Source: an uncultured Spartobacteria bacterium (GTDB lineage: Bacteria > Verrucomicrobiota > Verrucomicrobiia > Chthoniobacterales > Chthoniobacteraceae). From it: a stretch of DNA of 40,980 nucleotides. The DNA lies in NCBI GenBank assembly GCA_903929475.1, contig CAIYUV010000002.1, positions 1 to 40,980 of the forward strand, given 5' to 3'. A program made the translations under genes and the position numbers. The notes under the pieces were generated by a model that saw only the letters and a program-made list of their open reading frames with translations, made no database searches and was not told the DNA's origin. Shown in pieces: positions 1 to 40,980 of this stretch. The stretch's first letter is position 1. Every line of letters starts with the position of its first letter.

Positions 1-3000
1 GGTGACCCAGTTGCTCGCCGTGGTGCCGTTGGATGCAGCCCACACGGTGGTGTTGTTAGCGAGACCGCCCGTCCAATACGCGGTCGTAATCGCAGCGGCG
101 CTGTCAATGCTCACCTGCAAATCCGTCGCGGAGGTGGTGAATGGAGTCGCGGTGGTGAGCTTGAAATTGGTGTTGTTGAACACCGCGCCAATCGTCGGCA
201 CGGTGGCCGGGTTCAACGAGCTGCCGCTACCGCCGTGGATGAGCGTGTAAACATTCGTGCCCGTCAGCGGCGTGACGCCGTTGATGCCGTAGATGTTCAC
301 CGTCTGACTTGCATTGGTGATCGTCGCCGCGCCGGTCACATTGATTTCCGCGCTGGTCGCCGTGCTGCCGATGGCACCGCCGATGACCGTGCTGCCGCCG
401 GTGATGCCGAGCGCGCCACCGATGGCCAACTGTGCATCCGTTGTTGGATTGTAGGTCAGGTTCTTGCCGGCTGCGACCGTCACGCCCGCCGTGTTGCCGC
501 TGCCGCCAAGCGCTCCAGCGCTGCGGGCGATCAAGGTGCCGTTGGTGATGGTCGTCACACCGGTGGTGGTGTTGGTGCCGGTGATGAAGAGCTTGCCGCC
601 GCCCGAAAGAATCGTCTGGCCTGAATAATCGTTCGCGCCCGAGAAAAGCACGGTGCCCGCGCCGTTGAGGGTGATATTGGAGGTTCCGCCGCCGGAGATG
701 TTCGCTGCAACGTTCAGGTCAGGCTCGGCCTGCACGTTGGTGCTGTTGGCAACGTTGAAGTTGCGCGCGGCTGCACCGACATTGATTTTGCCCGCGATGA
801 TCGAAGTAAACGGGTTGTTCGTGTTGGTAACGGTCAGATCGCCGCCAAGGGTCAGTGTGCCGGAACCGGTGGTCACGTATGCAGTGCCGGTTCCGTTTGG
901 ATTCGAGACAGCCGCACCGTTGATGGAGATGGTGCTGTTGAGGGTGAGGGCGCCGATGGTGGTGCTGTTGCCGGCCAGATCGAGAATGGCCCACTGGTTG
1001 CCGGTGTTGCTGGCCACGCGGACGTTGGTGCCTGCTGGAAGCGCGCCAGCCTGAGCGGTGCGCAGGGTGCCGAGGACGATGTTGGTTTCACCACCGTAGG
1101 TGTCTCCCGAATTGTTAAGGATCAAAGTCCCAATGCCGTTCTTGGTGATGCCGCCCGCCGCGCCGCTGACGACACCATCAAACTGCACATCGCCGCCGGG
1201 TGTGGTGATTGTGCGGACGCCCTGACCGAGATCCAGCGTGGACTTGAAGGTGAGTTTGCCGATCTTGACCGCATCGCCGATGGTCGCATGACCGTTGAAG
1301 CTCGTGGGGTTCCAGACTTCGCGGGCCGTGACGCTGTCCGAGGCCAGACCGCTGGATGTGGTGATGCTGTTGTAGCCAAAGACGAGATTGCCAACGCCGA
1401 TGGCGCTGCTGGTGAATGTCGTCCCGAACGTGCCGACCGGGCTCGCGCCCATTTGCAGGGTGCCGTTGATGAGGACGGTGTCGCCGGTGTAGGTGCTTGC
1501 ACCATTGAGGATCAACGTGCCCGCGCCGGACTTGCTCAGCGATTTAACCGTCGTGCCGTCGCTGATCGCACCGCCGAGGGTAAAGGTGTTGGTGGCGGCG
1601 TTCACCGAAAGCGTGCGGGAAATTCCGGGTGCCGTGCCGAGCGAAACCGCGCCGTTGCCGAAATACAGGTTCGCACTGGCGACGGGCATGGTGTTGAAAT
1701 CACCATTGATGGTCAGCGGGTTGTTGTTGAGGTTGAAAATATTCGCCGCTGCAGTGAGGTCGAGGGAACCGCCGTTCATGACCACCGTGCCGGTGCCGAG
1801 CGCGGTCGTGAAGTTGCTGTTCGTGCCGTTGACTTGGACGTTGCCCGCATTGACCACCAGACCGCCGGTAAATGTATTGAGACCAGTCAGTGCAAGAGAG
1901 CCGGCGGAACCCGATTTGACCAGCGTCAGCGCATTCGTGTTGTCCTGAATGTTCGCGCTGATCGTAATCAAGCCCGTGCCCTGACCACCGGTGATGTATA
2001 GGTTGGCCGCAGCCGTTCCATTCTGCCGCAACACACCCGATGTGCCGGTGATGTTCTTCGCGTTGTTGGCAGCATCGGTGAACAGGATGCCGTTGGTTTC
2101 GAGGTTGAACTGATTGAGCGCGAATGTGCCGTTGTCCGCCGTAATCCTCAGGGAGTTCAGTGTGCGATTGTTGGTCAAAGGAGCACCAAACGCGCTCAAC
2201 ACCACGTTCTGGTTGGCCGTCCAGCCGCTGTCGTTGGCCGCGGCCGTAATGTTCGCCGCCACAACCTGGTCGCTGCTATAAACTGCGTAATCCGTCTGCG
2301 TGCCTGCTGCCGTGCCGACGGTGGCCCACCCCCCGATGATCTGGCCGGCGGTGGTCGTGCCCGCGCCGGTGACCTTGATGATGTTCGTGGTCGAGGGTGT
2401 CGTGGAGTTGCCCAAGCTGGCACCGGGTGCCGAGTAGGTGATGGCCGAGGCGTTACCAGCCCCGGTGTGCGTCAGGTTGCTGAATGTCAGCGTCTGTTTG
2501 TTGCCGAAGCCGGAGACTTGATCCTGGGTCAGCAGCGTATCCATCTGGCCGTTTGTGAGAGCCACCGTCCCTACCGTCTCGGCATAGGCCAGACCACCGG
2601 CATGGCTATAGGAGCCGTTGGCCATGGCCGCGCTGTTGTTATTAAACTGGAAGCCGCCGCCATACGAGGTGATGCCCACGCCGCTGCCGATGCGCACGAT
2701 TCCGGTTTCGGCATCCGTCTGGCCGTTGGCCAACTGCAAGACACCGCCATTCTCCAGCACGATGCCGCTGGTGGAGGCAATCGTCGCAAAGGTGCCCTGA
2801 ACGAGCACGGTGCCCTGATAGATCGAGGTCGCACCGGTGTAGGTATTGGGCAAATTGCCCTGGATGGTCAACTGGGCGGTGCCGTATTTGGTCAGACCAC
2901 CAGCTCCACTGCCGATAATGGCACTGTTGATGGTGGTGTTGCCGGTGCCACGGACGGTCAGGTTGCTGGCGCCGTTGGTGATGAAAGCAGTGGAGCCAAT

Positions 3001-6000
3001 CGTCAGCGTGTTCGTGGTGTCGTTTCTCCAAGTCTGCGAGGCACCCAATGTCAGCGGGGCGTTGATGGTCATGTTGCCGACCTGCGCATTGGTGGAAAGG
3101 TTGTCTGTGGCATTCGTCATGAAGATGCCGCTGTTGGCATTAGACGGTGAGAGCGTGAGGCGGAATCCGTCGGCGTTGAGAGCGACGGCGTTGGTGTCTG
3201 TATCAATCAGGCTGCCGAGCGTCATGTCGGCACCGAGCGTCGAGCCGGTGGCTGCCTGCGAGTCGGTCTGTCTGGAAAAAACTACCGTGGCACCTGATCC
3301 GGGCACGAGTGCCTGGTTGGCATTGGCCAGTGACGTGACAAAGTTGCTCTGCGTGGAGCCGTTGGAAACCGCCCATGTCTGCGTAGCCCCGGACAGATTT
3401 CCGCGCCAGAGTGCGGTGGACAACGCAGTCAGTCCGCCGGTGACGGGAACTGTCACATCCGTGGCGGTCGCCGTGGGCGTGCCGACGGTGAAGGTGTTGT
3501 TGTTATAGACGTTGTTGACGGTCCAGCCTGTGCCAGTGCTGAGCGTGCTGCCGGTGGCACCATGCAGAAGCGTGTAGGTGCCCGTTGCCGGAGTGATCCC
3601 TGCGGCGGAGAAGATGTTCACCTTCATCGAGGCCGCAGTGGCCGATGCGAGGCCCGCCACATTGATCTCGGCGCCGGTGCCCGTGGAGCCGAGTGAACCG
3701 CCGATGATGGTGTTGCCGCCGGTCATCGCAAGATTGCCACCGATGGACAACTGGGCGTCCGATCCCGCCCAGTAGTTCAATGTCTGGCCCGCTGCGATGG
3801 TCACATTCCCGGTGCCGAGCGCGCTGGCGCTGCGGGCATCCAATACGCCGCCATTGACGATGGTTCCACCGGCATAGGTATTCGTGCCGGAAAGAATCTG
3901 AATGCCACCCGCCGCCGCCTTCATCACAAGGGCGGTGCCGGTGCCGCCGCCGAGGTTGCCGGAATAATTCCGCACGAGTCCCGAGACGGGAAGGGTTGCG
4001 CTGGGGTTCAATTGCAGCGTGGCAAGGCTCGAAGGCAGCGACCATGCGGTGCTGCCGACCAGACCACCGAACGTCGGGTTCGATGAAAGCGCGGAGATAT
4101 CGAGAGTGCCCGAGCCATCGGTGTTGTAGGCGCTGTTTTGCAGGGCAGTGTCGCTGGTCAGTTTCAGCGTGCCGCCCGTAATCTTGGTGATGCCGGTAAA
4201 TGTATTGGCACCGCCGAGAACCTGCGTGCCGGGGCCGCCCAAAGTCAAATCGCCCGAGCCGCTGAGCACACCCGTGTAGGTTTTTACAATACTTGAGCCA
4301 CCCGTCAGCGTCGGAGCCGCACCGACGTTGATGTTGAGGTTGTAGCTGGGCAGGGCTACACCGATAGGCGATGTGGCACCGCCGTTGGTGATACCGCCCA
4401 TAGTCGAGATGCTGGTTCCGAAGAGCGCCTGACTACCTGCGTTCACGGAAGAGGCGTCGAAAGTGGCATACTGGGCAGCCAAGGGGTTCAACAACTGGAT
4501 GGTGCGGAGGTTAGCTGTCGACCCCGTGTTGTCGAATTTCCAATCACCAGTGAAGGTATTAGCTCCGTATAGAGCTAGCTTAGAATAACCGCCACCACCG
4601 AGTCCATGGAATAGCCCGCCCGGCCCGCTAATCGCCCCGAAGATATAGAAGTCGCCAGTTCCCGTGTTAATCGTCTGCATCCCGGTGTCGAGATAGATGC
4701 CGCGGTTTGCGCTCAAGCCCTTGCCATCCTGGGCAGCATTCAACAAGAGGATACCGCCGTTGCGGATGATGATGTTCTGGGCCTGAAATGAGGAAGGTGT
4801 GGCACCAAATTTTGATTCCGCAAATGTGCCGTTGGTCTCATCGGCGTTCAGCGTGCCGCCATTGATCACCGTGCCGCCTGTGTAGGTGTTCGTGTTTGAA
4901 AGGATCAAAGTGCCCGGGCCGTTTTTAACCAGCGTCAGGGGATTGGTGTTATTCGCAATCACCGCCGAGATGGTGATGCCAGCCGTGGACGAACCGGGAG
5001 TGACAACCAAGTTGGCCGCTGCTGTGCCGTTCTGCCGGACAACACCCGCGCCCGAGATGGTGAAAACGCCCGAACCACCGTTCAAGATGCCGAAGGTTTC
5101 GAGATTGTTGGAACCAAGGGCCAGAGGCTGTGCATTGCCTGTGTAGCGCAGCGTGTTAATCGTGCGGGTTGCACCCAGGGTGTCAGTCACAGCCAGCGTG
5201 TAGTTGCCGGCTGCCGTGCCATCCGTCCACGATCCGTTGGTGGTGGCCGTGATGCCCGCACCGACGACCTGATCGGATTTGTAAACCGCGTAATCGGTCT
5301 GGGTGGCTGCCGCAGTTCCAACCGTGGCCCAAGGCCCGATGATGTTGGACGCCGTGGTCGTGCCCGCGCTGGTCACGTTGATGAGGTTCGTAGTGGAGGG
5401 TGTCGCCACGGTGCCCAGGCCCGTGCCACCCGCCGAGAATGTCACCGGCGTGTTTACGCCACCACCCGTCAAGCCGCCAAGAGTCAGCGTCTGCTTGTTG
5501 CCGCCGCCGCCCACTTGATCCGTAGTCATTGCAATGTTGAAAACCCCGGTCGTGAGCGCGAGGGAGCCGATGGTTTCAGCGTAGATGTTTCCTGATCCGG
5601 AAGAGTTCGTGTAATTGAGCGTGCCGCCATTGGAGGTGATGGCCACGCTGCCAACGCGATCCAGCGCGCCTTCCGTGGAGTTCGCATTGGTCAATGTCAG
5701 GACACCGCCACTATTGAAAGTAAGCCCCGTGGAGCCGGAAATCGAGCCGGTCGCACCACTGATATTCAGCGTGCCGGAAGTCGTAAGATTACTGCCTGCG
5801 GTAAAACTGATAGCCCCATTGATTGTGGTGGTGCCTGTGTAGGTGTCCGCTGCATTCAGCGTCCATGTGCCCGTGCCGCTCTTGGTGAGCGAGGTGATAT
5901 TGGCCCCCGTGCCGCTGTCGCCGAGCACGGCGGACATCGTGGCGGCACCGGTCGCGCCCGTGCCGGAGCCTGTCAATGTGAGCGAGGCCGGGGCTCCGCT

Positions 6001-7542
6001 GTTGGAGAAGGCGATGCTACCGCCCGCGCTACCGATCACAAAAGTGCCCGCAGTAATTCCCGATGCATCGAGCGTGGCACCGTTGGCACCGATGGTGAAA
6101 AGGCGGTTGGTCGTCTGCGCTGTCGCACCTGTATATTGCAACGTGCCGCCATTGAGCACGAGGCTGGCCGCATTGGTCGCATTGCTGGTGGCATCGCCCT
6201 TGCCGATGCTGCTTTGAGTTCCGATGGCGGCGAACGCACTAGCGGCCGACACTTGCAAAGTGCCGCCGCTGATGGTCGTGGCCCCGGTCCATTGGTTGCC
6301 AGCCGTGGTGATGTTCAGCGTGCCGGCACCAAGTTTGGTCAAGGAACTTGTTCCAGTTGGAGCTCGCAAGGTGGCCCAAGTTACGTTCTGACTATTCGTA
6401 TCAAGACGATACTGATTGCCGCTGGCCTCGCTGAAGCGTCCGCTGTAATCGGTGGTGCATGCAGGGCTGAATTGCAGGGTGCCGCCGGAAAATACGATCG
6501 TGCCCGTGGTGGTGTTGAGCGCAGCGGCATTATCCAGCCGGATCGTGCCTGCGGTGATTGTGGTGCCACCGCTGTATGTGTTCGCGCCCGAAAGCACCAA
6601 TGTGCCGTTCCCGATTTTGTTCAGCGCACCGGTGTTTCCAGTCGAGGTGCCGGCCAGGATGAGCGTGTTGGTGATGTCGAATGTCGCGGTCTTGGCATTC
6701 GTGATATTGAAATTGCGATCCGTTGCCGCAGTGGCACCGGTGTATTGCAACGTGCCGCCGTCCATGACGAGGTTCGCAGCCGCATTGCTGGCCTTGCCGA
6801 GATTGCCGGCCGTGCCGCCATTCCCAATCGTCGAAACGCTCACCGTGCCCTGGCTGATCGTGGTCACGCCGGTGTTCGTGTTGGTTCCGGACAGCGTGAG
6901 CGTGCCCGCGCCGGACTTGGTGAGGGCGACCGCCGTCGCGCCGCCATTGGAAATCGCGCCGCTGATGTTCGTCGCGCCCGCACCGTTGACCGTGAGTGTC
7001 TCCGTCCCCGCGGTGCCGCCGGTGCCGCCGCTGACGTTGCCCGCGAAGATGAGCGAATTGGTCGTGCTGTTGTTCGTGAATGTGTAGCTCTGCGTCGTGG
7101 CATCCGCGCCGAGGATGACGCTGGCGTTGATCGTCTCATCCGCCGCCACCGTGGAACTCATCGTGATCGATCCGCCCGCGCTCAATGTGAAAGACTGGCT
7201 GCCCACTGCGCCGGAGCCGATGGTGTAAGCCGCTGCGGAAGCCGTGTCGAACTGCATGCTCGCCACGGACACGGACGTGCCCGCGAGGCTGATGGTCGTG
7301 TTGCCATTTCCTGCTCCGTTGAAAAGCGCCGTGTCGCCCGAGCCGGGGACTGCGGCATCAGTCCAGTTGCCGCCGACGCCGCCGGTGTTAAACAGGCTGT
7401 CCGTCGTTCCCGACCACACAATCGTGGCGGCCGATGCGGAGACGCCGAACAATGCAGCGAATGGCAGTGCGCAATATCGAAATGCGCGAACGGCGCGATT
7501 TGCGATGGAATTCTTTTTGGAGCGGAGTGTTTTCTTTTTCAT
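1..7542 (-). CDS. Giant autotransporter-associated beta-strand repeat protein (C-terminus outside window)
   Basis: Read on the minus strand from ATG at 7542, the frame stays open to position 1 (2514 codons) and has no stop in the window, so the C-terminus is missing. The N-terminus is a basic stretch (MKKKTLRSKK) followed by a hydrophobic Ala-rich signal peptide ending near ASAA. The mature part starts with the W-S-G...G-N-W pattern usual for these proteins. It carries at least a dozen repeats of the form LTKxGxGTLxLSGxNTYTGGT, for example near 6900, 6600, 5850, 4900, 3880, 1900, 1500, 1120 and 660. These mark the passenger repeat (PATR) that folds as a beta-helix. Composition is rich in Gly, Thr, Asn, Ser and Ala, with almost no Cys. 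Whether it ends in an autotransporter barrel, a PEP-CTERM sorting signal or another anchor cannot be seen. Function is probably a cell-surface or matrix protein. No Shine-Dalgarno site is evident before the ATG. Confidence 0.9.
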   Translation of the reverse strand, partial: MKKKTLRSKKNSIANRAVRAFRYCALPFAALFGVSASAATIVWSGTTDSLFNTGGVGGNWTDAAVPGSGDTALFNGAGNGNTTISLAGTSVSVASMQFDTASAAAYTIGSGAVGSQSFTLSAGGSITMSSTVAADETINASVILGADATTQSYTFTNNSTTNSLIFAGNVSGGTGGTAGTETLTVNGAGATNISGAISNGGATAVALTKSGAGTLTLSGTNTNTGVTTISQGTVSVSTIGNGGTAGNLGKASNAAANLVMDGGTLQYTGATAATDRNFNITNAKTATFDITNTLILAGTSTGNTGALNKIGNGTLVLSGANTYSGGTTITAGTIRLDNAAALNTTTGTIVFSGGTLQFSPACTTDYSGRFSEASGNQYRLDTNSQNVTWATLRAPTGTSSLTKLGAGTLNITTAGNQWTGATTISGGTLQVSAASAFAAIGTQSSIGKGDATSNATNAASLVLNGGTLQYTGATAQTTNRLFTIGANGATLDASGITAGTFVIGSAGGSIAFSNSGAPASLTLTGSGTGATGAATMSAVLGDSGTGANITSLTKSGTGTWTLNAADTYTGTTTINGAISFTAGSNLTTSGTLNISGATGSISGSTGLTFNSGGVLTLTNANSTEGALDRVGSVAITSNGGTLNYTNSSGSGNIYAETIGSLALTTGVFNIAMTTDQVGGGGNKQTLTLGGLTGGGVNTPVTFSAGGTGLGTVATPSTTNLINVTSAGTTTASNIIGPWATVGTAAATQTDYAVYKSDQVVGAGITATTNGSWTDGTAAGNYTLAVTDTLGATRTINTLRYTGNAQPLALGSNNLETFGILNGGSGVFTISGAGVVRQNGTAAANLVVTPGSSTAGITISAVIANNTNPLTLVKNGPGTLILSNTNTYTGGTVINGGTLNADETNGTFAESKFGATPSSFQAQNIIIRNGGILLLNAAQDGKGLSANRGIYLDTGMQTINTGTGDFYIFGAISGPGGLFHGLGGGGYSKLALYGANTFTGDWKFDNTGSTANLRTIQLLNPLAAQYATFDASSVNAGSQALFGTSISTMGGITNGGATSPIGVALPSYNLNINVGAAPTLTGGSSIVKTYTGVLSGSGDLTLGGPGTQVLGGANTFTGITKITGGTLKLTSDTALQNSAYNTDGSGTLDISALSSNPTFGGLVGSTAWSLPSSLATLQLNPSATLPVSGLVRNYSGNLGGGTGTALVMKAAAGGIQILSGTNTYAGGTIVNGGVLDARSASALGTGNVTIAAGQTLNYWAGSDAQLSIGGNLAMTGGNTIIGGSLGSTGTGAEINVAGLASATAASMKVNIFSAAGITPATGTYTLLHGATGSTLSTGTGWTVNNVYNNNTFTVGTPTATATDVTVPVTGGLTALSTALWRGNLSGATQTWAVSNGSTQSNFVTSLANANQALVPGSGATVVFSRQTDSQAATGSTLGADMTLGSLIDTDTNAVALNADGFRLTLSPSNANSGIFMTNATDNLSTNAQVGNMTINAPLTLGASQTWRNDTTNTLTIGSTAFITNGASNLTVRGTGNTTINSAIIGSGAGGLTKYGTAQLTIQGNLPNTYTGATSIYQGTVLVQGTFATIASTSGIVLENGGVLQLANGQTDAETGIVRIGSGVGITSYGGGFQFNNNSAAMANGSYSHAGGLAYAETVGTVALTNGQMDTLLTQDQVSGFGNKQTLTFSNLTHTGAGNASAITYSAPGASLGNSTTPSTTNIIKVTGAGTTTAGQIIGGWATVGTAAGTQTDYAVYSSDQVVAANITAAANDSGWTANQNVVLSAFGAPLTNNRTLNSLRITADNGTFALNQFNLETNGILFTDAANNAKNITGTSGVLRQNGTAAANLYITGGQGTGLITISANIQDNTNALTLVKSGSAGSLALTGLNTFTGGLVVNAGNVQVNGTNSNFTTALGTGTVVMNGGSLDLTAAANIFNLNNNPLTINGDFNTMPVASANLYFGNGAVSLGTAPGISRTLSVNAATNTFTLGGAISDGTTVKSLSKSGAGTLILNGASTYTGDTVLINGTLQMGASPVGTFGTTFTSSAIGVGNLVFGYNSITTSSGLASDSVTAREVWNPTSFNGHATIGDAVKIGKLTFKSTLDLGQGVRTITTPGGDVQFDGVVSGAAGGITKNGIGTLILNNSGDTYGGETNIVLGTLRTAQAGALPAGTNVRVASNTGNQWAILDLAGNSTTIGALTLNSTISINGAAVSNPNGTGTAYVTTGSGTLTLGGDLTVTNTNNPFTSIIAGKINVGAAARNFNVANSTNVQAEPDLNVAANISGGGTSNITLNGAGTVLFSGANDYSGQTILSGGGKLFITGTNTTTGVTTITNGTLIARSAGALGGSGNTAGVTVAAGKNLTYNPTTDAQLAIGGALGITGGSTVIGGAIGSTATSAEINVTGAATITNASQTVNIYGINGVTPLTGTNVYTLIHGGSGSSLNPATVPTIGAVFNNTNFKLTTATPFTTSATDLQVSIDSAAAITTAYWTGGLANNTTVWAASNGTTASNWVT

Positions 7543-7895
7543 AGGACGGAGTGGTTCTGGTGGAGAGGTTCTAGGGGTGAAGACTTTGTGATTTTACGAT
7601 GGCAAAATTTGATTTTTGGAAGGAGGTTGGAAGGAGGTTGGAAGGAGGTTGGAAGGAGGTTGGAAGGAGGTTGGATGTAGGTTGCGTTTGAGTTAGACGT
7701 TCCACTCCTGTTGGCAAGTGTTTTTTTGTAAAAGATAAAAGAAAGTTTCTGAGGCGGTGAAACCGCCGTGCAGACGGCTCGATCCGGGTGCTTTTTGCCA
7801 CTCAAAAATTGGCTGAGGAAGGCAGGCCTTCTCAACCGCAGATGGACGCGGATAAACGTAGATGCGGCGGGGAATAGTCTGCGCGAGGCTGCGTT
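7543..7895. other. Intergenic region upstream of the giant gene
   Basis: This 353-bp gap holds the 11-bp tandem array. An AT-rich stretch at about 7716-7752 could hold the minus-strand promoter of the giant gene, although I see no clean -35/-10 pair. A short inverted repeat lies around 7817-7840 (GAAGGC-AG-GCCTTC), downstream of the YkgJ gene and followed on the minus strand by a run of T; it may be its terminator. One arm of the CAGATG-type dispersed repeat lies at about 7839-7870. Short reading frames here have no coding character. Confidence 0.5.
7618..7683. repeat. 11-bp tandem repeat upstream of the giant repeat gene
   Basis: Five perfect head-to-tail copies of GGAAGGAGGTT (7618-7672) are followed by a sixth, degenerate copy (7673-7683). 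The array lies 76-141 bp upstream of the start codon at 7542. On the strand of that gene the unit reads AACCTCCTTCC, close to the anti-Shine-Dalgarno tail of 16S rRNA. The 11-bp period is about one helical turn. No spacers separate the copies, so it is a simple tandem array. Whether it is in the promoter or in the transcribed leader is unknown. Confidence 0.9.
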
Positions 7896-8357
7896 TTACG
7901 TTTGCAGCAGCGCCTCGCGCACGGCGACGGCGAGGTTGTGCGGGCCGGTGCCGTTGAGCTGGAAATCCACGACTTCGAGGCAGCGGATCAAATCGAGCAC
8001 TTCGCGCCGCGCGTAAGGGCCGCCGGCGGCTGCGCAAAAATGGGTGCGGCAGCCAAAGGGACGGTTTTCGTAGATGATGCAGCGGCTCCGCGCATCGAGC
8101 ATCGGGCACGCGCCGGTGGATGCATCAGTCGTCTCGGGCAGCTTGGTGCGTCCCGCCGCGCGCAGGGCTTTTGCGGCGAGCAGCGCCTCACCTTTTGTCA
8201 GCAGTGGGGTTTTTCCGGTGAGCTTGAAATGGCAGCATTCCGTCCGCCCGATACACGTGCGCTCGATAGGACGCGCTGCGAGTTCGTCGTAAACAGCACG
8301 CACCTCGGCAAGCGCGGGTTCGATGGTTTTGATGTGAGGCGTCGGGCGGTAGGCCAT
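7896..8357 (-). CDS. YkgJ family cysteine-cluster protein
   Basis: The product is a 153-residue soluble protein. Cysteines are grouped as in the YkgJ / putative zinc- or iron-chelating family: C-x5-C-C in the first third (TCIGRTECC), then a C-x-M-L-x4-R-C segment, and R-P-x-x-C-R-x-x-F-C near the end, with the family-typical phrase ENRPFGCR. It is expected to bind a metal or Fe-S cluster, but no reaction is established for the family. No signal peptide or membrane segment is seen. It lies 190 bp downstream of pyrG on the same strand, separated by dispersed repeats, so it probably has its own transcript. The start MAYRPTPH is the only good one. Confidence 0.85.
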   Translation of the reverse strand: MAYRPTPHIKTIEPALAEVRAVYDELAARPIERTCIGRTECCHFKLTGKTPLLTKGEALLAAKALRAAGRTKLPETTDASTGACPMLDARSRCIIYENRPFGCRTHFCAAAGGPYARREVLDLIRCLEVVDFQLNGTGPHNLAVAVREALLQT

Positions 8358-8380
8358 GGGAAAACTTGGATACCGGTTTC

Positions 8381-8462
8381 AACCACGGATGACACGGATT
8401 TTCACGGATGACCGCACGGTCCATTCTGAAAAATATCCGTGGTATCCGTGCAATCCGTGGTT
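8381..8462. repeat. ACGGAT-type dispersed inverted repeat
   Basis: The left arm starts AACCACGGAT at 8381 and repeats CACGGAT. The right arm (about 8432-8462) is its imperfect reverse complement and ends ATCCGTGGTT. It lies in the pyrG-ykgJ gap and could form a hairpin in either transcript. A related single arm occurs at 28264-28312, upstream of another gene. Confidence 0.75.
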
Positions 8463-8499
8463 CCTCATCGGACCGCATCCGAAGACATGGCGGATTATA

Positions 8500-8535
8500 G
8501 ATTTCGGATTTCGAGCTTCGGATTTCGGATTTCCG
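8500..8535. repeat. Short tandem GGATTTC repeat
   Basis: Between the inverted repeat and the pyrG stop codon there is a run of TTCGGATTTCGAGCTTCGGATTTCGGATTTC-like words with a 7-bp period and one interruption. It is non-coding and has no evident function. Confidence 0.6.
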
Positions 8536-8547
8536 CGCAATGCGCGG

Positions 8548-10149
8548 CTAGTTTCCGTGGGCGAGACAGGCGGCCATGAAGCCTTTGAAGAGCGGGTGCG
8601 GCGCGTTGGGCTTGCTTTGAAACTCGGGGTGATACTGGCAGGCGAGGAACCACGGGTGGTCGCGCAGTTCGATGAGTTCCACGAGTTTTCCATCGGGTGA
8701 GGTGCCTGCGATGACGAAACCCTCGGCTTCCATCCGTTCGCGGTATTCCTGGTTGAATTCGTAGCGGTGGCGGTGGCGTTCGCGGATTTCCACACGCCCG
8801 TAGGTCTTCGCGGCCCTCGTTCCTTCGCGGATGACGGTGGGCCATGTGCCGAGGCGCATCGTGGCACCTTTGCGGCTCACTTTTTTCTGCTCGGGCAACA
8901 AATCAATCACCGGGTGCGGCGACTTCGGATCAAACTCGGTGCTGTTCGCGCCTTCGAGTTTCACGACGTTGCGCGCGAATTCGATGGTGGCGATCTGCAT
9001 ACCGAGACACAGGCCGAGATACGGCGTGTCGCTTTCGCGGGCGAATTGCGCGGCGAGGATTTTTCCCTCGGTGCCGCGTTCGCCGAAACCGCCGGGGACG
9101 AGCACTCCGGCGACATCGTGCAGACGCTCGGGGAGGTTTTCCTTTTCCAAAAACTCGGCGTCCACTTCGATGATGTCGGCCTTGCAATCGAGCGACGCGG
9201 CGGCGTGCGAGATGGATTCGTAGATGCTTTTGTAGGCGTCCTTGTGGTCGAGGTATTTTCCGACGATGGCGATGCGGACGCGCTTTTTCGGATTCACCAT
9301 GCGCTTCACGAAACGCTCCCAGTCGCTCATGTCGGCGGGCGGCGTCTGGATGCCGAGCCGCTGGCAAACGACTTCATCCAGCTTCTCTTTTTGCAACAAA
9401 AGCGGAGCGCGATAAATGGTGTCGTCAATGTCACGTCCTTCGATGACGGCATCGAGCGGGACGTTGCAAAAGACCGAGAGCTTGCGGCGCACATCTTCGT
9501 TGAGCGCGTGCTCGGTGCGGCAGAGGAGCACGTCGGGGTGAAGACCGATTTCACGGAGCTTGGCGATGCTTTGCTGCGAGGGTTTCGTCTTCAATTCACC
9601 TGCGGCCTTGATGAATGGAACGAGCGTAACGTGCATGATGAGCACATTGTCGTCGCCGACTTCCTGGATGAACTGGCGGATCGCCTCGAGGAATGGCAGC
9701 CCTTCGATGTCGCCGACGGTGCCTCCGATTTCGGTGATGAGAACATCGCACGGCTGCTCTTTGCCGAGTTGGTAAATGCGGCGTTTGATTTCGTCGGTGA
9801 CGTGTGGAATCACCTGCACGGTCTTGCCGAGATAATTGCCGGCGCGTTCGTTTTTGATCACGGACTCATACACCTGACCGCTCGATGAGCTATTTGATTT
9901 CGAGAGCAGACAGTTGGTGAAGCGTTCGTAGTGGCCGAGGTCGAGATCGCACTCCGCGCCATCGTCGAGCACATACACTTCGCCGTGCTCGAAGGGATTC
10001 ATCGTGCCGGGATCCACGTTGAGATAAGGATCCAGTTTTTGCATCGTGACCTTGAGTCCGCGATGTTCGAGCAGCGTGCCGAGCGCAGCAGCAGCGAGCC
10101 CTTTACCCAAGGAACTGACAACGCCGCCGGTAACGAAAATGTATTTCAT
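8548..10149 (-). CDS. pyrG: CTP synthase
   Basis: CTP synthase aminates UTP to CTP with ATP and glutamine in the cytoplasm; it is the last step of pyrimidine nucleotide synthesis. The protein has 533 residues, the usual length. The N-terminal synthetase domain (about 1-267) starts MKYIFVTGGVVSSLGKG with the P-loop-like SSLGKG. The C-terminal class I glutamine amidotransferase (about 295-530) has the nucleophile Cys381 in LGLCLGMQ and the partners His507 and Glu509 in QYHPEF. It lies 21 bp downstream of kdsB on the same strand. KdsB consumes CTP, so this order places the CTP supplier next to a user, an arrangement also known from other bacteria with Kdo-containing LPS. Every signature residue I looked for is present. 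Confidence 0.98.
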   Translation of the reverse strand: MKYIFVTGGVVSSLGKGLAAAALGTLLEHRGLKVTMQKLDPYLNVDPGTMNPFEHGEVYVLDDGAECDLDLGHYERFTNCLLSKSNSSSSGQVYESVIKNERAGNYLGKTVQVIPHVTDEIKRRIYQLGKEQPCDVLITEIGGTVGDIEGLPFLEAIRQFIQEVGDDNVLIMHVTLVPFIKAAGELKTKPSQQSIAKLREIGLHPDVLLCRTEHALNEDVRRKLSVFCNVPLDAVIEGRDIDDTIYRAPLLLQKEKLDEVVCQRLGIQTPPADMSDWERFVKRMVNPKKRVRIAIVGKYLDHKDAYKSIYESISHAAASLDCKADIIEVDAEFLEKENLPERLHDVAGVLVPGGFGERGTEGKILAAQFARESDTPYLGLCLGMQIATIEFARNVVKLEGANSTEFDPKSPHPVIDLLPEQKKVSRKGATMRLGTWPTVIREGTRAAKTYGRVEIRERHRHRYEFNQEYRERMEAEGFVIAGTSPDGKLVELIELRDHPWFLACQYHPEFQSKPNAPHPLFKGFMAACLAHGN

Positions 10150-10170
10150 GGTAGTAGGAAAATGGTGGTC

Positions 10171-10920
10171 TTACTTCTTCTTCAATAAAGCTTCCAGCAG
10201 CGGAGTCACGGCTGCGGCATCCGCAGGAGTATCCACACCCACGCTGACGTGTTTCACGGGGACGACACGGATTTTCACGCCGTTTTCGAGCGCGCGGAGT
10301 TGTTCGAGTGATTCGGCCATTTCGAGCAGCGTCGGCTTCCACGCGACGAATTGAAACAACAGTTTCAGCGTGTAGCCGTAAATGCCCTGATGACGCAGGA
10401 AACGCAGGCCGGGCGTTTCATTTCGCACGAAAGGAATCGGCGAGCGGGAGAAATAAAGTGCGTCGCCCGCGCGATCCACGACGACCTTCACGGCGTTGGG
10501 ATTTGTTACATCGTCGCCGGTTTCGAAGACGCTCGCGGAAGTAATCATCGCGATGTCGCGCGACGCAGCCATCGCTTTTGCGAGCTTCGTGATCGTGCCG
10601 GGGTCCACGAGCGGCTCGTCGCCTTGCACGTTGATGGCGTGGGTGAAGCCCTTGAGTTTCTTCGCAACTTCGGCCACGCGATCGGTGCCGCTGCGGCATT
10701 TCTCCGAAGTGAGCGCGACCTCCGCGCCGAAGCCAAACGCAGCTTCGGCAATCCGCATATCCTCCGTGGCGATGATGACGCGCTCGACGCCTTTCGCCTT
10801 CGAGCAACGCTCCCACACATGCTGGATCATCGGCTTTCCAGCGAGGGGGAAGAGCGGCTTCCCGGGAAAGCGGGTTGAAGCAAAACGAGCAGGAATGACG
10901 ACTGCGATCTTAGCTGGCAC
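10171..10920 (-). CDS. kdsB: 3-deoxy-manno-octulosonate cytidylyltransferase (CMP-Kdo synthetase)
   Basis: KdsB activates Kdo with CTP to give CMP-Kdo for lipid A-core assembly, in the cytoplasm. I place the start at GTG 10920 (VPAKIAVVIPARF), which gives 249 residues, the normal family length. An ATG at 10980 would add 20 residues of no family resemblance and extend the overlap with gmhB. Signatures are the nucleotide-binding IPARFASTRFPGKPL, ATEDMRIAEA, and NVQGDEPLVDP, which carries the metal-binding Asp. With the GTG start it overlaps the end of gmhB by 11 bp, and pyrG follows after 21 bp, so the three genes probably form one operon. Its presence implies an LPS outer membrane. Confidence 0.95.
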   Translation of the reverse strand: MPAKIAVVIPARFASTRFPGKPLFPLAGKPMIQHVWERCSKAKGVERVIIATEDMRIAEAAFGFGAEVALTSEKCRSGTDRVAEVAKKLKGFTHAINVQGDEPLVDPGTITKLAKAMAASRDIAMITSASVFETGDDVTNPNAVKVVVDRAGDALYFSRSPIPFVRNETPGLRFLRHQGIYGYTLKLLFQFVAWKPTLLEMAESLEQLRALENGVKIRVVPVKHVSVGVDTPADAAAVTPLLEALLKKK

Positions 10921-11443
10921 CCGAATCTCGTAAGATGAAGTCCACCGCGTCGGCAAGGTCTTTGGCAACAAAGTGTGCATTCCGTTGCTCCGCCTCCGCG
11001 CCGATTCCCGTCAAAACCAGCACCGCCCGCGCTCCCGCCGCGCGCCCCGCAAGCAGGTCGCCCTCGCGATCGCCAATCATCCACGACCGCGACAAATCCA
11101 GCCCGTGCTCCGCCGCCGCCTCGCGCAACATCCCCGCGCCCGGCTTCCGCCGCGCCGTCGCCGTGTCCGGGTGCTCCGGGCAAAAATAAGTCGCATCAAG
11201 CAGCCCCGGCCCGAGCAATTCCACAAGCCGCGCATGAACGCTCTCATACTGCTCCACCGTGAAATGCCCGCGCCCGATCCCGCTCTGGTTCGTCACAATC
11301 ACCAGCCGGAACCCCGCGTCCTTGAGCCGCCGCAGCGCCACCGAAACTCCCGGATACAAGCGCACATGAGCCGGATCGGCAATATAGCCCACGTCCTCCA
11401 TCAACGTCCCATCGCGATCCAAAAATACGGCTGGCTGTTTCAT
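10910..11443 (-). CDS. gmhB: HAD-IIIA phosphatase, probable D-glycero-beta-D-manno-heptose 1,7-bisphosphate 7-phosphatase
   Basis: The 177-residue product is a HAD phosphatase with catalytic Asp9 and Asp11 in FLDRDGT, the TNQSGIGRG motif, and the C-terminal GDREGDLLAG acid motif. It matches GmhB, which removes the 7-phosphate of heptose bisphosphate on the way to ADP-heptose for LPS core. Being upstream of and overlapping kdsB fits that role. The zinc loop is unusual: the first half, CPEHPD, is present, but the following C-x-C pair of the classical enzyme is replaced (TATARRKP), so the usual four-ligand Zn site cannot form. The related histidinol-phosphate phosphatase activity is the main alternative. 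The start codon lies inside one of two 55-bp direct repeats. Confidence 0.85.
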   Translation of the reverse strand: MKQPAVFLDRDGTLMEDVGYIADPAHVRLYPGVSVALRRLKDAGFRLVIVTNQSGIGRGHFTVEQYESVHARLVELLGPGLLDATYFCPEHPDTATARRKPGAGMLREAAAEHGLDLSRSWMIGDREGDLLAGRAAGARAVLVLTGIGAEAEQRNAHFVAKDLADAVDFILRDSGAS

Positions 11444-11489
11444 CAGCGGAAAATTGCGCAGCGTTCACCAATCCGTCGAGCCACTTTCA
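11435..11489. repeat. 55-bp direct repeat, copy 1
   Basis: This copy matches 12338-12392 without gaps at 47 of 55 positions: the first 25 bases and last 16 are identical, with a divergent middle. It covers the first codons of gmhB and its upstream sequence. The pair flanks the putative cysteine peptidase gene. Confidence 0.9.
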
Positions 11490-11494
11490 AGGCA

Positions 11495-12232
11495 TCATCG
11501 TGCGCTCGCAGTCACCCACTTTTTGCCAGACAGCCAGCCGAGCACGAAACTCTTGTCCTCGGTCAGGAAAGCCACCTGCCGATATTTGGAGTGCAGCAAA
11601 TAAGCGGATTCTCCCGCCTTTTCCACCAATACATATTGCGCTGATTTTCCGTAGGCCGAATGGACGAACCAAAGCTCTGTCCCGTCATTCACGAGATAGC
11701 CTGTGTGAAAATCCAGACCCACCAGATAGACCCCGGGCTGATGCTTGCGACACGCACTCACGAACGCATCCAGCGGCTCCTCACTGCGACTACGGATGAA
11801 CTCACGCGTCGTCATCGTCTTCGCGATGATTTCCGAGGCTTGCTGCCCAAGTCTGGATCGCTCGACATCGAAACCCGCGTCCCGCAGCAGCGTCGTGACA
11901 AAATATCCGCAGGCGATTTTTCCTTCGCGCGGCTTCTGCGTGATGCCATTGAAATCCCATCCCGTCCCCATCCATTGCGCGGCCAGCTCCACGAAGCTCC
12001 GGCAATAAAGCAGCCGTGCATCAGCAAGCAATTTCACGGACTCTCCCTGCCTGCGCAACCTTTCACCCGTCTCATCTCGGGCTGCCGCAATTTTCGCCAC
12101 CAATGCAGGATAATCAACCGCAGTAGGTGCCGTCAGCGGGGGCGGTTCGAAAGCTCGCGCAACGGGTGCCGCCTCCTCACTAAAAACAGAGGGGACGAAC
12201 AACAGAAATGTCAGCAGAATGAGGCGTTTCAT
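11495..12232 (-). CDS. Secreted putative papain-fold/NlpC-P60-like cysteine peptidase
   Basis: The product has 245 residues with a clear signal peptide (MKRLILLTFLLFVPSVFS, cleavage after FS-E or nearby). The mature protein holds a candidate catalytic Cys108 in G-K-I-A-C-G-Y-F at the start of a helix, as in papain-like and NlpC/P60 enzymes, with candidate partners His176 (LDFHTGYLV) and His191 (FVHSAYG). W88 and W92 precede the Cys. I do not recognise the family by name; function is inferred from this Cys-helix-His layout and from export. It would act in the periplasm or outside, perhaps on peptide or peptidoglycan bonds. It is the only gene between two 55-bp direct repeats, which suggests it entered by duplication or insertion beside gmhB. 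Confidence 0.65.
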   Translation of the reverse strand: MKRLILLTFLLFVPSVFSEEAAPVARAFEPPPLTAPTAVDYPALVAKIAAARDETGERLRRQGESVKLLADARLLYCRSFVELAAQWMGTGWDFNGITQKPREGKIACGYFVTTLLRDAGFDVERSRLGQQASEIIAKTMTTREFIRSRSEEPLDAFVSACRKHQPGVYLVGLDFHTGYLVNDGTELWFVHSAYGKSAQYVLVEKAGESAYLLHSKYRQVAFLTEDKSFVLGWLSGKKWVTASAR

Positions 12233-12337
12233 AATATGGATGTTTGGTGAGTGAAAACAGGGCGAGCGTTACCAGCCTACTTCGACATGCCTAAGAATAC
12301 GGAAGATAAGGCGAAATCTTTCCGAGGCTTTCAGCTT

Positions 12338-12392
12338 CTGTTTCATCAGCGGAAAATTGCGCGGCGCATGCCATCGCGTCGAGCCACTTTCA
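12338..12392. repeat. 55-bp direct repeat, copy 2
   Basis: This is the second copy of the repeat at 11435-11489, 903 bp away and in the same orientation. On the minus strand it still carries the ATG-AAA-CAG start of gmhB, but the frame that follows is unrelated and short, so it is a relic of a gene start. It lies upstream of the terC-family gene. Confidence 0.85.
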
Positions 12393-12429
12393 CTTTACAC
12401 AGTGCCGCGCTTCGCAATCCTCCGCGCCC

Positions 12430-13329
<900 letters not shown>

Positions 13330-13846
13330 GCAGGAACACTCGTCGCTGCTGATTTTCCGCGTAAAACGAATAGGAAGGCAGGAAACGGACTGTATTTAAA
13401 ATACTGGAGCACGGTTGGTGTGGCAGGACATTTTTGTTTTTCACCACAATGAAACCAAGGAAACGATTGTGTCCGTCTAGTTTCAGCAAAGGAAATGGGT
13501 GAAGGAGGAGGAAAGCCTAATGGATCCATGAAGGTGACTTGTGCCATCTGTCCCGAAGTAAGGCACGTTGCATCAGTTCCGAAAAATATCTGATCCGTGC
13601 TGCCGCCGAATTGCGTGCCGCTCCAGTTGGTGATGCTGAGCGCACCGTTTTAGATGGAGGTCTTTCCGGTGAACATGTTGGCATCGCATAATGTCTGGGT
13701 GCCCGCGCCGGTCTTCGTCAGGATTGTGGCGTTCTCATTGGTGCCGCTGTTGCGATCGCACGGCTCCGGTGGCCAGTGCGGCAAAAAAAGATCATTTCGC
13801 TGGGGACCGATGTGTTTGACAATCAAGTGCCTGAGGCTCAAAAATT
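13330..13846. other. Intergenic region with gene remnant
   Basis: This 517-bp gap contains the remnant of a beta-strand repeat protein (listed separately) and a small perfect palindrome, GTATTT-A-AAATAC, at about 13391-13404. Nothing else is recognisable; no promoter for the sulfotransferase gene is obvious. Confidence 0.5.
13510..13841 (-). pseudogene. Remnant of a beta-strand-repeat (PATR) surface protein, C-terminal module
   Basis: The minus strand encodes TILTKTGAGTQTL, a beta-strand repeat as in the giant gene at the window start, then an in-frame TAA (13650-13652). The same frame continues with GALSITNWSGTQFGG, TDQIFFGTDAT and QVTFMDPLGFPP. Those phrases belong to the C-terminal module that normally precedes the anchor of such proteins. 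Upstream of about 13765 the similarity ends. No start, signal peptide or anchor remains, so this is a fragment of a lost paralogue. The exact limits are approximate. Confidence 0.75.
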
Positions 13847-15430
13847 ATGGCTCGGGATCGCCACGAATTTGGTCCCGCTTCAATGGACACTCCGGTTCAC
13901 CCACTTCCAGTCGAAAGCCTTCCGCAACTGATCCATGATGCGATGGCTGCGGAGCAGCAACGGGACTTTGATCGATCGATAGAATTATTTGAGCGCGCGC
14001 ACCAACTGGACAAGACCAACGTCGATGTCCTGCTGCATCTGGGACTTGGCCACGGCTGGCGTTGCGACTATCCGGCAGCCGATTGTTATTTTGAAAAAGC
14101 GGTGCATACCGCCGTCAACACATCCTGGGCGCTTTTACAGGCGGGCTGGGGCTGCGTGATTTTTGAAAATTTTGAGATGGCGGATCGATTCCTCCGTCGC
14201 GCTGCCACACGGGGTGACTGTTCTCCGGAAGTCTTCGTGCATCTGGCGGAAATTTGTGAGCGGCGGCATCGCCCGGAGGAGGGGCTTGATCTGATCGAAA
14301 CCGCCCTGAAGAAAAGTCCATGGCCAAGGGCCATCCCAGTGCAAGCGCGTCTCCTCAGGCATCGCGGCAAAGCAGATGAAGCCGAAACAATTCTTCGCTC
14401 CTTCCTGCGCGGAAGCGGATACGACCCGTGGGTGGGCGCTCAGGCTTGGTATGAATTGGGCGCAATTCTGGACCGCAAGGGGGACTACGAGGCTGCGATG
14501 AACGCTATTTTGCAGGCAAAATCGCTTTTGCTCCCGGCAGCTAAACCCCTGTTCCCCCTGTTGCGACAGGCGCAGGCGCAAATCCAAGGCTCGCTCACCG
14601 GCATCAGCGCGGAGGACATATGGCGCTGGCTGGGCGATTCCGACAAACTCCAGCCTGCACGGCGTCTGGCGCTGCTGGGTGGTCATCCACGCTCGGGGAC
14701 GACGTTGCTGGAGCAGGTTCTCGATGCCCATCCAGCCATCTCCACTGCGGAAGAAACGACCATTTTCGAGGATGAGATATGCTGGCCATTCTTGAAAAAG
14801 CATGGACAAGGAATCCCGCTCATCACCGCACTGGATTCCCTCGCACCGGACGCGATAAACCAGATGAGGGAACGATTTTTCCGCTGCAACGAATTGTTCC
14901 TGGGGCGAAGCCTGCAGGATCGCCTGCTGATCGAGAAAAATCCGGCCTTGAACGCAATGCTTCCCGTGATGCTTCGCATTTTTCCGGAAATTCGATTCCT
15001 GTTCACCCTCCGCGATCCGCGCGACGTCTGCCTGAGTTGCTTCATGCAACCTTTGTCGATGAACCCGATCAGTTCGAGCTTTCTCACCCTGGAAGGCACG
15101 GTCGGGCAGTATGCCACCGTGATGGGCTTCTGGCGCTCTTTCCTGCCGCTGATTCCCGATTCGCATCTGGTGGTGCGCTATGAAGATTTGGTGACAGACC
15201 TCGAAACCGTCAGCCGCCGCGTGCTCCAATTTCTGGGCCTGGAATGGGACGCCGAGGTGCTGCGCTTCGCCGAACACGCGCAAAAAAAGCTGGTGCGTTC
15301 ACCCTCGTTCGCGGAGGTGGCAAAACCACTGTTCCAGAGCGCCGTGGGTCGCTGGAGGAACTACGAAAAATATCTCGCTCCACACTTGGAAAAGCTCGCG
15401 CCGTTTGCAAAAACCTTCGGCTACGAGTGA
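13847..15430 (+). CDS. TPR-domain sulfotransferase
   Basis: The N-terminal half (about 15-260 of 527) consists of helical tetratricopeptide-type repeats, for example ELFERAHQLDKTNVDVLLHLG. The C-terminal half (about 270-525) is a PAPS-dependent sulfotransferase: the 5'-phosphosulfate loop GGHPRSGTTLLEQ at residues 278-290 and the 3'-phosphate motif TLRDPRDVCLS. It would transfer sulfate from PAPS to a peptide or sugar acceptor held by the TPR part. There is no signal peptide, so it is cytoplasmic. ATG 13847 gives the longest product; ATG 13883 is an equally plausible start, as neither has a clear ribosome site. It starts six bases from the end of the repeat-protein remnant and may have served that protein, which is inference. 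Confidence 0.85.
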   Translation: MARDRHEFGPASMDTPVHPLPVESLPQLIHDAMAAEQQRDFDRSIELFERAHQLDKTNVDVLLHLGLGHGWRCDYPAADCYFEKAVHTAVNTSWALLQAGWGCVIFENFEMADRFLRRAATRGDCSPEVFVHLAEICERRHRPEEGLDLIETALKKSPWPRAIPVQARLLRHRGKADEAETILRSFLRGSGYDPWVGAQAWYELGAILDRKGDYEAAMNAILQAKSLLLPAAKPLFPLLRQAQAQIQGSLTGISAEDIWRWLGDSDKLQPARRLALLGGHPRSGTTLLEQVLDAHPAISTAEETTIFEDEICWPFLKKHGQGIPLITALDSLAPDAINQMRERFFRCNELFLGRSLQDRLLIEKNPALNAMLPVMLRIFPEIRFLFTLRDPRDVCLSCFMQPLSMNPISSSFLTLEGTVGQYATVMGFWRSFLPLIPDSHLVVRYEDLVTDLETVSRRVLQFLGLEWDAEVLRFAEHAQKKLVRSPSFAEVAKPLFQSAVGRWRNYEKYLAPHLEKLAPFAKTFGYE

Positions 15431-15624
15431 GAGAGATTCTCCCGTAACCCCGATTCCTGCGCCGCCGGTGCCGCGATTTCCAGGCGCGGGAGCAGGTCTG
15501 CGAGGATTTGTGTGGTGTAATGCTCGACGCTGAACTCCGCCGTCCGCATCATGCTCGATGCCTCGGGGCCTCCCTCCAACCTAGGAACGGCTTCCTCCGC
15601 GCGCTTGTGACGAAACCGTAGTGG
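15421..15624 (-). pseudogene. Short decayed coding remnant
   Basis: On the minus strand an open stretch reads EASSMMRTAEFSVEHYTTQ and then ILADLLPRLEIAAPAAQ, stopping at TAG 15421-15423, which overlaps the end of the sulfotransferase gene. It has the codon feel of a real C-terminus (helical, balanced composition) but is only about 45-65 residues, with no convincing start. I do not recognise the family; it may be a truncated transferase. The rest of the 194-bp gap shows nothing else. Confidence 0.3.
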
Positions 15625-16608
15625 TTACTGCTTCACCGCGTTCTTACATGCGCCTGTCTTTTCCCATTCAGCGATGTTTCCAATCGTCGTTGCCGCGATG
15701 TTCTTCAGCGCCTCGCGCGTGAAAAACGCCTGGTGTCCGGTAATGATCACATTCGGGAACGTGAGCAGGCGCGAGAAGATGTCGTCGGGGATGATTTTGT
15801 CCGACAAATCCTCAAAGAATAAATCGCCCTCCTCTTCATAAACATCCAGACCCAGCGCTCCGACTTTGCCACTCTTCAGCGATTCGATGACGGCGCGCGT
15901 ATCGAGCAACGCACCCCGGCTGGTGTTGATGATCATCACGCCGTCCTTCATCCCGGCGAGCACTCCGGCGCTGATGAGATGGTGGTTTTTCGGCGTGAGC
16001 GGGCAGTGCAGGCTTATTATGTCCGCCCGTTGGTAAATTTCATCGAGTGTCGTGTATTTCGCGCCCGCTGGCAGCGGCGAATGCGTGGGGTCGTAGCAAA
16101 GAACTTCGCAGCCAAAGCCGCACATGATGCCCGCAAAGACTGCGCCGATGCGCCCGGTGCCGACGACGCCGACGGTGCGCCCGTGGAGGTCAAAGCCGAG
16201 TAGTCCTTCGAGGGAGAAATTTCCTTCGCGCACGCGGTTGTAGGCGCGGTGGAGCTTGCGGTTGAGCGCGAGGATGAGTGCGACGGCGTGTTCCGCGACT
16301 GCATAGGGCGAATACGCGGGCACACGCACAACGCCGATGCCCAGACGCGCGGCGGCGGCGGTGTCCACGTTGTTGAATCCGGCGCAACGCAGCGCGACGA
16401 GCCTCACGCCGAAGGCGCCGATGGTTTCGAGCACGGATGCGTCGAGCGTGTCGTTCACGAAGACGCACACGGCGTCGAAACCCGCGGCAAGGGAGGCAGT
16501 CTCCGCATCGAGATGCGGCGCGAGGAAGCGGAGGGTGTGCGCCCCGGCATTCGCGGCTTCGAGGAATTCACAGTCATAGCGCTTTGCGGAGAAGACGGCG
16601 ATTTTCAT
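15625..16608 (-). CDS. ldhA: D-lactate dehydrogenase-type 2-hydroxyacid dehydrogenase
   Basis: This 327-residue NAD-dependent dehydrogenase of the D-isomer-specific 2-hydroxyacid family interconverts pyruvate and D-lactate. The Rossmann motif G150-T-G-R-I-G155 is followed by Asp173, which favours NADH. The catalytic set is Arg231 (TSRGALLDT), Glu260 (YEEEGDLF) and His292 (TGHQAFFT). The long [17 protein letters not shown] segment is typical of fermentative LdhA. Its ATG overlaps the rsmH stop by 4 bp (ATGA), so translation is probably coupled. This suggests a capacity for fermentation under low oxygen. Other D-2-hydroxyacids are possible substrates. Confidence 0.93.
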
Positions 16609-17681
16609 GCACCTGTGATAGCGGAAGCCGCGCGCACCGCCCAGCGCAACTTCGCCGGGGCGCTGCGGGGATTTGCCCGGCGCTCGGCGGCGGAGACCCG
16701 GATCACCTCGTCATTCACTTCGGAAAACAGACCCACTTGCAGCGCCGTCTTGAACGCGTGTTTCACGCGGCGATCCTCGCCGGAGTGGAACGTGAGCACG
16801 GCAATGCGTCCGCCCGCTTTCAGGCAATGCGGCAAATTCCGCAGGAACGCATCGAGCACTCCAAACTCGTCATTCACCACGATGCGGATCGCTTGAAAAA
16901 CACGGCGCACGCTCGTTTCAATTTCCTCCTCGTCCATCCGCTTTGCCGCCGTGGATGCGACGTTCCGCAATGCACTGCGGATACACGTCGCAAGTTGCGT
17001 CGTGCTTTCAAATGCCTTCGCAGTTCGGGCGCGCACCATCGCAGCGGCGAGGAGTTCCGCGTGTGGCTCGTCGCCATTTTCCGAGAGCCACGCAGCTAGC
17101 TCCTGTTCATTCACCTTCGCCAGCAGCGCACTCGCGGGCACGCCGCGCTGGGGATTCATCCGCATGTCGAGAGGAGCGTCTGTTTTGAACGTGAACCCGC
17201 GTGCGGGGTCGTCAATCTGCATCGAGGACAGGCCGAGATCGGCGAAGATCGCATCCGCGCCGCCCAGCTCCGCGAGCACCGCAGCCAGCCCCGCGAAATT
17301 CGTGCGTCGCACTACGAGCGATTCGTCGGGAAAGCCGAGCGCGCGCAGACGGGTCTCGGTCTTTGGAAGTTCGATGGGGTCTTGATCGAGCGCGATGAGC
17401 CGTCCGTCCGGTTGCACAACGGCGAGGAGTTGTTCGGCATGACCGCCGTAGCCGAGCGTGCAATCCACCGCAGTCTCGCCGGGTTGCACACGCAACACGT
17501 CGAGAATTTCGCGCACCATGATCGGCCTGTGCGTGCCAGCGGGCGTCTTGCCGCTGGCGAGCACCTTCGCCACGTCGGCGGCATAGCGCGCCGGGTCGCG
17601 CTCCTTGTATTTCTCGTGAAAGGCGCGCGGATTTTTCCCTGCGTAGCGCGGGCGGCGTTTGGGTTTTTCGGGATCGCTCAC
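16605..17681 (-). CDS. rsmH: 16S rRNA (cytosine-1402-N4)-methyltransferase
   Basis: RsmH methylates C1402 in the ribosomal decoding centre using SAM. The 358-residue protein has the SAM loop [12 protein letters not shown], the [13 protein letters not shown] motif, the hallmark APLDMRM, and [15 protein letters not shown] near the C-terminus. About 50 basic, hydrophilic residues precede the usual start at [11 protein letters not shown], a longer N-terminus than in most bacteria. The gene is not in a division and cell-wall cluster here. It sits between an SGNH hydrolase and ldhA with 4-bp overlaps on both sides. Confidence 0.96.
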
Positions 17682-18631
17682 TGTTCCTTTGGCACGCTCG
17701 CGTGGATCGTTTCCGTCATCGCCGCTGCCTTTGCCACTGCATCCGCCACGGGCAGGCCCTTCGCCATTCCGGGTCGCTTGTGCCCGGCTGTGGTGAGGTA
17801 AGAATCGGCAAGGATTCGCCCACGGGCACGCACCGCCTTGAGCAACGGACGCAGCGCCGCGTCCTCTGTGTGAAATTTCGCCGCTTTCTCGGGTGCAAGT
17901 TCGGCTAGAACGGCCGCCGCCATCACATGATGACCCTCGGCATTGGCATGAACGCCATCGGCGGCAAACTTGTAAGCGGGGTCAGTCGCGCGTTTCGCAT
18001 CGAGCGCCGCGCGCATCGCTTTGTGCGTGTCCACCACGCGCCAGCCGTTCGCCTTTTGTGACACGAGCCATTCGCTGTAGCGCGTGAGCACGTCGTCGTA
18101 GCCTTCAAACATCTGCCCGTCCTTCACTCTATCGGCGGGGATGGCGCGGCCCTTCAACGGCACCGGATCAAATACCGCAGGCGTGAGGTGAATCATCTGC
18201 GCGCCCGCTGCTTTTACCTTCGCGCGCAGTTTTTCGATGCCCTCCCGGAATTTCGCAAAGCGTCTTTCGTCGAACGGCAGGTAAATCCCGCAGTTCATCC
18301 CGTAGCACGCGAAGACGAGGTCGGGCTTCGCCAGTGCGAGCACGCGATCCAGCCGTTCGTCGAGGTCGGGCCTCGGGAACGATCCGCCCGCGTGCCCTGC
18401 TTCGCTCAAACCGCTCACTGTCTCGCTCGGTAGGCCGCAATTGATCACGGTGAATTCGCGCGCGGGAAACTGAGTGATGAGGAACGTCTCAAATTCGTCC
18501 ACGTATTCGCCCGAGTAAGTGATGCTGTCGCCGAGGAAGAGAATGCGCTTCACACCGGGCAAAAATTCATCGGCGCGGAGTCCGGCGAAACTGGCGACGA
18601 GCGCGAGGAGAGCGGAGAGGATCGTTTTCAT
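17678..18631 (-). CDS. Secreted SGNH/GDSL-family esterase
   Basis: I start at ATG 18631, where a signal peptide begins (MKTILSALLALVASFAG, cleavage near RADEF). The reading frame extends 56 codons further upstream, but only through a non-coding inverted repeat. The resulting 317-residue enzyme has the SGNH blocks: Gly34-Asp35-Ser36 (LGDSITYSGEY), GLPSETVSG, the Asn block YGMNCG, and Asp225-x-x-His228 (DGVHANAEGHH). It is an exported hydrolase, probably a carbohydrate or acyl esterase; the substrate is unknown. Its stop overlaps the start of rsmH by 4 bp. Confidence 0.9.
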   Translation of the reverse strand: MKTILSALLALVASFAGLRADEFLPGVKRILFLGDSITYSGEYVDEFETFLITQFPAREFTVINCGLPSETVSGLSEAGHAGGSFPRPDLDERLDRVLALAKPDLVFACYGMNCGIYLPFDERRFAKFREGIEKLRAKVKAAGAQMIHLTPAVFDPVPLKGRAIPADRVKDGQMFEGYDDVLTRYSEWLVSQKANGWRVVDTHKAMRAALDAKRATDPAYKFAADGVHANAEGHHVMAAAVLAELAPEKAAKFHTEDAALRPLLKAVRARGRILADSYLTTAGHKRPGMAKGLPVADAVAKAAAMTETIHASVPKEQ

Positions 18632-18938
18632 GCGCGCAGCGTGCCTGTGGCGCGTCGAGTGTAGCGAGGATAAATGAACCGCGCGGTGGTGAACCACAGA
18701 TGAACGCAGATTTCCGCAGATGTGATTTTCTTTTAACCACAGAGAGCACAGAGGGCACGGAGAGAATAATCGCTGCGCTGCAATACTCGTGCGATTCACC
18801 GTGCGTGCTTTTGTCGTCCATGCAATTTCTCCGTGCCCTCTGTGCTCTCTGTGGTTTCATCTGCGCGAATCCGCGTAAATCTGCGGTTCCGAACGAAACC
18901 ACTTTCCTCCCAAACAACTCCGCCTACAAACCCACGCC
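18632..18938. repeat. Nested inverted repeat between two divergent genes
   Basis: A perfect 29-bp inverted repeat has arms at 18735-18763 and 18828-18856; the left arm begins AACCACAGAGAGCACAGAG. It is nested in a weaker outer pair of CAGATG-type arms (about 18690-18722 and 18858-18890). The whole could form a cruciform of about 200 bp between the SGNH and mazG genes. It is a dispersed non-coding repeat; any promoters of the two divergent genes must lie within or beside it. Confidence 0.85.
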
Positions 18939-19754
18939 ATGCACGACGCACCATTGCCAAAAACGGCAGCCGACGCCCTCGACACGCGCTGGACTCCGCT
19001 CGAACAACTCCTGCGCATCATGGCCCGACTCCGCGCGCCGGACGGGTGCCCGTGGGATCGCGAACAGTCGCACGCCACATTGCGCCAGAGCGTGATCGAG
19101 GAAGCCTACGAAGTCGCCGCAGCGATCAACTCCGGCGACGACGCGAATCTCCGCGAGGAACTCGGCGACCTGCTGCTGCAAGTCGTCTTTCACGCGCAGA
19201 TGGCGAGCGAGCGCGGCGACTGGAATTTCGACGCCGTAGCGAGCGGCATCGTGGAGAAACTCGTGAGGCGGCATCCGCACGTCTTCGGCAGCGAAAACGC
19301 CAGCGACTCCGCAGCGGTGCTCACGCGATGGGAGGAAATCAAACGCGCGGAAAAAGGAACCGCTGCCGCCGCATCCGCGCTCGATGGTGTGAGCGAGGGT
19401 CTGCCTTCGCTCATGCGCGCTGAGAAAGTGCAGAAGAAGGCGGCGAAGGTGGGCTTTGACTGGAGCGAACTGCCACCCGTCGTTGCGAAGGTGCGCGAGG
19501 AAATTGCCGAAGTGGAGGACGCGCTCGGCGATGCGGAGAAGGTCGAGGAGGAAATCGGCGACCTGCTTTTCGCCGTGGTGAATCTCGCGCGGAAACTCAA
19601 AGTGGATGGCGAAGTCGCCCTGCAACGTGCGACGGATAAATTCGCCACACGCTTCCGCCAGGTGGAATCCATCGCCCGCGAGCGCGGACTCGCCTTGGAA
19701 AAGATGACCCTCGCCGAAATGGACGAGATTTGGGATGCAGTGAAGGCGCGCTAA
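18939..19754 (+). CDS. mazG: Nucleoside triphosphate pyrophosphohydrolase MazG
   Basis: MazG hydrolyses nucleoside triphosphates to monophosphates and pyrophosphate, cleaning abnormal nucleotides and tempering stringent-response signals. The 271-residue protein has the duplicated MazG layout. The first domain carries CPWDREQSHATLR, IEEAYEVAAAI and EELGDLLLQVVFHAQM; the second carries KVREEIAEVEDAL and EEEIGDLLFAVVNLAR, both with the metal-binding EExxE/ExxD pattern. Length and order are normal. It converges on trpC, and the two stop codons overlap (TAA at 19752-19754, TAG at 19751-19753 on the other strand). Confidence 0.96.
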   Translation: MHDAPLPKTAADALDTRWTPLEQLLRIMARLRAPDGCPWDREQSHATLRQSVIEEAYEVAAAINSGDDANLREELGDLLLQVVFHAQMASERGDWNFDAVASGIVEKLVRRHPHVFGSENASDSAAVLTRWEEIKRAEKGTAAAASALDGVSEGLPSLMRAEKVQKKAAKVGFDWSELPPVVAKVREEIAEVEDALGDAEKVEEEIGDLLFAVVNLARKLKVDGEVALQRATDKFATRFRQVESIARERGLALEKMTLAEMDEIWDAVKAR

Positions 19755-20554
19755 ACGCGGCTCGCATCCACACCGAGCAACTCCTCGACTTGCGCGGGGA
19801 CGCCGGAGAGACCGGCGCGCATGAGCGATTCGCCGACGAGGATGGCGTTGCAGCCGCAATCAAACACGCGCTGTGTATCGGCGCGCGTTTTTAATCCGCT
19901 CTCGCTCACGAGCAGCACATCCTCGGGCACGTCCTCGCTGAGTTCCTCGGTGGTCGCGAGGTCCACGGTGAATGTCGTGAGGTTGCGGTTGTTCACGCCG
20001 ATGAGCTTTGCGCCGAGATCGAGCGCGCGATCCATTTCCTCGCGAGTGTGGACTTCCACGAGCACATCGAGCAGCAGCGTCTCGGCTTCCTTGTAAAGCC
20101 GCTCCAATTGCGCCTGCTCCAGCGCTGCGACAATGAGCAAAATCGCATCCGCACCCGCCACGCTCGCCTCCCAGATTTGCGCTTCATGGATGATGAAGTC
20201 CTTTCGCAGGCACGGCAGCGCGGTCGCTTCGCGAATGCGCGCGAGATAGCCGAGGTGGCCTTGGAAAAATTGCTCGTCAGTGAGCACGCTCACACAATTT
20301 GCCCCCGCTGCCTCGTAGGCCTGCGCGATGGCCACGGGATCGAAGTCCGCTGCGATCACTCCCGCGCTGGGGCTCGCCTTTTTCACCTCGGCGATGAGGC
20401 CAAGCGCATCCGGCCCGCGATCGAGCGCGGCGGCGAAGCCACGGAAATCATTTCGCTGGAGCGCGGCGGCGCGCATGTGACCGGCGCGCGGGAGCAGGCG
20501 GGCGACTTCAGCCTGCTTCACATCGAGGATTTGTTGGAGACGGTTGGACGGCAT
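19751..20554 (-). CDS. trpC: Indole-3-glycerol-phosphate synthase
   Basis: TrpC catalyses ring closure of CdRP to indole-3-glycerol phosphate in tryptophan synthesis. The 267-residue TIM barrel shows IAEVKKASPSAG (catalytic Lys, phosphate site), LRKDFIIHEAQI, GVNNRNLTTF and VSESGLKTRAD. It is a stand-alone gene; other trp genes are not in the window. It diverges from the GAF gene across 71 bp. Confidence 0.97.
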   Translation of the reverse strand: MPSNRLQQILDVKQAEVARLLPRAGHMRAAALQRNDFRGFAAALDRGPDALGLIAEVKKASPSAGVIAADFDPVAIAQAYEAAGANCVSVLTDEQFFQGHLGYLARIREATALPCLRKDFIIHEAQIWEASVAGADAILLIVAALEQAQLERLYKEAETLLLDVLVEVHTREEMDRALDLGAKLIGVNNRNLTTFTVDLATTEELSEDVPEDVLLVSESGLKTRADTQRVFDCGCNAILVGESLMRAGLSGVPAQVEELLGVDASRV

Positions 20555-20625
20555 CCGCGCAATTACGAACGAGTCGTCACGAATGACGAGTGGAAATTCT
20601 CATTTCCCTTCTCCACAATGCCCGC

Positions 20626-21075
20626 ATGAACACACTACCAGCACCGCTCGAAACCGCACTCACCACTGGCGACGACACCGCCGTGCTCCTCGCAACCATC
20701 GCTCATTTCGATTGCGCCGCAGGCACCGTCCACCGCCTCCGCGCCGACGGTCTCCTGCACCTCACCGCGCACCATCACCTCCCGCCGCCCATCGTCGCCA
20801 TCGTCACCACCGTGCCCCTCGGTAAAGGCATCGCCGGGCTTGCGGCGGAAAGGCGCGAGCCCATCTCGCTGTGCAATCTTCAGACGGACACCAGCGGCCA
20901 GGCCCGCCCAGCCGCCAAGACGACCGGCATGGAAGGCTCCCTCGCCGTCCCCATGCTTAGCGGCGGCGAACTGCGCGGCGTCCTCGGCATCGCCAAAGCC
21001 GAGGCCCACGACTGGACCGATGAGGAGAAAGTCAACCTCCTCGCTATCGCAGCCAGACTCGGCGGGCGGGAGTAG
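20626..21075 (+). CDS. Small GAF-domain protein
   Basis: I start at ATG 20626 (MNTLPAPLETALTTG), giving 149 residues. The frame opens at 20590, but the earlier Met only adds an unlikely MEILISLLHNAR leader. The body is one GAF domain: HRLRADGLLHL, the central VPLGKGIAGLAAER, LAVPMLSGGELRGVLGIAK and the closing WTDEEKVNLLAIAARLG. GAF domains bind small ligands. No output domain is attached, so it may be a stand-alone sensor or an enzyme relative; the Cys of the free-methionine-sulfoxide reductase type cannot be confirmed. Cytoplasmic. Confidence 0.8.
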   Translation: MNTLPAPLETALTTGDDTAVLLATIAHFDCAAGTVHRLRADGLLHLTAHHHLPPPIVAIVTTVPLGKGIAGLAAERREPISLCNLQTDTSGQARPAAKTTGMEGSLAVPMLSGGELRGVLGIAKAEAHDWTDEEKVNLLAIAARLGGRE

Positions 21076-21094
21076 GGCGGAAAAGTGTGAAGTT

Positions 21095-21526
21095 TCATTC
21101 TCGCAGTAAATCGATGCCTGTGCTCTCGCTGATGGTGACGGTCGCAGTGTCGCGGACTTCGGTGAAAGCGTAGAAAAGCCACCCGGCCTTGTCCAAGTGG
21201 TAGGCAAAGGCAGGGCCATTAGGACAGCGCGCAGAAAAAAAGCCGGGCTTGGAGCGTTCGGCTGCGATGCCGAAAGCTCCATAATAGGTCCGCACGGTCT
21301 CGAAGAGTTGGCGTCTTGCAGCGGGGTCTTTCGGGGCGTCTTGGATAAGAGCAGCAAGAGTGGCCATGTGCTCCGGTTTGAGCGGGAGAACTCCGACTAC
21401 CTCAAGCTGAGTATCCCATTCACAACCGTGGATGAAAATGTTGTTGCGGTGACGCCAGCTGACAAGCGCGACCACTGTGACAAGGACAGAGAAGAGAGCG
21501 GCTGCAATGGTCTTCTTGGCTTTCAT
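21095..21526 (-). CDS. Small membrane-anchored or exported protein of unknown function
   Basis: The 143-residue product starts with a signal peptide or anchor (KAKKTIAAALFSVLVTVVALVSW). The rest is soluble and has a Cys near the membrane (HGCEWD) and another in SARCPNGPAFAYHLDKAG. Phrases such as RDTATVTISESTGIDLL suggest a beta-rich end. I do not recognise the family. It is convergent with the GAF gene at a 19-bp spacing and divergent from the heptapeptide-repeat frame. Confidence 0.6.
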   Translation of the reverse strand: MKAKKTIAAALFSVLVTVVALVSWRHRNNIFIHGCEWDTQLEVVGVLPLKPEHMATLAALIQDAPKDPAARRQLFETVRTYYGAFGIAAERSKPGFFSARCPNGPAFAYHLDKAGWLFYAFTEVRDTATVTISESTGIDLLRE

Positions 21527-21550
21527 TCACACAGGACGCGAATACCTAAC

Positions 21551-22303
21551 ATGGCATTCAACCGCAGAGCGCGGCATTTTGTTCGTATCGGGCGGAACGA
21601 GACTGGCATAGGCGAAGATGGGAGCGGGGTTGTGATTTTGGGTCAAGGGGGCTTTTGGGGCGTCCGAGGGATAACGACGGCTTTCACCACTTTAAAGCGC
21701 GGGGCCGTTCTCTGGACGAAAACTGGGAGCACCGGGCCTTTTCTCTGTCCAACAGAGACGCGGAACGACGCCCCCATTTCGCGCGGGGGCTCCGTCGCGC
21801 CTCGCGGGGGCGTCGCTGGTTCAAATGGGGGCGTCCTTCCGGCAAATGGGGGCGTCGTTGGACGGCGCGGGGGCGCCCCCGCGCCCAATGGGGGCGTTGT
21901 TCCGGCAAATGGGGGCGTCCCCGCGCGCACCGCCGACGCCCCCGCCAGCAATGGGGGCGTCGTTCCGGCAAATGGGGGCTCCCCCGCGAGCAAAGGTGGC
22001 ACCCCCATTTCGCGCAGCGAAGCCCCCGCGCCACGCAACGACGCCCCCGTGCCGTCCAGCGACGCCCCCGCCGGAAACGGGGGCGCCCCCATTTCTCCGG
22101 GCGAAGCCCCCGCGAGCCGCAGGGGAGCCCCCGTAAGTCGCAGCACTGGCCCCCCGGCGGAGAACGACGGCACTGCGGCACGGGACCGCGCCGCTCTGCC
22201 GGAGAGCGACGCCACCGCGACGGTCAGCGGCGTCCCCCTAGCAGCCAGCGACTCCCCTCCGGCGGGGAATTCCACTCCAGGAATCGGCCTGCGCCTCCAA
22301 TAA
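21551..22303 (+). CDS. Possible heptapeptide-repeat protein (21-bp tandem repeats)
   Basis: From ATG 21551 the frame gives 250 residues. About the last 175 are consecutive seven-residue units of the form [S/P/A]-[N/R]-G-G-V-P-A drifting to S-x-S-D-A-P-A. First positions are always small (Ser, Pro, Ala) despite varied codons, as expected for selection on protein. The antisense frame (minus strand, ending at 21643) is also open and also gives a seven-residue repeat (PPFAGTT type). It shares the wobble positions, so codon variation cannot tell which strand is coding. The first 75 residues have no recognisable domain, and there is no signal peptide or ribosome site. It may be a low-complexity protein or only a DNA repeat. 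Confidence 0.35.
   Translation: MAFNRRARHFVRIGRNETGIGEDGSGVVILGQGGFWGVRGITTAFTTLKRGAVLWTKTGSTGPFLCPTETRNDAPISRGGSVAPRGGVAGSNGGVLPANGGVVGRRGGAPAPNGGVVPANGGVPARTADAPASNGGVVPANGGSPASKGGTPISRSEAPAPRNDAPVPSSDAPAGNGGAPISPGEAPASRRGAPVSRSTGPPAENDGTAARDRAALPESDATATVSGVPLAASDSPPAGNSTPGIGLRLQ
21765..22275. repeat. 21-bp tandem repeat array with GGGGGC / GCCCCC core
   Basis: GGGGGC occurs at 21785, 21806, 21827, 21848, 21869, 21890, 21911, 21953 and 21974, always a multiple of 21 bp apart. GCCCCC occurs at 21770, 21875, 21938, 22022, 22043, 22064, 22085, 22106 and 22127, on its own 21-bp grid. About 24 units can be followed, decaying toward the right end. The left half is G-rich on the plus strand and the right half C-rich, so the array could fold back on itself. 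Confidence 0.9.
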
Positions 22304-22417
22304 ACCGCCGCTCTTTCCCCGTAATCCGAAATGGCGCGCGTGATTTTACGCATGACGCGGTTGCCGGCTGCAAAAACGTCCCTTTGCTTTCCGGCGTTCT
22401 GCGTGCATCGTCGGCGC

Positions 22418-23371
22418 ATGAATCGCCGCTCCTTTTTGATGACAGCGGGTGGTGTGTGTGCAGGGGCCGCTTTTGCGCAGCAACCTGCACAGGTCGCTGC
22501 GGCGGCTCCGCGCGTGAAAAAGCGGATCAAGCTGGGGATTTCGACGTATTCCTATTGGGGGGAGGAAAAGAAACCGACGGTGGAGACGATCATCGAGCGT
22601 GCTGGGGAACTCGGCGTGGAGTGCGTGGACATTTTGCACCGGAATCTGGACATGGATGAATTGACGCCGATGGATGCGGCCGGGCGCGCGTATTGCCGGA
22701 GGTTGAAACGGCTGGCGTTTGGAAAGGGAATCGCCGTGGGCTGCCTGAGCACGCATCAGAATTTCGTGCTGCCCGATGAAAAGATGCGCCGTGCGCAGGT
22801 GGAACACACGCTGCGTTGTCTCGATGTGGCGGATGCGCTGGGCGCAGGCTGCGTGCGTGTGAATTCCGGGCGCTGGGGGACGGTGAAGAAATTTGAAGAG
22901 TATATGGAAAAGCGCGGACTGGAGCCGACAATCGAGGGGCATACGGATGACGAGGCTTTCACGTGGGTGATTGACGGACTTGGAAAGTGCCTGAAGCGTG
23001 CGGAGGAACTGGGCATCCCGCTCGCGCTGGAAAATCACTGGGGGCTGACGCGTTCGCCGGAGGGAATCACGCGCATCCTCGACGCGCTGAAGTCGCCATT
23101 CATCGGCGCGCTGATGGACACGGGAAATTTTCTGGAAGATCCCTACGACAAACTAAAGGCCATCGCGCCGGCGACGATCTTTGTGCAGGCGAAGACTTAC
23201 CCCGGCGGCGGGCGCTGGTATTCCGTGGATCTCGATTACGCGCGCATCGCAGGCATTCTCGCCGACGTGGGATACGGCGGCTACGTCTCGCTCGAGATGG
23301 AAGGCAAGGAACCACCGGACAAAGCAGTGCCGAAGAGCATCGAAATGCTGCGGCGAGCGTTCGGTGTGTAG
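22418..23371 (+). CDS. Tat-exported sugar phosphate isomerase/epimerase-like protein (xylose isomerase-like TIM barrel)
   Basis: ATG 22418 is the right start, as it opens a twin-arginine signal (MNRRSFLMTAGGVCAGAAFA); an upstream Met at 22331 would bury it. The 317-residue protein continues with KLGISTYSYWG and ends as an AP-endonuclease-2/xylose-isomerase-like barrel: GVECVDILHR, ALENHWGLT (metal-binding Glu), MDTGNFLEDP (metal-binding Asp), QAKTY and SLEMEGKEP. It is expected to bind a divalent metal and act on a sugar in the periplasm; the substrate is not known. Tat-exported members are common in Verrucomicrobiota and Planctomycetes. It lies 145 bp before the citrate synthase gene. Confidence 0.88.
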   Translation: MNRRSFLMTAGGVCAGAAFAQQPAQVAAAAPRVKKRIKLGISTYSYWGEEKKPTVETIIERAGELGVECVDILHRNLDMDELTPMDAAGRAYCRRLKRLAFGKGIAVGCLSTHQNFVLPDEKMRRAQVEHTLRCLDVADALGAGCVRVNSGRWGTVKKFEEYMEKRGLEPTIEGHTDDEAFTWVIDGLGKCLKRAEELGIPLALENHWGLTRSPEGITRILDALKSPFIGALMDTGNFLEDPYDKLKAIAPATIFVQAKTYPGGGRWYSVDLDYARIAGILADVGYGGYVSLEMEGKEPPDKAVPKSIEMLRRAFGV

Positions 23372-23515
23372 GGATTTCAGTCACTAAAACGCGGTTCTTG
23401 TTTCTTCGCGCTTGCGCGAAAGGGGGCAACTGCGGAATCTCCCGCCTCCCGTCGCCGGGGAGGACGTGTGTTTTCCACGGCGCGGACTCAATTTTCACGC
23501 ACACCATCACCAATC

Positions 23516-24643
23516 ATGTCTGTCATTGCAAAAGGCCTCGAAGGAATCATCGCCAACTCCACCCGACTCTCCGACGTGCTCGGCGACATCGGACAGCTCA
23601 TTTACTGCGGCTACGACATCAACGAACTCGCTGGAAAAGTGAGCTACGAGGAAGTCGTCCACCTGCTCTGGTATGGCGAACTCCCCACGCAGCGCCAACT
23701 CGACGTGCTCACCGAAACACTGCGCAGTCACCGCGATTTGCCACAGGGCGTAATTGATTTCCTCAAGACTGCGCCCACGACATCGAACCCGATGGACGTC
23801 ATCCGCACCGCTGTCTCGATGCTCGGCATCTACGACACGCACATGGACGACACCTCAGTGGATCGCAACCGCGAGCGCGCCGTGAGCATCACCTCACGCA
23901 TCGGAGTCATCGCCGCATATTACCACCGCGCACGGATGGGCAAGGACTTGCCGCCGATCCGCAAAGACCTCGGCGAGGCCGCGCATTTTCTCTACTTGCT
24001 AAATGGCGAAGCGCCGAGCGCCGACATGGAAAAGACACTCGACGTCGCCTACGTCCTGCACGCCGACCACGGCATGAACGCCTCGACGTTCAGCGCACGT
24101 GTCACCATCGCCACGCTGAGCGACATGTATTCCGCCATCACCAGCGCCATCGGCACGCTCAAAGGCCCGCTGCACGGCGGCGCCAACGAGGGCGTCATCC
24201 ACATGCTCCAGGAAATCGGCAGCGAGGACAAAGTGGACGCATGGCTCGACGACGCGCTCGCTCAGAAAAAGAAAATCATGGGCATCGGTCACCGCGTTTA
24301 CAAAGTGCTCGACCCGCGCGCGCCGCACCTTCGCGCCATGGCCGTGAAGCTCACCGAGCAACTCGGCGAAGGAAAATGGATTCGCATGAGCGAGCGCATT
24401 GCGAGCGTGATGAAAGAAAAGAAAGGGCTGAATGCGAACGTGGATTTCTACTCCGCGACGGTCTATTACTCGCTAGGCATCCCGACGGATATGTTCACGC
24501 CCATCTTCGCCATCGCCCGCACCGCAGGCTGGACGGGTCACGTCCTCGAACAGCTCTCCGACAACCGTCTCTACCGCCCACTGAGCGAATACACCGGCCC
24601 CGCCGTCGGCAAAAAAGTCACCGCCATCGCGGACAGGAAGTAG
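23516..24643 (+). CDS. gltA: Citrate synthase
   Basis: Citrate synthase condenses acetyl-CoA with oxaloacetate, the entry step of the TCA cycle. I start at ATG 23516 (MSVIAKGLEG), giving 375 residues; the frame opens at 23468 but that stretch has no family similarity. Catalytic residues are visible: His in LHADHGMNAST, His in GIGHRVYKVLDPRA and Asp in NVDFYSATVYYSLG. PLHGGANEGV and the CoA-site Arg near the end (IADRK region) are present. The short N-terminus marks the Gram-positive/archaeal-like dimeric type. 2-methylcitrate synthase is a close relative and cannot be excluded. Confidence 0.93.
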   Translation: MSVIAKGLEGIIANSTRLSDVLGDIGQLIYCGYDINELAGKVSYEEVVHLLWYGELPTQRQLDVLTETLRSHRDLPQGVIDFLKTAPTTSNPMDVIRTAVSMLGIYDTHMDDTSVDRNRERAVSITSRIGVIAAYYHRARMGKDLPPIRKDLGEAAHFLYLLNGEAPSADMEKTLDVAYVLHADHGMNASTFSARVTIATLSDMYSAITSAIGTLKGPLHGGANEGVIHMLQEIGSEDKVDAWLDDALAQKKKIMGIGHRVYKVLDPRAPHLRAMAVKLTEQLGEGKWIRMSERIASVMKEKKGLNANVDFYSATVYYSLGIPTDMFTPIFAIARTAGWTGHVLEQLSDNRLYRPLSEYTGPAVGKKVTAIADRK

Positions 24644-24647
24644 CGCG

Positions 24648-25760
24648 CTACTCCGCGTCCTTCTTTCCTCCGCTGCCGCGCTCGATTGCACTCTTCACAT
24701 CGGGCTTCGACAATTTCGCAAGCCGTGTGCGCACAATGTCAGCGCGCAACGTGTCACGCTCATCGGCCTGCAATTTCTGCTGCGTGCTTCTTTGCAAATG
24801 CGCGGGCTGCGTATCGATGAACAGTTCGTCCACAATCTGCCGGCATTCATCGGGGAAAAATCCGAGGTCCACACCGAGCTTGAGATAGCTCAGGAGATTC
24901 AGCGCCTCCTTGCTCGCCATGCTGTGCGCGTGGCGCAGGATTCCGTAGGCGCGACCGACGTTGTCCAGCAACGTCACCAGCTTTTTCTGCAGCAGCCCCA
25001 TCCGCGCGTTTTCCTCGTGGTGAATCACCTGCTCGATGACCTTGTTCAGCCGGGCGATGATTTCCACCTCCTCTTCGCCGAGCGTGATCTGATTCGAGAT
25101 TTGGAACAAATTTCCCAGCGCCTCAGTGCCCTCGCCGTAAAGTCCGCGCACCGCGAGGCCCACTTTGTTCACCGCCTGGATCACCTGGTTGATCTGCTCA
25201 CTGAGCACCAGCCCCGGCAGATGCATCATCGCGCTCGCACGCATCCCCGTGCCCACGTTCGTCGGGCACGCCGTGAGGTAGCCGAGCTTCGTGTGAAATG
25301 CAAAATCGAGCTTGTCGCCCAACTCAGAGTCCACCTTGTCAATCATCTTGAACGCGCTCTTCAATTGCAGACCCGATCGAATCGCCTGCATCCGCAGATG
25401 ATCCTCCTCGTTGATCATGATGGAGAGCGTCTGCTTTTTGTTCATCACCACCGCCGAGCCGATTCCCTTCGCCGCGTGTTCGCGGGAAATAAGATGCCGC
25501 TCCACGAGCACCTGCTTTTCCAGCGCGCTCAAGTCCTGCGAAAACACTGAGTGCGACTCCGCCATCTCCGGCAGCGCCTCCACGGCGGGCTTCACACATT
25601 CCAACACTCCGATGCGATCCGGCTTCTTCGCCCAGCCGGGGAAGGGAAAGTTGCGCAGATTGCGCGCGAGCCGCACGCGGCTGCTCACCACGATCTGGCT
25701 CTGCGGCCCGTCGCCCCGCAGCCATTCGCCGGGGCTTGAAAGAATATTGTGAATGGACAT
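24648..25760 (-). CDS. mcsB: Protein arginine kinase, McsB type
   Basis: The product is an ATP:guanido phosphotransferase-domain protein of 370 residues starting MSIHNILSSPGEW (ATG 25760; an upstream Met at 25811 adds 17 basic residues of no similarity). Signatures are the ATP-binding SSRVRLARNL, catalytic NEEDHLRMQ, and CPTNVGTGMRASAMMHLPGL, which holds the conserved Cys-Pro-Thr-Asn. The C-terminal extension after about residue 260 distinguishes McsB from creatine/arginine kinases. In Firmicutes McsB phosphorylates arginines to mark proteins for ClpCP and is encoded with ctsR, mcsA and clpC. None of these is adjacent here, so the partner and regulation are open. It converges on gltA with 4 bp between stops. 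Confidence 0.92.
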   Translation of the reverse strand: MSIHNILSSPGEWLRGDGPQSQIVVSSRVRLARNLRNFPFPGWAKKPDRIGVLECVKPAVEALPEMAESHSVFSQDLSALEKQVLVERHLISREHAAKGIGSAVVMNKKQTLSIMINEEDHLRMQAIRSGLQLKSAFKMIDKVDSELGDKLDFAFHTKLGYLTACPTNVGTGMRASAMMHLPGLVLSEQINQVIQAVNKVGLAVRGLYGEGTEALGNLFQISNQITLGEEEVEIIARLNKVIEQVIHHEENARMGLLQKKLVTLLDNVGRAYGILRHAHSMASKEALNLLSYLKLGVDLGFFPDECRQIVDELFIDTQPAHLQRSTQQKLQADERDTLRADIVRTRLAKLSKPDVKSAIERGSGGKKDAE

Positions 25761-25835
25761 GGCTGGAAGATGCGAAGTGCGCGTGCGAAGTGCAAGTGCC
25801 GCCGACTTCAAATTTTCACGAATCCATCGCGCGGC

Positions 25836-28106
25836 TCACTTCGCCGTTTTCAAATAGGCGACGAGGTCGGCGAGCTGCGCGGGAGTGAAGATGCCGTCGA
25901 ATCCGGCAGGCATAAGCGACGTGGCGGCGGGCTGGAATGCGAGGACATCGGCGCGGGGGAAGCGTGCATCCACGTTAGGCGCGGTGGCGATGACCACTTC
26001 GTCAGGCGCGTCTTTTTTTATAAAGCCGAGCGTCTCGCCCTTTTTGGTTTTCACGAGCATGGGCTCGTAGCTGCGGACGAAGCTGGCGCTGGGAAAGACG
26101 ATGGCTTCGAGCAGGTCGCGCGGAGTTCGGATGGCGCCGACTTTGGTAAGGTCGGGGCCGAACGTGCCGCCGATTCCGCCCATCGCGTGGCAGGTGATGC
26201 AGAGCGATTTAGCATCGAGGAAAAGTTGCTTCCCGCGCTCGGCGTCGCCGTTGGCGCTAAGAGCGAGAAGTTCTTCGAGCCGTGCGCGCTGGCGGGCGAG
26301 CGTGGCGGCGTCGGGGCCGGGCATGGCGGGCTCGACGGGGATGGGTTTCATCGCGGGCGCGGGCTTGGTGTTCAAGCTAGCGGTGAGCATTCCATGAGCG
26401 ATTTTTCCGGGTCCGGCTGCGGCGTTGGCGAGACTTGCGATGTCGCCGATTTCGTAGAGCGCGTAGGCGACGCTGTGTTCGAGGAAGCGATCACCAGCGG
26501 TGTCCGTGGCGAGCAGCGGTGCGACGGCGCGTTTGTCGCCGATACGGCCGAGCGCCTCGGCGACGGCGCGGCGGGCGTGCAGATCGGGGTCGGCGAGCAA
26601 TGGGATGAGTGCGTCGGTCGCTCCCTTGTCGCGCCACAGCGCGATGCTGAGGGCGGCGGCGGTGCGGACTTGGGCATCCGTTTGCGCAAGTCCTCGGCGG
26701 ACGGCGGCGCGTGCAGCCTCGCCGGGCATTCGGGTGAGCGTCCACACGCTCGCGAGTCTCTCGCCAATCGGATGTGCGGAATTGGCAACAGACTCCGTGA
26801 GGCTCGGCACGGCGCGTTCGCCCAGTTGAAGAATCTCACGCACTGTGCCTTCGCGAAATACCGGGATATCCATGTTGAGTTTGCGAACGATATCAGAGCC
26901 GTCCGGCCGGGGTGCTGGCAGAGTTCCCAAAACGCGCGGCATCTGTTCCATATGCACGTCACTTTTTCTCACACGATAAATGGCTCCGAGCACGTCGGGC
27001 TTCACGAGCTGCGAAGTGGGGCAACAAATTTTATACCATCCTCCCGTGTCCGCGATGAGCAGTGAGCTGGGGCCAAACGAATCTTCAATGACATCCGTCG
27101 GATGAAAATCCGTCTGGTCGCTGACGAGCAGGTCGCTGTCGGTGGTGCGGAAGGTCGCGCCGTCGGGCGTGAGGATGTGGCGCGTGACTTTACGGAGGTT
27201 GAAATTGCAGGCGAAAAGATTGCCCCGCCACTCTTCAGCCCAATCGGAGAGACGCGACATTTCCAAACCGCACGCGGCGGCGGGCCCGAGTTGCGTCATC
27301 ACGGGCATGAGCGGGCCGGTGCGCGGGTGGCCTTTGAGGCAGCGGTGCTCTTTCCCCCACACGCCGCCATAGACCGCGTGGTAGATGCCGTCGCGTTTTC
27401 CGTTCGCGGGATTTTGCAAAAAGGTGCCGCAGAGCAGGCGCTCGCCGCTGGGCGTGAAGACGACGTCCACGGGGTTGTCCATGCCCGCAGTGATGACGAC
27501 CTCGAAGCCCGTGCCGTCGGGCCTCATGCGGTAAAGGTGCGAGGCGCTGCTGACGAAATCCCGGCCATCACCGAGCTTGAAGTGCTGCTCGGCGAACCCG
27601 CCTTTGCACCAATAGATGAAACCATCCGGCCCGGCGTAGGGCCCGTGGAGATCGTTGGCGCAGCCGGTGAGCGTCTTGCCGTCGAACCACACCTCGCGCT
27701 TGTCGGCCACGCCATCGCCGTCCGTGTCGGTGAGCTTCCAGATTTGCGGCGGCGCGGAAACGTAGAGCGAGCCGGCGAGCCACATCGTGCCTTCGGGAAA
27801 CATCATCTTGTCGGCAAAGACGGTGCTCTTGTCGAACTTGCCGTCGCCACGCGATGACGTGAGTCGGACGATGCGGTGAGTCCTGTCCTTCACCTGCTTC
27901 TCGACGGGATCATTCGAGCCGGAGCTGTCTGCCACGTAAAGTTCGCCCGCATCGCCAAACGCCATCGTGATGGGCCGATTCACGAGTGGTGGCCCGGCGG
28001 CGAGTTCTACCGTCAGCCCATCGGGAACGGTGAAAGTGTGGATACCGATTTTGAATTCAGCAGCGTGAACAGCAGTGGCAAAAACAAGGGCGAGTAGAAG
28101 GCGCAT
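25836..28106 (-). CDS. PVC-type c-type cytochrome with beta-propeller and HEAT repeats
   Basis: I start at ATG 28106 (MRLLLALVFATAVHA, a signal peptide; ATG 28115 is an alternative). Further upstream the frame runs through dispersed repeat DNA. The 756-residue exported protein has three parts. The first is a six-bladed beta-propeller like soluble glucose/sorbosone dehydrogenases (about 15-410; phrases ITMAFGDAGELYVAD, DTDGDGVADKREVWFDG, GPDGFIYWCKGGF). The second is a HEAT-repeat domain (about 430-590; ADPDLHARRAVAEALGRIGD). The third is a C-terminal cytochrome c with the haem site Cys-Ile-Thr-Cys-His (SLCITCHAMGGIGGTFGPDL) and a later Met ligand candidate. This fusion is known almost only from PVC bacteria. 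It probably oxidises a sugar-like substrate in the periplasm and passes electrons to the haem. Confidence 0.92.
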   Translation of the reverse strand: MRLLLALVFATAVHAAEFKIGIHTFTVPDGLTVELAAGPPLVNRPITMAFGDAGELYVADSSGSNDPVEKQVKDRTHRIVRLTSSRGDGKFDKSTVFADKMMFPEGTMWLAGSLYVSAPPQIWKLTDTDGDGVADKREVWFDGKTLTGCANDLHGPYAGPDGFIYWCKGGFAEQHFKLGDGRDFVSSASHLYRMRPDGTGFEVVITAGMDNPVDVVFTPSGERLLCGTFLQNPANGKRDGIYHAVYGGVWGKEHRCLKGHPRTGPLMPVMTQLGPAAACGLEMSRLSDWAEEWRGNLFACNFNLRKVTRHILTPDGATFRTTDSDLLVSDQTDFHPTDVIEDSFGPSSLLIADTGGWYKICCPTSQLVKPDVLGAIYRVRKSDVHMEQMPRVLGTLPAPRPDGSDIVRKLNMDIPVFREGTVREILQLGERAVPSLTESVANSAHPIGERLASVWTLTRMPGEAARAAVRRGLAQTDAQVRTAAALSIALWRDKGATDALIPLLADPDLHARRAVAEALGRIGDKRAVAPLLATDTAGDRFLEHSVAYALYEIGDIASLANAAAGPGKIAHGMLTASLNTKPAPAMKPIPVEPAMPGPDAATLARQRARLEELLALSANGDAERGKQLFLDAKSLCITCHAMGGIGGTFGPDLTKVGAIRTPRDLLEAIVFPSASFVRSYEPMLVKTKKGETLGFIKKDAPDEVVIATAPNVDARFPRADVLAFQPAATSLMPAGFDGIFTPAQLADLVAYLKTAK

Positions 28107-28561
28107 GGGCGGCATGAAAAACGAAGCCACCCGCCAGAGCAATGCACTTCGTGTTTTCAACAAAAAAGCCATGAAGAACGTAAAGACTCCCCGCAAGCAC
28201 AACGGCATTGAACCGCGAAGCGGCAGAGCAGCGAAGCCAAGCAAAATGGAGCGCGCCCCGTTGCGCGGAAAAACACATCCGTGCCCATCCGTGACATCCG
28301 TGACATCCGTGGTCAACGAGGCCCGTTTTGTGGCGGTTGGCGCAAATCACGCCGATTCAAGCCCCGTGGGGCTTTGATTGGCGCAAATCTCGGCTAAAAA
28401 AGAGCCGTTTCGCCATGAAAAACAGCGTTTCCCTCTGAGACACAGGCTTTTCCTAGAAAAGCAAAATCCACCGTGCTCCGGCGCCTCCCGCCGTGGAAAC
28501 AAGCCGCGCACGAGGGATCAGTGCTCAGTGGCGCGGATCACAGTTCACAGAACACCGGCGA

Positions 28562-28608
28562 CCTTCGCCGACGGCAGCACCGGCATCTACGAAGTGATCT
28601 TCCCGTAA
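28562..28608 (+). pseudogene. Possible tail of a lost gene
   Basis: The plus frame ends TFADGSTGIYEVIFP then TAA at 28606-28608, 23 bp before a strong rho-independent terminator. The phrase has the look of a folded protein end, but upstream of it the frame is not protein-like. I do not recognise the family. It may be the 3' remnant of a deleted gene, left with its terminator. Confidence 0.3.
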
Positions 28609-28631
28609 GCCGGTAGAGGCGTCCTTTCACC

Positions 28632-28670
28632 AAAGGCCATCCGTCGCAAGGCGGGTGGCCTTTGTGTTTT
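28632..28670 (+). terminator. Rho-independent terminator
   Basis: A 12-bp stem (AAAGGCCATCCG with its complement ending TGGCCTTT, one G-T pair) is followed by TGTGTTTT. The stem starts AAAGG, so it could also act weakly on the other strand, after tRNA-fMet transcription. Confidence 0.8.
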
Positions 28671-28775
28671 GCCGATGGCAGCGCGAAGACGATGTGAGCG
28701 CGGGGAGGGCAAGGAAGGAAGCGCGGTGGGTGATGAGGTGCAACAAGCTGCATGCCCTCCTGACCAAGCGCACAA

Positions 28776-28852
<77 letters not shown>

Positions 28853-28965
28853 ATTTCCATTGGGGGCGCGCAAGCTATCGGGCGAACTATTTTCAGCAAG
28901 TGTATTTTTGCTTTCATTGCAAAAACGATCTCTGATTGTCCGGCGACCCCGGTTTACTAACTGCC

Positions 28966-30318
28966 ATGAATATTCTCATCATCGAAGACGAGCCGTCGCT
29001 GGCCTCCGCGCTCGCGGCGGTGTGCAAGCGTCTCGGCTACGATGCGCGCACCTGCGGAAGCGGTCGTGCGGGGCTCGATGCGCTGGCTGCGGGTGGTGTG
29101 GCGCTGGCGATTCTCGACATCGGCCTGCCGGATTTGAGCGGGCTGGAAGTTTTGAAAAAGGCGCGGGCATCCTCTCCGGAGGTGCCGGTGATCATCATCA
29201 CGGCACATGGGAATCTCGATAATGCGATTGCAGCGCGTCAGCTCGGCGCAGCGGCGTATCTCGTAAAACCGCTGGATCTCGACGAAGTGCAGCAGACGCT
29301 AAAGCAAGTGCTCGCCGCATCCGTGCCTGCTCCGAAAGCAGAGCCTCAAAGCGCCCACGCTCAGATGCTGGGATCGGCCCCCGCGATGCAGCGCGTCTTT
29401 TTAGAAATCGCGCACGCAACGACGACGGACGTGCCTGTTTTGCTAACCGGCCCGACGGGCTCGGGCAAGACGCTCGCAGCACGCGCCATCCACGAAAACA
29501 CGGCGCGGGCTGCGGCACCGTTTGTCGTGCTGCACTGCGCGGCGCTGCCGGAGCAACTGCTGGAAAGCGAGTTGTTCGGACACGTGAAGGGGGCGTTCAC
29601 CGGCGCGCTGACGGATCGCGAGGGGCACATCGAACGCGCACGCGGCGGGACGCTTTTTCTGGATGAGATTGGTGACATTTCTCCATCGGTGCAGGCGAAA
29701 TTACTTCGCTTTGTCGAAGACCATTCTTTCACGCGACTCGGCGGGCGCGAGGACATCCGCGTGGAATTGCGCCTCATCACAGCGACCAACAAAAATCTGC
29801 GTGCGGAAGTGGCTGCGGGGCGTTTCCGCGAGGATTTGTTTTACCGCCTTCATGTCCTCGAAATCCAGATGCCCTCTTTGCGCGAGCGCCGCACCGACCT
29901 GCCCGCGCTTGCCGTCAATTTCCTTCGCGCCGCCGTGCGTCCGCTCTCCCTTGCACCGGAGACGTTCGCCATCCTCCAGCACCATGACTGGCCGGGCAAT
30001 CTGCGCGAGTTGCGCAACGCACTCGAACACGCAGCCGCAGTTTGCACCGGCCCCATCATTTTGCCTTCGCATCTCCCGCGTGAACTCCGAGATAGAGCCG
30101 TGCCGGATTTCAACACCCGACTCGCCTCCCCGCTCGCCGAGTGGCTGGATGCCCAACTCGCCGCAGGCTCCCACTACGACACGATGCATGACGCACTCGA
30201 AGCGATGGTTCTCAAACATCTGCTCACGCATTTCGACGACAAGCCCTCGGTCCTCGCTCGCGAGCTGAACATGAACCGCGTGACTTTGCGCAAAAAACTA
30301 ACGCGACCACCGGGCTAA
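28966..30318 (+). CDS. NtrC-family sigma-54-dependent response regulator
   Basis: I start at ATG 28966 (MNILIIEDEPSLASAL), giving 450 residues; the upstream Met adds ten residues before the receiver fold. The receiver domain has Glu7/Asp8 and phospho-acceptor Asp51 (AILDIGLPD). The AAA+ domain has the Walker A GPTGSGKT, the sigma-54 contact loop GAFTGAL, and Walker B GGTLFLDEIG. The C-terminal Fis-type helix-turn-helix ends VLARELNMNRVTLRKKL. All activator residues are intact, so it should open sigma-54 promoters when phosphorylated. No histidine kinase gene is adjacent. It lies 97 bp upstream of the WXG100 gene on the same strand and may control the secretion-like cluster, but no convincing -24/-12 site is visible in the gap. 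Confidence 0.94.
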   Translation: MNILIIEDEPSLASALAAVCKRLGYDARTCGSGRAGLDALAAGGVALAILDIGLPDLSGLEVLKKARASSPEVPVIIITAHGNLDNAIAARQLGAAAYLVKPLDLDEVQQTLKQVLAASVPAPKAEPQSAHAQMLGSAPAMQRVFLEIAHATTTDVPVLLTGPTGSGKTLAARAIHENTARAAAPFVVLHCAALPEQLLESELFGHVKGAFTGALTDREGHIERARGGTLFLDEIGDISPSVQAKLLRFVEDHSFTRLGGREDIRVELRLITATNKNLRAEVAAGRFREDLFYRLHVLEIQMPSLRERRTDLPALAVNFLRAAVRPLSLAPETFAILQHHDWPGNLRELRNALEHAAAVCTGPIILPSHLPRELRDRAVPDFNTRLASPLAEWLDAQLAAGSHYDTMHDALEAMVLKHLLTHFDDKPSVLARELNMNRVTLRKKLTRPPG

Positions 30319-30415
30319 ATAACAAGACTGTCTTGCTACGCCTGTTGTGCCATGGGAAGAGTGTGTTTCTATTCCGAGCAGAACAGAAAACCTCACACTA
30401 TAACCCCGAATTTAT

Positions 30416-30688
30416 ATGGCACAGGCAATCATGGACCCCGAGGAAGTGAGACGCTTTGCGAAGGAGATGAAGCGTTTCAACGACGATGTGCAGGCAAAGG
30501 CGGCATCGCTTCAGGCGCGGTTCGCGGCGCTCGGCAGTTCGTGGCAGGATCAGGAGGCGGAAAAATTTGCAGAGGAATTCATCACGACGATGAAGGTGCT
30601 AAAAAAATTCGTGGAGATCGCGGACAAGCACACGCCCTATCTCCTGCGCAAGGCACAGCGCATCGAGGAGTATCTGGATCAACGCTAA
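30416..30688 (+). CDS. WXG100-family protein
   Basis: The product has 90 residues, the family size, predicted as two helices joined by a turn holding Trp43-Gln-Asp45 (SSWQDQEAEKF), the W-x-[G/D] signature. There is no signal peptide. Such proteins are the small helical-hairpin substrates or partners of type VII (ESX/Ess) secretion and act with an EccC/EssC ATPase. That kind of ATPase is encoded three genes downstream in the same run. A TATAAC at 30399-30404 could be a -10 element, but no -35 stands out. ATG 30431 (MDPEEV) is an alternative start. The end, RIEEYLDQR, does not clearly contain the Y-x-x-x-D/E mycobacterial export tag, although an E-E-Y-L-D is present. Confidence 0.85.
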   Translation: MAQAIMDPEEVRRFAKEMKRFNDDVQAKAASLQARFAALGSSWQDQEAEKFAEEFITTMKVLKKFVEIADKHTPYLLRKAQRIEEYLDQR

Positions 30689-30691
30689 AAA

Positions 30692-31213
30692 ATGGCGACC
30701 CATGCAAAAGTCACATCACTCGACGCGCTGGAAACCTTCCGGGCGGCGCTGATTGTATTTATGACCAAGGCCCGGCGCTCGCTCGACGAAGTGAGCGATG
30801 AAATCCGCCGCACGAGACAGTGGATCGAAAACGACCGCCGGCTGCACTGGGAGGGTGAAATACGAAGGAGAAGGCGTGCGCTTGAGCAGGCCGAGCAGGA
30901 GTTGTTCAGCGCGCGGCTGTCGAAGTTTCTCGAAGCGAGCACGCGCCAGCTTGCCGTACGCAAGGCGCGAGAGGCGCTCTCGGAAGCCGAGGCGAAACTG
31001 CGCGCCATCAAACTCTGGAACCAAAAATACGACGCTGCCGCCGACCCGATGGCGAAGGGACTGGAAGGACTGCGACATTTCATCGAGCGACAGATGCCAG
31101 GAGCTGTCTCATTTCTCGTGCAGGCGCAAAAGATTCTCGAAGCATACACCAGCCCTGCAGCGCCGGACGGCGGCGCCGAAACCGCTGGCAGCGTAAACAC
31201 ACCACAATCATGA
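30692..31213 (+). CDS. Coiled-coil protein of the WXG/FtsK cluster, function unknown
   Basis: The 173-residue product is almost all charged helix (about 5-150), with a probable coiled coil at 55-110 rich in Arg, Glu and Ala, and a Pro/Gly/Ala tail. No signal peptide. It contains a literal Trp53-Glu-Gly55 in RRLHWEGEIRR, and a later W-N-x-K-Y-D segment followed by GLRHFIERQMPGAVSFL. I do not recognise a named family. The start lies 3 bp after the WXG100 stop and the end overlaps the next gene by 4 bp, so it belongs to the same operon. A role as substrate, chaperone or adaptor for the ATPase is inferred. Confidence 0.75.
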   Translation: MATHAKVTSLDALETFRAALIVFMTKARRSLDEVSDEIRRTRQWIENDRRLHWEGEIRRRRRALEQAEQELFSARLSKFLEASTRQLAVRKAREALSEAEAKLRAIKLWNQKYDAAADPMAKGLEGLRHFIERQMPGAVSFLVQAQKILEAYTSPAAPDGGAETAGSVNTPQS

Positions 31214-31422
31214 GCACGAAGGGCAGCGCATCAAATTTGCAGGAAGCCATGAAAAGTCTCTTCATCGCGTGGGCGCAGGTGAAGGAAGAGTGGCGCGATG
31301 CGAAGAGCCTCGAGTTTGAAGAAAAGTATATCGAGAGCCTGCCTCGTGATGTCTCGCAGGCAATCGAGGCAATGGAGGAAGTGGATACGCTTCTGAAAAA
31401 AGTAAGGAGGGACTGTGAATAG
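31210..31422 (+). CDS. Small WXG100-like protein
   Basis: The product has only 70 residues, mostly helical. Its core (Trp28-Arg-Asp30, WRDAKSLEFEEKYI) matches the WXG100 protein of this cluster position by position: both fit W-x-D-x5-F-x-E-x-[F/Y]-I. It therefore looks like a shortened paralogue with less of the first helix, possibly a partner for heterodimer formation. The ATG overlaps the preceding stop (ATGA, 31210-31213) and its stop overlaps the ATPase start by 8 bp, so translation is coupled on both sides. Confidence 0.75.
   Translation: MSTKGSASNLQEAMKSLFIAWAQVKEEWRDAKSLEFEEKYIESLPRDVSQAIEAMEEVDTLLKKVRRDCE
31404..31410 (+). promoter_or_regulatory. Strong ribosome binding site for the FtsK/EccC-like ATPase
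   Basis: AAGGAGG lies 4 nt before GTG 31415, inside the end of the preceding gene. Most genes in this window lack such a site, and this one fixes the GTG as the start of the ATPase. Confidence 0.8.
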
Positions 31423-34400
31423 CGGGCAAAACCTGTGTGTGAACCGGAGCCTCAAACTCCTCGCCCAACTCAAACAGACAGTCGTTGATTTTGGAAAAAA
31501 AGAGGAACAGATCGTCCGCGACCTTCGCGCGAAACGCCATGCGCTGACACGCAAACAGTATGATGCCACGGCGCGGATGAACGAGAAGTTCGCGGCGCAG
31601 GCCGGCGAAGTTGAGTCCGCATACCAGCACGAGGAACGGCGGATTCATTCCCTGCACGATGGACGAGCGGCGCGAATCAAACGGATGCAAACCACCGCGC
31701 TGCGCACACTGCCAAGACGCGCGCAGGATGCGAAAGGAAACTGGCTAGGCTCTTTGCAAATGCGGCAGATCAACGCGGATCGCAGCAGGCTGGCAGGACT
31801 GGAAACAGCCGATGTGACTGCCTCGAAATTTACCGCCAAGCTCGCGGAGAAAGCTGAAGCGCTCGCGAGTCTCGAATACTGCGCATCCGAATTTTTCAGC
31901 GGCTACGGTGCTTTTCGTAATTTACTCACTCACAATGTTGACTCTCCACTCGAAGGAAATTTAAGCGAATTGTATGACTTGTTGCGTCAACACGTGAGCA
32001 CGTCGGATGAACAACTCGTCGCGTTCCGAAAATTTCCACTCCCTCGAATTTTCGCCACTCTGCCGCTGGCGGTTATTCTGCCATTCATCATCGCGGGAGC
32101 GGTGATTGCGGCGTTTGCACTGGGTATTCATAGCGCAGCAGGCATTGGCATTGGCTTTGGCGGGGGCGTGCTGTTTCTGGTCATTTTTTGCGGACTGTAT
32201 CTCGCAGGCAGGCAGCAGGCCGCGCCAACTGCCGAGGCCATCGCCACCGCGCTCGCGAAAGCCCGCAATACGCACGCAGCTTGTGCTGCGGTAGCTGCCA
32301 ATGAACACAGGCACGCCCGCGATCATGTTGAAGAGGAATTCGCGCGCACCAAAGCGGCAATTGATGAGCAGTGGAGCGAGGCGGGAGGCATCGAGGCGAA
32401 ATTTGAAAAGGCGGCGCGCAACAAACTCGATGCGCAAGTGCCGCGAGCATTGGCGAAAAACGAGGCGCTCATGCGGCCCAAACTTCAGCGTATTGAGAGC
32501 GAACGTGCATCTCGGTTGGAGCAGATCAATCGCGAGGCGGAGACATGCAAATCGCAAGTGACAGCGACTCATACAGCCGAAACCGCTGCGCTCGACGCTG
32601 ATGAGAAATTACTCACCGAGACGCTGAGCCTTGATTGGAATCGCACCGTCACGCCGATACACGAGGCCATCCATGCGATGAACGACACGACTGCCGCGAG
32701 TTTTCCAGCTTGGGATTCCGCGTTCGCGGAAAAGTGGCTGCCTCCAAAAACATTCACACCTGCAGCGAAGTTCGCACACCTCGATCTCGATCTCGCCTCA
32801 GCGATGCCGAAGCAACTCGTGATGCCCGGCGGCGCACACGTGTCCGTCCCTCTCGCACTCTCGTTCCCGGATCAAGGCTCGCTGCTTTTTGAAACGAACG
32901 ACTCCGGCAACGAGACCGTCCTCAGCACGCTGAACAACATCATTCTCCGCCTGCTCTCGACGACACCGCCGGGCAAACTAAGTTTCACCATCATTGATCC
33001 GGTCGGACTCGGGCAGAGCTTCGCGGGGCTGATGCATCTTTCCGACTACGAGGAGAGCCTCATCAACCGCCGCATCTGGACCCAGCGCGATCAAATCGAG
33101 GAGCGGCTCGCGGAGTTGAGCGAGCACATCGAGAAGGTCATCCAGATGTATCTACGCAACGAATACGAGACCATCACGCAATACAACGAACAGGCCGGGA
33201 GCGTGGCGGAAAAGTATTACTTTCTCGTCGTATCGGATTTCCCATCGGGCTTCAGCGAAACCACTGCGAAGCGCCTGCAAAGCATCGCCACGAGCGGCGC
33301 GCGGTGCGGCGTGTTCACGCTCATTCACTGGGATCAGCGCCAGCCTCTGCCCGATGGTTTTGCAGTGGATGAACTCCGCAAGAGCAGCGTGTGCATCCGT
33401 GCTGAAAACGGCACCCTTGCGCTCTCTCGCGAGCAGGCTCAACTCGGAGCAAAGCTTGTTTTTGATCCCCCACCCCATCCGGATCTCGCCGCCGCTCTCG
33501 TTCACAAAATCGGGAAGAACAGCATTGATTCCAACCGCGTCGAGGTGCCCTTCGCGCAAATTGCGCCGCCGCCCGCTGAGATGTGGACGGGCGACACAAC
33601 GCAGGAACTTCGCGTCGCCATCGGACGCACCGGCGCGACGAAAATGCAGATGCTCGCCATCGGCAAAGGCACGCGGCAGCACGCGCTGTTCGCGGGCAAA
33701 ACGGGATCGGGAAAATCCACGCTATTTCACGTCATCATCACCAATCTCGCGCTCGCGTGCTCGCCGGATCAGGTCGAGTTTTACCTCATAGATTTCAAGA
33801 AGGGCGTGGAGTTCAAATGCTACGCAACGAAGCGCCTGCCGCACGCGCGCGTCGTCGCCATCGAGAGTGACCGCGAGTTTGCGCTGAGCGTGCTGCAACG
33901 CGTGGATGAGGAACTCAAGCGTCGCGGTGACATCTTTCGCAAAATGGGCGTGCAAGATATCGCCGGCTACAAAAGGGCTGGCGGCACCGAACCGATGCCG
34001 CGCACGCTGCTGCTCATTGATGAGTTTCAGGAGTTCTTTGTGGACAACGACACCATCGCGCAGACTGCATCGCTGTTGTTCGACCGCATTGTGCGCCAGG
34101 GCCGCGCGTTTGGCATCCATGTGCTGCTCGGCTCGCAGAGTCTTGGAGGTGCCTACTCGCTCGCTCGCGCAACACTCGGGCAGATGGTCATCCGCGTCGC
34201 CCTGCAATGCAACGAGGCCGACGCGTATCTCATCATGGACGACAGCAACTCCGCACCGCGTCTGCTCTCGCGCCCCGGCGAAGGCATCTACAACGATGCG
34301 GGCGGCGCGCTCGAAGGCAACAGCCCGTTTCAAGTCGTCTGGCTTCCAGACGACGAGCGCGACGAGTGGCTCGACAAAGTCAGCGCCCTCGCTGCTCAAC

Positions 34401-35278
34401 ATCACGACAAACATCCCAGCCCCATCGTCTTCGAAGGTAATGCGCCTGCCGACCTTCGCGAAAACGATCTCATTACCGCTGCACTCGCAACTGCGCCGAC
34501 AAAAGCGCCGCCCGCGTCGCGTTGCTGGCTCGGCGCGCCCAATTCGATCAAAGGCCCAACCGAGGTTGTCTTCCGCCGTCAAAGTGGAAATCACCTGCTC
34601 ATCGTCGGCCAACGCGAAGAGGCTGCGCTTTCCATCATCGGCGTCTCGATGCTCGCACTCGCAGCGCAGCATCCAGTCGGCACGGCAAAATTCGTTCTGC
34701 TCCACGGCGCAAATCCCGGCTCGCCGGATGAGGAGTTCATCGGACGAATCGCCGCCGCGATTCCGCATGAAATCAAAATCGCACGAGGAAACGATATCGC
34801 GGAGGTGATGAGCGAAATCGCGGCGACGCAGAAGGCGCGCGCTGCCGGGGAACAAAACGAATCTGCGCCGAGCGTGTTCTTTTTCATCCACGGTCTGCAC
34901 AAATTCAAAAAGCTCCGCCACGAGGACGACTTCTCGTTTTCCTCCGGCGACTGCGAAGCAAGTCCCGGCAGCCAGTTCATAGACATCATCACCGAGGGCA
35001 GCACACACGGCATCCACATCATCGCCACGGTGGACACCTTCAATAACGTGAACCGCGCCATGTCACGAAAGGCGCTGACGGAATTTGAAATGCGCGTCGT
35101 TTTCCAAATGGGCGCGAATGACTCCGCGAGCCTCATTGATTCGCCAAAGGCCAGCACGCTCGGCCTGCACCGTGCGCTCTACTACAATGAGCAGGAAGGA
35201 ACGCTGGAAACTTTCCGCCCCTACGCAATGCCGGATTCCGGGTGGATAAGTGCGGCCGCGGAAAAGCTCGCGCGTTAA
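31415..35278 (+). CDS. FtsK/SpoIIIE-type membrane ATPase, EccC/EssC-like
   Basis: The 1287-residue protein starts at GTG 31415. Residues 1-205 are charged helix or coiled coil. Two membrane helices follow (about 213-238 and 241-265), then another coiled-coil segment to about 430. Then come three FtsK/SpoIIIE-like modules. The first (about 480-680) lacks a Walker A. The middle one is complete: Walker A 761-769 (GKTGSGKST), LIDFKKGVEF, Walker B with Asp869-Glu870 (LLLIDEFQEFF), then RIVRQGRAFGIHVLLGSQSLGG. The third (about 1045-1210) has the fold-like phrase HLLIVGQREEA but no Lys/Ser loop. Two helices plus a tandem ATPase string match the motor of type VII secretion, which binds WXG100 substrates. 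FHA domains of EssC are absent. Chromosome-type FtsK is less likely, as the gamma domain and 4-TM start are missing. It converges on ispD with a 4-bp overlap. Confidence 0.9.
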   Translation: MNSGQNLCVNRSLKLLAQLKQTVVDFGKKEEQIVRDLRAKRHALTRKQYDATARMNEKFAAQAGEVESAYQHEERRIHSLHDGRAARIKRMQTTALRTLPRRAQDAKGNWLGSLQMRQINADRSRLAGLETADVTASKFTAKLAEKAEALASLEYCASEFFSGYGAFRNLLTHNVDSPLEGNLSELYDLLRQHVSTSDEQLVAFRKFPLPRIFATLPLAVILPFIIAGAVIAAFALGIHSAAGIGIGFGGGVLFLVIFCGLYLAGRQQAAPTAEAIATALAKARNTHAACAAVAANEHRHARDHVEEEFARTKAAIDEQWSEAGGIEAKFEKAARNKLDAQVPRALAKNEALMRPKLQRIESERASRLEQINREAETCKSQVTATHTAETAALDADEKLLTETLSLDWNRTVTPIHEAIHAMNDTTAASFPAWDSAFAEKWLPPKTFTPAAKFAHLDLDLASAMPKQLVMPGGAHVSVPLALSFPDQGSLLFETNDSGNETVLSTLNNIILRLLSTTPPGKLSFTIIDPVGLGQSFAGLMHLSDYEESLINRRIWTQRDQIEERLAELSEHIEKVIQMYLRNEYETITQYNEQAGSVAEKYYFLVVSDFPSGFSETTAKRLQSIATSGARCGVFTLIHWDQRQPLPDGFAVDELRKSSVCIRAENGTLALSREQAQLGAKLVFDPPPHPDLAAALVHKIGKNSIDSNRVEVPFAQIAPPPAEMWTGDTTQELRVAIGRTGATKMQMLAIGKGTRQHALFAGKTGSGKSTLFHVIITNLALACSPDQVEFYLIDFKKGVEFKCYATKRLPHARVVAIESDREFALSVLQRVDEELKRRGDIFRKMGVQDIAGYKRAGGTEPMPRTLLLIDEFQEFFVDNDTIAQTASLLFDRIVRQGRAFGIHVLLGSQSLGGAYSLARATLGQMVIRVALQCNEADAYLIMDDSNSAPRLLSRPGEGIYNDAGGALEGNSPFQVVWLPDDERDEWLDKVSALAAQHHDKHPSPIVFEGNAPADLRENDLITAALATAPTKAPPASRCWLGAPNSIKGPTEVVFRRQSGNHLLIVGQREEAALSIIGVSMLALAAQHPVGTAKFVLLHGANPGSPDEEFIGRIAAAIPHEIKIARGNDIAEVMSEIAATQKARAAGEQNESAPSVFFFIHGLHKFKKLRHEDDFSFSSGDCEASPGSQFIDIITEGSTHGIHIIATVDTFNNVNRAMSRKALTEFEMRVVFQMGANDSASLIDSPKASTLGLHRALYYNEQEGTLETFRPYAMPDSGWISAAAEKLAR

Positions 35279-35976
35279 ATCACGGGCCTGTCTTTACCTG
35301 CTCGGATGTCGAGCACCTGCTCGGCGAGCGGCAGGTCGCGGGGGAATGTGATTTTGAAATTGTAGTCGTCGTTGCGTAGCAGTGCGACGCGCTTGCCGAG
35401 TTTCTGCACCGCGCTCACTTCATCGGTCACGAGTTCGTTGCGCGCCATGAGCGCGGCGTAGGCCTGGAGGATGAGCGCGCTGCTGAAAACCTGCGGCGTT
35501 TGCATCGCCCACAAGTTTTCGCGCTCGACGCTCTCGGTCACCAGTTGTTCGTAGGATGCACGCTTGACCGTGTCCGGCACCGGCGCTGCGCAGCAGGCGG
35601 AGCCGTGCTTTTTTGCGAGTTCGATGCATTCGCTGATCAACTTCGGCGTCACCAGCGGGCGCGCCCCGTCGTGAATCGCCACATACTGACTGCCTTCGCT
35701 TTTCACCGCTTTCAGCCCGTTCCAAACGGAAAGATGCCGCTCAGCTCCACCAGCGACGACGCTATGCACTTTCGTGAGTTTTTCAGCACGCACGAGCTTC
35801 TCCACCTCGGCGATGTGCTCCTCGCGCGTGACGACGAGAATTTCATCCACGCTCTCGCAGTTCTGGAACGCCGCGAGCGACCAGTAGAGAACGGGCCTGC
35901 CGTGCAGTAGCGTGAAAATCTTGTCGAACCCCATGCGGCGACTGCTCCCGGCGGCGACGATGATGGCGCTGATCAT
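35275..35976 (-). CDS. ispD: 2-C-methyl-D-erythritol 4-phosphate cytidylyltransferase
   Basis: IspD couples MEP to CTP in the non-mevalonate isoprenoid pathway. The 233-residue protein has the nucleotide loop AIIVAAGSSRRMGFDK, VAGGAERHLSVWNGL, AIHDGARPLV, PVPDTVKRA, the Thr-Pro-Gln of QTPQVF, and TDEVSAVQKLG. Its ATG overlaps the yqeY stop by 4 bp. Confidence 0.96.
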   Translation of the reverse strand: MISAIIVAAGSSRRMGFDKIFTLLHGRPVLYWSLAAFQNCESVDEILVVTREEHIAEVEKLVRAEKLTKVHSVVAGGAERHLSVWNGLKAVKSEGSQYVAIHDGARPLVTPKLISECIELAKKHGSACCAAPVPDTVKRASYEQLVTESVERENLWAMQTPQVFSSALILQAYAALMARNELVTDEVSAVQKLGKRVALLRNDDYNFKITFPRDLPLAEQVLDIRAGKDRPVI

Positions 35977-36425
35977 GGCAGCAGTTTTCCCACAACGGCT
36001 GAAAGCGCACGGCCATCCGCGCGTCCTGCTGCGCGCTCGCCTGCTGCTTTCATGACCGCGCCCATTTGCGCTTTCGATGTCGCGCTGAGTTCCGCGATGA
36101 CTGCGCGGACAAGCGCCTCGATTTCCTCCTGTGATAGCGCCTTCGGCAAATAAGCGGACAGCACCTCCGCCTCGCTGCGTTCCTTCGCAACGAGGTCTGC
36201 GCGCCCGCCTTTCTCGAAGCTCTCGATGCTGTCGTGGCGCTTTTTGAGTTCCTTGCGGATGATCGCCATCGCCATCGCATCGTCCACCGCTTCGTCGGCA
36301 ATCCCCTTCTCCATCGCCGTGGCTTTCATCGCGCTTTTCAAGCCGCGCAGCACGAGCAGGCGGTCGGCAGCGCGCGCACGCATGGCGTCTTTGATGTCGT
36401 TTTCTAGTTGGGAAAGCAGGCTCAT
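35973..36425 (-). CDS. yqeY: GatB/YqeY domain protein
   Basis: The 150-residue all-helical protein is homologous to the tail domain of the GatB amidotransferase subunit: LENDIKDAMRARAADRLLVLRGLKSA, then IRKELKKRHDSIESF, LSAYLPKALSQEEIEALV and GAVMKA. The biochemical role of stand-alone YqeY is not settled; tRNA binding is often suggested. It is coupled to ispD by an ATGA overlap. Confidence 0.93.
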   Translation of the reverse strand: MSLLSQLENDIKDAMRARAADRLLVLRGLKSAMKATAMEKGIADEAVDDAMAMAIIRKELKKRHDSIESFEKGGRADLVAKERSEAEVLSAYLPKALSQEEIEALVRAVIAELSATSKAQMGAVMKAAGERAAGRADGRALSAVVGKLLP

Positions 36426-36458
36426 ATGCGGGACACTAGCGGCGGAGCGGCGGTGGCC

Positions 36459-37313
36459 TCAATCCCGAAACACGACCGTGCGTTTTCCGTGAAGTAGCAC
36501 GCGATCCGCGAGGTGCCAGCGCACGCCGCGAGAAAGGGCCTGACGCTCGCAATCGCGCCCGAGCCGCAACAAATCCTCCGTCGAGTGGAAGTGCTCCACG
36601 CGGATCACCTCCTGTTCGAGAATCGGCCCGGCATCCAGTTCCGCCGTCACGTAGTGGCAGGTCGCGCCGATGAGTTTCACCCCGCGCTCCCACGCACGTT
36701 GATACGGATTTGCACCGACGAACGATGGCAGGAACGAGTGGTGAATATTGATCACGCGCCCTTCCCATCGCGCACAAAGATCCTCGGGCACCACCTGCAT
36801 GTAACGCGCGAGCACCACCAAATCCGCACCAGCTTCTTCCCACAGCCGCTCTATCTTCGCGAAAGCCGCCGCCTTTCCCTCCGCGCTCACAGGCACGTAG
36901 TGAAAAGGAATCCCCTCACGCTCGACGACCTCGCGGAAGTCCTCATGGTTCCCAATCACACACGCGATGTCGCAGCCCAATTCCCCCGCCCTCCATCGCC
37001 AAAGTAATTCCGACAGGCAGTGCCCGAGGCGAGAGACCATGAGCACCACGCGCATCTTGTCGCCTTCGCGGCGGATGCTCCATTGCGCGCCGAGTTCCGC
37101 CGCGACCGGTGCAAACGTAGCACGCAGATCCGCCAGCGGCACGCGCAGTGTCTGCGTCTCGACTGCCATCCGTGTAAAAAACCAGCCCGCTTCCAAGTCG
37201 GTGAACTGATGCACCTCGTCGAGATTACCTCCGTGCTCGGCAATGAATGCAGTGAGCCGCGCGAGCAGTCCCACATGATCGGGACAGGAAAGTTTTAGAA
37301 GTGTGGTGGGCAT
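36459..37313 (-). CDS. purU: Formyltetrahydrofolate deformylase
   Basis: PurU hydrolyses 10-formyl-THF to formate and THF, supplying formate and balancing one-carbon pools. I start at ATG 37313 (MPTTLLKLSCPDHVG), giving 284 residues; the frame opens at 37397 but that part precedes the ACT domain. An N-terminal ACT domain (about 1-80) is followed by a formyltransferase-fold domain with ARYMQVVP, the catalytic-site INIHHSFLPSF and GATCHYVTAELDAGPI, the last holding the conserved Asp. The length is typical. It diverges from the aminotransferase gene over 95 bp. Confidence 0.95.
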   Translation of the reverse strand: MPTTLLKLSCPDHVGLLARLTAFIAEHGGNLDEVHQFTDLEAGWFFTRMAVETQTLRVPLADLRATFAPVAAELGAQWSIRREGDKMRVVLMVSRLGHCLSELLWRWRAGELGCDIACVIGNHEDFREVVEREGIPFHYVPVSAEGKAAAFAKIERLWEEAGADLVVLARYMQVVPEDLCARWEGRVINIHHSFLPSFVGANPYQRAWERGVKLIGATCHYVTAELDAGPILEQEVIRVEHFHSTEDLLRLGRDCERQALSRGVRWHLADRVLLHGKRTVVFRD

Positions 37314-37408
37314 ATCGTGGAGTGAAAGCGGGCGACACTTGCAGGCGCAAACCGTTTTCTCGAAGAACAATCTCGACGCGACGCGCCCGGTTCGCATCTG
37401 TTTCCACC

Positions 37409-38530
37409 ATGCAAGTCCCGCTTTTGGATCTCCGCGCTCAATATGCGCCGCTGAAAAAACAGTTCATGTCCGCCATTGAGGAAGTGTGCGATTCGCAGGC
37501 GCTCGTGCTCGGACCGAAAACGGAGGCTTTTGAAAAAGCCGTTGCCGCCTACTGTGGCGCGCCTCACGCCATCGCGTGCAGCAGTGGGACGGATGCGCAA
37601 CTCATGCTCCTCATGGCGCTCGGCATCGGGCCGGGCGACGCGGTTCTCACGACGCCCTACACATTTTTCGCCACGGCGAGCAGCATCTCGCGCGTCGGGG
37701 CGCGGCCCGTTTTTGCGGATATTGATCCGGTGACTTACAATCTCTGCCCGCGCTCGGCGGCGGAGGTTTTGAAAAAGACACCCAACGTGAAGGCCATCGT
37801 GCCCGTGCATCTTTACGGCTGCTGCGCGGACATGGCGGCGTTCGTTGAGTTGGGAAAAGCGCACGGCATCCCAGCTCTCGAAGACGCAGCGCAAGCGCTC
37901 GGCGCGTCCCATCCGCTCGGCGGCGCTGGAGCCATCAGCGAGGCGGGATGGTTTTCATTTTACCCAACGAAAAATCTCGGCGCATTTGGCGACGCCGGCA
38001 TGGTCGTCTGCCGCGACGACACGCTCGCGAAAAAACTGCGCGCCCTTCGCAACCACGGCATGGAGGTGCGCTATTATCATCAATGGATCGGCGGCAACTT
38101 CCGCATTGATGCCATCCAGAGCGCCGTGCTCAGCGTGAAGCTCCCGCACCTCGATACGTGGAGCGCAGGCCGTCGTGAGCGCGCTGCTGTTTATCGAAAA
38201 GCATTCGCCAGCCTCCCGCTCACGCTGCCCGTGGAACCGTGGGCCGCGAGCGGTCTGGCAAATCACCACATCTACAACCAGTTCATCGTGCGCACGCCAA
38301 AGCGTGAGGCACTGCGCACACATCTCACCGCCGCCGGCGTGGCCACGGAAATTTACTACCCGCTCTCGCTCCACCAGCAGGCGTGCTTCCGCGATCTCGG
38401 TTATCGCGAAGGCGACTTCCCCGAATCCGAAAGAGCCGCACGTGAAACACTCGCGCTGCCCATTTTTCCTGAGCTGACGAGCGATCAGCAGAATTACGTA
38501 ATTTCGAAGGTGGCCGAGTTCTTTGCGTAG
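37409..38530 (+). CDS. DegT/DnrJ/EryC1-family sugar aminotransferase
   Basis: I start at ATG 37409 (MQVPLLDLRAQYAPLK), the normal family start; the frame opens at 37301 on the antisense of purU. The PLP enzyme of 373 residues has CSSGTDAQLMLLMALGIG, the PYTFFATASSISRVGARPVFADID segment, the EDAAQALGA Asp that pairs with the PLP nitrogen, and the Schiff-base Lys in FYPTKNLGAFGDAG. It aminates a keto-sugar nucleotide, supplying amino sugars for surface polysaccharide; the exact sugar is not decidable. A very strong terminator follows. Confidence 0.93.
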   Translation: MQVPLLDLRAQYAPLKKQFMSAIEEVCDSQALVLGPKTEAFEKAVAAYCGAPHAIACSSGTDAQLMLLMALGIGPGDAVLTTPYTFFATASSISRVGARPVFADIDPVTYNLCPRSAAEVLKKTPNVKAIVPVHLYGCCADMAAFVELGKAHGIPALEDAAQALGASHPLGGAGAISEAGWFSFYPTKNLGAFGDAGMVVCRDDTLAKKLRALRNHGMEVRYYHQWIGGNFRIDAIQSAVLSVKLPHLDTWSAGRRERAAVYRKAFASLPLTLPVEPWAASGLANHHIYNQFIVRTPKREALRTHLTAAGVATEIYYPLSLHQQACFRDLGYREGDFPESERAARETLALPIFPELTSDQQNYVISKVAEFFA

Positions 38531-38553
38531 CCCACTCGCCCCTCGTAAAATCA

Positions 38554-38632
38554 GCAGAAGGGTGGGGAGCCGAGTCGGTTGTTCCCCCCAGAATCCGACC
38601 CAGTCATCCCCACCCTTCTGCCGCGCTTTTTT
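38554..38632 (+). terminator. Long perfect-stem rho-independent terminator
   Basis: Arms at 38554-38568 (GCAGAAGGGTGGGGA) and 38607-38621 pair perfectly over 15 bp. An inner GTCGG/CCGAC pair sits inside the loop, and a run of six T follows at 38627-38632. It ends the aminotransferase transcript and insulates the oxidoreductase gene. Confidence 0.93.
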
Positions 38633-38731
38633 GTCGCGACAATTCGGAGGAGATACCTGCCCATAGGGCATGACAAGGGCTTTTTTGTGAAAGTTTTTGC
38701 ACCTTTCTCAACCACCGAGTATGCCGATTTT

Positions 38732-39811
38732 ATGTCTCACCAAAAGTCCGACGGAATGAACTACGCCCCTGTCGGAAAACCCACGCCTGTGGTGAAACCG
38801 GGCGAGTTCGTCTTTGCAGCCGTGGCTCTCGATCACGGTCACATCTACGGCCAGTGTCAGGGCCTCACCGAGGCTGGGGGCGAGTGCCGCTATGTATTCG
38901 ACCCAGACCCGGCGAAGGTGGAGAAATTCCGCGAGAAGTTTCCGTCTGCAAAACCACTTCGCTCGCTCGATGAAGTCTTCGACCAGACCGATGTGCGCCT
39001 CATCGCCGCCGCCGCAATCCCCAACGAACGCGGTCCCCTCGGCTGCCGTGTGCTCGACGCGGGCCTTGATTACTTCACCGACAAAACTCCATTCACCACG
39101 CTGGAACAACTCGCAGAAGCCCGCGCGACCGTCGCACGCACGAGGAAAAAATACATGGTCTATTACAGCGAACGACTGCACGTGGAGGCGAGTGTGCGCG
39201 CAGGGCAATTGATCGAGCAGGGTGCCATCGGGCGCGTCGTGCAAGTCATGGGCATCGGTCCCCACCGCAGCAATCCGGCAACACGTCCCTCATGGTTTTG
39301 GAGTCGGGAAAAATGCGGGGGCATTCTCACCGACATCGGCTCGCACCAATTCGAGCAGTTCCTGACATATAGCGGGGCGACCTCTGCGCAAGTCGTTCAC
39401 GCTGCCGTCGCAAACTACCACCACAAGGAGCACCCGGAATTTGAAGACTGGGGCGAAGTCAACCTGCTAGGCAACAACGGCGCGACCAACTATGTGCGCA
39501 TAGACTGGCTGAACCCACAGGGCCTGCGCGCATGGGGCGACGGACGCACCTTCATCCTCGGCACGAAGGGCTACATCGAAGTGCGCAAGTATCTGAACGT
39601 CGCCACCGACGCCGAGGGCGACCACCTTTTCCTCGTGGACGACTCCGGCGAACATCACATCCGCTGCGCTGGAAAAGTCGGGTTCCCATTTTTCGGCCAG
39701 CTCATTCTCGACTGCCTGAACAGAACCGAGAACGCGATGGCACAGGAACACACATTCCTAGCAGCCGAACTTGCACTGCAAGCGCAGGCGGCGGCGAAAC
39801 GCATCGAGTAG
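38732..39811 (+). CDS. Gfo/Idh/MocA-family oxidoreductase
   Basis: I start at ATG 38732 (MSHQKSDGMNYAPVG), giving 359 residues; the frame opens at 38579 inside the terminator loop, so the longer form is unlikely. An N-terminal Rossmann fold (FVFAAVALDHGHIYGQCQGL, then FDPDPAKVEKF) is followed by the DKTPFTT segment that replaces the usual E-K-P catalytic motif, and a beta-sheet dimer domain with GGILTDIGSHQFEQFL holding the conserved His. The GxGxxG loop is altered to DHGHIYG. It is expected to oxidise or reduce a sugar or cyclitol with NAD(P); the substrate is unknown. No signal peptide. Confidence 0.88.
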   Translation: MSHQKSDGMNYAPVGKPTPVVKPGEFVFAAVALDHGHIYGQCQGLTEAGGECRYVFDPDPAKVEKFREKFPSAKPLRSLDEVFDQTDVRLIAAAAIPNERGPLGCRVLDAGLDYFTDKTPFTTLEQLAEARATVARTRKKYMVYYSERLHVEASVRAGQLIEQGAIGRVVQVMGIGPHRSNPATRPSWFWSREKCGGILTDIGSHQFEQFLTYSGATSAQVVHAAVANYHHKEHPEFEDWGEVNLLGNNGATNYVRIDWLNPQGLRAWGDGRTFILGTKGYIEVRKYLNVATDAEGDHLFLVDDSGEHHIRCAGKVGFPFFGQLILDCLNRTENAMAQEHTFLAAELALQAQAAAKRIE

Positions 39812-40102
39812 GACGATCTACACTCACACTGCTTGAAAGGATTGGCGCGTAGCCCAGCAATAACGGTAGCCGTGTGCAAGGAGCGAAGCGACGCAGCCCA
39901 CGGATCGCCGGAGACATCCGTGCACCGCGTATGCGGTGCGACAAACGGTGCCACGTGAATGGTCGCGCCGACTACGCGGCGCTTGCCGTTTGTGTTTCTT
40001 TCCGTGGGTTTTGCTGCGCTTTACCCACGGCTGCCGATGTCGCTGGCGCTACGCGCCACATGGCGGCCCGACTGTAGAAATCGAGTAGGACGCCCTACAC
40101 TT
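39803..40102. repeat. Non-coding insert bounded by 22-bp direct repeats
   Basis: ATCGAGTAGGACG-nn-CTACACT occurs at 39803-39824 and 40081-40102, with 20 of 22 bases identical. Each copy contains a stop codon: that of the oxidoreductase in the first and that of the basic DNA-binding protein (minus strand) in the second. The roughly 256 bp between them has no gene but carries internal inverted pairs (GACGCAGCCCACGGA with TCCGTGGGTTTTGCTGCG, and CACCGC-GTAT-GCGGTG). It resembles a small non-autonomous mobile or repetitive element, or a local duplication. Confidence 0.75.
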
Positions 40103-40766
40103 CGAGAACGTAGTGCGACTCGCCGACTTTTTTGATCGCCTTATTTTTGCGGCCAGTCGTCGCGAACCAAATAAAGAGATTGCGACGTTTGGTGCCGAGT
40201 TTCTCGGCGAGGCTGGCCACCTTGATACCGTCTTTGCCTGCGGCAGTAAGTGCGGACATAATTTTCGCTGCGAGTTCCCCGCGCTTGCTCAGCGGGCGTG
40301 TGCTGCGTTTTTTACGACCTCCTTTGCCTTTCGCACTCGCCTTCGCCTTCGGTCCGGCGAGCGCGGATTTTGGCAGAGCGCCTTCGATACGATAACGCGC
40401 CTCGCCGATTTTCTTGATAGGAAGCCTTTTCACCGCGGCCTGAAACCACGAATGGATGTTCGCCGCCTTCGTCCCCAGCGTAGCCGCCAAATCCCTCACA
40501 CGCACCCCCGCGCTGCCCGCCGCTGTGAGCGCCCGGAGCACCTGCGCCTTGAGCGCACCACGCTTGGTTTTTCTACGTCCTACAGCACGCGCACCAGCCG
40601 CGACCACTGCGCCGGTTGCAACCGCCCCGTCATCATCAAAAAGCCGACTTTTGATGTTTGAAAGCTGCGAATGTAGTTGATCCAGCTTTGCTTGCAAATT
40701 GGCGCGCTGCTCCTCAAGTGCGATGGCTTGTTTGTATAGTGCTATGCGTGAATTGAGTGTTTTCAT
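40095..40766 (-). CDS. Basic DNA-binding protein with duplicated winged-helix-like domain
   Basis: The 223-residue product has an N-terminal coiled coil (about 8-42, IALYKQAIALEEQRANLQ). Two copies of a helix-turn-helix domain follow (about 69-128 and 161-222): KRGALKAQVLRALTAAG...GTKAANIHSWF...IKKIGEARYRIEG matches KRGELAAKIMSALTAAG...GTKRRNLFIWF...IKKVGESHYVLEV. The linkers are rich in Lys, Ala and Gly (AKASAKGKGGRKKR), as in nucleoid or histone-like proteins. It should bind DNA, perhaps bridging two sites as an oligomer. No recognised family name. Its stop codon lies in the 22-bp direct repeat. Confidence 0.75.
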   Translation of the reverse strand: MKTLNSRIALYKQAIALEEQRANLQAKLDQLHSQLSNIKSRLFDDDGAVATGAVVAAGARAVGRRKTKRGALKAQVLRALTAAGSAGVRVRDLAATLGTKAANIHSWFQAAVKRLPIKKIGEARYRIEGALPKSALAGPKAKASAKGKGGRKKRSTRPLSKRGELAAKIMSALTAAGKDGIKVASLAEKLGTKRRNLFIWFATTGRKNKAIKKVGESHYVLEV

Positions 40767-40980
40767 TCATAGGGCTTTTGGCTGCTTTATCCGTTCACCG
40801 CAAGACTGAATTGCTAGCCATATAAAGGCGTCCGCCTTACTAAGGAAACGCTGAATAAAGCGGTGATCGTCTGAAAGTTTTCTGGACGGCTGTTTTTTGT
40901 CTAACGAGTGGGAGTGGTATGTGGATTTTTGGACGCGAGAGGTGCGCGACGGGGCAATTAGTTGGTTGTTTTTGATAGGA
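40767..40980. other. Right-end sequence without an assignable gene
   Basis: The last 214 bp hold an AT-richer stretch that probably contains the promoter of the DNA-binding protein. There is also a GGAAACGCTGAATAAAG word near 40842-40858 that reminds me of insertion-sequence ends. A short plus-strand frame from ATG 40919 runs off the window. None of these can be assigned. Confidence 0.3.

Follow-up and report, generated by a model that had tools for sequence, protein, structure and literature searches.

A stretch of Spartobacteria DNA of 40,980 nucleotides (the window) contains a tight four-gene unit at positions 30416 to 35278. Its products, here called proteins 1 to 4 (Table 1), are a member of the WXG100 family, a long protein predicted to fold as a helical hairpin, a W-x-D protein of 70 residues, and an EccC/EssC-type ATPase of 1,287 residues. 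A preliminary description of the window had placed four adjoining genes here, and all four open reading frames (ORFs) are present. The protein 3 ORF overlaps the protein 2 ORF by 4 bases, and the ATPase ORF overlaps the protein 3 ORF by 8 bases. A scan for sigma-70 promoters gave no signal above chance.

Table 1. Genes of the unit and predicted features of the ATPase
Feature	Position	Strand	Basis or remark
Protein 1, WXG100-family, 90 aa	30416..30688	+	W-Q-D at hairpin bend
Protein 2, helical-hairpin protein, 173 aa	30692..31213	+	No known family; disordered C-terminal tail
Protein 3, short W-x-D protein, 70 aa	31210..31422	+	Probable divergent WXG100-like partner
Protein 4, EccC/EssC-like ATPase, 1,287 aa, GTG start	31415..35278	+	Two TM helices between coiled coils, followed by three FtsK-type domains
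Two predicted TM helices, residues 218-236 and 246-264	32066..32206	+	Hydropathy 2.7 and 2.2; missing in Prosthecobacter clade
Domain D1, about residues 475-702, without Walker A or B	32837..33520	+	Alignment; model
Domain D2, about residues 732-977, sole domain with Walker motifs	33608..34345	+	Pfam FtsK_SpoIIIE 109 bits; Walker A/B conserved
Walker A of D2, GKTGSGKS	33695..33718	+	Alignment
Walker B of D2, hydrophobic run ending in DE	34007..34024	+	Alignment
Domain D3, about residues 1035-1272, degenerate Walker positions	34517..35230	+	Alignment; model

Conservation and distribution of the unit

Gene neighborhoods were compared at 101 independent loci, almost all from Verrucomicrobiota; at 97 of them the ATPase gene is preceded by all three small genes in the order seen in the window. 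The carriers are about a hundred two-membraned (diderm) bacteria from soil and water. Purifying selection acts on each of the four genes (dN/dS of 0 to 0.16), and the genes diverge in a correlated manner (r = 0.70 to 0.85). Together with the fixed gene order, these results place the unit far beyond chance.

No fifth gene family recurs beside the unit: the neighbors found most often belong to generic families, none of which occurs at more than 6 of about 107 loci. The same flank survey detected no nuclease, immunity gene, VWA/PP2C/kinase gene, or defense gene that recurs beside units of the window type. All 10 genomes examined in the genus (10/10) contain a single helical-hairpin gene and a single full-length WXG gene, which indicates that no orphan effector uses these domains.

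With regard to possible mobility between genomes, the distribution of the ATPase unit is patchy (21 of 40 genomes in the family and 22 of 388 in the phylum), its flanks vary between loci, and Verrucomicrobiaceae sequences are nested among those of the window's order in the ATPase tree. Searches of plasmids and phages returned only distant relatives and no copy of the window form. Cultured carriers include Chthoniobacter flavus Ellin428 and Verrucomicrobium sp. BvORR106.

The three small proteins

Protein 1 passes the Pfam WXG100 model PF06013 (42.4 bits against a cut-off of 27.3), which bears out the family assignment made in the preliminary description. The best solved matches to its profile are 3fx7 and 2gts, both H. 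pylori HP0062 (E = 6e−12), and the profile also matches EsxB and EsxA structures. Its gene is the most conserved in the unit (97/97 loci), and the C terminus carries a conserved PYLLRKAQRIEEYLDQR tail. The motif that had been read as WXG is actually W-Q-D; in both protein 1 and protein 3, W-x-D and never W-x-G was found in 98 of 98 homologs.

Protein 3 had been described as a second short WXG100-like protein. Its W-x-D motif agrees with that description, as does the match between its family profile and the WXG100 proteins of the soluble relatives discussed below (hhalign, 93.8%; E = 1.7e−7), but the Pfam WXG100 model does not recognize it. The same profile reached just 5% in hhalign against the WXG100 proteins of the window's own family, and one protein 3 homolog was weakly matched by the WXG profile. 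On these sequence comparisons, protein 3 is probably a divergent WXG100-like partner. Profile comparison revealed no similarity between protein 3 and the gene of 70 residues that the soluble relatives carry. The YxxxD/E signal is absent from the WXG homologs (0/110) and the W2 homologs (0/112) and is present in 13 of 108 hairpin proteins.

The AlphaFold model of protein 2 (pLDDT of 84) consists of helices at residues 2 to 75 and 79 to 153. The W-E-G noted in this protein in the preliminary description is not a WXG motif: the G is replaced by A, S, N, or L in an alignment of 13 homologs, and the site falls inside the predicted continuous helix from 2 to 75. A Foldseek search with protein 2 retrieved generic coiled coils and nothing else. 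Its position in the unit is that of the helical domain fused to a nuclease in relatives (loci L044 and L167 and a Helicobacter plasmid). Homology to these nuclease-fused coiled-coil proteins was considered and not accepted (hhalign, 56%; E = 1e−4; 79 coiled-coil columns), and positional equivalence alone is claimed.

The ATPase

The two TM helices and three FtsK/SpoIIIE-type modules attributed to protein 4 in the preliminary description were recovered, but Walker motifs occur in the second module alone. The TM helices are flanked by coiled coils in about 95 ATPase homologs. They are missing in a nine-locus (Prosthecobacter) clade, seen in a tree built without the TM region, that keeps the rest of the unit; all four genes are evident at eight of the nine loci. 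The hairpin is probably also missing in one further locus, L105.

Foldseek ranked EccC first for the ATPase, over 947 columns, and the solved structures most closely related to it are those of EccC proteins. The EccCa profile TIGR03924 scores 119.9 bits versus 31.1 bits for FtsK, although the former value falls below the EccC/EssC equivalog cut-offs (509 for TIGR03924). In the phylogeny of D2, the FtsK sequences form a separate clade with support of 100/100, and the window ATPase lies outside it; it is not a chromosomal FtsK. It is extremely improbable that the ATPase, despite its Pfam FtsK_SpoIIIE domain, arose by duplication of a chromosomal FtsK and has its small neighbors by accident, given its place in this tree, the host genome's own FtsK on contig C122, the lack of an FtsK gamma domain among the Pfam matches, and the fixed order of the unit. 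As far as sequence allows, the tree and profile scores rule out such an origin.

Relation to type VII secretion systems

The unit resembles T7SSb (EssC/YukB) and T7SSa (EccC) in its WXG100 fold and in an EccC/EssC-type ATPase with two predicted N-terminal TM helices and three ATPase domains, and this pairing of WXG100-family protein and membrane-anchored ATPase is shared with type VII systems in the strict sense. Unlike those systems, it has W-x-D in place of W-x-G at the hairpin bend, no YxxxD/E signal, coiled coils in place of FHA domains, and no accessory membrane protein among those searched for (EccB and YukC/EssB). Walker A and B motifs are confined to D2, whereas EssC has ATP-binding motifs in D1 besides D2 (PMC11090510). 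The core of the proposal that this is a minimal type VII-like module is supported, namely, that a WXG100-family protein and an EccC/EssC-like ATPase with a membrane anchor belong to one four-gene unit of constant layout. Membership in type VII systems in the strict sense is doubtful.

The absence of EccB and EssB noted near the unit extends to the whole genome. A search of the genome for EccB, YukC/EssB, and LXG proteins found none above the cut-off. The only YukD (PF08817) protein of the genome is encoded on contig C40 inside an E1/E2/JAB ubiquitin-like locus, which occurs in 1 of 40 family genomes versus 21 of 40 for the ATPase. This protein was rejected as a missing component because of its ubiquitin-like context and because the other 39 of the 40 family genomes lack it. 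Its presence is the one point in favor of a complete type VII system with the remaining parts scattered elsewhere in the genome; in view of that context and of the components that were searched for and not found (EccB, YukC/EssB, and LXG proteins), we regard such a system as improbable.

The unit has the features of what has been named a WXG100 system (PMC2763215) in its stand-alone form: a WXG100 gene and an FtsK/SpoIIIE-like ATPase, without other T7SS components among those searched for, and three FtsK-type domains of which only the middle one has Walker motifs. We classify it, as judged from sequence, as a WXG100 (type VII-like) module of diderm bacteria that lacks cargo.

Known relatives

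The general kind has been known since 2012, when Zhang et al. listed Verrucomicrobia among the carriers of solo WXG proteins paired with ATPases of this type, described as "mobile versions of T7SS" (PMC3482391, Table 1, footnote 6). The partner ATPase of that class, which is found in Verrucomicrobia and other diderm groups, is a three-domain, YueA-like protein active in the middle domain alone (PMC3482391). The footnote contains no gene-by-gene description, and the window unit differs from the class in its four genes of fixed order, TM hairpin, W-x-D rather than W-x-G, and lack of cargo. What is new is the W-x-D form, the usual presence of the TM hairpin, and the lack of a nuclease or immunity gene.

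The EssC-like operons of CoCoNuT systems (PMC11090510) share with the window unit an N-terminal coiled coil, an ATPase active in D2 alone, two WXG100-like proteins, and a coiled-coil gene in second position. In the EssC-like extension of CoCoNuT III-A, the ATPase is TM-less, the coiled-coil protein is fused to a nuclease, and TerY-P/VWA genes flank the operon. In contrast, the window unit has a TM hairpin, no nuclease domain, and no VWA/PP2C/kinase neighbors. The CoCoNuT-type soluble form also occurs in Verrucomicrobiota (L044, L167, and L168). These TM-less relatives adjoin TerY-P kinase/phosphatase/VWA genes, nucleases, and helicases, and soluble relatives sit in predicted defense or restriction operons (PMC11090510).

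The Helicobacter HP0062/HP0066 locus is similar in having a W-x-D WXG100 protein (WRD in HP0062), a short gene before the ATPase, and one Walker A site. On Helicobacter plasmid pNHP190012_1, the ATPase is 823 aa long with no clear TM hairpin, gene 2 encodes a nuclease of the WHH/colicin type, and the next gene encodes an SMI1/KNR4 immunity protein; neither the nuclease nor the immunity protein is present in the window unit.

Possible functions

A stand-alone module with a membrane-tethered EssC/EccC-like motor, three helical partners, and no recognizable toxin could serve several ends. Export across the inner membrane is the likeliest, and we give it about an even chance. The ATPase would form a hexamer on the inner membrane via its TM hairpin and coiled coils and would recognize the W-x-D proteins in complex with the long helical hairpin. 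ATP hydrolysis by D2 would pull this complex, which may then cross the inner membrane, its direction and destination being uncertain. Since no cargo is encoded, the small proteins themselves are the likely substrate.

Export is favored by the WXG100 membership of protein 1, by an ATPase nearer to EccC/EssC than to FtsK in profile and fold and outside FtsK in the tree, by the widespread TM hairpin, and by a fixed gene order with no recurring fifth family. The lack of orphan effectors in the genus and the strong purifying selection point the same way. In addition, the nuclease in gene 2 of relatives and, in Helicobacter, the adjacent immunity protein suggest a toxin-delivery layout. The reading as a reduced inner-membrane translocon, also raised in the preliminary description, is supported by the usual TM hairpin but weakened by its loss from the nine-locus clade (and probably L105) with the rest of the unit kept, by the missing YxxxD/E signal, by the failure to find an envelope partner, and by the association of soluble relatives with predicted restriction operons (PMC11090510). 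Secretion by the unit is plausible.

Intracellular remodeling is a less probable but substantial alternative. Here the ATPase, with or without its tether, would pull the W-x-D/hairpin complex as a stress or phage defense device, with no secretion and with the TM hairpin merely positioning the machine. This would account for the TM-less clade that retains the remaining genes, for the TM-less relatives beside TerY-P kinase/phosphatase/VWA genes, nucleases, helicases, and predicted defense systems (PMC11090510), and for the lack of YxxxD/E and of a recognizable cargo or immunity gene. It fits less well with the two TM helices kept in most members and with flanks in which only generic families, and no defense neighbor, recur, and the toxin and immunity genes of the Helicobacter relative fit delivery better.

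More tentatively, the unit may be a machine descended from type VII systems that consumes ATP but secretes nothing and instead remodels complexes of W-x-D helical hairpins on or close to the diderm inner membrane, which we consider possible but rather doubtful. If it is, the toxin-carrying, CoCoNuT, and cargo-free forms would all belong to a single W-x-D lineage as separate branches, with secretion of WXG100 proteins just one use of the WXG100/motor pair.

Type VII secretion is regarded as belonging to Bacillota and Actinomycetota. Passing mentions of stand-alone WXG100/EssC-like operons in bacteria with an outer membrane go back to 2012, and we found no functional study of them in the literature. 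The window unit is the simplest clean variant, with four genes, no cargo, and one domain with ATP-binding motifs, and it is present in cultured strains. It would allow a direct test of whether a WXG100-type protein and its motor suffice for protein transport across a membrane, and the natural hairpin-free clade would allow the need for the TM hairpin to be tested.

RESULTS

The four open reading frames (ORFs) of the unit, encoding proteins 1 to 4, were confirmed where the preliminary description had placed them (see table), and neighboring ORFs touch or share a few bases. The gene ∼97 bases upstream encodes a sigma-54 response regulator, and ispD converges on the unit from the opposite side with a 4-base overlap. 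Protein 1 is the single PF06013 match in the whole 4.5-Mb genome. The ATPase, protein 4, has one close match there, itself; the weaker match is an ordinary FtsK on contig C122. Elsewhere in the window, an ATP:guanido phosphotransferase (PF00217) gene, here in a Verrucomicrobiota genome, perhaps encodes a McsB-type protein arginine kinase.

Coordinates of the four-gene unit and of other features named in the text
Feature	Position	Strand	Basis
Protein 1 gene	window 30416-30688	+	ORF check
Protein 2 gene	window 30692-31213	+	ORF check
Protein 3 gene	window 31210-31422	+	ORF check
Protein 4 (ATPase) gene	window 31415-35278	+	ORF check
ATP:guanido phosphotransferase gene	window 24648-25811		
YukD-like ubiquitin, E1-like, JAB, E2/FHA, FHA-TM and trypsin-like genes (locus L174)	G000 (the window's own genome), contig C40 1525-7801		
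Lone WXG gene (locus L042)	G033, contig C10 (L042 9939-10190)		
Soluble operon (locus L044)	5137-18615		
TM-less ATPase relative (locus L179)	L179 5240-8520 (Deinococcus actinosclerus plasmid CP029776)		

Protein 1 belongs to the WXG100 family, as proposed, scoring 42.4 bits against the Pfam WXG100 cutoff of 27.3, and all family members carry W-x-D (98/98). The top solved structure for its homologue profile was Helicobacter pylori HP0062 (E = 6e−12), with EsxB and EsxA ranking below. HP0062, a dimer folded as a helical hairpin, carries WRD instead of WXG, and its gene clusters with a gene for an FtsK/SpoIIIE-domain protein (PMC3397514). In each of 97 comparisons, protein 1 showed higher conservation than the ATPase (median identities, 70% and 50%, respectively).

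Protein 2 matched no family in domain and profile searches. AlphaFold modeled it (pLDDT 84) as a single hairpin of two long helices, 2-75 and 79-153, followed by a disordered tail; the W-E-G noted in the preliminary description falls within helix 2-75, and homologues do not conserve its G. Protein 3 had been called a second WXG100-like protein. It failed the Pfam WXG100 model, but W-x-D is present in 98 of 98 sequences and its profile resembles the WXG100 proteins of soluble relatives (93.8%, E = 1.7e−7); the match to its own family's WXG100 was weak (5%). Protein 3 is probably a short WXG100-like partner.

Protein 4 scored 119.9 bits with EccCa, 111.8 with EccCb, 91.6 with EssC, and 31.1 with FtsK. 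A structure search with its modeled residues 438-1287 (pLDDT 89, pTM 0.83) returned Thermomonospora curvata EccC first (947 columns), then EssC, then FtsK. In a tree built on the active domain, FtsK sequences formed a separate clade (100/100) with the unit's family outside it, so that placement within chromosomal FtsK was not seen. The three ATPase-like modules were recovered as domains D1 to D3, but Walker A and B are kept in D2 only, D1 and D3 being degenerate. Hydropathy alone, on which all transmembrane (TM) assignments are based, placed the two expected TM helices at residues 218-236 and 246-264, flanked by coiled coils.

On a tree of the last 850 ATPase residues, which excludes the TM region, most of the family consists of hairpin-bearing ATPases. 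Nine loci, grouped in a Prosthecobacter clade (support, 100), have ATPases without any hydrophobic segment, with all four genes visible in eight of the nine; one further locus, L105, also lacks the TM pair. The hairpin was therefore most likely lost at least once with the unit retained. Near the hairpin position, hairpin-less loci L106, L108-L110, L113-L115, L117, and L142 carry the short motif SGMFKMFSKP, and in L105 GVFKAVPLAGRMF occupies roughly the lost hairpin's place; either could be an amphipathic membrane-binding stretch. At L179, the TM-less ATPase is preceded by a separate 142-residue coiled-coil protein that has a single TM helix at its C terminus, as though membrane anchoring fell to a subunit of its own.

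Of type VII secretion system (T7SS) features, the unit has the WXG100 family and an EccC/EssC-type ATPase with TM helices; missing among those tested are the W-x-G motif and a D1 with ATP-binding motifs. The YxxxD/E signal occurred in 0 of 110 WXG and 0 of 112 short W-x-D (protein 3) homologues, and LXG substrates were not found. The reported lack of envelope genes was borne out for EccB and YukC/EssB. The genome's one YukD (PF08817, 51.9 bits) was rejected as a missing T7SS part: it sits outside the window in a ubiquitin-like E1/E2/JAB conjugation locus, L174, and is the only YukD among 40 family genomes. In MT836827.1 (L181, "Bacteriophage sp."), an E1-like gene shares a scaffold with a 1,422-residue EssC-like ATPase and a serine recombinase; the scaffold resembles an integrative element more than it does a phage.

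Across 84,980 species genomes scanned, at least 184 relatives came up. The best 80, which were retrieved, are nearly all from Verrucomicrobiota, with two from Lentisphaerota and single contigs labeled Omnitrophota and Bacteroidota. The unit occurs in 10/10 sampled genomes of the window's genus, none of genus g5, 21/40 of the family, and just 22/388 phylum-wide. Upstream sequence was long enough for the comparison at 101 independent loci; in 97 of these, the three small genes are all present, on one strand and in an unchanged order. Divergence is correlated across the four genes, all of which show purifying selection. A recurrent fifth gene family was not found: the most frequent neighboring families are generic and are seen at no more than 6 of about 107 loci. 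L042 has a WXG gene on its own, degraded at its C-terminal end and flanked by ispF-like and cysS-like genes; no ATPase adjoins it, and it is likely a remnant of the unit.

Three loci of the same phylum (L044, L167, and L168) have the soluble WXG100/EssC-like form known from CoCoNuT III-A systems (PMC11090510): VWA genes, a WXG100 protein (W-Q-D), a coiled-coil protein whose C-terminal part is nuclease-like, small proteins, a TM-less ATPase, PP2C, a kinase, and a helicase. These operons include TerY-P genes, and genomes G088 and G353 hold both the soluble operon and the TM-bearing four-gene form. Helicobacter plasmid pNHP190012_1 encodes a WXG100 protein, a 340-residue protein with a terminal WHH/colicin-type nuclease, an SMI1/KNR4 (SUKH) protein, a 77-residue protein, and an ATPase; gene order in the window unit matches this, without the nuclease and the immunity gene. 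Sequence homology of gene 2 between forms could not be demonstrated, so its equivalence is positional only. Each of the ten genus genomes has exactly one gene 2 homologue and one full-length WXG homologue; thus, no orphan effector with hairpin or WXG domains was found in them. We class the window unit as cargo-less.

DISCUSSION

We have documented the composition, gene order, and conservation of a unit whose ATPase has a single domain with ATP-binding motifs and a predicted TM hairpin. Zhang et al. (2012, PMC3482391) described solo WXG proteins with a three-domain ATPase, of which the middle domain alone is active, as "mobile versions of T7SS" in Verrucomicrobia and other diderm groups; PMC11090510, which cites Anantharaman et al. 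2012, says likewise of stand-alone operons and records no TM helices in its own set. PMC4978471 names HP0062 and HP0066 under a WXG100 secretion system in H. pylori. In the literature searched, which largely excluded subscription papers, we found neither a functional study nor a description of the cargo-less four-gene form with TM helices. Bitter et al. (2009, PMC2763215) proposed "WXG100 systems," not type VII systems, as the name for loci that have WXG100 plus an FtsK-like gene alone, and "WXG100 system" fits the unit.

The main rival explanation, to which we attach a lesser but appreciable probability, is intracellular remodeling with no secretion. The existence of a hairpin-free clade and the defense links of the soluble relatives speak for it. 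Of the evidence here, hairpin loss speaks most strongly against the ATPase necessarily being the inner-membrane channel itself. By family resemblance, the ATPase would be a hexameric motor and the helical hairpins its ligands. Our preferred reading, at about even odds, is that this motor, tethered to the inner membrane, would pull a W-x-D/hairpin complex and most likely carry it across that membrane.
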